A stretch of DNA of 64,000 bases, from positions 1-64,000 of the forward strand of contig NZ_AUWR01000035.1 of the NCBI RefSeq assembly GCF_000455125.1, read 5' to 3'. The position numbers and the translations under genes are program-made. The stretch comes from Mycobacterium sp. UM_WGJ. Lineage in GTDB: Bacteria; Actinomycetota; Actinomycetes; Mycobacteriales; Mycobacteriaceae. Within the stretch, counting starts at the first letter, position 1, and each line of letters starts with the position of its first letter. Under the pieces are notes generated by a model. The model made no database searches and was not told the origin of the DNA. It was given only the letters and a program-made list of their open reading frames with translations. Below are positions 1 through 64,000 of this stretch, piece by piece.

Positions 1-22
1 GCTAGGCGGCCGCGACAATCGT

Positions 23-38
23 TCGAACATACGTTCGA
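23..38. promoter_or_regulatory. LexA (SOS) box-like palindrome
   Basis: TCGAAC-ATAC-GTTCGA is a perfect 6+4+6 inverted repeat that fits the mycobacterial LexA consensus TCGAAC-RNRY-GTTCGA at every position. It lies beyond the 3' end of lpqG, so any gene it controls would begin to the left of the window on the minus strand, unless the site is unused. The same bases also form a short direct repeat of CGTTCGA, so a hairpin at a gene end is an alternative reading. Confidence 0.55.
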
Positions 39-87
39 TTATAGCTGAATCCACTGACAAGATGTGGGCGAAGCAGGGCGAGGGGGT

Positions 88-831
88 CTAGCTCAGCTCC
101 CAGACCGCGGTGACGGTGAAGCTCACGGTCTGCTGGCCCGGCTCGACCGGGGGAGCGGCGGCCATCGCGCGGGGCATCGGCATCCCGACCGGCGTCGGCG
201 GCGCCTCGCCGGCGATCTCGGAGATTGAGATCACCTGACCGAGCCGCAGGCCCGACAATTGGGCGTACTGCTCGGCGCGGTCCCTGGCGTCGTTGAAGGC
301 CCGCTCCCGCGCGCCACGCACCAGCGCCGAATCGTCCTCGATGGAGTAGCTCACCCCGTTGATTCGGGTGGCGTCGCCGCCGGCTCGCACGATCACCGCC
401 AGCACCTGGGAGGCTGAATCGCGCTCAACCTTGACCCGGATGGTGTTGGCGGCCCGGTAGCCGGTGATGTTGGCCGACCCGCTGGCGTCGGTATTGCTGT
501 ACTGCGGCTGCAGGCTCACCTGGGTGGTGCTGATGTCCTTGCGGTCCACGCCGGCATCCACCAGCGCGTCGATCACCGCTTGCTGACGCTCGCTGGTCTG
601 GTTCATCGCGCTGGTGACATCTGCGGCGACGAACTCGATACCCGCCTCGGTGGTCAGCGTGTCGGGAACCCCCTGGACCTCGCCGGTGCCCACGACGGTC
701 ACCTGACGCGGTATGTCCGTCCCGCCACCGCCCGGCGCGGCATCGCAGCCGGCCATCGCGAGGGCGGCCACGCCGGCCAGGGCCGTCGTCATCGACCAGC
801 GGAGAACCATCCGGGCACTGTGTGTCGGCAT
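88..831 (-). CDS. lpqG: SIMPL (DUF541) domain lipoprotein, LpqG-like
   Basis: Encodes a 247-residue exported lipoprotein of the SIMPL/DUF541 family. A basic N-terminus and hydrophobic stretch run into the lipobox LAMAGC, with the lipidated cysteine at about residue 29. The rest is the family's region of V-x-G-x-G-E-V (VVGTGEVQGVPD) followed by a double-psi-like fold with an ARERAFNDARDRAEQYA helix. M. tuberculosis LpqG is the same size and lies near ephA and the Rv3618 gene, so the neighbourhood supports the name. The start is uncertain: GTG at 840, ATG at 831 and ATG at 810 are all in frame; 831 is chosen as the first ATG. The biochemical role of SIMPL proteins is poorly defined. Confidence 0.8.
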   Translation of the reverse strand: MPTHSARMVLRWSMTTALAGVAALAMAGCDAAPGGGGTDIPRQVTVVGTGEVQGVPDTLTTEAGIEFVAADVTSAMNQTSERQQAVIDALVDAGVDRKDISTTQVSLQPQYSNTDASGSANITGYRAANTIRVKVERDSASQVLAVIVRAGGDATRINGVSYSIEDDSALVRGARERAFNDARDRAEQYAQLSGLRLGQVISISEIAGEAPPTPVGMPMPRAMAAAPPVEPGQQTVSFTVTAVWELS

Positions 832-896
832 GCCTGGCACCCTATCGGAGTCGATGCAGACACCGGCGAAAAAGACTCATGCGGCACACTGAGGCG

Positions 897-1748
897 ATGA
901 CCACCGCGCCGTCGCGAGTACTGTCCAACGCCATTGAGCCGTTCGCGGGCCAGGTGTACTTCTCCCCGGAGTGTCACCGCGGTTATGCGGCACTCGGTTT
1001 CGGCGCCAGCCCCGCAACAACCGGCGGGGTCGAAATGCCGGACGGGCCGGCCTACTTCTGTAGTCGCGGTTCCGCGCTGGGGCAGGCGCCCGGCGACGTG
1101 ATCGCCGCGACATTCGGAGTGTTCAATCCGGCCGTGGTCGTTCCCGCAGTCGGCTACGGCTGGAAGCTGACCGACGCGCCGACCATTCGGGCGGCGCGCA
1201 CCGAAGGCGCGGTGGCGCAGCTGCGCCGGGTCTTGGGGGCGGCCCCCGACGGCATCGAGCGCGCGGTGGAATTGCTGCGCGGCGCTACGGATGGCCTCTC
1301 GGTGGCGGGCAAGCCGCTGTTCGCCGGGCTGGTTGCCGGTGGGCTGGTCGGTGAGCCGCTGACCGATGCTTGGCTGCTGGCGGACCAGCTCCGCGAATTC
1401 CGCGGCGACGCACACATCAACGCCTGGGTCGCAGCGGGATTCGATGCGGTCGAGATCGGGCTGATCACCGAGCTCTATCGCGGATTCCCGCCGCGCACCT
1501 ACGTCCGGTCCCGGGCGTGGAGTGATGAGCAACTGACCGCCGGTGAGGAGCGACTGGCCGAGCGTGGCCTGGCTCGTGACGGGGTGCTCAGCGATGCCGG
1601 GCGCGCCGCCCGCGAGGCGGTAGAGACCGCAACGGATGCGGCCTGTGCCCCCGTCGTCGCCCGTCTCGGCGACGACTTGGGCGAACTGGTCGAGCTGGTC
1701 GGCGGGTGGTCGAAGCAGCTGGTCGACGCCGGCGGCTTCCCGGCCTGA
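897..1748 (+). CDS. SCO6745 family protein (helix-turn-helix-like, unknown function)
   Basis: A 283-residue alpha-helical protein of the actinobacterial SCO6745 family. Visible hallmarks are an N-terminal IEPFAGQVYFSPE segment, a central FGVFNPAVVVPAVGYGW stretch and a C-terminal helical part rich in Ala and Glu. Members are often annotated as MarR-like or simply conserved hypothetical; no catalytic motif is evident. The ATG at 897 was preferred because the conserved family sequence begins right after it; an in-frame ATG at 879 is possible. It converges on the alcohol dehydrogenase gene, with only three bases between the two stop codons. Confidence 0.65.
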   Translation: MTTAPSRVLSNAIEPFAGQVYFSPECHRGYAALGFGASPATTGGVEMPDGPAYFCSRGSALGQAPGDVIAATFGVFNPAVVVPAVGYGWKLTDAPTIRAARTEGAVAQLRRVLGAAPDGIERAVELLRGATDGLSVAGKPLFAGLVAGGLVGEPLTDAWLLADQLREFRGDAHINAWVAAGFDAVEIGLITELYRGFPPRTYVRSRAWSDEQLTAGEERLAERGLARDGVLSDAGRAAREAVETATDAACAPVVARLGDDLGELVELVGGWSKQLVDAGGFPA

Positions 1749-1751
1749 AGC

Positions 1752-2768
1752 CTAGGGCGTAACCAGGATCTTGCAGTGCCGGTCGGGGTCGGCCAGCTCA
1801 TCGAAAGCGGTACCCACGCCGTCGAGTCCGACCTCGCCGGTGATCAGCGGAGCTACGTCGATCCGGCCCTCGGCGATGTCCCGCAGGGATGCGGCGAACT
1901 CCTCCGGCTTATAGGCCAGGACGAACTGCACGCTGATCTCCTTGGCGATGCCGAAGAACGGGTGCACGGTGTCGGGTTCCATGCACACTCCGGCCACCAC
2001 CAGCCGGCTGCGCGCCGGCGCCCGCCGCAACACGTCGTCGATGATCCCCGGCACGCCGACCGCCTCGAAGATCACGTTCGGAGTGACGGCGTCGAACGGC
2101 GACCCCTGCGCAGGGTCGAGAGTGCGATGCGCGCCCATGATCGTGGCAAGGTCCCGCCGGGTGCTCGAATAATCAGCGGCCACAATGTCTTCCACCCCTG
2201 CGTTCCGCAAAGCTGCGACGATCGCCATCCCGATCGGTCCGCAGCCCAGCACCAGCGCAGTCTCGCCGGCCACGATGCCGGATCTGTTGACCGCATGCAG
2301 GCCCACGGCCATCGGCTCGGTCAGTGCGGCGTGGCGGGGATCCAGCCCGTTGGGGATCGGCACCAGCAGCGGAGCCGACAGCACCATCTTCTCGGCGTAG
2401 CCGCCCAATGTCGTGTTGGAGTAGACGATCGGTTCAATACCCTTGGCGGCCAACAAGACCGGGATGGAGGTGACCGGCGTTCCGGCGGGAAAGGTCTCGG
2501 TTCCCGGGCCGGCCTGCAGCACGGTTGCGCTGAACTCGTGGCCCATGAAGATGTCGGCGTCCAGGTCGACCGATGCCCGCGAGGACGGGCTGCCGGACAT
2601 GGCCTGCGTCGCGGCCAGTACTTGCTCGCCATGTGAGGCGAAGTGCAGGTCAGACCCGCAGATGCCGCATGCCGTCACTGCGACGAGCACCTGGCCCGGA
2701 CCCGGGGTCGGCTCCGGCACGTCGTCGCGGTAGATCATCCGCCCGTTGCGCAGCACCGCCGCGCGCAT
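1752..2768 (-). CDS. Zinc-dependent alcohol dehydrogenase, MDR family
   Basis: A 338-residue medium-chain dehydrogenase/reductase that should oxidise an alcohol with NAD(P). The catalytic zinc region CGICGSDLH, the GHEF motif and the nucleotide-binding GCGPIGMAI are all present. The structural-zinc loop with four spaced cysteines is not visible; that place is occupied by an Ala/Ser-rich stretch. It is the last gene of the leftward ephA-LLM-ADH operon: its ATG overlaps the TGA of the upstream LLM gene (TGATG). This suggests the three enzymes act on a common aliphatic or epoxide substrate, but the substrate cannot be read from the sequence. Confidence 0.8.
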   Translation of the reverse strand: MRAAVLRNGRMIYRDDVPEPTPGPGQVLVAVTACGICGSDLHFASHGEQVLAATQAMSGSPSSRASVDLDADIFMGHEFSATVLQAGPGTETFPAGTPVTSIPVLLAAKGIEPIVYSNTTLGGYAEKMVLSAPLLVPIPNGLDPRHAALTEPMAVGLHAVNRSGIVAGETALVLGCGPIGMAIVAALRNAGVEDIVAADYSSTRRDLATIMGAHRTLDPAQGSPFDAVTPNVIFEAVGVPGIIDDVLRRAPARSRLVVAGVCMEPDTVHPFFGIAKEISVQFVLAYKPEEFAASLRDIAEGRIDVAPLITGEVGLDGVGTAFDELADPDRHCKILVTP

Positions 2769-3973
2769 CACTGTGCACTATTCGTGTCGGGGGGCGCGGA
2801 CTCGGCCACATGCTCGACGACGGCGTTCGTGATCGCCTCGCCGACCCGGCCGAACAACGTGTCGCGCATGCCCCGGGCCCACTCGTGTGATGCCCTGGGT
2901 GCGGTCAGTTGGCCCTTGAAGTGCGGAATCACCTTGCGGGCCAACAGCTCGTAGCTGTGATAGGTGGCCTCGGGTGAGGCCCAGTCGTGCCCCAGGAACA
3001 GCAAGGTGCCGAAGCCGCCGGAGCGCTCCAGCAGGCCGGTGATGTGTTCGATCGCGTCATCGGGGGTGCCGATGCAGCTACTCCCGGCAGAGGCGTAGGC
3101 CTCGACGAACTCGGTCGGCGTCTGCGGTGAGCCTTCGACTTCGCTGGCCAGCGGTACGAACCCGGCCGCGCCGAAGTAGTTCGCGAAATCCTGCAGCCCG
3201 TAGGTGCAGTCGGCGATCGCCTGCTCCCGGGTGTCGGCGATGTGCATGATGCTCAGCACCCGCCAGTCGTTGCGGTCCGGTTCGTCGCGCCCGGCTTTCG
3301 CGGCTTGATCGCGCACCACTTCCCAGGTGTTCTCCAGAGCCGCAAACCCGCCCGGCACCGACATCGACAGCGACAGCAGTGAGGTGCCCAGCGCGCCGGC
3401 CAACCGCGGCCCGGACGGCGAAATCATGGCGGCCGCGGACACTTCTGGGTACGGCCAGGTGTAGGGGCGAATGTGCAGGGACGCGTCACGCAGGGTGAAC
3501 CAGTCCGAATGCCGGGTGATCAGCTCACCCGGCTCGGCTCGGAACAGCGCCAGGATCGCCTCCAGGGACTCCTGCATCATCCGGCGCTGTTCTACGGGAT
3601 CGATGCCCATCATGTGGGCGTCGGTGGGCAGCGCGCCCGGTCCGGCGCCGAACATCACCCGGCCGCGAGTCAGGTGATCCAGCAGAACCCAACGGTCGGC
3701 CACCATCAACGGGTGGTGATACGGCAGCGAAACCACGCCGGTGCCCAGCCGGATGTGCTTGGTGCGCTCCGCGGCCGCGGCGATGAAGACCTCGGGACAG
3801 GCGATCAGTTCGTAGCCGCCCGAATGATGCTCCCCGAACCAGGCTTCATCGAAGCCTAGCCGGTCCAGCGCGACGACGCGCTCCAGGTCGTATTCCAATG
3901 CGACCGTGGGTGATTGACCCAACGCGTGAAACGGGGTGATGAAGACCCCGAAACGCAACGGCCGGGCGGTCAC
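2768..3973 (-). CDS. LLM class flavin-dependent oxidoreductase (Rv3618-like monooxygenase)
   Basis: A 401-residue luciferase-like (bacterial luciferase alpha/beta) TIM-barrel enzyme expected to use reduced flavin and oxygen. It opens with PLRFGVFITPFHALGQSP and contains the family stretches GFDEAWFGEHHSGGYE and TGVVSLPYHHPLMVADR. The start is a GTG at 3973 that overlaps the ephA stop codon (GTGA), giving a length close to Rv3618 (about 395 residues). The open frame extends further upstream but runs antiparallel-in-frame through ephA, so the longer version is rejected. The order ephA-LLM matches Rv3617-Rv3618 of M. tuberculosis. Confidence 0.85.
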   Translation of the reverse strand: MTARPLRFGVFITPFHALGQSPTVALEYDLERVVALDRLGFDEAWFGEHHSGGYELIACPEVFIAAAAERTKHIRLGTGVVSLPYHHPLMVADRWVLLDHLTRGRVMFGAGPGALPTDAHMMGIDPVEQRRMMQESLEAILALFRAEPGELITRHSDWFTLRDASLHIRPYTWPYPEVSAAAMISPSGPRLAGALGTSLLSLSMSVPGGFAALENTWEVVRDQAAKAGRDEPDRNDWRVLSIMHIADTREQAIADCTYGLQDFANYFGAAGFVPLASEVEGSPQTPTEFVEAYASAGSSCIGTPDDAIEHITGLLERSGGFGTLLFLGHDWASPEATYHSYELLARKVIPHFKGQLTAPRASHEWARGMRDTLFGRVGEAITNAVVEHVAESAPPDTNSAQ

Positions 3974-4944
3974 AGCTGCACCCCGCTCACGAATTCCAGC
4001 AGCTCCGCGTTGACCTCGTCGGGCCGCTCCTGCTGCAGCCAATGGCCGGCGCCGTCGATGATCACCTCGCGGTAGGGGCCGGTCACCAGCTCGGCGGCCC
4101 GATCGCGGCGGGTGAAGGCCAGCACCGGATCTGCCGATCCGGCGATGAACAGGGTGGGAATGTCGATGGTGGCGGCGGGTGGAGTGGTCATGATCTCCCA
4201 GTTGCGGTCGAGGTTGCGGTACCAGTTCAGTCCGCCGGTGAACCCGGTGCGGGTGAACTCGGCGACGTAGTGATCCAGTTCGTCGGCGCTGATCCAGTCC
4301 GGGCGCGCCGCCGGCTCGGCGAGTCGATCGATGAAGCCCATCGGCCCAGGCGCCGTCATCAGCAAAGCCGATTCGCGATCGCCTGGACTGAGGCTGCCCA
4401 TCATCCGGCGCATGGTGCGGGCCGGATCGGAATCCAATTCCGCGTCGGCCACACCCGGCTGCTGAAAATAGAGCATGTAGAAAAAATTCTCGCCGAAGAT
4501 ATTGCGAAACGCCTCCGTCGGAGGAACCTGTGGGCGGGGCACCGGCGGCACACTGAGCCCCACCACGCCGGCCACCCGTTCCGGGTGCAGCTGCGCGGCG
4601 CTCCACACCACCGGGCCGCCCCAGTCGTGGCCGATCCAGATCGCACTCTGGGCGCCGACGTCGTCCAACAGCCCGACCAGGTCACCGGTGAGCAAGGCGA
4701 TGTCATAGGCCGCGATTTCGTCCGGCCGTGACGAGCCGCCGTAGCCGCGCTGATCGGGGGCCAGAACGTGGAATCCCGCGTCGGCCAGCGCCGGAATCTG
4801 ATGGCGCCACGAGAAGGCCAATTCGGGGAATCCGTGGGCCAGCAACACCACGGGGGCGCCACGCTCACCCGCCTCGGTGACCCGCAGGGTCACGCCATTG
4901 GTGTCGACAAAACGTTGAGTTGCTCGTTCGATTACGGGAGCCAC
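3970..4944 (-). CDS. ephA: Epoxide hydrolase EphA
   Basis: A 324-residue alpha/beta-hydrolase of the epoxide hydrolase class, which opens epoxides to diols through an Asp nucleophile. Visible motifs are the oxyanion segment [13 protein letters not shown], the nucleophile elbow GHDWGG, the lid region with [17 protein letters not shown], and the C-terminal catalytic histidine in [12 protein letters not shown]. The chosen GTG (4944; 4950 also possible) gives a length near the 322 residues of M. tuberculosis EphA; the longer open frame upstream adds an unrelated basic extension. It is the first gene of an operon with the LLM oxidoreductase and dehydrogenase, divergent from ftsH across about 140 bases. 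Confidence 0.88.
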
Positions 4945-5022
4945 CGTCACACCAAAGCACAACCGGGCCGCGATCGAACAGGGTTCCCGAGTCCGGCCAG
5001 GCAGGTTAACCGCAAGGGGCGG

Positions 5023-5028
5023 TAGCCT
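5023..5028 (+). promoter_or_regulatory. Candidate -10 element for ftsH
   Basis: TAGCCT fits the mycobacterial SigA -10 pattern TAnnnT. It sits 55 bases before the ftsH ATG and would start transcription near 5035, giving a leader of about 50 bases. No convincing -35 is seen. Confidence 0.4.
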
Positions 5029-5083
5029 GAACATGCCCAGCTGCACGTATTGGAAGGATTTGGCCGCGTCCGGCCGATGTCTG

Positions 5084-7468
5084 ATGAATCGCAAAAACGT
5101 GATCCGCACCGTAACCGCGATCGCAGTGGTGTTGCTGCTCGGTTGGTCGTTCTTCTATTTCAGCGATGACACCCGCGGATACAAGCCGGTCGACACCTCG
5201 GTGGCGGTGGCCCAGATCCACAGTGGCAACGTCAAAAGCGCGCAGCTCGACGACCGCGAGCAGCAGCTACGCCTGGTCCTGAAGACCCCGCTCACCAGCG
5301 TTGAGGCGACCGACAAAGCCGGCAAGGCGGGCAAGGCCGACAAGCCCGGCCGGTCCGAGAAGGTCGACAAGCTGATCACCAAGTACCCGACCGGGTACGC
5401 CGTTCCGCTCTATACCGCGCTGACGGCCAAGAAGGCCGAGATCAACACCGTGGTGAACCAGGGCAGCCTGCTCGGATCACTGCTGATCTACATGTTGCCG
5501 ATGTTGCTGCTGATCGGCTTGTTCGTGATGTTCTCCCGGATGCAGGGCGGCGCGCGGATGGGCTTCGGTATGGGCAAATCCCGGGCCAAACAGCTGGGCA
5601 AGGACATGCCCAAGACCACCTTCGCCGACGTCGCCGGCGTGGACGAGGCGGTCGAGGAGCTCTACGAGATCAAGGACTTCCTGCAGAACCCGGGCCGCTA
5701 CCAGGCACTGGGCGCCAAGATCCCCAAGGGCGTACTGCTCTACGGCCCGCCCGGTACCGGTAAGACGCTGCTGGCCCGTGCGGTTGCCGGTGAGGCGGGC
5801 GTGCCCTTCTTCACCATCTCCGGCTCGGACTTCGTGGAGATGTTCGTCGGTGTGGGCGCCTCCCGGGTGCGGGACCTGTTCGAGCAGGCCAAACAGAACA
5901 GCCCGTGCATCGTGTTCGTCGACGAGATCGACGCGGTCGGCCGCCAGCGCGGCGCCGGCATGGGCGGCGGGCACGACGAGCGTGAGCAGACCCTCAACCA
6001 GTTGCTGGTGGAGATGGACGGGTTCGGCGAGCGCGCCGGGGTCATCTTGATCGCGGCCACCAACCGGCCAGACATCCTCGACCCGGCGCTGCTGCGGCCC
6101 GGTCGGTTCGACCGTCAGATCCCGGTGACCAACCCCGACATCGCGGGGCGGCGGGCAGTGTTGCGGGTGCATTCGGCGGGCAAACCGATCGGCCCTGACG
6201 CTGATCTGGACGGGCTGGCCAAGCGCACCGTCGGCATGTCCGGCGCTGACCTGGCCAACGTGATCAACGAGGCGGCGCTGCTGACCGCTCGCGAGAACGG
6301 CACCGTGATCACCGGCGCGGCACTGGAAGAAGCGGTGGACCGGGTGATCGGCGGTCCGCGCCGTAAGAGCCGGATCATCAGCGAGCACGAGAAGAAGATC
6401 ACCGCCTACCACGAGGGCGGACACACCTTGGCGGCCTGGGCGATGCCCGACATCGACCCGGTCTACAAGGTGACGATCCTGGCTCGCGGCCGCACCGGCG
6501 GGCACGCGGTGGCCGTGCCCGAGGAAGACAAGGGACTGCGCACTCGCTCGGAGATGATCGCCCAGCTGGTCTTCGCCATGGGCGGGCGCGCCGCCGAGGA
6601 ACTGGTGTTCCGTGAGCCGACCACCGGTGCGGTCTCCGACATCGAGAAGGCCACCGCGGTGGCACGCGCCATGGTCACCGAGTACGGCATGAGTGCGAAG
6701 CTCGGTGCGGTTCGCTACGGCACCGACCACGGCGACCCCTTCGTCGGGCGTGCGATGGGCAGCCAGGCCGACTACTCCCACGAAGTGGCCCGCGACATCG
6801 ACGACGAGGTCCGCAAACTGATCGAGGCCGCGCACACCGAGGCCTGGGAGATCCTGTCCGCATACCGTGACGTCCTCGACGTGCTCGCCGGCGAGCTGTT
6901 GGAGAAGGAGACGCTGCACCGCGCCGACCTGGAGAAGATCTTCGGCGACGTGACCAAGCGGCCCCGGCTGACGGCGTTCGACGACTTCGGTGGGCGAGTT
7001 CCATCCGACAAGCCGCCGATCAAGACCCCCGGTGAACTGGCCATCGAGCGGGGCGAGCCGTGGCCGCAGCCGAAGCCGGAGCCGGCGTTCAAGGCCGCCA
7101 TCGCTCAGGCGTCGCGGGAGGCGGCGGCCCGGGCGGGTGAAAACGGCCCCAACGGCAGCAACGGTGTACCCGCCGGCGGTGAGGCGGGCACCCAGCCCGA
7201 CTACGGCGCCCCGGCGGGCTGGCGCGCACCCGGTTGGCCGCCCTCGCAGCAGCAGGCGCAGCCCCCGCAACAGGGCGGCTACTGGTACCCGCCCCAGCAC
7301 TGGCCGCAGGGTGGTTACCCGCCCGCCCAGCACTACCCGCCCTATCAGCACCAGCCTCAGCCGTACCCCGGCGCGGGCCAGCCGCCGGCACCGCCGGCAC
7401 CGTCCGGTGAGGCAGACGGTGGTCACGGCACGGAGAACAACCGGTCCGAGCAGCCGTCGGGTGACTGA
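5084..7468 (+). CDS. ftsH: ATP-dependent zinc metalloprotease FtsH
   Basis: Membrane-anchored AAA+ protease of 794 residues that degrades misfolded membrane and some cytoplasmic proteins. Order of parts: first transmembrane helix (about 7-25), periplasmic domain, second helix (about 140-162), AAA module with Walker A GPPGTGKT and Walker [17 protein letters not shown] region [17 protein letters not shown], zinc site HEGGH, and a Pro/Gln/Tyr-rich cytoplasmic tail of over 100 residues. The ATG at 5084 begins MNRKNVIRT, as in other mycobacteria. The periplasmic domain carries a Lys/Ala/Gly/Asp-rich insertion (about residues 83-103) not present in M. tuberculosis FtsH. It heads the folate operon. 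Confidence 0.97.
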
Positions 7469-7484
7469 GAAAGCGGGGTCGACG

Positions 7485-8063
7485 ATGACGTCGGCAATCT
7501 TCGATCAAGCGCGGGCCGAGGCCGCCGTGCGCGAGCTGCTGCTCGCCGTCGGCGAAGACCCCGACCGGGCGGGTCTACTCGACACCCCGGCGCGGGTCGC
7601 ACGGGCCTATCAGGAGATGTTCGCCGGGCTCTACACCGACCCGGACGCGGTGCTGGAGACCACCTTCGACGAGCAGCACGAAGAGCTGGTGATCGTCAAA
7701 GAGATCCCGCTCTACTCCACCTGCGAGCACCACCTGGTGGCCTTTCACGGTGTCGCGCACGTCGGCTACATCCCCGGCTACGACGGCCGGATCACCGGTC
7801 TGTCCAAGCTGGCGCGGGTGGTCGACCTCTATGCGAAGCGCCCGCAGGTGCAGGAGCGGTTGACCGCGCAGGTCGCCGACGCCCTGATGCGCAAACTCAA
7901 TCCGCGCGGAGTCATCGTGGTGGTCGAGGCCGAGCATCTCTGCATGGCAATGCGCGGAGTGCGTAAGCCCGGCGCGATCACCACCACGTCGGCGGTGCGC
8001 GGGCAGTTCAAAACCGACAGCACGTCGCGCGCTGAGGCCCTGGAACTCATTCGGCGCAAGTGA
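7485..8063 (+). CDS. folE: GTP cyclohydrolase I
   Basis: Converts GTP to 7,8-dihydroneopterin triphosphate, the first step of folate synthesis. The 192-residue protein contains the conserved [21 protein letters not shown] and [16 protein letters not shown] motifs, with the zinc-binding Cys-His and the distal Cys. ATG at 7485 is used; an upstream in-frame GTG at 7461, overlapping the ftsH stop, would give 200 residues, closer to the 202 of M. tuberculosis, and cannot be excluded. The stop overlaps the folP1 start by four bases (GTGA). Confidence 0.95.
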
Positions 8064-8896
8064 GCCCGACACGCGTGCTGGTCGTCGGGGTGGTCAACGT
8101 CACCGCCGATTCGTTCTCCGACGGCGGGCGCTACCTCAACGTCGATCGCGCCGTTGAGCACGGTCGCGAGCTCGCGGGCCAGGGTGCGGCGATCATCGAC
8201 GTGGGGGGCGAATCGACCCGGCCGGGCGCGGTGCGCAGCGACCCGCGGGCGGAAGCGCGGCGAGTCATTCCAGTGGTGAAAGAACTTGCCGACCAAGGTA
8301 TTACGGTCAGCATTGACACGATGAACGCCGCCGTCGCTGAAGCCGCGCTGGACGCCGGTGCCACGATCGTCAACGATGTGTCCGGCGGAGCGGCGGACCC
8401 CGCCATGGCTCCGCTGCTGGCCTCTTCGGGTGCCCGATGGGTGCTGATGCACTGGCGGCCGGTCGATCCCGACAATCCGCATCGGGTGCCGTGCTACGGC
8501 GACATCGCCGCCGAGGTTCGCCGGGATCTGCTCACCGCCGTCGACGCGGCGGTAGCCGCCGGTGTGGACCCAGCGCGGTTGATCATCGATCCCGGTCTGG
8601 GCTTCGCCAAGACCGCGCAACACAATTGGGCCCTGCTGCATGCGTTGCCGCAATTGGTCGACCTCGGCATGCCGGTGCTGGTCGGCGCGTCACGCAAGCG
8701 GTTTCTCGGTACGCTGCTGGCGAGCGCGGACGGCATGCCGCGGTCGCCCGACGAGCGCGAAACGGCGACCGCGGTGATATCGGCGTTGTCCGCGCTGCAC
8801 GGCGCCTGGGGCGTGCGGGTGCACGATGTGCGGGCCTCGGTCGACGCGCTACGAGTCCTGGAAGCCTGGAGTCAAGGAGGCGCAAGCGATGACTGA
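8060..8896 (+). CDS. folP1: Dihydropteroate synthase
   Basis: Condenses hydroxymethyl-dihydropterin pyrophosphate with p-aminobenzoate; the target of sulfonamides. The 278-residue TIM barrel shows [12 protein letters not shown], the GGESTRPGA loop, [15 protein letters not shown] and the C-terminal SRKRFLG motif. The GTG start overlaps the folE stop and the C-terminus overlaps folB by eight bases, so translation is probably coupled along the folate operon. Presence of the intact SRKRF and TRPGA substrate loops argues for the functional FolP1 rather than the inactive FolP2 type. Confidence 0.96.
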
Positions 8897-9278
8897 TCGG
8901 ATCGAGTTGCGCGGCTTGAAGGTTCGCGGCAACCATGGGGTTTTCGCGCACGAGCGTGCCGACGGCCAGGACTTCGTCGTCGACATCACGGTCTGGATGG
9001 ACCTCGCCGCCGCGGCGGCCAGCGACGACTTGGCCGACACCTACGACTACGGACAGCTCGCACAGCGCGCCGCGGATATCGTCGCGGGCCCGGCTCGCGA
9101 TCTCATCGAGACCGTCGCCGCCGAGATCGCTGAGGAGGTGATGGGCGACGCGCGAGTGCAGGCCGTGGAGGTGACGCTGCACAAGCCGCACGCCCCGATC
9201 CCGCTCACCTTCGCCGACGTCGCGGTGGTGGCGCGGCGTTCGCGCACCGACCGGCGCGGCAAGGTGGTGCCGGCATGA
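8889..9278 (+). CDS. folB: Dihydroneopterin aldolase
   Basis: Cleaves 7,8-dihydroneopterin to 6-hydroxymethyl-dihydropterin and glycolaldehyde. The 129-residue protein has the conserved [20 protein letters not shown] start, the T-Y-D-Y-G-Q-L segment and the catalytic-lysine region [12 protein letters not shown] good ribosome site (GGAGG at 8876-8880) precedes the ATG. It overlaps folP1 by eight bases and folK by four (ATGA). Confidence 0.95.
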
Positions 9279-9793
9279 GTCGCGCGGTTCTGTCGGTGGG
9301 ATCCAACCTGGGGGACCGGTTGGCCCTGCTGCAGTCGGCAGTCGATGGCCTGGGCCCCGGGGTGCGCGCGGTATCGGGGGTGTACGAGACCGAAGCGTGG
9401 GGCGGAGTCGAACAGGGACCCTTCCTCAACGCCGTGCTGATCGTCGACGACCCCGCTGCCGACGGCGACGCCTGGCTGCGCCGAGCACATGAACTGGAGC
9501 AGGCCGCCGAACGCGTGCGCACTCAGCGCTGGGGGCCGCGGACCCTGGACGTCGACGTGATCAGCTGCCACGACCTGCAGGGGACGGAGGTGCTGTCCGA
9601 CGACGACCGGCTGACCCTGCCCCATCCCCGAGCCCACCTGCGGGCGTTCGTACTGGTTCCCTGGCTATCGATCGAGCCGGAGGCGCGACTGACCGTAGCC
9701 GGCCGGCCGCGTGCGGTGACAGATCTGCTCGACGAGCTGGAGCCGGCGGAGCGTGCCGGAGTGGCGCTGACCGATTTGGTGCTGACGCTCTGA
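9275..9793 (+). CDS. folK: 6-hydroxymethyl-7,8-dihydropterin pyrophosphokinase
   Basis: Transfers pyrophosphate from ATP to hydroxymethyl-dihydropterin, supplying FolP1. The 172-residue protein opens with [10 protein letters not shown] and carries the signature [12 protein letters not shown] and [16 protein letters not shown]. Start overlaps folB (ATGA) and its TGA overlaps the ATG of the next gene (TGATG). Confidence 0.95.
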
Positions 9794-10278
9794 TGGGCCC
9801 GACTCGAAAACGTGACGTGGCAGCCGCGGCGGCCGCGGTGGCCCTCATCAGCTATCTGGCGGTCCCATTGCTGTACCGATGGTTCCCGCCCATCACCGTG
9901 TGGACCGGGATATCGCTGCTGGCGGTCGCGATCGCCGAGGTGGCCTGGGGCCGCTACGTCGGGGCGAAGATCGACGACGGGCAGATCGGCGCCGGGGCCG
10001 GGCGGCTGCATCCGCTCGCGGTGGCGCGCACCGTGGTGGTTGCCAAGGCGTCGGCCTGGATGGGGGCGCTGGTGCTGGGCTTCTGGCTGGGTGTGCTCGG
10101 CTATCTGCTGCCGCGCCGGCCCACGCTGCAGGTCGCGGCCCAAGACACCGGCGGCGCAGTGGTCGCTGCGGCCAGTGCGCTGGCTCTGCTCATCGCCGCG
10201 CTGTGGCTGCAGAACCGCTGCAAGTCGCCGCACGATCCGGGCCAGCCCACCGAGCTGACCGGAAATCAACCCGGGTAA
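9793..10278 (+). CDS. DUF3180 membrane protein (Rv3605c-like)
   Basis: A 161-residue integral membrane protein of the actinobacterial DUF3180 family, always found next to folK in mycobacteria. About four hydrophobic segments are visible (roughly residues 10-28, 34-52, 86-107 and 121-141), with the conserved RLHPLAVARTVVVAKASAW loop between the second and third. No catalytic motif is recognised and the function is unknown. It is translationally coupled to folK. Confidence 0.85.
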   Translation: MGPTRKRDVAAAAAAVALISYLAVPLLYRWFPPITVWTGISLLAVAIAEVAWGRYVGAKIDDGQIGAGAGRLHPLAVARTVVVAKASAWMGALVLGFWLGVLGYLLPRRPTLQVAAQDTGGAVVAAASALALLIAALWLQNRCKSPHDPGQPTELTGNQPG

Positions 10279-10379
10279 GAATCGCCGGAGCGGGGCGACA
10301 CGCGGATTGACCTCGTACAGGTACAGTCGGGCAATGCGCGCCAGCAACAGTACGGGACATAGCGGCGAGGAGGGTGCGC

Positions 10380-10397
10380 CTCCCGCTTGCGGGGGAG
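10380..10397 (+). promoter_or_regulatory. Hairpin overlapping the Shine-Dalgarno of the next gene
   Basis: CTCCCG at 10380-10385 can pair with CGGGGGAG at 10390-10397 (one bulged G) around a four-base loop. The right arm contains GGGGGAG, the only good ribosome-binding sequence for the ATG at 10408, so the stem could limit its translation. No sensor domain is visible upstream. Confidence 0.4.
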
Positions 10398-10407
10398 AGC
10401 GGCGCAG

Positions 10408-11769
10408 ATGAATTCGGTCCTGTCCCGCGCCCCGGGTCGGCGTGGAGTTCGCAGGCCGGGTTGGACATTGATGACGGCGCTGTTGATCCTCGCGATCGCC
10501 GCGAGTTCGGCGCTGGTGTTCACCAGTCGGGTGGAACTGCTCAAACTCGCCGTCATCATCGCGCTGTGGGCCGCGGTCGCGGCGGCGTTCGTCTCGGTGA
10601 TCTACCGGCGGCAAAGCGATGTGGACCAGGCTCGGGCCCGAGACCTGAAGCTGGTCTACGACCTCCAACTGGATCGGGAGATTTCCGCACGGCGCGAATA
10701 CGAGCTGACGGTGGAGTCCCAGCTGCGCCGCGAACTGGCCTCCGAACTGCGGGCACAGGCCGCCGACGAGGTCGCGGCATTGCGCGCCGAGTTGTCGGCC
10801 CTGCGCACCAACCTCGAGATCCTCTTCGACGCCGACCTGAACCATCGCCCGGCCCTCGAGCCCGAGCGCACCCCGGTCCGGGCCTACAGCGACTGGGCGC
10901 GCTCCGCTGAGCAACCCAACACCGGCGCCACCCGGGTCGCGTCGTCGACCACCACGAGCTACCCGCCGGACTCGGTCACCCAGACCGCGGAGAATCCGAT
11001 CATCGACGTTCCCGAAGTGCGGATTCCGCCCGCCGGGAGTCCCTCGCCGCAGGCGCCGCAGACACCGCAGGCGCCGCACGCCGAGGGCCGTCGCGGTTCG
11101 CATCGCCGCAGCGCCGAGCCGCCCCGGCGGGCCCCCGAGGAGAACCCGCAGCCGCAACCGGCGGCCGCTCGCTGGGCGCAGCCGCCGCAGCCCTTCAGCG
11201 CGCCCGAACCGCGCCGCGAGCCGGAGCCGCCGCAGCCACCACCGGCTTCGCAGCCTCCTCCCTGGGCCGCAGCGCCGAGCCCGTCCTGGAAACCCGTTGG
11301 CGCCGAGGGCGAATGGCTTCCGCCGGGCGCACCGGGCAGCCACTGGTCCGCGGATGTTCCGGCGGATGCCGGGCGGCACGGCGTCCCCGAGCCGGGCCCC
11401 GAAGCGCCGAGCCGCCACGGTCGCCACTCCGGACCGGCCGAATCGGCCGCAGGTCCGGTGAACGGATCCGAACAGGCACGCCCCGAGGGAGGGGGTCGCC
11501 GGCGGGCGCGTTCTCGGCACGCGGCGGAGCCGGCCGGCGACCAGGTCCAGTCGACGCCGATCAGCCCGGCCCCACCGATAGTCACCGAACCGGCGGCGCA
11601 GGAGCCGGCAGCGCCGGCCCACGCCCGTTCGGACGCGGCCCGGCATTCCGCCGGCGCCGACGGGAGCGGCGACGGCCCCAGCACCGGCGGTCAGTCGGTG
11701 GCTGAACTGCTGGCCCGACTGCAGCCCGCCCCGACCGAAGGCCGTCGGCGGCGCCGCCGCGAGGACTGA
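10408..11769 (+). CDS. Conserved membrane protein with long disordered tail (Rv3604c-like, DUF6779)
   Basis: A 453-residue protein with two adjacent transmembrane helices (about residues 18-40 and 46-65), then a charged coiled-coil-like stretch (QARARDLKLVYDLQLDREIS onward to about residue 150), and a C-terminal region of nearly 300 residues dominated by Pro, Ala, Glu and Arg that is almost surely disordered. This matches the Ala/Arg/Pro-rich Rv3604c gene at the same place in M. tuberculosis. An in-frame TTG at 10387 exists, but GGGGGAG at 10391-10397 is well placed for the ATG. The molecular role is unknown. Confidence 0.8.
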   Translation: MNSVLSRAPGRRGVRRPGWTLMTALLILAIAASSALVFTSRVELLKLAVIIALWAAVAAAFVSVIYRRQSDVDQARARDLKLVYDLQLDREISARREYELTVESQLRRELASELRAQAADEVAALRAELSALRTNLEILFDADLNHRPALEPERTPVRAYSDWARSAEQPNTGATRVASSTTTSYPPDSVTQTAENPIIDVPEVRIPPAGSPSPQAPQTPQAPHAEGRRGSHRRSAEPPRRAPEENPQPQPAAARWAQPPQPFSAPEPRREPEPPQPPPASQPPPWAAAPSPSWKPVGAEGEWLPPGAPGSHWSADVPADAGRHGVPEPGPEAPSRHGRHSGPAESAAGPVNGSEQARPEGGGRRRARSRHAAEPAGDQVQSTPISPAPPIVTEPAAQEPAAPAHARSDAARHSAGADGSGDGPSTGGQSVAELLARLQPAPTEGRRRRRRED

Positions 11770-11820
11770 TCCGGGCTCAACTGCGACCAACGTCACTCGC
11801 AGCGCCGGGGCCGATCGGGA

Positions 11821-11826
11821 TAGACT
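11821..11826 (+). promoter_or_regulatory. Candidate -10 element
   Basis: TAGACT fits TAnnnT and lies 72 bases before the Rossmann/DUF2520 gene, in the first real gap of the pantothenate part of the operon. It may give that part its own promoter. No clear -35. Confidence 0.3.
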
Positions 11827-11897
11827 CACCGGCGACCGTCCGGTACCCGCAACGCGGGACTGGAACGAAAACCAAGAGAACCTGTGAGGTCGTCTGC

Positions 11898-12800
11898 ATG
11901 GCGCAGTTCGACGGACTGCGGCCCGCCCGGCTCAAGGTCGGCGTCATCTCGGCCGGCCGCGTCGGCACCGCACTCGGTGTTGCGCTCGAGCGCGCCGAGC
12001 ATGTCGTGGTGGCGTGCAGTGCGATCTCCGAGGAGTCGCGGCAGCGCGCCCAGCGCCGGCTGCCCGACAGCCTGATCCTGCCGGCACCCGATGTCGCCGC
12101 GGACGCGGAACTGCTGCTGCTCGCCGTCCCCGACACCGAGCTGGCCGGCATCGTGTCCGGTCTGGCTGCCACGGGCGCGGTGCGCGCCGGCACCATCGTG
12201 GTGCACACCTCCGGGGCCATCGGGGTCAGCGTGCTTGCGCCGCTGGGCGAGCAGGGGTGCCTGCCGCTGGCCATCCATCCCGCGATGACCTTCACCGGCT
12301 CGGATGAGGACATCGACCGGTTGTCGGAGAGCTGTTTCGGTATCACCGCTGCCGACGAGATCGGCTTCGCCATCGCCGAGGCACTGACCCTTGAGATCGG
12401 CGCTGAGCCGTTCCGGGTCGAGGAATCCGCCCGCACCCTCTACCATGCCGCGCTCTGCCACGGCGGAAACCACGTGGTCACCGTGATCGACGATGCCCTG
12501 GCGGCGTTGCGCGCGGCATTGCCGAGACCGCTCGGCTCGACCGTGGCCGACGACCCCGACGGCATCGCCGAGCGGGTGCTCGGACCGCTGGTGCGCGCCG
12601 CGCTGGCCAACACCCTGCGGGACGGCCGGGCCGCGCTGACCGGGCCGGTGGCCCGCGGCGACTCGGCCACCCTGGCCCGGCACCTGCGGGCGCTGGCCGC
12701 CGTGAGCCCCGACCTGGCCGAGGCCTATCGCACCAACGCACTGCGCACCGCGCACCGCGCCGGTGCCGCCGACGATGTGCTGGAGGTGCTGGCCCGATGA
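11898..12800 (+). CDS. Rossmann-like and DUF2520 domain protein (Rv3603c-like)
   Basis: A 300-residue protein with an N-terminal Rossmann fold ([22 protein letters not shown]) like the NADP-binding half of pyrroline-5-carboxylate or ketopantoate reductases, followed by an all-helical DUF2520 domain ([29 protein letters not shown]). It precedes panC with an ATGA overlap. Because it has a dinucleotide-binding fold and sits in the pantothenate operon, it has been suspected of a ketopantoate-reductase-like role, but this is inference only. An alternative GTG start lies at 11884. Confidence 0.85.
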
Positions 12801-13762
12801 ACTCGAACACTGGCCGGGGCCCGCAGCCCACCTTCACCGCCGGCGGGTTCAACGTCTATGAGCGGCCTGACGATGTCGCCCGGGTCAGCCGCGCGCTGCG
12901 GTCGACCGGTCGTCGGGTGATGTTGGTGCCCACCATGGGCGCCCTGCACGAGGGTCACTTGTCGCTGGTTCGCGCGGCGCAGCGGGTGCCGGGTTCAGTG
13001 GTCGCGGTGTCGATCTTCGTCAATCCGCTGCAGTTCGGTGCCGGAGAAGACCTCGACGCCTACCCGCGCACCCTGGACAGCGACCTGGCCGCGCTGCGCG
13101 CCGCCGGGGTGGACCTGGTTTTCACGCCGGCTGCCGCGGCCATGTACCCGAACGGTCCGCGCACCGCCGTGCACCCGGGACCGCTGGGCACCGAACTCGA
13201 AGGGGCCGCGCGCCCGACTCACTTCGCCGGCATGCTCACCGTGGTCGCCAAATTGCTGTCGATCGTCAACCCTGACCGGGTGTTCTTGGGGGAGAAGGAC
13301 TATCAACAGCTGGTTCTGGTGCGCCAGATGGTCACCGACCTCAACCTTGGCGTGACGGTGGTGGGCGTTCCCACCGTGCGCGAAGCCGACGGTCTGGCGA
13401 TGTCGTCGCGCAACCGCTACCTCGATCCCGCGCAGCGCGAAGCCGCGACGGCCCTGTCGGCCGCCCTGGCTGCCGGTGAGCGCGCGGCTGCGGCCGGCGC
13501 CCAAGCCGCCCTGGACGCCGCCGCCGCGGTGTTGTCCGCGGTGGAGGACGTCGACGTCGACTATCTGGAGGTTCGCGGCGTCGACCTCGGCCCGGCGCCC
13601 GCCGACGGGTCCGGCCGGCTGTTGATCGCCGCCCGGGTGGGCACCACCCGACTGCTCGACAACGCGGCGATCACGCTGGGAGCTCCCGCCGACGCCGAGG
13701 TGGCTTTAGCCGGTTCGGAGGCCGGTTCAGATGGATATCACGTCTCAACCCGGAGGAATTGA
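12797..13762 (+). CDS. panC: Pantothenate synthetase
   Basis: ATP-dependent ligase joining pantoate and beta-alanine. The 321-residue enzyme has the HIGH-like [23 protein letters not shown], the GEKDYQQL active-site segment and the KMSKS-like MSSRNRYL. Coupled to the upstream gene by ATGA and to panD by TGATG, so the two pantothenate enzymes are co-translated. The C-terminal 25 residues after TLGAPADAE are poorly conserved. Confidence 0.96.
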
Positions 13763-14205
13763 TGTTTCGGACGATGCTCAAGTCGAAGATCCACCGCGCC
13801 ACGGTCACTCATGCTGACCTGCACTATGTCGGCTCGGTGACCATCGATGCGGATCTGATGGACGCCGCGGACCTGTTCGAGGGTGAGCAGGTCACAATCG
13901 TCGACATCGACAACGGTGCCCGACTGGTCACCTACGCCATCACCGGCGAGCGGGGCAGTGGTGTCATCGGGATCAACGGTGCGGCAGCGCATCTGGTGCA
14001 CCCCGGCGACCTGGTCATCCTGATCGCCTACGGCACCATGGAGGACGCCGAGGCGCGCCGCTACCGGCCCCGGATCGTGTTCGTCGACGCCGACAACAAG
14101 CAGGTGGACCTCGGTGACGACCCGGCCTTCGTGCCCGATGACGTCTCGGATCTGTCCCCCACAAGTGGGAGGTACCCCCACTCGCCCCGGATGAGGGTGC
14201 ACTAA
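13762..14205 (+). CDS. panD: Aspartate 1-decarboxylase
   Basis: Pyruvoyl enzyme that makes beta-alanine for PanC. The 147-residue proenzyme contains the self-cleavage site Gly24-Ser25 (YVGSVT), Lys9 and His11 near the N-terminus, and the conserved [10 protein letters not shown] and [12 protein letters not shown] segments. GGAGG at 13752-13756 precedes the ATG; an in-frame TTG at 13759 is disregarded. The last dozen residues (after the [10 protein letters not shown] segment) are encoded by a short palindromic repeat, so the disordered C-terminal tail, where pyrazinamide-resistance changes occur in M. tuberculosis, is unusual here. Confidence 0.95.
14157..14181. repeat. Short palindromic repeat in the panD tail
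   Basis: CCCAC-aa-GTGGG is followed by GTGGG-a-GGTACC-CCCAC, two overlapping inverted repeats sharing the central GTGGG. From memory the GTGGGAGGTACCCCCAC element recurs in other mycobacterial genomes; only one full copy is seen in this window. It is translated as the end of PanD and lies just before coaX. Confidence 0.45.
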
Positions 14206-14207
14206 CC

Positions 14208-15020
14208 GTGCTGCTGGCGATCGACGTCCGCAACACCCACACCGTCATCGGCCTGATCTCCGGTTCCGGTGACAACGCAAACGTTGTGCAGCAGTGGCGG
14301 ATTCGGACCGAGGCGGAGATCACCGCCGACGAGCTGGCACTGACCCTGGATGGACTCATCGGCGACGACGGCGAACAACTCACCGGTGCCGCCGCGCTGT
14401 CCACCGTCCCGTCGGTACTACACGAAGTTCGGCTGATGCTCGACCAGTACTGGCCGTCGGTGCCAGCCGTGTTGATCGAGCCCGGCGTGCGCACCGGGAT
14501 TCCGCTGCTGGTGGACAACCCCAAAGAAGTGGGGGCTGACCGGATCGTCAACGGGCTGGCCGCGTTTCACAAGTTCAAGACGGCGGCGATCGTCGTCGAC
14601 TTCGGTTCGTCGATCTGCGTCGACGTGGTATCGGCCAAGGGGGAGTTCCTGGGCGGTGCCATCGCGCCCGGCGTCCAGATCTCATCGGACGCCGCCGCTG
14701 CCCGCTCCGCCGGCCTGCGCCGGGTCGAGCTCACCCGGCCCCGTTCGGTGATCGGCAAGAACACCGTCGAATGCATGCAGGCCGGCGCGGTCTACGGGTT
14801 CGCCGGGCTGGTCGACGGTCTGGTTCGCCGGGTTCGCGAGGAGGCGGCGGGCGCCGGCGATGACGTGACCGTGGTGGCCACCGGCCACTCCGCACCGCTG
14901 TTGCTGGCCGATCTGCAGACCGTCGACCATCACGACGCCAATCTCACCCTGGACGGGCTGCGGCTGGTGTTCGAGCGCAACCGGGACAGTCAGCGGGGCA
15001 GGCTCCGCCCGGCGCGCTGA
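14208..15020 (+). CDS. coaX: Type III pantothenate kinase
   Basis: ASKHA-fold kinase phosphorylating pantothenate, the first step of CoA synthesis. The 270-residue protein opens [15 protein letters not shown] and has the second phosphate motif [12 protein letters not shown] and GNTVEC-like [22 protein letters not shown], as in mycobacterial CoaX. GTG start two bases after the panD stop. Mycobacteria rely chiefly on the separate CoaA kinase, and M. tuberculosis CoaX shows little activity, so the contribution of this gene is uncertain. Confidence 0.93.
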
Positions 15021-15025
15021 GCGCC
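15011..15025. terminator. Weak hairpin at the end of coaX
   Basis: GGCGC-GCTGA-GCGCC spans the coaX stop codon and is followed eight bases later by CTTTTCG. The stem is only five pairs and the T-run is short, so this is a weak candidate terminator before lysS. Confidence 0.3.
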
Positions 15026-15058
15026 GCCCGGCTTTTCGTTCTGTAGCCCCTGTTCCTC

Positions 15059-15064
15059 TAAGCT
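15059..15064 (+). promoter_or_regulatory. Candidate -10 for a near-leaderless lysS transcript
   Basis: TAAGCT lies eight bases before the lysS GTG, so transcription would begin at or within a base or two of the start codon. The surrounding TAAGCTGGCGGGTCGTGAGC closely matches the corresponding region of cysS. Confidence 0.45.
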
Positions 15065-15072
15065 GGCGGGTC

Positions 15073-16596
15073 GTGAGCTCCGCCGACGTTTCCCCCGCCA
15101 CGCAGGACGAATCCGACCTCCCTGAGCAGTTCCGGATCCGCCGCGACAAGCGGGCTCGGTTGCTGGCCGAAGGCCGCGACCCCTACCCCGTGGCGGTGGA
15201 CCGCACCCACTCGCTCGCCCAGATCCGGGCCGCTTACCCCGACCTGGTTGCCGACACCGCCACCGGTGACGTCGTCGGCGTCGCGGGGCGGGTGGTATTC
15301 GCCCGCAACTCGGGCAAATTGTGCTTCGCCACCCTGCAGGAGGGCGACGGCACCCAGCTTCAGGTGATGATCAGCCTCGCCAGTGTCGGGGAGCAGGAGC
15401 TTGAGGCGTGGAAGGCCGATGTCGACCTCGGTGACATCGTCTACGTGCGCGGCGAGGTGATCAGCTCCCGCCGCGGCGAGTTGTCGGTGTTGGCCGATTC
15501 CTGGCAGATGGCCTCCAAGTCATTGCGTCCGCTGCCGGTAGCGCACAAGGAGATGAGCGAGGAGTCGCGCGTTCGACAGCGCTACGTCGACCTGATCGTG
15601 CGGCCGGAGGCGCGTACGGTGGCCCGCCAGCGCATTGCGGTCATTCGCGCCGTGCGAAACGCGCTTGAGCGTCGCGGGTTTCTCGAGGTCGAAACGCCGA
15701 TGCTGCAGACGTTGGCAGGTGGAGCGGCCGCCCGTCCTTTCGTAACCCATTCGAACGCCCTTGACGCGGACCTTTTCCTGAGAATCGCACCAGAACTGTT
15801 CCTGAAACGGTGCGTGGTCGGCGGGTTCGACCGGGTCTTCGAACTGAATCGGGTCTTCCGGAATGAAGGCGCCGATTCCACGCATTCGCCGGAGTTTTCG
15901 ATGCTGGAGACCTACCAGGCCTACGGCACCTATGACGACTCGGCAGTGGCTACCCGCGAGATTATTCAAGAGGTCGCCGATGAGGTGATCGGAACCCGGC
16001 AACTGCCGCTGCCTGATGGCAGCATCTATGACATTGACGGCGAATGGGCGACGGTGGAAATGTATCCGTCGCTGTCGGCCGCGCTCGCCGAAGAGATCAC
16101 CCCCGCGACCTCGGTGGCCGACCTGTGGGCTATCGCGGATCGACTCGGCGTGGAGATTCCCAAAGACCGCGGTTACGGTCACGGCAAACTCGTCGAAGAA
16201 CTCTGGGAACATGCTGTCGGTCAGGATCTGAACGCCCCGACATTTGTTCGGGATTTCCCGGTCGAGACGACGCCGCTGACCCGCCAGCACCGCAGCATCG
16301 ACGGTGTCACCGAGAAGTGGGATCTCTATATGCGCGGCGTCGAACTCGCTACCGGATATTCCGAGCTCATCGACCCGGTGGTGCAGCGCGACCGCTTCGC
16401 CGAACAGGCCCGTGCGGCAGCCGCGGGTGATGACGAGGCGATGGCGCTCGACGAGGACTTCCTGGCGGCGATGGAACATGCGATGCCGCCCTGCACCGGC
16501 ACCGGAATGGGTATCGACCGCCTGTTGATGGTTTTGACGGGTCTATCAATTAGAGACACCGTTTTGTTTCCGATTGTTCGCCGTCAAGGCAACTGA
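15073..16596 (+). CDS. lysS: Lysyl-tRNA synthetase, class II
   Basis: Charges tRNA-Lys. The 507-residue enzyme has an N-terminal OB-fold anticodon-binding domain (about 60-165; [20 protein letters not shown]) and a class II catalytic domain with motif 2 [18 protein letters not shown] and motif 3 [16 protein letters not shown] start with no Shine-Dalgarno but a -10 immediately upstream, implying leaderless translation. From about 15640 the gene uses more A/T-ending codons than its neighbours, though the protein is well conserved. Confidence 0.96.
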
Positions 16597-16711
16597 ACTG
16601 CGCCGTAGCCTGTTGTGTTGAAGCAGGCGTATTTTTATGGCAGATTAGTCGACGAGGTCGAATACGGCTGGCGCACCGATTGCGCGCACGAAAGCTAACC
16701 AAGGGGTACCA

Positions 16712-17047
16712 ATGGCGAAAAAAGTGACCGTCACCTTGATCGATGATTTCGATGGTGAGGGTGCCGCCGACGAAACGGTCGAATTCGGCCTGGACGGGGT
16801 GACCTACGAGATCGACCTTTCGAGCAAGAATGCTACAAAACTTCGTGCCGAACTGAAGAAGTGGGCTGACGCGGGTCGTCGGGTCGGAGGGCGCCGGCGT
16901 GGCCGCTCCGGTGGCGGTCGCCGTGGCACCATCGACCGCGAACAGAGCGCCGCCATCCGCGAATGGGCCCGCCGTAACGGGCACAATGTGTCCACCCGCG
17001 GGCGCATCCCGGCCGACATCATCGACGCGTTTCACGCCGCCACCTAG
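16712..17047 (+). CDS. lsr2: Nucleoid-associated protein Lsr2
   Basis: A 111-residue xenogeneic silencer that bridges AT-rich DNA. The N-terminal dimerisation domain ([16 protein letters not shown] to about residue 60) is followed by a basic Gly/Arg linker expanded here ([14 protein letters not shown]) and the C-terminal DNA-binding domain ending in the AT-hook-like [16 protein letters not shown] (about 16701-16706) precedes the ATG. The 115-base upstream gap is noticeably A/T-richer than the window, with a possible TTGAAG/CAGATT promoter. Position between lysS and clpC1 is as in other mycobacteria. Confidence 0.97.
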
Positions 17048-17197
17048 GCCTGCTGGAACCAGTTAGGTTTCGCTGCTGGCGAACCCGGCGCCCGTCGGAA
17101 CACATTCGGTGGGTCCAGACGTTGGTCCCTTGCATCCGGTGCCAGGTCTTTCGGGACGGGCCATCGGATGGTCGATTCAGTACGCACTGCAAGGCAG

Positions 17198-17227
17198 GTC
17201 ACAGCGCGCTGCGCCGCCCACTAGAGT
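17198..17227 (+). promoter_or_regulatory. Candidate clpC1 promoter
   Basis: GTCACA (17198-17203) and TAGAGT (17222-17227) are separated by 18 bases, in the 250-base gap between lsr2 and clpC1; the start would be near 17234, leaving a leader of about 65 bases. The rest of this gap shows nothing else that I can name. Confidence 0.35.
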
Positions 17228-17297
17228 GGACAGCAGGCACGCCGGCCGAGCCGAGGCCGATCAAGTGCCGATCGCGAGGGAGAGCAGGTAGCCACCG

Positions 17298-19826
<2,529 letters not shown>

Positions 19827-19835
19827 TTGCCGAGT

Positions 19836-19884
19836 AGTCGCGAAAGCCCGCCTTTTCCGTAAGGAATTGGGGGCTTTCGCGACT
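19836..19884. terminator. Bidirectional hairpin between clpC1 and lpqF
   Basis: AGTCGCGAAAGCCC (19836-19849) and GGGCTTTCGCGACT (19871-19884) form a perfect 14-base-pair stem; the 21-base loop itself holds a small CCTT/AAGG pair. It fills the 66-base gap between two convergent genes, so it most likely ends both transcripts. There is no U-tract on either side, which is common in mycobacteria. Confidence 0.75.
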
Positions 19885-19892
19885 GCCCGCTG

Positions 19893-21239
19893 CTAGTGCT
19901 GCGTTGGCAGCAGGCCGAACGCCTGCTTGGCGACCTGCAGCATCCAGCTGCCGACGCTCTTGCCGTGATCACGCGGCCAATTGAGCTGGAAGCTGACCAC
20001 CCACGGCTGACCGCCTCGGTCGACGGCGTACCAGCTGAAGGTCAGATCGCCAGGAAGGCCGCCGGCTTTGGCGCCGATATAGGGCCAGTCGGCACGCGGC
20101 AGATCGATGCCACGTACCGCCGACAGGATCTCCCGGACCGGTGCTGCCTTGCCCACCGCAGCGCTCTGCAGGGCGACATGTACCCGGCAGATGTCCTCGG
20201 CGCTGCCGTACCACTCGGCGCCGTAGGCGGACGCCGGGATGTGCGCGCGAATCGGGTCCGGCTCATAGGGCCGGGAATCGGCTTGCTTCAGCAGCTTTGC
20301 CCGTTCCTGCGGTGAGCCGTGCTGCCACTGCTCGCGCAGATCGGGCTTGCCCCAGCCCACCGAGAACAGTTCGTACATGGTGGGAAACGGCGTCATGCTG
20401 GCCGGGTCGTGGTGACCGGCCGCGGCCAGGGCACGCTCGACCGCTCGGGTGCCCACCCGGCCGATGAGCAGATCGGTGGCCATGTTGTCGCTGGTGGCGA
20501 TCATCTTCTCGGCCGCCCTGCGCACCGAGACATGGGCGCCGTCGGGCAGCTCCTCCAAGCCGGACGAGCCGACCGCCTTGGCCCGGGCGGTGATGGTCAG
20601 CGGGTCGTCCCACGACAACGTCCCGGCCGTCACCTCGTTGGCCACCGCCAACAGCACATACAACTTGAAGATCGATGCCAGCGGCAGGGATTGGGTGGTG
20701 TTGGCGCCGGCGATCGGCTCACAGAGGCCACCTTCGATCCGCGACGCCTGGTAGGAGTAGCGTGCGCCGGTCTTGTTCAGCACCGCATCGAGGTCGTGCC
20801 AGGAGCCGATGGTCGGAGCCTCGGTGGTCGGTTTGAACAGGTCCACCATGCCGTTGTCGTCGGTGCGAAGCCTGATGTCTTGGCGGGCACCGTACGAGGT
20901 GGTCAGGTGCAGGGTCGCCGCGCCGGCTCGAATGTCGACGCTGTCGAGGTGAAACGGCCGGTCCCACCACAGCGATTCCATGGTCGCGACCACCTGCTCG
21001 ACCTTGTCCGGTGCGGCCAGGGTCGCCACCCCGATCGGACCGATCGGCCAATCGGAGTTCAGCATGTCCATGGTCTGCTTAGCGCGCAGGCCCGGCGGAG
21101 TCTTGGTCGAAATCGTCACGCCGCTGTCGGAACCGGCGTCGGCGGGAGATGCCGGTGAAGGAGCGCAGCCGGCGGCTGCACCGGCGGCAAGGGGAACCAG
21201 GGTCAGTGCGGTCGTCCATGCCGCCAGGTGGCGCCACAC
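19893..21239 (-). CDS. lpqF: Lipoprotein LpqF, serine beta-lactamase/penicillin-binding fold
   Basis: A 448-residue exported protein with an N-terminal hydrophobic segment ending at AAAGC (probable but weak lipobox), a DUF-like helical part, then a class A beta-lactamase-like domain: the SLASIFK motif (Ser-x-x-Lys), SDNMATD (an S-D-N motif) and KAGGLPGD (a K-A/T-G motif). Such proteins may be esterases or hydrolases rather than true beta-lactamases. The GTG at 21239 starts five bases after mhuD ends; a TTG at 21275 would extend it into mhuD. mhuD-lpqF form an operon, as Rv3592-Rv3593 do. Confidence 0.85.
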   Translation of the reverse strand: MWRHLAAWTTALTLVPLAAGAAAGCAPSPASPADAGSDSGVTISTKTPPGLRAKQTMDMLNSDWPIGPIGVATLAAPDKVEQVVATMESLWWDRPFHLDSVDIRAGAATLHLTTSYGARQDIRLRTDDNGMVDLFKPTTEAPTIGSWHDLDAVLNKTGARYSYQASRIEGGLCEPIAGANTTQSLPLASIFKLYVLLAVANEVTAGTLSWDDPLTITARAKAVGSSGLEELPDGAHVSVRRAAEKMIATSDNMATDLLIGRVGTRAVERALAAAGHHDPASMTPFPTMYELFSVGWGKPDLREQWQHGSPQERAKLLKQADSRPYEPDPIRAHIPASAYGAEWYGSAEDICRVHVALQSAAVGKAAPVREILSAVRGIDLPRADWPYIGAKAGGLPGDLTFSWYAVDRGGQPWVVSFQLNWPRDHGKSVGSWMLQVAKQAFGLLPTQH

Positions 21240-21243
21240 GGGG

Positions 21244-21561
21244 CTATGCCTGTGCGGCGGTTCCGGCGACGTCAAGCACGACCTCGAACTCCAGCAACGA
21301 TGCTCCGGTCGCCACCGGCTTGGCCCGCTGCCCGGCGTGAGCCTCGACGGCTGGTCCCTGTGCCCAGGCCTGGAACGCTTCGTCGGACTCCCAGTGCGTC
21401 ACGACGAAGTAGCGGTCGTCGCCCTTGACGGGGCGCAGCAGCTGGAAGCCAAGAAAACCGGGCTGGTTCTCCACCGCGTGCGCGCGATTTGCGAACCGTT
21501 TCTCCAGTTCGGGCCCGGCGTCGGCGGGCACCTCGATTGCATTGATCTTCACCACTGACAT
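21244..21561 (-). CDS. mhuD: Heme-degrading monooxygenase MhuD
   Basis: IsdG-type non-canonical heme oxygenase that opens heme to mycobilin and frees iron in the cytosol. The 105-residue ferredoxin-like protein is very close to M. tuberculosis MhuD, with Asn7, Trp66 and the heme-ligand His75 all in place (EVPADAGPELEKRF, THWESDEAFQAW, EAHAG). Divergent from the hydrolase gene with only 14 bases between start codons. A -10-like TAGCCT six bases before the ATG suggests a leaderless mRNA. Confidence 0.95.
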   Translation of the reverse strand: MSVVKINAIEVPADAGPELEKRFANRAHAVENQPGFLGFQLLRPVKGDDRYFVVTHWESDEAFQAWAQGPAVEAHAGQRAKPVATGASLLEFEVVLDVAGTAAQA

Positions 21562-21566
21562 GGGCC

Positions 21567-21573
21567 TAGGCTA
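21567..21573. promoter_or_regulatory. Shared palindromic -10 region for divergent mhuD and hydrolase genes
   Basis: GCCTAGGC (21564-21571) provides TAGCCT on the minus strand (21573 down to 21568), six bases before the mhuD ATG, and TAGGCT on the plus strand (21567-21572), just before the hydrolase start region. Both fit TAnnnT. The two core promoters would therefore overlap on the same bases. Confidence 0.45.
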
Positions 21574-21575
21574 CC

Positions 21576-22346
21576 GTGCCCCGGGTGGGGATCGCGTCGA
21601 CGGAGCTGCTGACCTACCGCGGGGGACACGGGGCGCCGCTGGTGCTGGTCCACGGATTGATGGGCCGTGGCACCACCTGGCCGCGGCAACTGCCGTGGCT
21701 GACCAGGCTGGGTGCCGTCTACACCTACGACGCCCCCTGGCATCGCGGTCGTGAGGTCGCCGACCCACATCCGATCTCCACCGAACGCTTCGTCGCCGAC
21801 CTGGCCGTCGCCGTCGAGCAGTTGCCCGGCCCGGTGCGGCTGATCGGTCATTCGATGGGCGGATTGCACTCGTGGTGCCTGGCCGCCCGGCATCCCGAGC
21901 TCATCTCCGCGCTGGTGGTCGAGGACATGGCGCCGGACTTCCGGGGCCGCACCACCGGTCCGTGGGAGCCGTGGGTGCATGCCCTGCCCATCGAGTTCCC
22001 CAGTGCCGAGCAGGTGGTCGCCGAATTCGGTGATATCGCCGGGCGGTACTTCCTGGAAGCCTTCGACCGCACCGAGACCGGGTGGCGGCTGCACGGCCGG
22101 CCTGAGTGGTGGTTGCGGATCGCCGCCGAGTGGGGCACTCGCGACTACTGGGAGCAGTGGCTGAACGTGCGCTGCGAAACGTTGTTGATCGAGGCCGGCA
22201 ACTCGGTGACCCCGCCGGGGCAGATGCGCGAAATGCACCGTCTCGGGGTCGACAGCACCTATCTGCACGTCCCCGATGCGGGCCACCTGGTGCACGACGA
22301 GGCGCCCCAGATCTACCGCGAAGCCGTCGAGTCGTTCCTGTCCTGA
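21576..22346 (+). CDS. Alpha/beta-fold hydrolase (Rv3591c-like)
   Basis: A 256-residue alpha/beta hydrolase with the oxyanion motif VHGLMGRGTTW, nucleophile elbow GHSMGG (Ser), and catalytic His in DAGHLVHDEAP. The substrate cannot be told; the family covers esterases and thioesterases. Start GTG at 21576, but a GTG at 21585 would be better placed relative to the TAGGCT -10. The last 34 bases overlap the 3' end of mutY on the other strand. Confidence 0.85.
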   Translation: MPRVGIASTELLTYRGGHGAPLVLVHGLMGRGTTWPRQLPWLTRLGAVYTYDAPWHRGREVADPHPISTERFVADLAVAVEQLPGPVRLIGHSMGGLHSWCLAARHPELISALVVEDMAPDFRGRTTGPWEPWVHALPIEFPSAEQVVAEFGDIAGRYFLEAFDRTETGWRLHGRPEWWLRIAAEWGTRDYWEQWLNVRCETLLIEAGNSVTPPGQMREMHRLGVDSTYLHVPDAGHLVHDEAPQIYREAVESFLS

Positions 22347-23251
22347 CCGGGCAGCGCGAAGCGGCCGTCGGCGAGCTGCTCCACCAGGCCGTCGCCCAGC
22401 AGTGAGGTCAGGGCGCGTTCGCGTTGCACCGCGTCTACCGGCCAAGCCAGGTCAAGGTCGGCGCGTGTCACCGCAACGGCGTTGTCCCGCAAGACATCCA
22501 GTAGTCGCCCGCGGGCCTGACGATCGGTGCCGGCATAGCGTTGAGCCGGCCTTTTGGGGCCGGTGCCTGGCGGCGAACCGGCAAGCCGCCAGCTGCAGCT
22601 GTGTTGCAGCGGGCAGCCGTCACAGCGTGGCGATCGCGCGGTGCACACGATGGCGCCCAACTCCATCAGCGCCGCGGAAAACCTGGCGGCCCGGTCGGGC
22701 TCGGGCAGCAGGGCGGCCACATCGGCGTTGTCGCGCTTGGTCGAGGGGGCTGCGGCGTCAGCCTGACCGTGTACGGCGCGCGCCACCACCCGGCGCACAT
22801 TGGTGTCCACCACCGGAACGGGCTTTCGGTAGGCGAAGCAGGCGACGGCGCGTGCCGTGTAGTTGCCGATCCCGGGTAGCTGCTCCAGGGTGTCGACGTC
22901 GTCGGGGACCGTATCGGCGAAGTCGCGGGCGATCACGGTGGCGCATTCGTGGAGCCGTTTGGCGCGGCGGGGGTAACCGAGCTTGCCCCAGGCCCGCAGT
23001 ACATCGGCCTGAGTCGCGGCAGCCGTGGTCGATGGCGTGGGCCAGCGTGCTACCCAGTCCGGCCAGATCGGCAGCACTCGCGAAACCGGGGTCTGTTGCA
23101 GCATGAACTCACTGACCAGGATCTGCCACGGCGTGACATCGCCTGCCCGCCAGGGCAGATCACGTTCAGCGGCCGCGAACCAGTTGAACAGCTGGTGAAA
23201 TTCGATCCTGGGGGCGCTCTGCGAGCGATTCACAGGCAGAATGTCGGGCAT
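22313..23251 (-). CDS. mutY: Adenine DNA glycosylase MutY
   Basis: Removes adenine mispaired with 8-oxoguanine. The 312-residue enzyme has the catalytic-Glu region SEFMLQQTPVSRVLPIWP, helix-hairpin-helix LPGIGNYTARAVACFAYRKPVPVVDTNVRRV with its Asp, and the [4Fe-4S] cluster cysteines CTARSPRCDGCPLQHSC. The C-terminal NUDIX-like domain is short, as in other mycobacteria. The frame is open for another 112 codons upstream but that part is the antisense of canB; the ATG at 23251 begins MPDILP, matching M. tuberculosis MutY. Confidence 0.93.
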   Translation of the reverse strand: MPDILPVNRSQSAPRIEFHQLFNWFAAAERDLPWRAGDVTPWQILVSEFMLQQTPVSRVLPIWPDWVARWPTPSTTAAATQADVLRAWGKLGYPRRAKRLHECATVIARDFADTVPDDVDTLEQLPGIGNYTARAVACFAYRKPVPVVDTNVRRVVARAVHGQADAAAPSTKRDNADVAALLPEPDRAARFSAALMELGAIVCTARSPRCDGCPLQHSCSWRLAGSPPGTGPKRPAQRYAGTDRQARGRLLDVLRDNAVAVTRADLDLAWPVDAVQRERALTSLLGDGLVEQLADGRFALPGQDRNDSTASR

Positions 23252-23879
23252 GCCCAATTCAAACCCGATCTCAGCGTGGAAAGCACTCAAGGAGGGTAAC
23301 GAGCGCTTCGTCGCGGGCGAGCCCAGCCATCCCAGCCAGGATGTCGCGCGGCGCGCTGCCCTGGCCGGCGGCCAGAAGCCCACTGCGGTGGTGTTCGGCT
23401 GCGGGGACAGCCGGGTGGCCGCCGAGATCATCTTCGACCAGGGGCTCGGCGACATGTTCGTGGTCCGCACCGCCGGCCACGTCATCGACTCGGCGGTGCT
23501 GGGCTCGATCGAGTTCGGTGTGGCGGTGCTCGACGTACCGCTGATCGTCGTCCTGGGCCACGACAGCTGCGGTGCGGTCAAGGCCACTTTGACCGCCCTC
23601 GACGAAGGCGTGGTGCCGGGCGGCTATCTGCGTGACATCGTCGAACGGGTGACGCCGTCGATCTTGGTGGGCCGCCGCGATGGCCTCACCAGTGTCGACG
23701 AGTTCGAGACCCGCCACGTCAACGAGACCGTGACGCAATTGGCTGCGCGCTCGACGGTCATCGCCGACCAGATCAAGGCAGGGACGTTGGCGATCGTCGG
23801 CGCCACCTACCACCTGGCCGACGGCCGAGTGCAGGCCCGCGAGCACCTCGGCGATATCGGCGATTACGGCGCCGAATAG
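23250..23879 (+). CDS. canB: Beta-class carbonic anhydrase
   Basis: Interconverts CO2 and bicarbonate. The 209-residue enzyme has zinc-binding motifs CGDSRV and the H-x-x-C of LGHDSCGAV, and the DQGLGDMFVVRTAGHV core, as in Rv3588c. ATG at 23250 begins MPNSNP as in M. tuberculosis; an in-frame ATG at 23241 adds three residues. Its start codon overlaps that of divergent mutY in the four bases CATG. Confidence 0.94.
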   Translation: MPNSNPISAWKALKEGNERFVAGEPSHPSQDVARRAALAGGQKPTAVVFGCGDSRVAAEIIFDQGLGDMFVVRTAGHVIDSAVLGSIEFGVAVLDVPLIVVLGHDSCGAVKATLTALDEGVVPGGYLRDIVERVTPSILVGRRDGLTSVDEFETRHVNETVTQLAARSTVIADQIKAGTLAIVGATYHLADGRVQAREHLGDIGDYGAE

Positions 23880-23958
23880 TCCCCGAAGGTCACAACGCGG
23901 CTACGACACGCCGGGACGGGTCGAACAACTCGCGGTGAGGTCGTCCTACCGTGGATGC

Positions 23959-24723
23959 GTGCTCGATTTGGAACCGCAGGGTCCGCTGCCTTCGCAGATC
24001 TACTGGCGACGACGTGGCCTCGCGCTGGGCATTGCGCTCATCGTGATTGCAGTCGTGTCGGCCATCATTTTCGGCGTCGTTCACGGCAGCAACGCCGGTG
24101 CCGACAATGCCGACGGGAAGAAGTCCACCGCCGCGCAGCACGCCAAGCCACAGAACCCCTCGCCTGAAGAGGTCAAGACGCCTGTGGTGGCTCCTGCGGA
24201 GCAGGCGCCACCACAGGTGCCGACCCCGACCGCCGCGGTGACGCCACCGCCGGTGCTCAAGGAAGGCGACGACTGTCCCGACTCGACCCTGGCGGTCAAG
24301 GGTCTGACCGGCCCGCAGTACACGGTGGGTGAGCAGCCGCAGTTCACCATGGTGGTCACCAACATCGGCTTGGTGGCCTGCAAGCGGGACGTGGGTGCCG
24401 CGGTATTGGCTGCCTACGTCTACTCGCTGGACAACCAGCGGCTGTGGTCGAACCTGGACTGCGCGCCGTCCAACGAGACCCTGGTGAAGACCTTCGACCC
24501 CGGCGAGCAGGTCACCACCACGGTGACCTGGACCGGAATGGGCTCGGCACCGCAGTGCCCGTTGCCGCGGCAACCGATCGGACCGGGGACCTACAACCTC
24601 GTCGTCCAACTCGGCAACCTGAGATCCGCGACGGTTCCGTTCATGCTTATCGAGCCCTCGCAGGACGTCCCGCCGCCGGGGCAGGACGTGCCCCCGCCGG
24701 ACGCGCCGCCGCCGGGTAACTAG
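23959..24723 (+). CDS. Conserved membrane-anchored protein (Rv3587c-like)
   Basis: A 254-residue protein with a short cytoplasmic start (MLDLEPQGPLPSQIYWRRR), one transmembrane helix (about 20-42), a Pro/Ala/Lys-rich linker, and a well-conserved extracytoplasmic beta-rich domain (VLKEGDDCPDSTLAVKGLTG through PGTYNLVVQLGNLRS) with three cysteines, ending in a Pro-Asp tail. It matches Rv3587c of M. tuberculosis; function unknown. GTG at 23959. It converges with radA, with only seven bases between stop codons. Confidence 0.85.
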   Translation: MLDLEPQGPLPSQIYWRRRGLALGIALIVIAVVSAIIFGVVHGSNAGADNADGKKSTAAQHAKPQNPSPEEVKTPVVAPAEQAPPQVPTPTAAVTPPPVLKEGDDCPDSTLAVKGLTGPQYTVGEQPQFTMVVTNIGLVACKRDVGAAVLAAYVYSLDNQRLWSNLDCAPSNETLVKTFDPGEQVTTTVTWTGMGSAPQCPLPRQPIGPGTYNLVVQLGNLRSATVPFMLIEPSQDVPPPGQDVPPPDAPPPGN

Positions 24724-24730
24724 ACCGCCG

Positions 24731-26137
24731 TCAGGCCCGGTCCAGTAGCTGCGGCGGTGCCACATGACCGCCGCGCCGGTCGGCGATCTGGACCAGGTGG
24801 TGCAGCGCGGCAACGATGTTGGCGGCCGGCACCGTACGCAGGCCACCCACGGTTGCCGGAGCACCCGGGGGAGTCAACGCGGTGGTGAATCCGAGCCGGG
24901 CCGCCTCGGCGAGCCGCCGGTCCATCCCGCTGACCGGGCGCAGGTCACCTGCGAGGCCTACTTCGCCCAGCACCACGGTGGTCGCCGGCAGCGGCAGATC
25001 CGCATAGGCCGATGCCAGCGCGATGGCGACAGCCAGATCCGTAGACGGATCAGTCAAACGCATACCGCCCACCGTGGACAGGTAGATGTCGCCGGCCGCG
25101 ATCGGAAGCTCGGCGTGTTTGTCCAGCACGGCGGTGATCATCGCGGCCCGGGCGTGGTCGATGCCGCTGACTGCCCGGCGCGGCGAGCCGCCCGCCGGTT
25201 TGGCCAGCAGCGCCTGCACTTCGCCGATCAGCGGGCGCTTGCCGTCCAGTGCGACGGTGATCGCGGTGCCGGGCACCGGCTCGCTGCGCTGCTCCAGGAA
25301 CAGCCCGGACGGGTCGGCGATTCCCTCGATGCCGTCATCACGGAGCAGGAAACAGCCCACCTCGTCGGTAGCGCCGAAACGATTCTTGACCGCCCGCACC
25401 ATCCGCAGCACCGAGTTGCGGTCACCCTCGAAGTGCAGCACCACGTCGACGAGGTGCTCCAGTGAACGTGGGCCCGCGATCGCGCCGTCCTTGGTCACGT
25501 GCCCGACCAGGACCAGCGCCACATCGGCGCTCTTGGCGGCCGCGGTCAGCGCGGCCGTCACGGCCCGCACCTGGGTGACCCCGCCCGCCACGCCGTCGGT
25601 GTCAGCGGCAGCCACAGTCTGCACCGAATCGACCACCACCAGGGTGGGCCGTACCGCCTCGATGTGGCCCAGCACCGTCTGCAGGTCAGATTCGGAGGCC
25701 AGGTAGATCTCGTCGTGGGTGCATCCGGTGCGCTCGGCGCGCAGCCGGATCTGCCCCGCGGACTCCTCCCCGGAGACGTACAGCGCCCGGCGCCCGGCCA
25801 GCGCCCAGCGGTGAACAACCTCAAGCAGCAGTGTCGATTTGCCGACCCCGGGATCGCCGGCCAAGAGGGTGACCGAGCCGGGGACCACCCCGCCGCCCAA
25901 CACCCGGTCGAGTTCGGTGACGCCGGTCGGCGCCGGTCGTGCGCGACCGGCCTCGATGGAGCTGATCGGCACCGCCGGCCGGGCCGGTGTCGCCGGCCGT
26001 AGCCCACCTGCCGGTGCTGCCGCTTCGCCTACCGGGTCGATGCCGCCCCAGCTGCCGCACTCCGGACAGCGGCCCAGCCACTTGGCGGTGGTGTTGCCGC
26101 ATTCCGAACAGCGAAAGAGCGAACGTGCCTTGGCCAC
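24731..26137 (-). CDS. radA: DNA repair protein RadA
   Basis: RecA-like branch-migration ATPase in recombinational repair. The 468-residue protein carries the N-terminal zinc finger CSECGN...CPECGSWG, Walker [15 protein letters not shown], the RadA-specific KNRFG motif and a C-terminal Lon-protease-like domain ([20 protein letters not shown]). GTG at 26137; the upstream open frame is not conserved. In M. tuberculosis disA follows radA directly; here radA is followed at once by the convergent Rv3587c-like gene. Confidence 0.95.
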
Positions 26138-26186
26138 TCGGCGACCGTATCGCCTGGGTCCGACAGTGCCTGCCGCGAGGGTTGCG

Positions 26187-26735
26187 TCAGTGGTGCGACA
26201 GCGGGCCGGCCGAGATCGGCACGTCCACGCGCACCTCACCGGCCTTCTTGAAGTCGAAGGTGAAGTCGTAGGTGAGCCCGTTGCGGATCGCCTTGTCCAG
26301 GGTCACCGTCGCAGTGGCGGTGTTGGCGTTAGCCACCTCGGGCAGCGCCTTGGCGGCGGGTGCCGTCGGCAGGTCGGGGCCGGCCGGGGCGCTGACCACC
26401 AGGACGCCGCCGACGGGCACGGTCTTGCTGCCGGTCGGTGACACCTTGCCGATCGAGGTCCTGATGTCGCTCAGCTCGTCATTGGAGTCGGGCGACTGGT
26501 TGCTGACCACGAACACCAGGTCGACGGTCTGGCCAGGCTCCAACGCGTCGCCGGTCTGGGTCGCCTGGATGCGTACGTCGCGCAGAGCCAGATCGCCGAC
26601 GTCGGCTGAGGCGCCATTGACCGCGGACGCCTGGTCAGCGGTCTGAGAGATCTGACCGGTACCGCAACCGGCCAGCGCCGCTGCCGCGATCAGCGCGATC
26701 GCAGCCTTGTTGAAGGCCCTGTTGAACGAGTTCAC
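26187..26735 (-). CDS. lpqE: Lipoprotein LpqE
   Basis: A 182-residue lipoprotein with signal sequence and lipobox LAGC (Cys at about residue 24), followed by GQISQTADQ and a beta-sandwich domain ([28 protein letters not shown]). It matches LpqE of M. tuberculosis at the same place between radA and carD. The GTG at 26735 begins VNSFNRA; longer upstream frames lack family similarity. Function unknown. lpqE and radA are co-directional with a 49-base gap. Confidence 0.85.
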
Positions 26736-26926
26736 GTGTGGTCTCCTGCTCGGCTGTCGCGACTTGTGACTATGCACTGTAGTAGCAACCATCTGCCGGC
26801 GGTAGCGCAGGGTTACCGGTCGCCCACGACCCCCGTCGACCAGCCCTGATCAGGCTCCGATCAGGTTCGACCCAGCACGCTTCCGCCGTGATGTCAACCC
26901 CCCTCCCGGGGCCGCAGTGCCCCTGA

Positions 26927-27484
<558 letters not shown>

Positions 27485-27528
27485 ACCGCAGTGTCCTTAC
27501 CGCGTCGTTCTGAGCGACCGGGGGTCCG

Positions 27529-28194
27529 GTGCCAAGCACAGTAGCCGTGGTGCCGGCCGCCGGTTCGGGTCGGCGGCTGGGTGCGGGAATACCGAAGGCA
27601 TTCTTCCTGCTGGGCGGCGTGACGCTGGTTGAGCGCGCCGTGGCAGGCCTGCGCGAGTCCGGGGTGATCGACCAGGTCGTGGTCGCCGTGCCGCCGGATC
27701 GCACTGACGAGGCCAAGCTGATCCTCGGTGGCACCGTGACCGTGGTCGCCGGCGGTGCCGACCGCGTCGATTCCGTTCGGCTGGCGCTGGCCGCCACCGG
27801 AGAGCCCGATTTCGTGCTGGTCCACGATGCCGCACGTCCGTTGACTCCGCCCGGACTGGTGGTCCGAGTGGTCGAGGCGCTGCATGCCGGGTACCGCGCT
27901 GTCGTTCCGGCATTGCCGGTCGCCGACACCATCAAGGCGGTCGACGCGAACGGAACGGTCCTGGGCACGCCCGAGCGGGCCGGCCTGCGGGCCGTGCAGA
28001 CCCCACAGGGTTTCGCCGCCGACCTGCTTCTGCGGGCCTACCAGCAAGCCGGTGCGGGCACGCAGTTCACCGACGACGCCGCGATGGTCGAGAACGTCGG
28101 CGGCCAAGTGCAGACGGTCGAAGGCGATCCGTTGGCCTTCAAGATCACCACCGCGTTGGACGCGGTACTGGCCGAGGCGGTGGTCAATCGGTGA
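27529..28194 (+). CDS. ispD: 2-C-methyl-D-erythritol 4-phosphate cytidylyltransferase
   Basis: Third step of the MEP isoprenoid pathway: MEP plus CTP to CDP-ME. The 221-residue enzyme has the nucleotide-binding [30 protein letters not shown] and [17 protein letters not shown] motifs. GTG start at 27529. Stop overlaps the ispF start (GTGA). Confidence 0.95.
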
Positions 28195-28667
28195 GTGCGC
28201 TGCCGCGGGTCGGCTTGGGCACTGACGTGCACCCGATCGAGCCGGGCCGACCGTGCTGGCTGTTGGGGCTGCTGTTTCCCGACGCCGACGGCTGCGCCGG
28301 GCACTCCGACGGCGATGTGGCCGCACACGCCCTGTGTGACGCGCTGCTGTCGGCGGCAGGGTTGGGGGACCTCGGGGCGGTGTTCGGCGTCGACGAGCCG
28401 CGCTGGGCCCACGTAACCGGTGCTGTGATGCTCGGCCACGTGCGCGAGCTGCTCACCGAGAGCGGGTTCGTGATCGGGAACGCCGCGGTGCAGGTCATCG
28501 GCAACCGGCCGAAGGTGGGGCCGCGCCGTGCCGAAGCGCAGCAGCTGCTGTCGGAATTGCTGGGCGCACCGGTTTCGGTGTCGGCGACCACCACCGACGG
28601 CCTGGGGCTCACCGGACGAGGTGAGGGACTGGCCGCGGTGGCTACCGCGTTGGTGGTGCCTAAGTAG
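28191..28667 (+). CDS. ispF: 2-C-methyl-D-erythritol 2,4-cyclodiphosphate synthase
   Basis: Fifth step of the MEP pathway. The 158-residue enzyme has the metal-binding GTDVHP and [16 protein letters not shown] motifs and the C-terminal [14 protein letters not shown]. Coupled to ispD. The more usual order places cysS next, but an unrelated exported-protein gene on the opposite strand intervenes here. Confidence 0.95.
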
Positions 28668-28681
28668 TCAGCTCGGTGGCT

Positions 28682-29524
28682 TTAGCAGCCGAAGCCGAAG
28701 ATCGCGCCGATGATGCCACACGGAACCTCGGTGGCCACCGCCGTACCAATCTGAACGCCGGCGTCCGCGCCGGCGTTGGCGGCTTCGGCGCCCATGTCGG
28801 CGCCAAGCTCAGGCAGGGTGTCGAGCAGCGCACCGGAAGTGGTGATCGCGGTGTCGCCAGCGGCGTCGACTAGGGCGTTACCGATGGCGTCCCCGGTCGG
28901 CCCCAGCACCAAGTCGGGATCCACGGTGGACAAGAAGTCGATATTGCCCAGGTCAAAAGGCAGATCCGCGGCGGAGGGAGCACTGAAGAGGTCGGTCGCC
29001 GCGGCTGAGCCGATTTCCGGGGCTCCCAAGTTCAAGGCGTCGGTCGCCGCGGCCGAACCGGCGTCGGCAAGCGCGTTCGCACCGTTGTTCGCGCCGGAGT
29101 TGGCGAGACCGGTCAGTCCGGTGGTCAGCAGGGGGGCGGCCAGCGAAGGCACCATCATGGCCACCATCGGCGCCATCATGGCCATGGACATACCGATCTG
29201 GGGACCCATCGCAGCCATGCTGGCGGTGCTGGCGCCGGCGGTGGTGGCGGACTGACCCATCTGGTCGGCCTGCTGCTCGGCCTGCTGGCGCTGCTGTTCG
29301 GCCTGGGCGTCCTGCAGCATCTCCTGCTGGCCCGGCGCGAGCTCTTCGGCGGCCGGCGCGATCTCCGGCTGGGCCGGCGCGGGCTGGACCGGCGCAGACA
29401 CCAACTCGGCGGGCTGAGGCTGGGGCTGGTTGTTGTTCGGCTCATCGGCGTATGCCGTCGCGCTACCTGCAAATGCGACCGCAGCCAAGAGTGCTCCCGA
29501 GACTGCCACCAGACGTTTACTCAC
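28682..29524 (-). CDS. Exported Met- and Ala-rich protein of unknown function
   Basis: A 280-residue protein I do not recognise. It has a clear signal peptide ([20 protein letters not shown], cleavage after about AYA before DEPNNN), a Pro/Gln-rich stretch, a Gln/Glu-rich coiled segment, a Met-rich hydrophobic segment ([20 protein letters not shown], about residues 105-130), Ala/Asn/Asp-rich repeats with the pattern [20 protein letters not shown] and again [12 protein letters not shown], and a terminal [12 protein letters not shown] with two cysteines. Start GTG at 29524 chosen for the signal peptide; GTG 29542 is possible. Mycobacterial codon use and GC look like the neighbours. There is no such gene between ispF and cysS in M. 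tuberculosis. Confidence 0.7.
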
Positions 29525-29635
29525 TGCCGCAATATATGCCACGTCACACCACCTGTCCACCGATGCGGGCATCGGTACCCCAGCCTGGGAAGCCCCTGCT
29601 AGCGGCGCGTGGCCGATCGCGAACCCAGCGCCCGG

Positions 29636-29641
29636 TAAGCT
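29636..29641 (+). promoter_or_regulatory. Candidate -10 for a near-leaderless cysS transcript
   Basis: TAAGCT lies exactly eight bases before the cysS GTG, as in lysS. The 20-base region from TAAGCT through GTGACC agrees with the lysS counterpart at 17 of 20 positions. Confidence 0.45.
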
Positions 29642-29649
29642 GGCCCGTC

Positions 29650-31059
29650 GTGACCGATCGCCCCAGCCTGCGGCTGCACGACACGGCAACCGGCGCCGTG
29701 CGTGAATTTGCCCCGCTGCGGCCCGGTCATGTGTCCATCTATCTCTGCGGCGCCACCGTCCAGGCGGCACCGCATATCGGCCATGTCCGCAGCGGCGTGG
29801 CCTTCGATGTATTGCGCCGGTGGCTCACCGCCCGCGGCTACGACGTCGCCTTCGTGCGCAACGTGACCGACATCGACGACAAGATCCTGACCAAGGCCGC
29901 GGCGGCGGGCCGACCGTGGTGGGAGTGGGCCGCCACCCACGAGCGGGAGTTCACCGCCGCCTATGAGGCGCTGGGTGTGCTGCCGCCGTCGGCCGAACCG
30001 CGCGCCACCGGGCACATCACGCAGATGGTCGAGCTGATCGAGCGGCTGATCGAGCGCGGCCACGCCTATGCCGGCGGCGGCGACGTCTACTTCGACGTAC
30101 TCAGCTACCCCGACTACGGCCAGCTGTCCGGTCACCGCATCGACGACGTGCACCAGGGTGAGGGAGTCGCCACCGGTAAACGCGACCCGCGCGACTTCAC
30201 GCTGTGGAAGGGCGCCAAGCCCGGTGAGCCCAGTTGGCCCACGCCGTGGGGCCCGGGCCGTCCGGGCTGGCACCTGGAGTGTTCGGCGATGGCCCGTGCC
30301 TACCTCGGTGCCGAATTCGACATCCACTGCGGCGGGATGGATCTGGTCTTCCCGCACCATGAGAACGAGATCGCTCAGAGTCGCGCCGCCGGAGACGGAT
30401 TCGCGAACTACTGGCTGCACAACGGCTGGGTCACCCTCGGTGGCGAGAAGATGAGCAAGTCACTGGGCAACGTGCTGTCGATGTCGGCGGTGCTGCAACG
30501 AGTCCGGCCGGCCGAGCTGCGCTACTACCTGGGCAGTGCGCACTACCGGTCGATGCTCGAGTTCTCCGAAACCGCGCTGCGCGACGCCGTCAACGCCTAC
30601 GTCGGCATCGAGGACTTCCTGCACCGGGTGCGCAGCCGGGCGGGCGCGGTGGTTCCCACCACCTGGACGGACCGTTTCGCCGCAGCCCTCGACGACGACC
30701 TGTCGGTGCCGATCGCCCTGGCCGAGGTACACCGGACGCGCGCGGAGGGCAACCGGGCGCTGGACTCCGGCGACCACGAGGGCGCGCTGGCCGCAGCCGG
30801 TGCGATCCGGGCGATGATGGACGTGCTCGGCTGCGACCCGCTCAACGAGCGCTGGGAATCGCGCGATGAGACCTCGGCGGCGCTGGCTGCTGTCGACGTC
30901 TTAGTGCGCGCCGAGTTGGAACGCCGGGAAACCGCTCGCGCGGAACGGGATTGGCAATTGGCCGATGAGATCCGCTGCAGACTCAAGGACGCCGGCATCG
31001 ACGTCACCGACACCGGGGATGGTCCGCAATGGTCACTGCTGGTGGAGGGGTCTGAGTAG
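29650..31059 (+). CDS. cysS: Cysteinyl-tRNA synthetase
   Basis: Class I synthetase charging tRNA-Cys. The 469-residue enzyme (same length as CysS1 of M. tuberculosis) has the zinc-ligand region [19 protein letters not shown] with HIGH, a second zinc ligand set ECSAMA and [14 protein letters not shown], and [11 protein letters not shown] at 29650 fits the homologue; the frame upstream is the antisense of the exported-protein gene. rlmB starts immediately at the stop codon. Confidence 0.95.
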
Positions 31060-32001
31060 ATGGCCGGAAATTCCAAGCGCAAGGGTGCGGTGCGCAAGCC
31101 CGGCACCAAGAAGGGGCCGACGGTCGGCTCCGGTGGCCAGCGCCGCCGCGGGCTCGAAGGCCGCGGCGCCACCCCGCCCGCGCACCAGCGGGAATACCAC
31201 CCGGCGGCCAAGGCAGCCAAGCGTGCGGCAAAACAGCGCGCGTACCGGACCGCCAAGCGCACCGACGAGAACGAGACCGTGCTGGGGCGCAACCCGGTTC
31301 TGGAGTGCCTGCGTGCCGGAATCCCGGCCACCGCGCTGTATGTGGCGCTGGGCGCCGAGGCCGATGAGCGGCTGACCGAATCAGTTACTCGGGCAGCCGA
31401 TTCCGGCTTGCCCATCCTGGAGGTCCCGCGGTCCGATCTGGACAAGATGACCACCAACGGCCTGCATCAGGGCATCGCGCTTCAGGTTCCGCCCTACAAC
31501 TACGCGCATCCCGACGACCTGATCGCCGCCGCGCGCCGCGATGTCGCGCCGCCGCTGCTGGTCGCACTGGACAACATCTCTGATCCGCGCAATCTCGGCG
31601 CCATCGTGCGGTCGGTCGCGGCATTCGGCGGACACGGTGTGGTGATCCCGCAGCGTCGGTCGGCCTCGGTCACCGCGGTGGCCTGGCGAACCAGTGCCGG
31701 TGCGGCTGCCCGAGTTCCGATCGCGCGGGCGCCCAACCTGAACCAAACCTTGAAGGCATGGGCAGATCGCGGCCTGCAGATCGTCGGGTTGGACGCCGGC
31801 GGAGACACCGTGGTCGATGAGTTGGACGGCACCAGCCCGATGGTGCTGGTCGTCGGTTCCGAGGGCAAGGGATTGTCCCGCCTGGTCCGGCAGAACTGCG
31901 ACGCCATCGTGTCGATTCCGATGTCCGGGCCCACCGAGTCGCTCAACGCATCGGTGGCCGCCGGGGTGGTGCTGGCCGAGATCGCCCGTCAGCGGCGGTG
32001 A
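31060..32001 (+). CDS. rlmB: 23S rRNA (guanosine-2'-O-)-methyltransferase RlmB (SpoU family)
   Basis: SPOUT-class 2'-O-methyltransferase of 313 residues, like Rv3579c. A long basic N-terminal tail (about 70 residues, Lys/Arg/Gly-rich) precedes the substrate-binding domain ([11 protein letters not shown]) and the SpoU knot with [31 protein letters not shown] and [19 protein letters not shown]. The exact rRNA or tRNA target is not fixed by sequence. Adjacent to cysS with no gap; its stop overlaps the next GTG (GTGA). Confidence 0.88.
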
Positions 32002-32894
32002 TTCGCCGTGCACTCATAGCGGCGGTGCTGATGGCCGCGGTGGTGAACCCTTCGGCAACGGCGGCCGCGCAGCGGTCGACGTTTGATCTGCAGGCGCATC
32101 GTGGCGGCCGGGGCGAGACCACCGAGGAATCGCTGCGTGCCTTCGCGAAATCGCTCGCGTTAGGCGTCAGCACCCTGGAGTTGGACATCGTGCTGACCCG
32201 CGACGCGCAGCCGCTGGTGTGGCACGACCCGGTGATCGAGCCGGCGAAGTGCGCCGACACCGCACCGGCGTTCGCCGGCGATCCCGATTTCCCGTATGTG
32301 GGCAAGCGGGTAGCCGATCTCAGCCTCGCCCAGATCCGAACCCTGGACTGCGGACACCTGTTGCCGGAATTTCCGGATGCGGAAGTGGTGCCGGGCAACG
32401 TCATCGCCACCTTGCCGGAGGTCTTCGCGCTCGCAGGTCACACGGGCGTCCGCTACAACATCGAGACCAAGGTCGACGGCGAGAACCAGCGGCAGCTCGT
32501 CGACGTGATTCTGGCGGCGGTGCGGGCCGCCGGCCAGCTCGACGCCGTCGAGATCCAGAGTTTCGACTGGCGCACCCTGCCGTTGGTGCGCGCCGCCGAA
32601 CCGGGCATCCCGTTGGTCGTGCTCGCCGAGCAGGGGCCTGACCCGATCCCCGGGGCGGTGGCGGTCGGCGCCGACATCGTGTCCCCGGACTACTCGATGG
32701 TCGATCGAGCGTTCGTTCAACGCGCACATGCGGCTGGGCTGCGGGTGATCCCGTGGACGGTCAATGATGCCGATGCCATGCGGCAACAGATTGCCGCCGG
32801 CGTCGACGGGCTCATCACCGACTATCCGAGCCGGCTGCGTGCCGTCATGGCCGACCTCGGCATGTCGCTGCCACGGGCTTACCCGGCGGGCTAG
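31998..32894 (+). CDS. Secreted glycerophosphodiester phosphodiesterase family protein
   Basis: A 298-residue exported TIM-barrel phosphodiesterase (GDPD family). The signal peptide runs from [16 protein letters not shown] to about AAAQ. Family motifs are [14 protein letters not shown] (HRG with the metal Glu), [10 protein letters not shown] and VWHDPVIE, then NIETKVDG and a C-terminal VIPWTVND and [11 protein letters not shown]. The enzyme should release glycerol-3-phosphate from glycerophosphodiesters outside the membrane. It is coupled to rlmB by GTGA. M. tuberculosis has no such gene between rlmB and arsB2, so this is an addition at the locus. Confidence 0.85.
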
Positions 32895-32906
32895 CAGCCC
32901 GCACCG

Positions 32907-34157
32907 CTAGACCCCCAGCAGTTGCGCGCTGGCCCACAGTGCCAGTACGGCCACCAGCAGCGTGGCCGGCACCGTGCACAGCCCCAGACGGGTGTATTCG
33001 CCGACTCCGGCCGCGACGTCGTAGCGGCGCAACACCCGGCGCCACAGCAGGTTTGACAGCGAGCCGGTATAGCTGAGGTTGGGGCCGATGTTGACTCCGA
33101 TCAACACCGCCAGCACCGCGAGCGGGCCACTCGATGCCACCAATGGCACCAGCAACAGCGTGGCGGGCAGGTTATTGACAACGTTGGCCAACACCGCGGC
33201 GACCGCCGCGATGCCCAGCAGCGCCGCCAGGCCAGATCCCGCCGGCAGCACCGCGGACATCTGGGCGCCCAGGCCGTTGTCGACGACGGCCCGCACCACC
33301 ACGCCGAGGGCCAGCACGAACACCAGGAAGCCGGGGTTGGCGGCCCGCAGAATGCCGGCGGGGGTGCTGCGCCGCTGCGCCAGTCCACGGGTGGCCAACA
33401 CGGCCGCACCAGCGACCGCGGCCCACGCTGCCGGCAACCCGAACGTCTCGGCGACCACGAAGCCGGCCAGCGTCAGCCCCAGCACCACCAGCACGAACAC
33501 CGGGATCGGCGGCGGTGGCCCGGCGTGCTGGTGCACCGGCGTGGCCCGCAGATCGGCCCGAAAGAACCAGCGGAAGATCAGGTAGACGACCGCGGTGGTG
33601 GCCAGCCACGGCGCGGCCATCAGCGCGGTGAACCTGACGAACGACAGGCCGGCCTGGTTGAACGCCAACAGATTGGTCAGGTTCGACACCGGCAGCAGCA
33701 GTGACGCCGTGTTGGCCAGATGCGCTGTCGCATACGCGTGTGGTCGCATCGGGGCGTGGCGGCGGCGGGCCATCATCAGCACCACCGGGGTCAGCAGCAC
33801 CACCGTCGCATCCAGGCTCAGCACCGCGGTCAGACCGGCGGCGATGACGAACACGCGGCGCAGCAGATGATGCGGCGGACCGACGTCGGCCCGTGCCATC
33901 GCCGCACCGGCCGCCTCGAACAGGCCCTCGTCGTCACAGAGCTGCGCCAGGACCAGCACCGCGCCCAGGAACGCGACGACGTGCAGCAGAGTAGCGGCTT
34001 CGGTGACTGCGTCGTGCATCGAGATCGCGCCGGTGGCAACAAGAACGGCCGCGGCCGGCACCGCAGCGAACATCTCCGGCCAGCCCCGCGGGCGGGCCAC
34101 CGCGAACCCCAGCACCACGGCAAGCAGCAGCAGCGCCAGTGCCAGATTCAGGCCCAC
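32907..34157 (-). CDS. arsB2: ArsB/SLC13-type membrane transporter (ArsB2-like)
   Basis: A 416-residue polytopic membrane protein of the ion transporter superfamily, with about ten to eleven hydrophobic segments. Conserved stretches are LSLDATVVLLTPVVLMMARR, LANTASLLLPVSNLTNLL and ANVVNNLPATLLLVPL with an IGPNLSYTGSLSNLLW near the end, typical of ArsB and related anion transporters. Rv3578 in M. tuberculosis is named arsB2 from similarity only; arsenite export has not been read from the sequence. It overlaps the metallo-hydrolase gene by ten bases. Confidence 0.8.
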   Translation of the reverse strand: MGLNLALALLLLAVVLGFAVARPRGWPEMFAAVPAAAVLVATGAISMHDAVTEAATLLHVVAFLGAVLVLAQLCDDEGLFEAAGAAMARADVGPPHHLLRRVFVIAAGLTAVLSLDATVVLLTPVVLMMARRRHAPMRPHAYATAHLANTASLLLPVSNLTNLLAFNQAGLSFVRFTALMAAPWLATTAVVYLIFRWFFRADLRATPVHQHAGPPPPIPVFVLVVLGLTLAGFVVAETFGLPAAWAAVAGAAVLATRGLAQRRSTPAGILRAANPGFLVFVLALGVVVRAVVDNGLGAQMSAVLPAGSGLAALLGIAAVAAVLANVVNNLPATLLLVPLVASSGPLAVLAVLIGVNIGPNLSYTGSLSNLLWRRVLRRYDVAAGVGEYTRLGLCTVPATLLVAVLALWASAQLLGV

Positions 34158-35068
34158 GGATCCTCACGACGCCACACCGTGGGCAGGTGAAGTCCGACCC
34201 CGTCGGACTCGGCCAACTCGGACAGAACCCGCATCGTGACGTTGAGGTCGTCGCCGGCGTAGGGCAAGGCGCGCAGCGGCTTTGACAAGGGCAGGAAGAA
34301 GTCGTCCCAGTGGGTCAACACCACCGTCGAAGCGCCGACGGTGCGGACCGTCTCATTCCAGTAGTCGACCAGGTATTGCCGGGGTTGAACGCCGAGCTGG
34401 CCGATGCCCAGGTAGACCACCTCGGCGCTGCGGCCGGCCAAGGCACCCGGGATGAAGCCGGCGCTGCCCAGGATCAGCAGATTGCGCCCCGAGGGGCGGT
34501 GGGCCACCAACGCCGACCAGGCCTCACCGCACTTGTAGGCAGATGCCCGCACCGGTGGAACCACCGCGGCGCTGATCACGCCGGGGAAGCGGTCCGGGGG
34601 GCAGTGTCGGGACTCGAGCAGGGTGACGTCGTAGGCGCCCAACGCAAGAGGAGCGCCGGGCGTCGCGACGATCAGGCGATCGGCCGAAAGTCCCTGACCC
34701 CGGCCGACATTGGCCGTCGACTCGCCACCCACCAGCGTCGCACCGGTACGTTCGGCCACCACCGCGGAGTCCAGCGCGTGATCGATGTGTGAGTGCAGCG
34801 GGATCACCGCCGCCAGCTTCTGCACGCCGGCCCGGGCCAGGCAGGCGTCGATGCGAGCGGCCGACGGCGAAACCTTGCCCAGCGCCACCCGAGCCAGACG
34901 GGGACGAGAGAAATAGCCGTCGGTCATCAGCGCCGACGACCCGTCGTCGATCAGCATGCTGGTCACGCCGAGCCACGTCACCGACAGCGGTGCGCCCGGC
35001 GGCGCGGGTGTGACGTCGAACCGGTCGGCGTACCGGCCGATGTCGGGGCGGCCGAGCTTGAGGCGCAT
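34148..35068 (-). CDS. MBL-fold metallo-hydrolase (Rv3577-like)
   Basis: A 306-residue metallo-beta-lactamase-fold hydrolase with the metal-binding HSHIDHALD motif preceded by VIPL, and downstream Gly/Asp-rich strands including VVLTHWDDFF carrying a further His/Asp. The N-terminal part reads DVTPAPPGAPLSVTWLGVTSMLIDDG. Substrate unknown; RomA/UlaG-like proteins of this type include phosphodiesterases. It sits upstream of and overlaps the transporter gene, as in Rv3577-Rv3578, so the two are co-expressed. Confidence 0.82.
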   Translation of the reverse strand: MRLKLGRPDIGRYADRFDVTPAPPGAPLSVTWLGVTSMLIDDGSSALMTDGYFSRPRLARVALGKVSPSAARIDACLARAGVQKLAAVIPLHSHIDHALDSAVVAERTGATLVGGESTANVGRGQGLSADRLIVATPGAPLALGAYDVTLLESRHCPPDRFPGVISAAVVPPVRASAYKCGEAWSALVAHRPSGRNLLILGSAGFIPGALAGRSAEVVYLGIGQLGVQPRQYLVDYWNETVRTVGASTVVLTHWDDFFLPLSKPLRALPYAGDDLNVTMRVLSELAESDGVGLHLPTVWRREDPWA

Positions 35069-35123
35069 CCGCTCAGGCTAACGGGGGACGGTGGCGCCCA
35101 CGCCGCAGGCCGGCGTGACGGTC

Positions 35124-35792
35124 CTAGACCTTGGGGCTGTCGTCGTCGCCGATCAGCAACCGGACCGCCAGGTCCAGTCGGGTGCTGAAATCGGTGGCCG
35201 ACGCCCGGCGGGTCAGCCAGGCCAGCAGGTTGGACAGCCACACATCCGAGATCACCCGGGAGATGTGGTACTGCTCCTCGGTCGGCTCGCCGTCGCTCAT
35301 GGCCCCGGCGAACATCGAGTCGATCAATTTCTGGACGTGGTCGACTTCGCCGGCCGCCGAGGCGTCGGCGAAGACATACGCCCGCGTCATCGCCTCGGTG
35401 AGCAGTGGGTTGCGCTGCATGGCGCGGTTGAGTTTGTTGACCACCAGGTTCAGTCGCTGGTGGCGGGTGGTTGCGGCGAACGTTGCCGGGTCCGTCTTGG
35501 TGTCCACCCGCGCGATCTCTCGGCCCATCGCCGAGACCAGCAGGTGAACCTTCGACGGGAAGTAGCGGTACAAGGTGCCGACAGCCACGTCCGCGCGGTC
35601 GGCGACGGCGCGCATCTGCACCGCGTCGTAGCCGCCCTTGGAGGCGATCGCCAGCGTCGCGTCCAGGATGCGCTTGCGGCGTTCGCGCTGCGCCTCGGAG
35701 CCCAGGTCGGATTCGGTCAGCACAGCGACGTTGACCACCTCGCGCGGTTGGCTTGCCGATCCGCGGCCTGCGGTGCCCTCAGCTGACGACAT
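35124..35792 (-). CDS. kstR: TetR-family transcriptional repressor KstR
   Basis: Represses cholesterol-catabolism genes and is released by 3-oxo-cholestenoyl-CoA-type ligands. The 222-residue protein has the TetR helix-turn-helix QRERRKRILDATLAIASKGG...AVADRADVAVGTLYRYFPSK and a ligand-binding domain closely matching Rv3574 (NKLNRAMQRNPLLTEAMTRA, SDVWLSNLLAWLTRRASATD). ATG at 35792 gives about 22 residues more than the classical 199-residue annotation; a GTG at 35723 lies nearer that start. An operator lies 140 bases upstream, so it probably regulates itself and fadE34 together. Confidence 0.93.
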   Translation of the reverse strand: MSSAEGTAGRGSASQPREVVNVAVLTESDLGSEAQRERRKRILDATLAIASKGGYDAVQMRAVADRADVAVGTLYRYFPSKVHLLVSAMGREIARVDTKTDPATFAATTRHQRLNLVVNKLNRAMQRNPLLTEAMTRAYVFADASAAGEVDHVQKLIDSMFAGAMSDGEPTEEQYHISRVISDVWLSNLLAWLTRRASATDFSTRLDLAVRLLIGDDDSPKV

Positions 35793-35932
35793 GTGCTGCG
35801 CGGCTCCCTCCGTCGGTCTCCTGGCCCATAACGATACGCATCGCGTAGTTGAGTTTTGTGCTTCCCGGCATCGGCCGGACCCAACGTGTCCAGCCATTAC
35901 GGTTCGACTTGACGCTCGGACGCTGGCACTAT

Positions 35933-35946
35933 TAGAACACGTTCTA
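35933..35946. promoter_or_regulatory. KstR operator between kstR and fadE34
   Basis: TAGAACACGTTCTA is a perfect 14-base match to the KstR consensus TnnAACnnGTTnnA and a near-perfect palindrome (only the central AC/AC pair deviates). It lies between the two divergent genes kstR and fadE34, both members of the KstR regulon. Confidence 0.88.
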
Positions 35947-36010
35947 GTGGTTGGTGGGGGTGTTCGTGACCCGCCTCTCTCAAGCCCGTCTCGACCCGGA
36001 GGAGCCCAGC

Positions 36011-38131
36011 GTGTCCGTGACCATCAACGACGAACAGCTCGCAGCCCGCGAGCTGGTCCGCGACTGGGCCGCCGCCGCGGGCACCGCCGAAGCGATTCGC
36101 GCGGCGGAATTGGGTGAAACCGATTCCTGGCGAGCTGTTTTCGCGCGGCTGGCCGACCTGGGCCTGTTCGGTGTGGCGGTGCCCGAGGAGTCCGGCGGGG
36201 CCGGTGGGCGCCTCGAAGACCTCTGCGCGATGGTCGATGAGGCCGCCAGGGCCCTGGTTCCCGGGCCGGTTGCGACCACCGCGCTGGCCACCCTGGTGGT
36301 CACCGATCCGGCTTCGGTTGAAGCCCTGGCAGCCGGCGAGCGGACTGCCGGCGTGGTCACCGACCCGTCCGCGGCGGCGGTGAGCTTCGACGCCGCAGCA
36401 GGGCAGGCCTCCGGCACCGCTGAGCGGGTGCTCGGCGCCACCGCCGACGGACTGCTGCTGTTGCCGGCCGGCCAGGACTGGATCCTGGTGGACGCCGGCG
36501 CGAACGGGGTGAATGTCGAGCCCCTGGCCGCCACCGACTTCTCCCGACCGCTGGCCAAGGTGACGTTGACGGCAGCGCCGGCAGTGGTCCTGGAGGCCGG
36601 TCACCGGGTGGAGAACCTGGTGGTCACGGTGCTGGCCGCCGAGGCCGCCGGGGTCGCCCGCTGGGCGCTGGACACCGCGGTCGAATACGCCAAGGTGCGT
36701 GAACAGTTCGGTAAGCCGATCGGCAGCTTCCAGGCCATCAAGCACCTGTGCGCGGAGATGCTGTGCCGGGCCGATCAGGCCGCGGTGGCGGCCAGCGACG
36801 TGGCCCGCGCCGCTGCCGATTCCGATGACCAGCAGTTCGCGATCGCGGCCGCAGTCGCCGCCGCGATCTGCATCGACGCCGCCAAGGCCAACGCCAAGGA
36901 CTGCATCCAGGTACTCGGCGGAATCGGCATCACCTGGGAGCACGACGCACACCTGTACCTGCGCCGGGCCTACGGCATCGGGCAGGCGCTGGGCGGACCC
37001 CAACGGTGGCTGCGCCGCACCGCCGCACTGACCCGCGACGGCCTGCGGCGCCGGTTGGAGGTCGACCTCGGTGAGGCCACCGACGTCCGGCCCGAGATCG
37101 CCGCGGAGGTGGCGCGCATCGCAGCGCTGCCCGCCGACCAGCACCAAGTGGCGCTGGCCGAATCCGGGCTGCTGGCGCCGCACTGGCCGGTTCCCTACGG
37201 ACGCGCGGCCGGCCCCGCCGAGCAGCTGGTGATCGACCAGGAACTGGCCGCCGCCGGCGTCGGGCGTCCGGACCTGGTGGTCGGCTGGTGGGCAGCCCCG
37301 ACCATTCTCGAGCACGGCACGCCCGAGCAGATCGAGCGCTTCATCCCGGCCACGCTGACCGGCGAGGTGTTCTGGTGTCAGCTGTTCTCCGAGCCCGGCG
37401 CCGGCTCGGACCTGGCGGCGCTACGCACCAAGGCGGTGAAGGTCGACGGCGGCTGGCGGCTGACCGGTCAGAAGGTGTGGACGTCGCGAGCCCACGACTC
37501 GCAGTGGGGCGTCTGCCTGGCCAGAACCGATGCCGAAGCTCCGAAACACAAGGGCATCACCTACTTCCTGGTCGACATGGCCGCTGAGGGCATCGACATC
37601 CGGCCGCTGCGGGAGATCACCGGTGAGGCCCTGTTCAACGAGGTCTTCCTCGATGACGTCTTCGTTCCCGACGAGCAGGTGGTCGGCGGCGTCAACGACG
37701 GCTGGCGCCTGGCCCGCACCACCTTGGCCAACGAGCGCGTCGCGATCGCCGGCGGCACCGCGCTGGGCAACCCGATGGAGGAGCTGCTGAAAACCCTGGC
37801 GGATTCCGAACCCGACACCGCCACCGCCGAGCGTCTGGCCCGGCTGATCATCGCCGCGCAGGCGGGTTCGCTGCTGGATCAACGCATCGCCCAGCTCGCG
37901 GTGGGCGGCCAAGACCCGGGCTCGGAGTCCTCGGTGCGCAAGCTCATCGGGGTGCGCTACCGCCAGGAGCTGGCCGAGTTCCGGATGGATGTGGCCGAGG
38001 GGGGCGGCGCGGTGGCCGGCCGCGAAGTGCACGACTTCCTCAACACCCGGTGCCTGTCCATCGCCGGAGGCACCGAGCAGATCCTGTTGACACTGGCCGC
38101 TGAGCGGCTGCTGGGCCTGCCGCGCGGCTAG
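36011..38131 (+). CDS. fadE34: Tandem acyl-CoA dehydrogenase FadE34
   Basis: A 706-residue fusion of two acyl-CoA dehydrogenase domains (about 1-335 and 345-706), as in Rv3573c, which oxidises steroid side-chain CoA thioesters. Domain 1 has AKVREQFGKPIGSFQAIKHL and GGIGITWEHDAHLYLRRA; domain 2 has FWCQLFSEPGAGSDLAALRT, KVWTSRAHDSQ and AGGTEQILLTLAAERLLGLP. The GTG at 36011 has GGAGGAG at a suitable distance; a longer frame from 35951 would start next to the operator. KstR control is expected. Confidence 0.93.
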   Translation: MSVTINDEQLAARELVRDWAAAAGTAEAIRAAELGETDSWRAVFARLADLGLFGVAVPEESGGAGGRLEDLCAMVDEAARALVPGPVATTALATLVVTDPASVEALAAGERTAGVVTDPSAAAVSFDAAAGQASGTAERVLGATADGLLLLPAGQDWILVDAGANGVNVEPLAATDFSRPLAKVTLTAAPAVVLEAGHRVENLVVTVLAAEAAGVARWALDTAVEYAKVREQFGKPIGSFQAIKHLCAEMLCRADQAAVAASDVARAAADSDDQQFAIAAAVAAAICIDAAKANAKDCIQVLGGIGITWEHDAHLYLRRAYGIGQALGGPQRWLRRTAALTRDGLRRRLEVDLGEATDVRPEIAAEVARIAALPADQHQVALAESGLLAPHWPVPYGRAAGPAEQLVIDQELAAAGVGRPDLVVGWWAAPTILEHGTPEQIERFIPATLTGEVFWCQLFSEPGAGSDLAALRTKAVKVDGGWRLTGQKVWTSRAHDSQWGVCLARTDAEAPKHKGITYFLVDMAAEGIDIRPLREITGEALFNEVFLDDVFVPDEQVVGGVNDGWRLARTTLANERVAIAGGTALGNPMEELLKTLADSEPDTATAERLARLIIAAQAGSLLDQRIAQLAVGGQDPGSESSVRKLIGVRYRQELAEFRMDVAEGGGAVAGREVHDFLNTRCLSIAGGTEQILLTLAAERLLGLPRG

Positions 38132-38211
38132 CTCGCCGCTGTCGCGCCGGTCGTCGCCGAGCGTAGCTTTCCGTCGCCGGGGGTACCCACTGTCGGAATC
38201 GCCGCCGACGA

Positions 38212-40284
38212 ATGGAGTGCTGTGTGCCGGGCCGAATCGAAGTCGATGGCGTTACGCCGGTTGTGTCCTGCGGCCGGCAACCCGCCAAGGCAGTGGTCGG
38301 GGAGACCGTGCCGGTCCGCGCCGCGGTGTGGCGTGACGGACACGAAGTGGTCGCGGCGACCTTGGTCGTGCGCTACCTCGGCTGCGAGTCTCCACCGGGG
38401 TCGCAGACGCGTCTCGACGAGCAGGAAACGGCTGTTCCAGCGCCTCGAACAAAGCCGGCGCTGCTTCCAATGCGGGAGGGCGGCGAGCCGTACGTCTTCC
38501 ACGGTGAATTCGTTCCCGACCAGACCGGGATGTGGGCTTTCCGGGTCGACGGGTGGACCGATTCGATCCGCACCTGGCGTGACGCGGTGGTCGCCAAGCT
38601 GGACGCCGGCCAGGACGAGGCCGAACTATCCAACGATCTGTTGATCGGTGCCGACCTGCTGGAGCGTGCCGCCGCGGCGATGCCCCGCAGCCGGCGTGAA
38701 CCCGTCGTGGCAGCGGCTGCGGCATTGCGCCATCCCGGCGACCCGATCGTTCGCTCGGCGCCGGCATTGTCCGACGAGATCTCCCAGCTGCTCACCTGCT
38801 ACCCGCTGCGCGACCTGCTCACCCGCGGACAGCAGTATCGGGTCTGGGTGGATCGGCCACTGGCCCGCTTCAGCTCCTGGTACGAGATGTTTCCGCGCTC
38901 CACCGGCGGATGGGACTCAGCGGGCGCTCCGGTGCACGGCACGCTGGCCACCGCCGCGTCGGCGCTACCGCGGATCGCCGAGATGGGATTCGACGTGGTC
39001 TATCTCCCGCCGATCCACCCGATCGGAAAGGTGCACCGAAAGGGTCGCAACAACAGCGCGGTGGCCGAACCCGGCGATGTCGGGTCACCATGGGCGATCG
39101 GCAGCGACGAGGGCGGCCACGATGCGGTGCACCCCGACTTGGGAGCAGTCGATGATTTCGACCAATTCGTTGCCAGGGCACGCGAACTCGGTCTGGAGGT
39201 CGCCTTGGATCTGGCGTTGCAGTGCGCTCCTGATCACCCGTGGGTGCGCCAACACCGTCAGTGGTTCACCGAGTTGCCGGACGGGACGATCGCCTACGCG
39301 GAGAATCCGCCGAAGAAATACCAGGATATCTACCCATTGAATTTCGACAATGATCCCGCCGGCCTGTATGCCGAGGTCCACCGCGTGGTGCAGTTCTGGA
39401 TCTCACACGGGGTCAAAGTATTCCGGGTCGACAACCCGCATACCAAGCCACCCGGGTTCTGGGCATGGTTGATCACGAAAGTGAAGGCCGCCGAACCCGA
39501 TGTGCTGTTCCTCTCGGAGGCGTTCACCCCGCCGGCACGACAGTACGGCCTGGCCAAGCTCGGTTTCACCCAGTCCTACACCTACTTCACCTGGCGAACT
39601 TCCAAGGCCGAACTCGTCGAATTCGGCGAAGAGATAGCCGAATTCGCGGATTTTCGCCGCCCCAATCTGTTCGTCAACACACCGGACATCCTGCACGCCA
39701 GTCTGCAACATCACGGCCCCGGTATGTTCGCCATCCGCGCGGTGCTGGCCGCGACGATGGGCCCCTCCTGGGGCGTGTATTCCGGCTATGAATTGTTCGA
39801 GCACGAGGCGCTGCACGAGGGAAGCGAAGAATACCTTCATTCGGAGAAATACGAGCTGCGTCCCCGCGATTACGCCGCCGCGCGCCGCGAGGGCAGATCG
39901 CTGGAGCCGTTCATCGCTGCGCTCAACGCCATTCGCCGGCGGCACCCTGCCCTGCAGCAACTGCGCACCCTGCATTTCCATCACGTCGACAACGACGCGC
40001 TGCTGGCCTACAGCAAATTCGACCCGGCCAGCGGTGACACGGTGCTGGTGGTGGTGACCTTGAACGCATTCGGTGCCGAGGAAGCGACGTTGTCGCTCGA
40101 CCTGACGACGCTGGGCATGGCGCCCTACGAGCGGTTCTGGGTGCGTGACGAAATCACCGGGGAGGAATACCAATGGGGGCAAGACAATTATGTGCGACTC
40201 GATCCGAGCCGAGCGGTCGCCCACATCATCAATATGCCGGTGATGAGTGCCCAGGCGCGAACCGACCTGCTGCATCGGAGGTGA
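38212..40284 (+). CDS. glgE: Alpha-1,4-glucan:maltose-1-phosphate maltosyltransferase GlgE
   Basis: GH13 enzyme that extends alpha-glucan with maltosyl units from maltose-1-phosphate. The 690-residue protein has an N-terminal beta domain ([16 protein letters not shown]), a helical insert, and the catalytic barrel with [36 protein letters not shown] (nucleophile Asp), [15 protein letters not shown] (acid/base Glu) and NTPDIL. It ends with the all-beta C domain. First gene of the alpha-glucan block, co-directional with glgB (7-base gap). Close to M. tuberculosis GlgE (701 residues). Confidence 0.96.
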
Positions 40285-40291
40285 AGACCCG

Positions 40292-42520
40292 ATGACCCGA
40301 ATCAAAAACCAGCCCGGCGGGCTCGAGGTGAACCGCGAGGATCTCGATCGGCTGATGTCCGGCGTGCACTACGACCCGCACTCGATCCTGGGCGCCCACG
40401 ACAACGGCCAACACACCGTGATCCGGGCCTTGCGCCCGGGCGCGAGCGCGGTGGCGGTTGTGGTGGGCGGTGACCGGGTCCCGATGCAACACCTGGGCAA
40501 CGGATTGTTCGCCGTGGTGCTGCCGTTCGCCGACCTGATCGACTATCGGCTGCAGATCGACTATCCCGGCGTCGCCGAACCGCAGATCGTGGCCGACGGG
40601 TATCGCTTCCTGCCGACGCTGGGCGAGGTCGACCTGCACCTGTTCGGTGAGGGCCGACACGAACAGCTTTGGGAGGTTCTGGGCGCTCATCCGCGCACGT
40701 TCACCACTGCGGACGGGCCGGTGACGGGCGTGTCGTTCGCGGTGTGGGCGCCCAACGCCAAGGGAATCGGGTTGATCAGTGACAGCACCGGCTGGGACGG
40801 CATCGGCGCACCCATGCGGGCACTGGGCTCATCCGGTGTGTGGGAACTGTTCTGGCCGGGGTTTCCGCTCGACGGGCTGTACAAGTTTCGTGTGCACGGC
40901 GCAGACGATGTGGTCACCGAGCGGGCTGACCCAATGGCGTTCGCCGCCGAGACCCCGCCGCACACCGCGTCGCGTGTCGCCACCAATCGCTACACCTGGA
41001 GTGACGGCGACTGGATGGATCGGCGGGCCACCGCAAACCCGGCGTTCGAGGCCATGAGCGTCTACGAAGTGCACCTCGGATCGTGGCGGCCTGGGTTGAG
41101 CTACCGCCAGCTTGCCGCCGAGTTGACGGATTACGTTGTGGAGCAAGGGTTCACTCACGTCGAACTGCTGCCGGTCGCGGAGCATCCGTTCGGCGGATCG
41201 TGGGGATATCAGGTCACCTCGTACTACGCGCCGACCGCGCGTTTCGGCACGCCCGACGACTTCCGCTTCCTGGTGGACGCGCTGCATCGTGCCGGCATCG
41301 GAGTCATTGTGGACTGGGTGCCGGCGCACTTCCCGAAAGATGCCTGGGCGCTGGGCCGGTTCGACGGCACTCCGCTGTATGAGCACGCTGATCCGCGGCG
41401 CGGTGAGCAGCTCGACTGGGGAACCTATGTGTTCGATTTCGGTCGCCCTGAGGTGCGCAACTTTCTGGTGGCCAATGCGCTGTACTGGCTGTTGGAGTTT
41501 CACATCGACGGACTACGAGTGGACGCCGTGGCGTCGATGCTCTACCTGGACTACTCGCGACCTCAGGGCGGCTGGACGCCCAACGTCTACGGCGGCCGAG
41601 AGAACCTGGAGGCGGTGCAGTTCCTCCAGGAGATGAACGCCACGGCACACAAATCGGCGCCCGGGATCGTCACGATCGCCGAAGAATCGACCTCGTGGCC
41701 CGGAGTGTCGAGACCGACCAGCCTTGGTGGACTGGGCTTTTCGATGAAGTGGAACATGGGCTGGATGCACGACACCCTGTCCTATCTCGGTCACGACCCG
41801 GTGCACCGCTCCTACCATCACCACGAGATGACCTTCTCGATGCTCTATGCCTACAGCGAGAATTTCGTGCTGCCGATCAGCCATGACGAAGTGGTGCACG
41901 GCAAGGGCACGCTGTGGAGCCGGATGCCCGGTGACGACCACGCCAAGGCGGCCGGGGTGCGCAGTCTGCTGGCCTACCAGTGGGCGCATCCGGGAAAGCA
42001 ACTGCTGTTCATGGGCCAGGAGTTCGGCCAGCGTGCCGAGTGGTCCGAGGAACGCGGGCTGGACTGGTTCCAGCTCGACTCACCCGGCGAGCAGGACGGG
42101 TTCTCTGCGGGAATCCAGTGCTTGACCCGCGATCTCAACTCCGTCTATCGCAGCCGCCCCGCGCTGTGGAGCGAGGACACCAACCCGGCCGGCTATTCCT
42201 GGATCGATGCCAACGACTCCGCCAACAATGTGCTGAGCTTCCTGCGTTATGCGACAGACGGATCGGTGCTGGCGGCGGTATTCAACTTCTCCGGTGTGGT
42301 GCATACCGACTACCACCTCGGACTGCCGTTCGCGGGCCGGTGGCGCGAGATACTCAACACCGACGCCGTCGACTACAACGGCGGCGGTGCAGGAAATTTC
42401 GGTGGTGTGGATGCCGTCGACGAACCTCGGCACGGGCGTCCTGCTTCCGCGGTACTGGTGCTGCCCCCGCTGTCGGCGTTGTGGCTGGAACCCGCCGCGC
42501 AAGCGATCACCGCTCGCTGA
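40292..42520 (+). CDS. glgB: 1,4-alpha-glucan branching enzyme GlgB
   Basis: Adds alpha-1,6 branches to the GlgE polymer. The 742-residue GH13 enzyme has two N-terminal beta modules (CBM48-like; [20 protein letters not shown] and [18 protein letters not shown]), then the barrel with [25 protein letters not shown] (nucleophile), [13 protein letters not shown] (acid/base) and [25 protein letters not shown] precedes the ATG. The last 14 bases overlap the 3' end of mak on the other strand. glgE-glgB is also paired in M. tuberculosis. Confidence 0.96.
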
Positions 42521-43865
42521 GTCGACTCAGCGCTCGCAGCGGAATGGGTAGCCAGGCGGGCCGGTGGCGGGCCTCGTATCCGGCCTCATAGACCGCCTTG
42601 TCCAGTTCGTAGGCGGCCAATAGCGCTGCGCTATCCCGCGGGTCGGTGCCGGACTCCGCGCCATAGCCTTCGCAGAAGGCGCTGCGACAGCGGTCCAGCC
42701 ACTCCCGGGCTCGGGTGGCCAGTTGCCGGGCCTGGCCGTCGCGCGACAGGTCGGCCAGTTTGCCGTACGCGGCGTACTCGTAGGACCGCAGTACGCCGGC
42801 GACATCGCGCAGCGGAGAGTCCGGCCTCCGACGTTCCGGCAGCGGTGCGCCGGGCTCGCCTTCGAAGTCGATCAGCAGCCAGCCGTTCGGGGTGCGCAGC
42901 ACCTGACCCAGATGTAGGTCGCCGTGGACTCGTTGCACCGTGATCGTCTCGCCGGCGAGTGCGGCGAAGCGCTCTTCGATAGCGGTTAGGTGGGGGCGTA
43001 TTTCGGGCACGCTCTCCGCGGTCGCCGCCAACCGCGACAGCAGCGCCTCGGCCGGGAAGAGCGACTGCGAAGTCCCCAGCGTGTCGGCCAGTGTCCGGTG
43101 CACCGATGCGACAGCCTCACCGAGGCGGTACGACTCACCGGCGAAGTCGCCGCCCACTTCGTAGGCGTACAGATCGGCTTCGGCGAACAGGTCGCGCACG
43201 CTCGCGGTCGCCATCGCCCAGCCTTCGGCCGAGTTCAACGCGTATTCGCTGACCATTCCCAGCGCATAGGGCAACACGCCAGAGTCGCCCGGCAACTCGA
43301 TCTGGTAGGAGCCGAACAGTCGTGGCACGTGGGGATTGGCGGCTCGGCCCAGCGCTGCGTTGAGCTCGATGTCCGGATTGATCCCATCTCTGATCCGCCG
43401 GAACACCTTGAGGACCACTTTTTCCTCGACGATGACGCTGGTGTTGCTCTGCTCGGCTTCCGATACGCGGGACTCGGCGCGAACCGGCAGCGTGACCCCC
43501 GGCTCCGGTGTGAACGTGACGTCACCCCGCCGGGCTGCCGAATCGATCAGTGACAACAAGACTCGGGTTGCCGCGGCGTCGTAGAGAGCGTCGGAGGCGG
43601 TGTGCCCGCCATGGGTTCCGATCGTCGCGACCTGGGCGTACTCCGGCGCCAGGTCCACGTCCCAGGCGACTATCACCTGGTAGCGATCGGCGGTGCCGTC
43701 GGTGTAGCCGACGTCGATCAGCACCAGCTGCAGGTCGCCGCCCAACTCCACCACCAGGAAGGGATCTGCCTGGGCCAATTGCTTATTCCGCCCCGCGTAC
43801 CAGCGTCGGGTTGGTAGCCATTCCGCCCACGGCAGGCCCGCTGGTTCGCCGGTGCCACCGGTCAT
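42507..43865 (-). CDS. mak: Maltokinase (Mak/Pep2)
   Basis: Phosphorylates maltose with ATP to maltose-1-phosphate, the GlgE donor. The 452-residue protein has the N-terminal cap ([20 protein letters not shown]), the kinase segments [42 protein letters not shown] (Brenner-like H-G-D-L-H and D-F-E-G-E) and a C-terminal helical lobe ending in [11 protein letters not shown] at 43865 overlaps the treS stop (ATGA). In M. tuberculosis treS and mak are likewise adjacent and their products form a complex. Confidence 0.95.
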
Positions 43866-45661
43866 GACATGTCCTCCTTCGACTCGCGTGGCTCGCACAG
43901 CTGAAACCAGTAGAAGCCGTGGCCGGGAAGTGTGAGCAGGTATGGCAGTTTTCCGATTCGGGGAAACTCCACCGAACCGGTGAGTTCCACCGGTATGTGG
44001 CCGTCCCAGTGCTGCAGGTTCAGTTCGATCGGCTGGGGAAACCGGGACAGGTTGTTGACGCACAAGACCGTGTTCCCGTCGTCACCCGAGATCTCCCGCA
44101 CGAAGGCCAGCACCGACGGATTGGAGCCGCCCAGTTCGCGGAATTCGCCGAGGGCGAAGGCGTCATACCGGCGTCGAATGGCCAGCATGGTGCGAGTCCA
44201 GTTGAGCAACGACGTGGAGGTGTCGCGTTGCGATTCGACGTTGACGGACTGATGACCGTAGACCGCGTCCTGAATGGGCGGCAGGTACAGGCGGCCGGGG
44301 TTGGCGGTGGAGAAGCCCGCGTTGCGGTCGGGTGTCCACTGCATCGGGGTGCGCACCGCGTCGCGGTCGCCCAGCCAGATGATGTCACCCATCCCGATCT
44401 CGTCACCGTAGTAGAGGATCGGGGAGCCGGGCAGCGACAGCAACAGGGCGGTGAACAGTTCGATCTGGTTGCGGTCCTTGTCCAGCAGCGGGGCAAGCCG
44501 GCGCCGGATCCCCACATTCGCCTTCATCCGCGGGTCTTTGGCGTATTCGGCGTACATGTAGTCGCGCTCGTCGTCGGTGACCATCTCCAAGGTCAACTCG
44601 TCATGGTTGCGCAAGAAGATTCCCCATTGCGCCATATGGGGTATCGGTGGCGTCTGCGCCAGGATCTCCGAGATCGGGAAGCGTGACTCTCGGCGTACCG
44701 CCATGAAAATGCGTGGCATCAGCGGGAAGTGGAATGCCATGTGGCATTCATCACCGCCGGTGTCCGGGTTGCCGAAATACTCGACCACGTCCGTCGGCCA
44801 CTGATTGGCCTCGGCCAGCAGAACTCTGCCGGGAAACTCGTCGTCGACCACCTTGCGGCAGCGCTTCAGGAAGTCATGTGTCTCAGGCAGGTTTTCGCAG
44901 TTGGTTCCCTCCCTCTCGAACAGGTACGGCACCGCGTCCAACCGAAACCCATCGATGCCGAGGTTGAGCCAGAACCGCAGCACATCGATCATGGCTTCCT
45001 GCACCGCCGGGTTGTCATAGTTCAGATCCGGCTGGTGGGAGAAGAATCGGTGCCAATAGAACTGCTTGCGCACCGCGTCGAACGTCCAGTTGGACTCCTC
45101 GGTGTCGACGAAGATGATCCGGGCATCGGCGTACCGTTCGCTGGTGTCACTCCACACGTAGTAGTCGCCATGGGGACCGTCGGGGTCTTGCCGCGACTGT
45201 TGAAACCACGGGTGACTGTCGGAGGTGTGGTTCATCACCAGATCGGTGATCACCCGAATACCGCGCCGGTGGGCGGCGTCGAGCAGTTCGACGAAATCGT
45301 CGACCGTGCCGAACTCCGGCAACACCTTGTAGAAATCCCGGATGTCATAGCCGCCGTCGCGCAACGGCGAGTCGTAGAACGGCGGCAACCACAGACAGTC
45401 GACGCCGAGCCACTGCAGGTAGTCCAGCTGCTCGGTCAGGCCCCGCAGGTCCCCGATCCCGTCCCCGTTGGAGTCGTAGAACGCCCGGACCAGTACCTCG
45501 TAGAACACCGCTCGCTTGAACCAGACCGGGTCCGCCGGCAGGGCCGCGGCGTCGCCGAAATCGTCCGCGCTCGGGTGCTCGACGATGCCGTCCTCGACAT
45601 GGCTGCCCGCCCCGGGGTCTGCTACGTCCTGACCAAGTTCGTCGTCCGCGTCGAAGGCCAT
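43862..45661 (-). CDS. treS: Trehalose synthase / maltose alpha-D-glucosyltransferase TreS
   Basis: Interconverts trehalose and maltose. The 599-residue GH13 enzyme has an acidic N-terminal tail, then [54 protein letters not shown], the nucleophile region [18 protein letters not shown], acid/base [22 protein letters not shown] and the maltokinase-contacting C-terminal beta domain. It lies between malQ (30-base gap) and mak (overlap). Same length class as M. tuberculosis TreS (601). Confidence 0.96.
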
Positions 45662-45691
45662 ATCTCGACATGTACCCCATTCCGGTCGTGA

Positions 45692-47689
45692 TTACCTGGC
45701 AGGCGATTGGTCATCGTGATCGTGCGAGAACAACGCGGCGGTGCGGGCGATCCGCGGATCGGCCTGCAACTGTTCGAGAGGCGCGGACAGCGGCAGACGC
45801 CAATTCGGATACTGATCCACGGTGCCGGGCAGGTTGGGCTGACAAGGCTCGGCCAGCACGTCGTAGGGGGAGACCAGTTTCAGCCGGCTCGGGGTGGCCG
45901 CCAGAAAGCGGTGCATGGCGTCGATGATCCGCGGCTCATCCGGAGCCATCTCGTCATGCTCAAGAAACCCTTCGGTACGCAGTAGCTCAAGCCATTCGGC
46001 TCGTTCCTGCTCGGCGGCGGACTGTGCGGCCGCCACGTCGTCGAGCAGACCCCGCTCGGCGCGTGCCCGCACATGCTCGGCGCGGAAGAATCCGGCGGCG
46101 GTGGGCAGGTCGTGGGTAGAGATGCTGGCAGCCACCCGCGACGGCCACTTCGCGGACGGAAGCAACGGCTGGCCGGGGGCCGATTCATCGCGAGTGAACC
46201 AGGAGACCGCGCACCCCAGCATTTCATTGCCGGCCAGCGCGCGGGTGACTTCCGGTTCGACGGTTCCCAGGTCCTCGCCGATGACGACAGCGTTGGCGCG
46301 ATGCGCCTCCAGTGCCAGCACCGCGAGCATGACGTCGGCGTCGTAGTGGACATAGGTGCCGCGGTCGGGGCTTTCGCCAGGGGGGATCCACCACAGCCGC
46401 CACAATCCGGCGACGTGATCGATGCGTACGCCGTCCGCGTGGGCCAGGACGGCCCGCAGCATGTCGCGCACCGCGCGGTAGCCGGTGGCCGCCAAGCGGT
46501 CCGGTCGCCATGGCGGCAGACACCAGTCCTGCCCACGAGGGCTGAACGTATCCGGAGGCGCGCCGACGCTGGCATCAACGGCCAGCACGTCGGCCAGGGC
46601 CCACGCATCGGCGCCATCGCCGTCGACGCCGACTGCCAGGTCGTGCAGCACGCCCAGCGCCATGCCCGCGTTCTTGGCGGCACTCTGCACCGCCAGCAGC
46701 TGCTCCGTGCAGCGCTGCTGCACCCAAGCATGAAACGCCACCCTCGGCGCGAGCTCCCGCCGTGCGGCGGCCACCGCGGCGCCGGTCGCGTCGTGTAGGG
46801 GCGCAGGCCAGCGGGACCACCGGCTGCCATGGCGTTCGGCCAGCGCGCAGTAGGTCGCCCAGTCACGCAACGCCCGAGTCCGCGACGACTCGTCGAGCGG
46901 GCAGGGGCGCCCTTCAGAACGCCAGAGCAACTCCAGGGCCGCGCGCTTGGCGGCCCAGACGAGGTCGTAGTCGATTCGTGCGGTGTCCGCAGCGACCCGC
47001 AGCGCGTCGACTTCTGCCCGGGTGGCCGAGTCGGCGCGCTGGTAGGCGGCGAGGTCAGCGATGCACAGGGCGAGCGGGTTGGCGAACTGCCGGCTCGAAG
47101 GCGTATACGGCGACGGCTGCACCGGATACGTCGGTCCCGGTGCGTGCAGCGGATTGAGCAGCACCGCCCCGGCGCCGTGCTCGGCGGCTGTCCACCTCAC
47201 CCAGTCCCGCAGGTCCGCCAAGTCCCCGATGCCCCAGGAGCGCGCGGATCGCAACGCGTAGAGCTGCAGCATCCATCCCCAGGTGAGCGGTGCCCGCGGC
47301 ACCCGGGCGGGAGCCGCCACCAGCGTGACTTCCTGGCCATCGCGCAGCTGAAGCTGATACCAGCCGGGCGACAGATCGGCGGGCAGTTCATCGCGCACTG
47401 CGGTGCGCTCGCCGCCCTCGCTCACCAGTGCGGCGGCTCCGGAAAACGGTAGGGGGCGTCCGGTCACCCGCACAGCGGCTGTCGGAGGCGAAACGCCCGC
47501 ACGCTCGCGTTCATCCAGCCTGGCCAACTCATGGCGGCGGTCGGCCGCACTGCGCGCCTCGACCTCGAGCAGCCGAAGAACCCGGACCACCACGTCTTCG
47601 TCCACCTGCACCATCTCGCGCCGTTCGTTGCGGTAGGCGGTGGCTACGCCGTGCGCGGTCGCCAGCCGGCGTAGGTCATCGGGCGCCAC
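45692..47689 (-). CDS. malQ: 4-alpha-glucanotransferase MalQ
   Basis: GH77 disproportionating enzyme that rearranges maltodextrins and releases glucose. The 665-residue protein has a helical N-terminal domain, SARSWGIGDLADLRDWV, NPLHAPGPTYPVQPSPYTPSSRQF, the nucleophile region ADGVRIDHVAGLWRLWWIP, acid/base VVIGEDLGTVEPEV and STHDLPTAAGFF. GTG at 47689; the open frame upstream is not conserved. It heads the leftward malQ-treS-mak operon, divergent from treX across 160 bases in which I see no clear motif. M. tuberculosis keeps malQ elsewhere (Rv1781c). Confidence 0.93.
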   Translation of the reverse strand: MAPDDLRRLATAHGVATAYRNERREMVQVDEDVVVRVLRLLEVEARSAADRRHELARLDERERAGVSPPTAAVRVTGRPLPFSGAAALVSEGGERTAVRDELPADLSPGWYQLQLRDGQEVTLVAAPARVPRAPLTWGWMLQLYALRSARSWGIGDLADLRDWVRWTAAEHGAGAVLLNPLHAPGPTYPVQPSPYTPSSRQFANPLALCIADLAAYQRADSATRAEVDALRVAADTARIDYDLVWAAKRAALELLWRSEGRPCPLDESSRTRALRDWATYCALAERHGSRWSRWPAPLHDATGAAVAAARRELAPRVAFHAWVQQRCTEQLLAVQSAAKNAGMALGVLHDLAVGVDGDGADAWALADVLAVDASVGAPPDTFSPRGQDWCLPPWRPDRLAATGYRAVRDMLRAVLAHADGVRIDHVAGLWRLWWIPPGESPDRGTYVHYDADVMLAVLALEAHRANAVVIGEDLGTVEPEVTRALAGNEMLGCAVSWFTRDESAPGQPLLPSAKWPSRVAASISTHDLPTAAGFFRAEHVRARAERGLLDDVAAAQSAAEQERAEWLELLRTEGFLEHDEMAPDEPRIIDAMHRFLAATPSRLKLVSPYDVLAEPCQPNLPGTVDQYPNWRLPLSAPLEQLQADPRIARTAALFSHDHDDQSPAR

Positions 47690-47850
47690 ACCACGCCTAT
47701 ACCCGCCTGAGGTGCATTTCAACAGCCAGCACCGAACCGGTCCGTAGGGTCGGAGACGGCGATAGTTTGACCGGCCGGCAGGCGGGTAGCCACAACCCGG
47801 TCGGCGCCGCAGCATCGAAGTATCGAAATTCCTGACGAAATTGGGTGAGC

Positions 47851-50049
<2,199 letters not shown>

Positions 50050-50052
50050 CGC

Positions 50053-52350
50053 ATGGCCAGCCCGGTGCTGTCCACCTACCGGTTGCAGCTGCGGGGCGCA
50101 GAAAGCGGGTTCACGTTCACCTTCGCGGACGCCGAGAATCTACTCGACTATTTCGATGCACTTGGCATTTCGCACCTTTACCTCTCGCCGATCATGACGG
50201 CGGTGCGCGGATCGACACACGGCTACGACGTCGTCGATCCGACCACCGTCTCTGCGGAACTGGGTGGCGCGCAGGGGCTGGCGCGGCTGTCAGCGGCCGC
50301 GCGTGCCCGCGGCATCGGCCTGATCGTCGATATCGTGCCCAATCACGTCGGGGTACAACGGCCGGAGCAGAACCCATGGTGGTGGGACGTGCTGAAGCAC
50401 GGCCGATCCTCCCGGTACGCCGCGTTCTTCGACATCGATTGGGGCCTCGGTGACGGCCGAATCATTCTGCCGGTACTGGGCTCTGACGGCGATACTGCCG
50501 ACCTGACCGTGGATGGCGAGTCCCTACGCCTGGGTGACCTGGTGTTTCCGATCGCACCCGGAACCGGCGCCGGCAGCGGCGCCGAAGTCCACGATCGCCA
50601 GCACTATCGACTGGTCGGCTGGCGCAGCGGTAGCTGTGGCTACCGCCGCTTCTTTTCGATCACGTCGTTGGCCGGCCTGCGTCAGGAGGATCGAGCGGTT
50701 TTCGACGCCTGGCACGCCGAGCCGGCGCGCTGGTTCGACGCTCAGCTCATCGATGGCGTGCGGGTCGATCACCCGGATGGCCTGTCGGATCCGCAGGGAT
50801 ATCTGCACCGGCTGCGCGCGCTGATCGGACCGGATGCCTGGATCGTCGTCGAAAAGATTCTGGCCGTTGACGAGGCGCTCGATCCCAGCCTGCCGGTCGC
50901 CGGCTCCACCGGTTACGACGCACTACGGGAGATCGGTGGGTTGTTCATCGACCCCAACGGTGAGCCGGCGCTGACCGAGCTGTGTGAAACCGCCGGTGTC
51001 GACTACCGCGCGATGCCGAACCTGCTGGCCGAGCAGAAGGAGCTCGCGGCTGCCGAGACGCTGGGCAGCGAGCTGGCGCGGCTATGTCGTTGTGTGGTGA
51101 GCGCTACCGGCGCCGAGCATCCGCTGTTGTCCGATGCCATCGTGGCCTTGCTCGGTCACATCGGGGTGTATCGCAGCGACTATCCCGGGTTGGCGACGAT
51201 AGTGCCGGTGGCGCTAGCACATACGCTGGCGCAGCAGCCAGAACTCGACGAGCCGCTTGCACTGCTCGCGGCTGCGCTGGCCGACGGTGGGGAAGCAGCG
51301 GTGCGGCTGCAACAGCTGTGCGGAGCGGTGACCGCCAAGGCGACCGAAGACTGCCTGTTCTACCGGGATGCCAGGCTGGTGTCGCTCAACGAAGTCGGCG
51401 GCAGCCCGCAGTATTTCGGTGTGGGCTCGGCCGAGTTTCATCATCGGGCCGCCACGCGGGCTCGGCACTGGCCGCACACGATGACCACGCTGTCCACCCA
51501 CGACACCAAACGCGGCGAGGATGTCAGGGCACGCATCGGCGTGTTGTCGCAGGTGCCGTCGTTGTGGGCGGAGTTCGTCGCTCGTTGGGAATCGAGGGCT
51601 CCCTCACCCGATCTGGCCACCGGGCTCTTCCTGTGGCAGAACATCTTCGGGGTGTGGCCACTCGACGGTCGAGTGAGCACGGCAGTGCGCGAGCGACTGC
51701 ATGCCTATGCCGAAAAGGCGGTTCGCGAGGCGGACCGGCGGACATCGTGGCACGATCCCGACGCAGCGTTCGAGGGCGCGCTGCACCAGTGGCTCGACGA
51801 CATCCTCGATGGTCCTATCGCGCAGGAACTGACCGAGTTCGTCGCCGAACTCGCTCCGCACATCGACAGCGACATCCTGGGGCAGAAACTGCTGTCCTTG
51901 ACCGTCCCCGGCGTCCCGGACGTCTATCAGGGCACCGAGCTCTGCGATGACAGCTTGGTCGACCCGGACAATCGGCGGCCGGTCGACTACGGTGCACGCC
52001 GCGCAGCGCTGGAGGCCTTGCATCACCCGAAAATGCGGGTGGTCGTTGCGGCACTGCGAATGCGGCGAGCCCGTCCCGACAGCTTCCTGCGCGGCGGCTA
52101 CCACCCGGTGCAGGCGTCAGGACCGGCGTCAGAACATCTCGTGGCCTTTCGCCGGGGCGACGACGTGGTGGTGGCGGTCAGCCGTTGGACGGTGCGCCTG
52201 CAGGGCACCGGATGGGGCGATACGGCTCTCCCGCTGCCCCCCGGGACGTGGTCTGACGCGCTCTCCGGCGCCAGCCACAACGGAATGGTGCGAGCAGTCG
52301 AGCTGTTCGCCGAACTGCCGGTTGTGCTGCTGGAGCGTGTCGATGACTGA
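50053..52350 (+). CDS. treY: Maltooligosyl trehalose synthase TreY
   Basis: Isomerises the reducing-end glucose link of maltodextrins to alpha,alpha-1,1 (trehalosyl dextrin). The 765-residue enzyme (same length as in M. tuberculosis) has STYRLQLRGAESGFTFTFAD, GISHLYLSPIMTAVRGSTHGYDV, LIVDIVPNHVGVQRPEQNPWW, the nucleophile region DGVRVDHPDGLSDP, IVVEKILAVDE and TTLSTHDTKRGEDVRARI. Overlaps treZ by eight bases. Confidence 0.96.
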   Translation: MASPVLSTYRLQLRGAESGFTFTFADAENLLDYFDALGISHLYLSPIMTAVRGSTHGYDVVDPTTVSAELGGAQGLARLSAAARARGIGLIVDIVPNHVGVQRPEQNPWWWDVLKHGRSSRYAAFFDIDWGLGDGRIILPVLGSDGDTADLTVDGESLRLGDLVFPIAPGTGAGSGAEVHDRQHYRLVGWRSGSCGYRRFFSITSLAGLRQEDRAVFDAWHAEPARWFDAQLIDGVRVDHPDGLSDPQGYLHRLRALIGPDAWIVVEKILAVDEALDPSLPVAGSTGYDALREIGGLFIDPNGEPALTELCETAGVDYRAMPNLLAEQKELAAAETLGSELARLCRCVVSATGAEHPLLSDAIVALLGHIGVYRSDYPGLATIVPVALAHTLAQQPELDEPLALLAAALADGGEAAVRLQQLCGAVTAKATEDCLFYRDARLVSLNEVGGSPQYFGVGSAEFHHRAATRARHWPHTMTTLSTHDTKRGEDVRARIGVLSQVPSLWAEFVARWESRAPSPDLATGLFLWQNIFGVWPLDGRVSTAVRERLHAYAEKAVREADRRTSWHDPDAAFEGALHQWLDDILDGPIAQELTEFVAELAPHIDSDILGQKLLSLTVPGVPDVYQGTELCDDSLVDPDNRRPVDYGARRAALEALHHPKMRVVVAALRMRRARPDSFLRGGYHPVQASGPASEHLVAFRRGDDVVVAVSRWTVRLQGTGWGDTALPLPPGTWSDALSGASHNGMVRAVELFAELPVVLLERVDD

Positions 52351-54067
52351 GTTCGCCGTCTGGGCACCAACCCCGGCAGTCGTGGGTCTCGATGTCGACG
52401 GGGTAGCGCATCCGATGGACCGTTCCGACGGTGGGTGGTGGCGGGCGAGGCTCGACGTGGCGCCCGATGCCCGCTACGGGTTTCTGCTCGATGACGACCC
52501 GCAGGTTCTCCCCGATCCGCGGTCGGCCCGCCAGCCCGACGGCGTGCACGCGCGCTCGGCGGTGTGGGACGAGGAGAGCCTGACCTGGACCGACCACGAC
52601 TGGGCGGGACGGCCCGTCGAAGGTGCGGTGATCTATGAAATGCACGTCGGCACTTTCACGCCCGCCGGCACCTTCGATTCCGCCGTCGCCAAACTGGATC
52701 ACCTGGTCGACCTGGGTGTCGACTTCGTCGAACTCATGCCGGTCAACGCCTTTTCCGGCACGCACGGCTGGGGCTATGACGGGGTGCTGTGGTACGCCGT
52801 GCATGAGCCCTACGGCGGCCCGAACGGCTTGGCGCGCTTTGTCGATGCCTGCCACGGCCGGGGCCTGGGGGTACTGATCGACGTCGTCTTCAACCACCTG
52901 GGTCCGTCCGGCAACTACCTTCCCCGCTTCGGGCCGTATCTGTCGGGGGCACATAACCCGTGGGGCAATGCCATCAACATCGATGGCCCGGATTCCGACG
53001 AAGTGCGCCGCTACATCATCGACTGTGCGCTGCGCTGGATGCGGGTGTTCCGCGTCGATGGCCTACGGCTGGATGCCGTACACGCGCTGGTGGACACCAC
53101 AGCCATCAATATTCTCGAAGAGCTGGCGGCCGAAACCGATGCGCTTGCCGCGCGGTTGGGGCGTCCGCTGTCACTCATCGCGGAAAGTGACCGCAACGAT
53201 CCGCGCACCGTCACCCGCCGCGAAGACGGTGGCTACGGGATCACCGCGCAATGGGATGACGACATCCACCACGCCATCCACACCGCGGTATCCGGTGAGC
53301 GGCAAGGCTATTACGCCGATTTCGGCAGCATGGCCACTTTGGCGACCACCCTGCGTAACGGCTTTTTCCATGCGGCCACGTACTCCTCGTTTCGCCGCCG
53401 GCGGCACGGGCGTCCGCTGCCGATCTCGCAGATTCCGGCCACCCGCCTGTTGGCCTATACGTGCACCCACGATCAGGTCGGCAACCGAGCGCTCGGCGAC
53501 CGTCCGTCGCAGAACCTGACGGCCGGGCAACTCGCGGTAAAGGCTGCACTGGTACTGCTGTCGCCCTACACCGCAATGCTTTTCATGGGAGAGGAGTGGG
53601 GCGCGCGTACCCCTTTTCAGTTCTTCACCGCACATGAGGACCCGCAGGTGGCACGCGCCACCGCCGAGGGCCGCAAAGCCGAATTCGCCGAGCACGGCTG
53701 GGATGCCGACGACATCCCCGACCCGCAGGATCCCGAAACCTACCAGCGGTCCAAGCTGGCCTGGCGCGAGCTCGAGGAGCAACACCACCTGCGGCTGTTG
53801 CGCCTCTACAGGTCGCTGATCGGACTTCGCGCTGAAGTCGGTCCGGCCGGACCTTGGTTGAGCCAGCTGGTGATCGACTACGACGAGGGCCGGCGATGGC
53901 TCGTCATGCACCGCGGTCCGCTCCTGGTGGCGTGCAATCTCAGCGAGGACACGGTGAGCGTGCCGGTCCACGGCGAGCTGGTACTGGCGTGGGGATCACC
54001 GGCGGTCGGGCCTGAGACCACCCGACTGCCCGGGCATTCGTTCGCGGTCCTGCGACCGGCTCCATGA
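52343..54067 (+). CDS. treZ: Malto-oligosyltrehalose trehalohydrolase TreZ
   Basis: Cleaves trehalose from the trehalosyl dextrins made by TreY. The 574-residue GH13 enzyme has the N-terminal beta domain (TEFAVWAPTPAVVGLDVDG), YEMHVGTFTPAGTF, HGWGYDGVLWYAVHEPYGGPNG, the nucleophile FRVDGLRLDAVHALVD, acid/base LIAESDRNDPRT and CTHDQVGNRALGDR. ATG at 52343 overlaps the treY stop; the longer frame reaching back into treY is not real. The 216-base gap after it leads to the nitrate reductase gene. Confidence 0.95.
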   Translation: MTEFAVWAPTPAVVGLDVDGVAHPMDRSDGGWWRARLDVAPDARYGFLLDDDPQVLPDPRSARQPDGVHARSAVWDEESLTWTDHDWAGRPVEGAVIYEMHVGTFTPAGTFDSAVAKLDHLVDLGVDFVELMPVNAFSGTHGWGYDGVLWYAVHEPYGGPNGLARFVDACHGRGLGVLIDVVFNHLGPSGNYLPRFGPYLSGAHNPWGNAINIDGPDSDEVRRYIIDCALRWMRVFRVDGLRLDAVHALVDTTAINILEELAAETDALAARLGRPLSLIAESDRNDPRTVTRREDGGYGITAQWDDDIHHAIHTAVSGERQGYYADFGSMATLATTLRNGFFHAATYSSFRRRRHGRPLPISQIPATRLLAYTCTHDQVGNRALGDRPSQNLTAGQLAVKAALVLLSPYTAMLFMGEEWGARTPFQFFTAHEDPQVARATAEGRKAEFAEHGWDADDIPDPQDPETYQRSKLAWRELEEQHHLRLLRLYRSLIGLRAEVGPAGPWLSQLVIDYDEGRRWLVMHRGPLLVACNLSEDTVSVPVHGELVLAWGSPAVGPETTRLPGHSFAVLRPAP

Positions 54068-54204
54068 GCTCCCTACCGACGCTGTAGGGCCCGCAACTCG
54101 TTCCTGCGCAGCATTGTGGCCGCTGTCACGTAGTGCTTCGCTCGGCGGATCGGACCTGGTCAGCGAAGGTGGCCGGCGATACTGCAGGAATATCGCAACG
54201 CGTG

Positions 54205-54231
54205 GTAATGGTGACGAAATGATCTTGAAAC
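54205..54231 (+). promoter_or_regulatory. GlnR-like repeat upstream of the nitrate reductase gene
   Basis: GTAAT-n6-GAAAT-n6-GAAAC are three five-base boxes spaced exactly 11 bases apart, resembling the actinobacterial GlnR pattern GTnAC-n6-GAAAC. The array lies 53 bases before the ATG in the 216-base gap after treZ; it fits a gene for nitrate assimilation. AGGAGGTGA at 54269-54277 is a near-perfect Shine-Dalgarno. Confidence 0.5.
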
Positions 54232-54283
54232 CTGCGGGCGGCAGGGTGACGACGAGGCTCGCAACCGCAGGAGGTGACCTTCC

Positions 54284-57200
54284 ATGCCCGCGCAAAACGA
54301 CTCCCAGCATGCAGAGGTCGTCTCCACGCTGTGTGCCTACTGCGGGGTCGGATGCGGCCTGGTGCTGCAGGTCGAGACCGACGCGGTCACCGGGCGCCGC
54401 CGGGTAGTCAAATCCAGCGGTGACCCATCCCACCCGACCAACTCCGGCCGGCTGTGCACCAAGGGTGCCACCACCGCGGATCTGCTCGCCGCGCCCGGCC
54501 GACTGGCGTCCGCGTTCATGCGGCCCGGCCGCGACGAGCCCGTCGAACCGACTGACATCGATACCGCCATCACCCACTGCGCCGGCCGGTTGCGGGCGAT
54601 CATCGACGAGCAAGGACCCGACGCCGTAGCGCTCTACGTTTCCGGGCAGATGTCCACCGAGGCGCAGTACCTGGCGAACAAGCTCGCCAAGGGCTTTATC
54701 GGCACCAACCAGATCGAGTCCAACTCGCGACTGTGTATGGCCAGCGCCGGCAGCGGCTACAAGCAGTCACTCGGCGCCGACGGGCCGCCCGGCTCCTATC
54801 AGGACTTCGATCACGCCGACGTGTTCCTCGTGATCGGCGCGAATATGGCCGACTGCCACCCGATTCTGTTCCTGCGGATGATGGACCGCGTCAAGGCCGG
54901 CGCCAAGCTGATCGTCGTCGATCCACGTCGCAGTGCCACCGCGGAGAAGGCCGACCTGTACTTGCAGATCGCACCCGGAACCGATCTGGCGCTGCTCAAT
55001 GGGCTGCTGCATCTGATCGTCGCGAATGGCCACACCGACGACGAGTTTATCGCCGAGCACACGCAGGGCTGGGAGGTCATGCCCAGCTTCCTTGAGCAGT
55101 TCACGCCGGAGGCGGTGGCTGAGCTCACCGGACTCTCCGAAGCTGACATTCGCACTGCCGCAGCATGGATCGGCGAGGCGGACAACTGGATGAGTTGCTG
55201 GACGATGGGACTCAACCAGAGCACCCATGGAACCTGGAACACCAACGCCATCTGCAATCTGCACCTGGCCACCGGGGCGATCTGCAAGACGGGCAGCGGA
55301 CCGTTCTCCCTGACCGGTCAGCCCAACGCGATGGGTGGCCGAGAAATGGGCTACCTGGGCCCAGGACTGCCAGGCCAGCGCAGCGTCGTCTCGGCCGACG
55401 ACCGAGAATTCGTCGAGGACATCTGGGATATCCCACGCGGCTCGCTGCGCGCCGAGCTGGGCACCGGCACCATCGACATGTTCTCGCGGATGGCCGACGG
55501 CCAGATCAAGGCGTGCTGGATCATCTGCACCAACCCGGTTGCGACGGTGGCGAATCGGAAGACCGTGCTGGAAGGGCTGGAACGGGCCGAGCTGGTGATC
55601 GCCCAGGATGCCTTCGCCGACAACGAGACTGCCGCCTACGCCGACGTGCTGTTGCCGGCTGCGCTGTGGAGTGAGTGTGACGGAGTGATGGTCAACTCCG
55701 AGCGCAATCTCACGCTCTTTCAAAAGGCGGTCGACCCGGTCGGCCAATCGCTGCCGGACTGGCAGATCATCGCCCGCATCGCGGCAGAGATGGGATACGC
55801 CAAGGCGTTCGACTACTCGAGCGCTGAGGAGGTGTTCGAAGAGATCAAACTATTCGCCAACCCCAAGACCGGCTACGACCTACGCGGCATCAGCTACGAG
55901 CGATTGCGCCGGACGCCGATTCAGTGGCCCTGCCCGCCGGAGAGTACGCGAGATCGCCACCCCATCCGCTATCTCAACGACGGGGCGAGTCAGACGCGGC
56001 TGGTCCGCGAAGACGGCAGCGTGCCGCGGTTGGCTTTCGCGACCGAGTCCGGCCGCGCGGTCTTCTGCGCCCGCCCGCATCTGCTGCCCGCCGAGATGCC
56101 CGATGACGACTATCCGTACCTGCTCAACACCGGACGGCTGCCGCATCAGTGGCACACCATGACCAAGACCGGAAAGGTCGCCAAGCTCAACAAGCTCAAT
56201 CCGGGCCCGTTCGTGGAGATCCACCCCGACGACGCCGTCCGGCTGGGCATCGTCGACGACGACCCGGTGGAGATCGCCTCGCGCCGGGGCCGGGCCGTGC
56301 TGCCGGCGGTGGTCACCGACCGGGTGCGTCCGGGGAACTGCTTCGCGCCGTTTCACTGGAATGACGTCTTCGGTGAGTACCTGTCGATCAACGCCGTCAC
56401 CAATGACGCCGTTGACCCGACATCGCAACAGCCTGAGTACAAGGCATGTGCGGTGACCTTGGCCAAGGTGGTGGTCGAATCGCCGCGCGAGCTGGAAGCA
56501 CCCCCTACGTCGCAGGCCGGCCAGGTCAGCTTGGACCGGGTGGACACCCTCATCGAATTATTCGGGCTCAGTGGGGAATCGGTGACCACCGTGCCCTCAT
56601 TCGCTCCCATGGAGCGCATCTATCTGAGTGGGTTGCTGACCGCGCTCCGGACCGAGGCGGGGCGCAGCGCAACCGGTGTGCCGACGGTGCCGGCCAATGC
56701 CCCGCTGGAGCCGGCCACCCGCATGTGGGTCGACGGCCTGCTGGCCGGGCTGTACTCCCGGCACCCAACGCCGGCGAGCCTGCCGGCCGAGGGGTTGCGC
56801 CCAGAGTCGATCGTGGTGCTGTGGGCCTCGCAGACCGGCAACGCCGAAGAGGTGGCCGCCCGCTGCGCGGCCCACCTCGGCGAGGCCGGACTGCCGGTCG
56901 CCTTGCACACGATGAACGACTTCCCGGTGACCGGCCTGTCGGCAACCCGACAGCTGATCGTGGTCTCCAGCACCACCGGTGACGGTGACCCGCCCGACAA
57001 CGGCGCTGCCCTGTGGGAAGAGCTGTCCGGTGACGGGACACCACAACTCACCGACACGCGCTACGCCGTGTTGGCGCTGGGTGACTCCAACTACGACGAC
57101 TTCTGTGGTTATGGACGCAAACTCGACACCCGGCTGGCCGAACTCGGCGCCACCCGAATCCTGGACCGTGTCGACTGCGAGCCGGATTACGACGACGCCG

Positions 57201-58426
57201 TGGACGAATGGTTCAGAACGCTGCGCGGGGCGCTGAGCGCCGCGCCGACTCCGGCTGTGACGCAGGGTGCGACGCCCGTGGCTGCCCGCTCGTTGAGGGC
57301 ACCGGGCCGGTACAGCAGGAAGAACCCGCTGCTCACCAGGCTGATGCGCAACACCGTGCTCAGCGGCCCGGGTTCGACGAAGGAGGTGCGGCAGCTGGTG
57401 TTCGCACTCCCGGAAAAGACGCTGAGCTATCAGGCCGGTGATGCACTCGGGGTGTGGCCACGCAACAGCACCGCGCTGGTAGAAGAATGGCTGACGGTGA
57501 CCGGCGTCGACGGCACGCACGTCGTCGAAGTCGCCGGCCACGGTTCGATGCCGTTGCGGCAGGCGCTGGTCGAACGATTCGAAATCGCCCGTATCACCGG
57601 TGATTTGCTGCGGTTCGTGGCGCAGCACAGCCAAGATCGCGAGCTCGCCGACCTGTTGCGGCCGGAGAACAAGGCTGCGCTGGCGGATTGGATGTGGGGT
57701 CGCCAGTCAGTGGATGTGCTGGCCGCAACTCCGATTCGGGCCGCCGTCGACGACTGGCTCGGCGTCCTCAAACCGCTGACACCGCGGATGTACTCGATTT
57801 CGTCGGCATGTGTCGACAACCCCGGCGAGGTGCACGTGACGGTAGGCGCGGTGCGCTATGAGTGCCGGGGCGTGCCGCGCGGCGGCGTGTGCTCCACATA
57901 TCTGGCGGACCGAAGCGACGATGCCGAGATCGGCATATTCGTACAGCCCGCCAACCATTTCCGGCCGCCGGCGGACCCCGACGCCCCGATGATCATGATC
58001 GGGCCGGGCACCGGCGTCGCACCGTTCCGCGGCTTCCTGCAGCAGCGCCGCGCGCTCGGGCATCGCGGCCGGAACTGGTTGTTCTTCGGCGAACGCAATG
58101 CCGCCACCGATTTCTACTATCGCGATGAGCTCAGGGACATGCACGCCAGCGGTTTTCTCACCGAACTCGATCTGGCTTTCTCCCGCGATCAGCCCGAGAA
58201 GGTCTACGTACAAGACTTGCTCCGCGCTCGCGGCGCCGAAGTGTGGGAGTGGTTGCAGGACGGCGCACACCTCTACGTGTGTGGCGATGCCAGCCAGATG
58301 GCCAAGGAGGTCGACCGCGCGATCTGCGATATCGCCGCGCGACATGGGTTGCTCGCACGAGACGCCGCGAAAGCCCATGTGCGGGCGCTGTCATCCGCCG
58401 GTCGCTACCAGCGCGACGTGTACTGA
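54284..58426 (+). CDS. narN: Single-chain nitrate reductase: molybdopterin oxidoreductase fused to flavodoxin and CysJ-like reductase
   Basis: A 1380-residue fusion that should pass electrons from NADPH through FAD and FMN to a molybdenum site, probably reducing nitrate in the cytosol. Residues 1-690: [4Fe-4S] cysteines 17, 20, 24 and the LCTKG Cys, the Mo-ligand region [15 protein letters not shown], and [17 protein letters not shown], as in NarB/NasA. Residues about 840-985: flavodoxin ([16 protein letters not shown]). Residues 1005-1380: FAD domain with [14 protein letters not shown] site [12 protein letters not shown] and the CysJ-type end YQRDVY. The 150-residue linker has two related motifs ([15 protein letters not shown] and [18 protein letters not shown]). 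It resembles the nitrate reductase called NarN or NasN in M. smegmatis; the symbol is tentative. No twin-arginine signal. Confidence 0.88.
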
Positions 58427-58437
58427 GTGCCTGGGGG

Positions 58438-58995
58438 TCAGAACACGGTCTGGGCGCAGGTGGACGGCGTGGTCAGGTTCACTCCGGCGTAGACCACCTG
58501 CACGTGAGTGCAGACGATCACGTTGGCGTCGGTCTTGGGGCGCCCGGTGGAGTATTCCAGGACGTCGATGCTGCCGTTGGTCTGGTATTTCTCCGGCGGG
58601 CCCTCGCCGTAGTACATCGACTGGATCACCGCGCCGGTGCCGTCCTTGAACACCTTGGTGCCCGGGCCGCCACGGTCTTTGAACCAGCCCTCACCGCCGT
58701 CGGTGTGTACATCCAGATAGGCGGTGCGCTTCGACGAGCGGATCTCGGTGCTCTGGCGGGCCCACAGATCCGGCGGGAACCCGGTCATGCCCTCGGGCGT
58801 CTGCAGCTGCACCCCGACGGTGAACCGGCACAGCGGGGGAGCGCTGCAGTCGACCCAGCTGTGAGTCTGCAGTTGATCGGCGTCATTGACCGGGAACAAC
58901 GTGGTCTTGGTGTCACTGGCCGCCGACGCAGTCGCGGCCGGGATCAGCGCCGCCAGCAACGTCAACGCGGCCGGGATCATCAGCAACCGCTTCAT
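58438..58995 (-). CDS. Secreted protein of unknown function (Rv3572-like)
   Basis: A 185-residue exported protein with a clean signal peptide (MKRLLMIPAALTLLAALIPA, cleavage near ASA) and a mature beta-rich domain with four cysteines (CSAPPLC, then IVCTHV and STCAQTVF). ATG at 58995 chosen because the longer open frame overlaps kshB. M. tuberculosis has a gene of similar size (Rv3572) at the same place, downstream of kshB and on the same strand. Function unknown. It converges with the nitrate reductase gene 11 bases away, and so marks the right border of the 20-kb block. Confidence 0.75.
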   Translation of the reverse strand: MKRLLMIPAALTLLAALIPAATASAASDTKTTLFPVNDADQLQTHSWVDCSAPPLCRFTVGVQLQTPEGMTGFPPDLWARQSTEIRSSKRTAYLDVHTDGGEGWFKDRGGPGTKVFKDGTGAVIQSMYYGEGPPEKYQTNGSIDVLEYSTGRPKTDANVIVCTHVQVVYAGVNLTTPSTCAQTVF

Positions 58996-59018
58996 GTCGC
59001 ACCAACCTAGACCGGACA

Positions 59019-60131
59019 TCACTCGTCGTAGGTCACTTCCACCGAATCGGTCTCCGGGTGGGCTTGGCAGGCCAGGATCAGCCCTTCGGCGAGGTCCTGG
59101 GGTTCCAGTACGTCGTTGATCTCCATGGTGACCTTGCCCTTTTTGAGCTCGCAGGCGCAGGCCCCGCAGTGACCCTCCCGGCAGGAGAATGGGGCATCGA
59201 GTCCCTTGTCGAGCAGCAGGTCGAGCAGCTTGACGTGCCGCGGCCATTCCAGCTCGTGCTTCTCGCCGTCCAGCTCGACGACGACGCTGGCCGGCGCGGC
59301 AGCCTGCTCGCCTTCCGGGGCGTCGGCGATCTTGACCGCGGCGAAGGGGTCGCTGTCCAGCGACTTGAACACCTCGAGGTGGACCTGCTCGGCCGGCACC
59401 TTGCAGGCATCCAGGGCTTCGCGGGCGGCCTGCATGAACGGGCCGGGGCCGCAGATGAAGACCTGGCGGTCGGTGTAGGGGGCGGCCAGCTGCGCCAACG
59501 CGGCGCGGCTCGGCAGGCCCTGGACCGACTCCAGCCAGTGCACGACAGTCAGCCGGTCGGGGTACTTGTCGACCAGCTCGCGCAGTGCGGCGCCGAAGAT
59601 CACCGAACGCTCATCGCGGTTGGCGTAGACCAGGACCACCTTGCCGCTGCCCTGTGACAGCGCCGACTTGCAGATCGCCATCATCGGGGTGATCCCGCTG
59701 CCGGCGGCCAGCAGCAGAAAGTCGCTGTCCAGGGATTTCGGCACGAAGGTGCCCGACGGTGCCAGCACGTGGATGCGCATGCCGGCGTGCGCGTTGTCGC
59801 ACAGCCAGTTCGACGCGTAGCCGTCGGCGGTCCGCTTGACGGTGACCGCCAGCGAGTCATCGGTGAACGGCGAACTGCACAGCGAGTAGCAGCGGGCCAC
59901 CGAGCCGGTCTGGTCGCTGGGGATCCGCAGCGTCAGGAACTGGCCCGGCGAGTACTTCAACCGCTGCTCGGGGATCTCCGGGTCGTCCGGCCCGTCGGGC
60001 ACGCCGAACACCAGCGAGCGTGCGTCGTCGGTCTCGGTGACGACTTCGGTGATCTGCAGTTCCAGGACGTGAGCACCGAGTGGTTCGTCCGGAATGGTCT
60101 CCGTCACGGGCCGCCCTTCATCTTCGGTCAT
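59019..60131 (-). CDS. kshB: 3-ketosteroid-9-alpha-hydroxylase reductase subunit KshB
   Basis: FAD and plant-type [2Fe-2S] reductase giving electrons to the KshA oxygenase in steroid ring opening. The 370-residue protein has the FAD segment RCYSLCSSP, the NAD(P) part GSGITPMMAICKSAL, GPGPFMQAAREAL, and the C-terminal ferredoxin cluster CREGHCGACAC. The ATG at 60131 is only four bases from a KstR operator; a GTG at 60107 would give 362 residues, nearer the 358 of M. tuberculosis. Divergent from hsaA. Confidence 0.93.
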   Translation of the reverse strand: MTEDEGRPVTETIPDEPLGAHVLELQITEVVTETDDARSLVFGVPDGPDDPEIPEQRLKYSPGQFLTLRIPSDQTGSVARCYSLCSSPFTDDSLAVTVKRTADGYASNWLCDNAHAGMRIHVLAPSGTFVPKSLDSDFLLLAAGSGITPMMAICKSALSQGSGKVVLVYANRDERSVIFGAALRELVDKYPDRLTVVHWLESVQGLPSRAALAQLAAPYTDRQVFICGPGPFMQAAREALDACKVPAEQVHLEVFKSLDSDPFAAVKIADAPEGEQAAAPASVVVELDGEKHELEWPRHVKLLDLLLDKGLDAPFSCREGHCGACACELKKGKVTMEINDVLEPQDLAEGLILACQAHPETDSVEVTYDE

Positions 60132-60134
60132 AAC

Positions 60135-60148
60135 TAGAACAGGTTACA
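60135..60148. promoter_or_regulatory. KstR operator at kshB
   Basis: TAGAACAGGTTACA fits TnnAACnnGTTnnA at every fixed base. On the minus strand it contains TAACCT (60146 down to 60141), a TAnnnT -10 nine bases before the kshB ATG, so bound repressor would cover the core promoter. Confidence 0.82.
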
Positions 60149-60201
60149 GAAAAGTGGTCCGGTATTGCTACCAGCTGCAGGAACACCCGCTCGACACAAA
60201 T

Positions 60202-60215
60202 CGGAACGTGTTCTA
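60202..60215. promoter_or_regulatory. KstR operator at hsaA
   Basis: CGGAACGTGTTCTA differs from TnnAACnnGTTnnA only in its first base. It lies ten bases before TAGGCT and covers the expected -35 and spacer of the hsaA promoter. Confidence 0.75.
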
Positions 60216-60224
60216 ATCTCACTC

Positions 60225-60230
60225 TAGGCT
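60225..60230 (+). promoter_or_regulatory. Candidate -10 element of the hsaA operon
   Basis: TAGGCT fits TAnnnT and lies 49 bases before the hsaA GTG. The start would fall near 60237, leaving a leader carrying GGGAGG (60267-60272). Confidence 0.5.
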
Positions 60231-60279
60231 GGTTGGAAAACGGGCCGGAAGAACCTGTTCACTTCTGGGAGGCAATCTA

Positions 60280-61470
60280 GTGACGTCCATTCAACAGCGT
60301 GACGCGCAGTCGGTGTTGGCCGCCATCGACGACCTTCTGCCGCAGTTGCGTGAGCGTGCCCAGGAGACCGAAGACCTACGCAAGCTGCCCGACGCCAACG
60401 TCGCGGCGCTCGAGGACGTCGGTTTCTTCCGGCTGCTGCAGCCCGAGCAGTGGGGCGGCCTGCAGTGCGACCCGACCCTCTTCTACGAGGCGGTGCGCCG
60501 GCTGGCCAGTGCGTGCGGCTCCACCGGCTGGGTCGCCGGAATCATCGGCGTGCACAACTGGCACCTGGCGCTGTTCGACCAGCAGGCCCAGGAAGACGTC
60601 TGGGGTGAGGACACAAACGTCCGGATCTCCTCGTCCTACGCCCCGATGGGCGCCGGGGTCGTCACCGAGACCGCCGACGGCTACATCGTCAACGGTTCGT
60701 GGAACTGGTCGTCGGGCTGCGACCATGCCACCTGGGCGTTCCTGGGCGGTCCGGTGATCAAGGACGGCAAGCCGGTCGACTTCGGCAGCTTCCTGATCCC
60801 GATCTCCGACTACCGCATCGACGACGTCTGGCACGTGGTGGGCCTGCGCGGCACCGGCAGCAACACCGTCGTGGTCAAGGACGCCTTCGTGCCGCGGCAC
60901 CGTTTCTTGTCCTACCGGGCGATGAACGACGGCACCGCCGGCGGCTACCAGACCAACACCGCGCCGGTCTACAAGATGCCGTGGGGGACCATTCACCCGA
61001 CCACCATCTCGACGCCGATCATGGGCATGGCCTACGGCGCCTACGAGGCGCACGTCGAGCACCAGGGCAAGCGGGTGCGCGCGGCGTTCGCCGGTGAGAA
61101 GGCCAAGGACGACCCGTTCGCCAAGGTCCGGATCGCCGAGGCCGCCAGTGACATCGACGCCGGCTGGCGTCAGCTGATCGGCAACGTCGGCGACGAGTAC
61201 GCGCTGCTGGCCGCCGGTCAGGAGATCCCGTTCGAGCTGCGGGCCCGGGCGCGACGTGACCAGGTCCGGGCCACCGGCCGGGCCATCGCCTCCATCGACC
61301 GGCTCTTCGAGGCGGCCGGTGCCACCGCGCTGTCCAACGACGCACCGGTGCAGCGGTTCTGGCGCGACGCGCATGCAGGTCGGGTGCACGCCGCCAACGA
61401 CCCGGAGCGCGCGTACATGATCTTCGGCAACCACGAGTTCGGGTTGCCGCCCGGCGACACCATGGTCTGA
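60280..61470 (+). CDS. hsaA: 3-HSA hydroxylase, oxygenase subunit HsaA
   Basis: Flavin-dependent monooxygenase (acyl-CoA dehydrogenase fold) that turns 3-HSA into the catechol 3,4-DHSA, using reduced flavin from HsaB. The 396-residue protein shows GFFRLLQPEQWGGLQ, GSTGWVAGIIGVHNWHLALF, NGSWNWSSGCDHATWAF, VGLRGTGSNTVVVKDAFVPRHR and a C-terminal PVQRFWRDAHAGRVHAANDPERAYMIFG with the conserved His/Asp pair. GTG start with GGGAGG upstream. hsaC follows after 50 bases, without hsaD between. Confidence 0.94.
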   Translation: MTSIQQRDAQSVLAAIDDLLPQLRERAQETEDLRKLPDANVAALEDVGFFRLLQPEQWGGLQCDPTLFYEAVRRLASACGSTGWVAGIIGVHNWHLALFDQQAQEDVWGEDTNVRISSSYAPMGAGVVTETADGYIVNGSWNWSSGCDHATWAFLGGPVIKDGKPVDFGSFLIPISDYRIDDVWHVVGLRGTGSNTVVVKDAFVPRHRFLSYRAMNDGTAGGYQTNTAPVYKMPWGTIHPTTISTPIMGMAYGAYEAHVEHQGKRVRAAFAGEKAKDDPFAKVRIAEAASDIDAGWRQLIGNVGDEYALLAAGQEIPFELRARARRDQVRATGRAIASIDRLFEAAGATALSNDAPVQRFWRDAHAGRVHAANDPERAYMIFGNHEFGLPPGDTMV

Positions 61471-61496
61471 TCGAACTGGACCTGGCTGGGACATAG

Positions 61497-62420
<924 letters not shown>

Positions 62421-62422
62421 CA

Positions 62423-62992
62423 GTGACTGACGACCTCGCGATCGACCCGCGTGCGTTCCGCAACGTACTCGGCCAGTTCTGCACCGGCATCACGATCATC
62501 ACCACCGTGGATGGCGACGCGCCGGTCGGCTTCGCCTGCCAGTCGTTCGCCGCGCTGTCGCTGGACCCGCCGCTGGTGCTGTTCTGCCCCACCAAGCAGT
62601 CGCGGTCCTGGCAGGCCATCGAATCCAGCGGAAAGTTCTGCGTCAACATTCTGGCCGAGGAGCAGAAGGACGTCTGCGCCCGCTTCGGCTCCCGTGAACC
62701 GGACAAGTTCGCCGGCGTGGACTGGAAGCCGTCCCCACTGGGGTCGCCGATCCTGGGCGGATCGCTGGCCCACATCGACTGCACGGTGGCCTCAGTGCAC
62801 GACGGCGGCGACCACTTCGTGGTGTTCGGCGCGGTGCAGTCGCTGTCAGATGTCCCGGAGGTGAAGCCGCGGCCGCTGCTGTTCTATCGCGGCGACTACA
62901 CCGGCATCGAGCCGGACAAGACCACTCCGGCGCACTGGCGCGACGACCTGGAGGCGTTCCTCACCGCCACCACCGACGACACCTGGCTGTAA
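62423..62992 (+). CDS. hsaB: 3-HSA hydroxylase, flavin reductase subunit HsaB
   Basis: Supplies reduced flavin to HsaA from NADH. The 189-residue flavin-reductase-domain protein has RAFRNVLGQFCTGITIITTVDG, GFACQSFAALSLDPPLVLFCP, FCVNILAEEQ and PLLFYRGDY. GTG start two bases after the hsaC stop. In M. tuberculosis nat follows; here a divergently unrelated membrane gene comes next. A GC-rich hairpin-like stretch (63018-63045) after the stop may end the operon but has no U-tract. Confidence 0.94.
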   Translation: MTDDLAIDPRAFRNVLGQFCTGITIITTVDGDAPVGFACQSFAALSLDPPLVLFCPTKQSRSWQAIESSGKFCVNILAEEQKDVCARFGSREPDKFAGVDWKPSPLGSPILGGSLAHIDCTVASVHDGGDHFVVFGAVQSLSDVPEVKPRPLLFYRGDYTGIEPDKTTPAHWRDDLEAFLTATTDDTWL

Positions 62993-63079
62993 TTTCCGTC
63001 CTCGAGTGTGAATCCCGCGACGCCGACGCGGCGTGTCGCGCCCTGAGATTCGCCCGCGCGGGGCGGGCCGTTGCCTACC

Positions 63080-63559
63080 ATGCACCGGGTGAAGCGACTT
63101 GGCTGGTCGGCGGTGGCGACTCTCGCCTATGCCGCGGTGATGTTGGTGCTGGAGCGCGGGATGCGAAAGACGGGCGGCCCCGGCATCATCGGCTTTGAGC
63201 TGGCCGGCAATGCCGAACGAGTCCAGGAGATCTTGGCCGTCTGGGGAGACGAGGGCGGTCGGTGGGCGCGCTGGTCTCTGTGGCTCGACTTCGGTTACAT
63301 GCTGACCTACGGAACCTTGGGGCTGTTGCTCATCGAGCGTGCCCGAAGTCGCCACGGGCATCCGATCATGTTGCGGCTGTTGCCGATCGGTGCGGTGGCC
63401 GGCGACGCGATCGAGGGCGTGGCGCTGCTCAAGGTGCTCGACGGCGCCGACATCGACGTGAACGCCCGGCGTGCGCGTGGCGCGGCGCTTGCCAAGTTCG
63501 CCCTGTTAGCGGTGGGGCTGGTCTACACCGTCATCGGGGGAGTTCGCCGGCGGTCATAA
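63080..63559 (+). CDS. Small integral membrane protein of unknown function
   Basis: A 159-residue protein with about four hydrophobic segments (roughly 5-22, 65-84, 97-115 and 134-152) and short basic loops, ending in RRRS. I do not recognise the family. Starts at ATG 63080 or GTG 63089 are both reasonable; there is no strong Shine-Dalgarno. Codon use and GC are like the neighbours. Its 3' end overlaps the convergent partial gene by six bases. Confidence 0.6.
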   Translation: MHRVKRLGWSAVATLAYAAVMLVLERGMRKTGGPGIIGFELAGNAERVQEILAVWGDEGGRWARWSLWLDFGYMLTYGTLGLLLIERARSRHGHPIMLRLLPIGAVAGDAIEGVALLKVLDGADIDVNARRARGAALAKFALLAVGLVYTVIGGVRRRS

Positions 63560-64000
63560 GCCGTGCCAGCATCGCTGATGTTCGGCGTGGGTGCGTAGAT
63601 ACGCCCCGGGTGAGTACATCTCGTCGTAGAAATCGGTGTCCAGATGCTGGGCCTGCAGATACATCAGCACATGCACCGTCGGGACGGTGCCCGGCAGTTT
63701 CCCGAACGTGTCGTAGATGTAGGACGCCTCGCAGGTGACCAGTTCGGCGATGCGGTCCGGTGCCAGTGCCGATCCGCGCACGGCCCGGCTGTCTGACCAC
63801 GGACCCGGGGTGTCGGGGTGCGACGGACCGCCGGGCCCGAATTTGCGGGCCACCAGCTTTTGCACACCCTGCGCGACCGAGGCGACATGCGGCGGGCTCA
63901 GCGTCTCGAAGTGACCGGGTAACCCGGTGACATTCGGGAACGGCCAGCGCGGATCGGTGTCGGCGACAAAACCCAGTCCGGGGGCACGCGGGTCACCGGA
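63554..64000 (-). CDS. Partial CDS, unrecognised protein (C-terminal 148 residues)
   Basis: The reading frame stays open from the stop at 63554 to the right edge of the window, so the start lies outside. The visible part contains FPNVTGLPGHFETLSPPHVA, a basic KLVARKFGPGG, CEASYIYDTFGKLPGTVPTV, HVLMYLQAQHLDTDFYDEMY and ends GAYLRTHAEHQRCWHGL. The acidic/aromatic and His-rich tail could bind a metal, but this is a guess. An internal GTG at 63865 is not taken as the start because the frame upstream shows continuous mycobacterial-type codon use. Confidence 0.6.
   Translation of the reverse strand, partial: SGDPRAPGLGFVADTDPRWPFPNVTGLPGHFETLSPPHVASVAQGVQKLVARKFGPGGPSHPDTPGPWSDSRAVRGSALAPDRIAELVTCEASYIYDTFGKLPGTVPTVHVLMYLQAQHLDTDFYDEMYSPGAYLRTHAEHQRCWHGL

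What the first reader, a model, noticed from the sequence alone, without database searches (positions are those of the whole stretch)
38212..54067. Complete trehalose/alpha-glucan cycle gathered in one 16-kb cluster
glgE, glgB, mak, treS, malQ, treX, treY and treZ stand together in three operons (rightward pair, leftward triple, rightward triple). Together they can run trehalose to maltose to maltose-1-phosphate to branched glucan and back to trehalose. M. tuberculosis spreads them over four loci. No glgC/glgA/glgM/glgP is included, so the cluster seems built for trehalose-driven cycling rather than ADP-glucose glycogen synthesis.
Basis: partly seen in the sequence, partly recalled or inferred. 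Interest (0 to 1): 0.75.

Follow-up and report, generated by a model that had tools for sequence, protein, structure and literature searches.

The report
Mosaic trehalose-glucan gene cluster in Mycolicibacter
In one small branch of the mycobacteria, eight enzymes that turn the sugar trehalose into a glycogen-like store and back sit side by side, partly as extra copies, around what looks like a stress-activated double switch; most relatives keep these genes scattered.

Summary
In detail: glgE, glgB, mak, treS, malQ, treX, treY and treZ fill 38.2-54.1 kb as a rightward pair, a leftward triple and a rightward triple. The genome is a Mycolicibacter (M. terrae complex). Cluster-length matches occur in 7 of 172 scored genus genomes, and in all 10 Mycolicibacter loci among the 80 malQ loci kept. 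The same genome keeps glgE-glgB-glgP at the usual site, a lone treX at the usual treXYZ site, and glgC-glgM elsewhere, so the cluster is a second, mosaic set. Its TreX+TreY nest in another mycobacterial group (vertical placement rejected, p-AU 0.004); TreX alone does not reject it. The cluster lies inside the KstR cholesterol locus. The malQ/treX divergent region holds two conserved SigF-type promoters: GTTT-N15-GGGTAG toward treX in 17 of 17 cluster loci, not found before treX in 12 ordinary treXYZ or 7 native treX loci. Best reading: a general-stress (SigF) trehalose/alpha-glucan module, scattered in M. smegmatis, gathered into one locus. glgE2 is lost in several species and nearly all of the cluster in one. 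One other genus (g25) has its own treX-treY-glgP-glgE-glgB array. Regulation is inferred, not shown. New variant of a known kind.

The parts
35127..35897 (-). kstR, TetR repressor of cholesterol catabolism (left flank)
   Evidence: PDB phmmer: KstR 5ua2 E 2e-107
35933..35946 (.). KstR operator TAGAACACGTTCTA between kstR and fadE34
   Evidence: TNNAACNNGTTNNA: 2 in window, 0.09 expected; motif of PMC1995591
35951..38131 (+). two-domain acyl-CoA dehydrogenase, called FadE34-like by its place beside kstR; ends 92 nt before the likely glgE start
   Evidence: Pfam; flanks the cluster in the other Mycolicibacter loci that reach it, except L113
38224..40284 (+). glgE2, maltosyltransferase (open frame from 38212; GTG 38224 likely start)
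   Evidence: PF11896, PF21702; aligned to 4u33; conserved start
40292..42520 (+). glgB2, branching enzyme (open frame from 40247)
   Evidence: NF003811 953 bits
42507..43865 (-). mak (pep2), maltokinase (open frame to 44063)
   Evidence: PF18085; TIGR02457 below cut-off
43862..45661 (-). treS, trehalose synthase; only copy over the cut-off in the genome
   Evidence: TIGR02456 947.5 bits
45692..47689 (-). malQ (open frame to 47815); only GH77 gene found in the genome; one of two MalQ types in mycobacteria
   Evidence: TIGR00217, PF02446; tree
47698..47723 (-). SigF-type promoter toward malQ: GTTGAAA-N12-GGGTATA (contains GTTG-N15-GGGTA)
   Evidence: exact (N10-14) in 15 of 17 cluster loci; 0 expected in window by chance
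47765..47789 (+). SigF-type promoter toward treX: GTTT-N15-GGGTAG
   Evidence: 17 of 17 cluster loci; none before treX in 12 ordinary treXYZ loci and none in 7 native treX loci
47851..50049 (+). treX2 (glgX), debranching enzyme (open frame from 47845)
   Evidence: TIGR02100 990.7 bits
50053..52350 (+). treY, maltooligosyltrehalose synthase
   Evidence: TIGR02401 897 bits
52343..54067 (+). treZ, maltooligosyltrehalose trehalohydrolase (open frame from 51947)
   Evidence: TIGR02402 757.8 bits
54284..58426 (+). assimilatory nitrate reductase fused to a CysJ-like reductase; right neighbour, absent from some cluster loci
60135..60148 (.). second KstR-type site, upstream of hsaA
60280..61470 (+). 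hsaA-like (right flank)
   Evidence: PDB 3afe E 8e-239 (HsaA name partly recalled, 2rfq is titled 3-HSA hydroxylase)
61503..62420 (+). hsaC-like (right flank)
   Evidence: PDB 2zi8 E 5e-178 (entry named BphC, HsaC name recalled)

Best explanation
The locus is a Mycolicibacter-specific, mosaic alpha-glucan/trehalose module placed inside the KstR cholesterol locus, read mainly from a divergent pair of SigF (general stress) promoters between malQ and treX. Steps: TreS isomerises trehalose to maltose, Mak phosphorylates it with ATP, GlgE2 polymerises maltose-1-phosphate and GlgB2 branches the glucan. TreX debranches it, TreY and TreZ release trehalose, and MalQ reshuffles short chains. Under stress or in stationary phase SigF would raise malQ-treS-mak and treXYZ together, so that the cell shifts quickly between trehalose (osmoprotectant) and glucan (store). 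The ordinary glgE-glgB-glgP and glgC-glgM remain as the housekeeping route. Shown: gene content, order, clade restriction among the genomes scored, second copies, conserved promoter blocks, the TreX+TreY tree conflict, loss of glgE2 in several species. Inferred: enzyme activities, SigF use, operons, stress function, direction of transfer.
For: Gene families. Clade restriction: 7 of 172 scored genus genomes; 10 of 10 Mycolicibacter loci against 0 of 70 others among the 80 malQ loci kept of 337 found. Second copies in the own genome. Usual treXYZ site holding treX without treY or treZ in 9 of 9 cluster genomes examined (in G101 the contig ends just after treX), and one treZ over the cut-off in each of these 9. 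TreX+TreY tree: cluster with G060, G071, G117 and G094 (100/99) inside the group that is sister to Mycolicibacter in native markers; holding that group together without the cluster rejected, p-AU 0.004. Cluster genes under purifying selection, dN/dS 0.03-0.23 after two mismatched cells are dropped. GTTT-N15-GGGTAG in 17 of 17 cluster loci, GTTGAAA-N12/13-GGGTATA in 15 of 17; both blocks invariant in an alignment of mean identity 64%. M. smegmatis SigF consensus GTTT-N14-19-GGGTA; in its sigF mutant a 4-alpha-glucanotransferase, a glgB, a treZ, a glgX, NarB and the trehalose genes MSMEG_6514/6515 are down (PMC4694148, passages).
Against: No expression data. One GTTT-N14-18-GGGTA hit in the window is not rare by chance (0.38 expected), so the weight rests on conservation among related genomes. 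No clear SigF -35 lies upstream of glgE. TreX alone does not reject a common clade with the native Mycolicibacter TreX (p-AU 0.13). GlgE2 is sister to native Mycolicibacter GlgE plus L154 (95/90), so glgE2-glgB2 may be an old duplication. MalQ says little about origin: its type is also common in other mycobacteria. sigF was not looked for in this genome. glgE2 is missing in several species and most of the cluster in G078, so no strong need for it is shown. Genus g25 gathers treX, treY, glgP, glgE and glgB on its own, so gathering as such is not unique.
Confidence: 0.6

Rival explanations
1. Ordinary shuffling: native genes of the pathway drifted together in the Mycolicibacter ancestor by local duplication and translocation; the cluster has no special regulation and the extra glgE, glgB and treX are redundant copies being lost.
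For: glgE2 removed in L015, L046, L105 and L017 with short remnants left; most of the cluster gone in G078; GlgE2 sister to native GlgE; TreX alone does not reject vertical descent; another genus gathered five such genes on its own.
Against: TreX+TreY reject vertical placement; promoter blocks invariant across 8 aligned sequences; cluster genes under purifying selection.
Confidence: 0.24
2. KstR-linked reading: transcription from the KstR-controlled fadE34 promoter runs on into glgE2-glgB2, so that growth on sterols drives maltosyl transfer and glucan storage.
For: glgE lies 92 nt after fadE34 on the same strand; perfect KstR palindrome before fadE34, the same palindrome form found in 9 of the 334 loci then held; in M. 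smegmatis fadE34 and otsB beside kstR are derepressed when kstR is deleted (PMC1995591, passages).
Against: A conserved GGGTAC leader stands between fadE34 and glgE or its remnant, as for an own promoter; no exact KstR motif inside the cluster; glgE2 absent in several species; no expression data. The junction folds no better than shuffles (z -0.43), so no clear terminator either way.
Confidence: 0.12
3. The whole block arrived as one horizontally transferred island from a single unknown actinomycete that already had the eight-gene cluster.
For: TreX+TreY tree conflict.
Against: Genes point to different nearest relatives: GlgE2 to native Mycolicibacter, TreS to G013 among 9 other rows, TreX+TreY to G060 and kin. 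No eight-gene cluster seen in 20 other genera around treY or in 165 of 172 scored genus genomes. No tRNA in the window.
Confidence: 0.04

Closest known systems
Pseudomonas aeruginosa PAO1 trehalose/alpha-glucan operons (PA2151-53 and PA2160-65; PMC8084333, passages seen)
   Same: glgE, treS/pep2, glgB in one operon and treZ, malQ, treY, glgX in another nearby; same cycle
   Different: Pseudomonas includes glgA and fuses TreS to Pep2; Mycolicibacter has separate treS and mak, no glgA in the cluster, and extra native copies elsewhere
Streptomyces coelicolor duplicated GlgE-pathway clusters (PMC5042117, passages seen)
   Same: extra copies of GlgE-pathway genes in one genome under different regulation
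   Different: Streptomyces doubles the four-gene pathway; here glgE-glgB and treX are doubled, and malQ-treXYZ are included
treX-treY / glgP-glgE-glgB array of genus g25 (G429, G454, G470)
   Same: treXY and glgE-glgB within about 16 kb in 3 of 3 genomes looked at
   Different: includes glgP; no treS, mak, malQ or treZ found in the DNA read; proteins 45-73% identical
Scattered GlgE-pathway and treXYZ loci of other mycobacteria
   Same: same enzymes, about 62-89% identical
   Different: glgB-glgE-glgP, treXYZ, treS-mak and malQ stand at separate sites
SigF regulon of M. smegmatis (PMC4694148, passages seen)
   Same: promoter motif GTTT-N15-GGGTA; MSMEG_6514/6515, a 4-alpha-glucanotransferase, a glgB, a treZ, a glgX and NarB among genes down in the sigF mutant
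   Different: there at different locus numbers over the chromosome; here joined

Membership tests
GlgE pathway (TreS-Mak-GlgE-GlgB) | all four enzymes encoded | tested here: met
GlgE pathway (TreS-Mak-GlgE-GlgB) | enzymes make maltose-1-phosphate and branched glucan | not testable with these tools
   needs biochemistry
TreX-TreY-TreZ trehalose pathway | treX, treY and treZ over family cut-offs | tested here: met
SigF regulon | GTTT-N14-19-GGGTA upstream of operons | tested here: met
   treX side GTTT-N15-GGGTA; malQ side GTTG-N15-GGGTA, a variant also listed in PMC4694148
SigF regulon | same motif upstream of glgE | tested here: not met
   only a GGGTAC -10-like block, no -35 match
SigF regulon | expression lost in a sigF mutant | not testable with these tools
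   experiment needed
SigF regulon | the genome encodes SigF | not tested
KstR regulon | KstR operator before the operon | tested here: inconclusive
   operators at 35933 (before fadE34) and 60135 flank the cluster; no exact motif inside it
Mobile genomic island | boundary tRNA, integrase, odd composition | tested here: inconclusive
   no tRNA in window; GC 0.63-0.71 in the cluster against 0.64-0.73 in the rest; integrases not searched for
Horizontal origin of treXY | gene tree conflicts with tree of native markers | tested here: met
   (p-AU 0.004, 3 of 12 rows of the tested group added after seeing the TreX tree); TreX alone not significant
Sole or complete pathway locus (reader) | no second copies at usual sites | tested here: not met
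   glgE, glgB, treX, glgP and glgC-glgM elsewhere

The most novel reading that the evidence does not exclude
A stress-sigma submodule that is dispersed in other mycobacteria has been rebuilt as one locus from native, duplicated and imported genes, and its site inside the KstR locus gives it two inputs: SigF through the malQ/treX promoters and sterol-derepressed read-through from fadE34 into glgE2-glgB2, so that sterol carbon is banked as alpha-glucan under stress.
Probability: 0.12. Interest if true: 0.65.

Novelty: new variant of a known kind. Interest (0 to 1): 0.45.

Why it matters
The GlgE pathway is studied in M. tuberculosis as a drug target because maltose-1-phosphate is toxic when GlgE is blocked (PMC4526890 and PMC4663749, abstracts in a listing). 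Several Mycolicibacter genomes encode two GlgE and two GlgB proteins, and related lineages lost the second GlgE (several species) or nearly the whole cluster (G078). That is a ready natural comparison of redundancy in this pathway. The conserved divergent promoter gives a small, directly testable hypothesis about how mycobacteria couple trehalose and glucan to the general stress response.

Tried and rejected
The idea that the cluster is the genome's only set was rejected: second glgE, glgB and treX. The idea that G078 (nar-[treS-mak]-fadE34 only) is an ancestral simple stage was considered and set aside: in the tree of native markers G078 lies inside the cluster-bearing clade (100/100 for a 7-row subclade), so loss is simpler, although its native treY on a long branch (0.70) is then a puzzle. 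A terminator hairpin between fadE34 and glgE: folding no better than shuffles. Vertical origin of treXYZ: rejected with TreX+TreY, not with TreX alone; holding the cluster with the whole G060 group was not rejected for TreX either (p-AU 0.22). TreZ could not be added to that tree (11 of 34 rows passed my length filter, so its columns fell out). MalQ as a sign of import: dropped on checking, since I saw the other MalQ type in only four genomes and this type in many mycobacteria. My first count of 0 in 20 other genera was mended: in g25 glgE begins just past the stretch I had read. In one search, 224 of 396 genomes were not scored and one stretch was scored per genome. dN/dS cells 'G140 glgB' 0.473 and 'G140b treZ' 0.448 are matches to paralogues because the loci end before those genes; dropped. 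Of the eight native markers given, two (C54e with 8 rows, C62thl with 2) were too thin to count. The GlgE tree holds one broken row (L168, branch length 10). SigF-like sites before glgE, treS or nar: only partial matches, not counted. One filler stretch (G009:C1:1-100) was of no use.
Full report
WHAT IS THERE. Eight open frames fill window 38.2-54.1 kb. Family models identify them as glgE, glgB (rightward), mak, treS, malQ (leftward), treX, treY and treZ (rightward). Likely starts, my reading of the sequence, are GTG 38224 for glgE, ATG 40292 for glgB, ATG 43865 for mak, GTG 47689 for malQ, ATG 47851 for treX and ATG 52343 for treZ. mak overlaps the treS stop, treZ overlaps treY by 8 nt, and treY starts 3 nt after treX, as in operons. 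GlgE aligns with the solved GlgE 4u33 from residue 2 to 690, including the blocks [16 protein letters not shown] and NTPDILH; that these hold the catalytic acids, and that 4u33 is the M. tuberculosis enzyme, is recalled. No glgC, glgA/glgM or glgP is in the cluster.

WHICH ORGANISM. The window lies in an unnamed draft genome (G000, 4.47 Mb, 116 contigs). The named loci with the same array are all Mycolicibacter (M. terrae complex): heraklionensis, sinensis, nonchromogenicus, engbaekii, algericus, senuensis and icosiumassiliensis. The genus name of the window rests on those records.

HOW WIDESPREAD. A DNA search with the whole cluster gave cluster-length matches in 7 of 172 scored genus genomes (G000, G069, G086, G140, G073, G101, G022); 224 of the 396 genomes drawn were not scored, and one stretch was scored per genome (an earlier draw of 118 gave 6). 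The other 165 had shorter matches. MalQ found 337 relatives in named genomes, of which the best 80 were kept. Ten of the 80 are Mycolicibacter and all 10 carry malQ-treS-mak and treXYZ (glgB in 9; L042 ends before it); 0 of the other 70 carry another cluster gene at 35% identity or more within the DNA held, which is as short as 3.2 kb. Around treY in 20 other genera of the family (one genome each, up to 20 kb read), 19 show none of glgE, glgB, treS, mak or malQ. The twentieth, g25, does: in 3 of 3 genomes looked at (G429, G454, G470), treY-treX and glgP-glgE-glgB lie together within about 16 kb, without treS, mak, malQ or treZ in the DNA read. So the eight-gene array is clade-specific in what I could score, but partial gathering of the same genes has happened elsewhere.

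SECOND COPIES. The same genome carries glgB-glgE at C62, 78% and 75% identical, beside an alpha-glucan phosphorylase. This is the usual site: 19 of 20 other mycobacterial loci fetched have glgP beside glgE; in the twentieth, L168, glgE is in pieces and glgP was not found. A second treX (77%) lies at C54 between the genes that flank treXYZ in 12 of 12 other mycobacteria fetched, but treY and treZ are gone there. The same treX without treY or treZ is found in 9 of 9 cluster-bearing genomes examined; in one of them, G101, the contig ends just after treX, so eight are fully read. Each of the nine has one treZ over the family cut-off. All 16 rows of a GlgE search of Mycolicibacter genomes (14 distinct genomes; two occur twice) keep the usual glgE, and 11 of 16 rows (9 of 14 genomes) also have the cluster copy. 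treS, malQ and treZ are single in G000. glgC and, beside it, a GlgM-type gene lie at C51. The view that the cluster stands in place of an ADP-glucose route is therefore not supported: M. tuberculosis itself uses both routes to maltose-1-phosphate (PMC4981310, abstract; PMC11046441, passages).

WHERE IT SITS. The left flank is kstR and a two-domain acyl-CoA dehydrogenase, FadE34-like by position. The right flank is a nitrate reductase-CysJ fusion in some species, then a ferredoxin reductase-like gene, hsaA and hsaC. Two KstR-type sites lie at 35933 and 60135 (2 found, 0.09 expected). In M. tuberculosis the motif lies in the intergenic regions Rv3573c/Rv3574 and Rv3570c/Rv3571 (PMC1995591, passages), so the cluster appears to have entered the KstR locus between those pairs. 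That these are near neighbours in M. tuberculosis follows from the locus numbers.

WHERE THE GENES CAME FROM. A tree of native-site markers puts all ten Mycolicibacter rows in one clade (100/100), sister to a group of nine other mycobacteria (99/99); I take that group to be slow growers, which no call told me. TreX+TreY of the cluster instead fall inside that group with G094, G071, G117 and G060 (100/99); holding the group together without the cluster costs 37 log units, p-AU 0.004. Three of the twelve rows held together were added after I had seen the TreX tree. TreX alone does not reject a clade with the native Mycolicibacter TreX (p-AU 0.13). MalQ comes in two types: the cluster's is 43-46% identical to that of the four other genomes searched (G060, G071, G117, G105) and 70-79% to that of many other mycobacteria such as M. 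europaeum and M. scrofulaceum; the types are split by a branch of 1.5. This does not by itself show import. GlgE2 forms one clade (100/100), sister to native Mycolicibacter GlgE plus L154 (95/90), which fits an old duplication or a close donor. TreS of the cluster is nearest to that of G013 among nine other rows. The module looks like a mosaic.

LOSS. In G022 and heraklionensis Davo only the first codons and the end of glgE2 remain; in G073 and engbaekii only the leader and first codons. icosiumassiliensis has no second glgE. G078 keeps only treS-mak at this site, with native treX-treY, no treZ over the cut-off and no GH77 gene found in its 160 contigs. Where present, the genes are under purifying selection: dN/dS 0.12-0.15 for glgE2 against 0.06-0.13 for the native glgE.

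HOW IT IS PROBABLY CONTROLLED. Between malQ and treX two blocks are invariant in 8 aligned sequences while the region's mean identity is 64%. Toward treX: GTTT-N15-GGGTAG, in 17 of 17 cluster loci (14 distinct genomes). Toward malQ: GTTGAAA-N12/13-GGGTATA, in 15 of 17. A wider form of the first motif is not found before treX in 12 ordinary treXYZ loci, five hits in four of them lying elsewhere, and is absent from 7 native treX loci of Mycolicibacter. In 318 other loci the exact form occurs 16 times, 9 of them further copies of cluster loci and one about 70 nt before treX of another genus, facing away (L293). In the window alone one such match is not rare (0.38 expected). The M. smegmatis SigF consensus is GTTT-N14-19-GGGTA, with GTTG-N15-GGGTA among its listed sites. 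In the sigF mutant MSMEG_6514/6515 (trehalose genes), a 4-alpha-glucanotransferase, a glgB, a treZ, a glgX and nitrate reductase NarB fall, some in one growth phase only (PMC4694148, passages). I read the cluster as that scattered SigF submodule brought together. This is inference: no expression was measured and sigF was not searched for.

LITERATURE. Searches for glgE/treS/treY/treZ/Actinobacteria, Mycolicibacter+trehalose, glgE+cluster terms and M. terrae complex genomics (listings of the best 12-20), and word searches in two mycobacterial genome papers (no mention of trehalose or glgE), gave no description of this cluster. The library holds open-access papers only. Chandra et al. 2011, the survey of glycogen-trehalose links, was seen only as a citation. 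Closest in print are the P. aeruginosa operons and the doubled Streptomyces clusters.

VERDICT. A new variant of a known kind, with a testable stress-regulon hypothesis.

Noticed in passing
window 54284-58426: A 1380-aa assimilatory nitrate reductase fused to a CysJ-like flavodoxin/FAD/NAD reductase, between treZ and the steroid genes; present in some cluster loci, absent in others. A NarB gene is in the M. smegmatis SigF regulon, but no GTT-N-GGGTA form was found before this one.
   Followed up: partly
L188 and L218 (G078): A Mycolicibacter-clade genome with only treS-mak at the site, no treZ over cut-off, no GH77 malQ found, and a native treY on a very long branch: perhaps a natural loss of the TreYZ route.
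   Followed up: partly
L017 9074, L105 17523, L046, L015: Remnants of glgE2 in the heraklionensis and engbaekii lineages show deletions that leave glgB2 behind the old glgE leader.
   Followed up: partly
L296+L335 (G454), L336-L337 (G429), L338 (G470): Genus g25 holds treY-treX and glgP-glgE-glgB together within about 16 kb: a separate gathering of the same enzymes.
   Followed up: partly
L113 (M. icosiumassiliensis): glgB2 lies next to a radA-like gene, with no fadE34 tail found: a rearrangement beside the cluster.
   Followed up: no
L047-L103: Two MalQ types (43-46% identical) occur in mycobacteria; the cluster's type stands apart from other cluster genes elsewhere, in L051 beside a sugar transporter and a wax ester synthase.
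   Followed up: partly
L277: In one genome of another genus (g18) two acyl-CoA dehydrogenase-like stretches lie between treY and treZ.
   Followed up: no
L183 (G013): The treS-mak locus nearest to the cluster TreS in the tree carries a divergent treX paralogue (68%) a few kb away.
   Followed up: no
L183, L185, L186, upstream of treS: Loose GGTG-N19-GGGTA matches stand shortly before treS in 3 of 7 treS-mak loci scanned; the pattern was permissive and also hit elsewhere.
   Followed up: no
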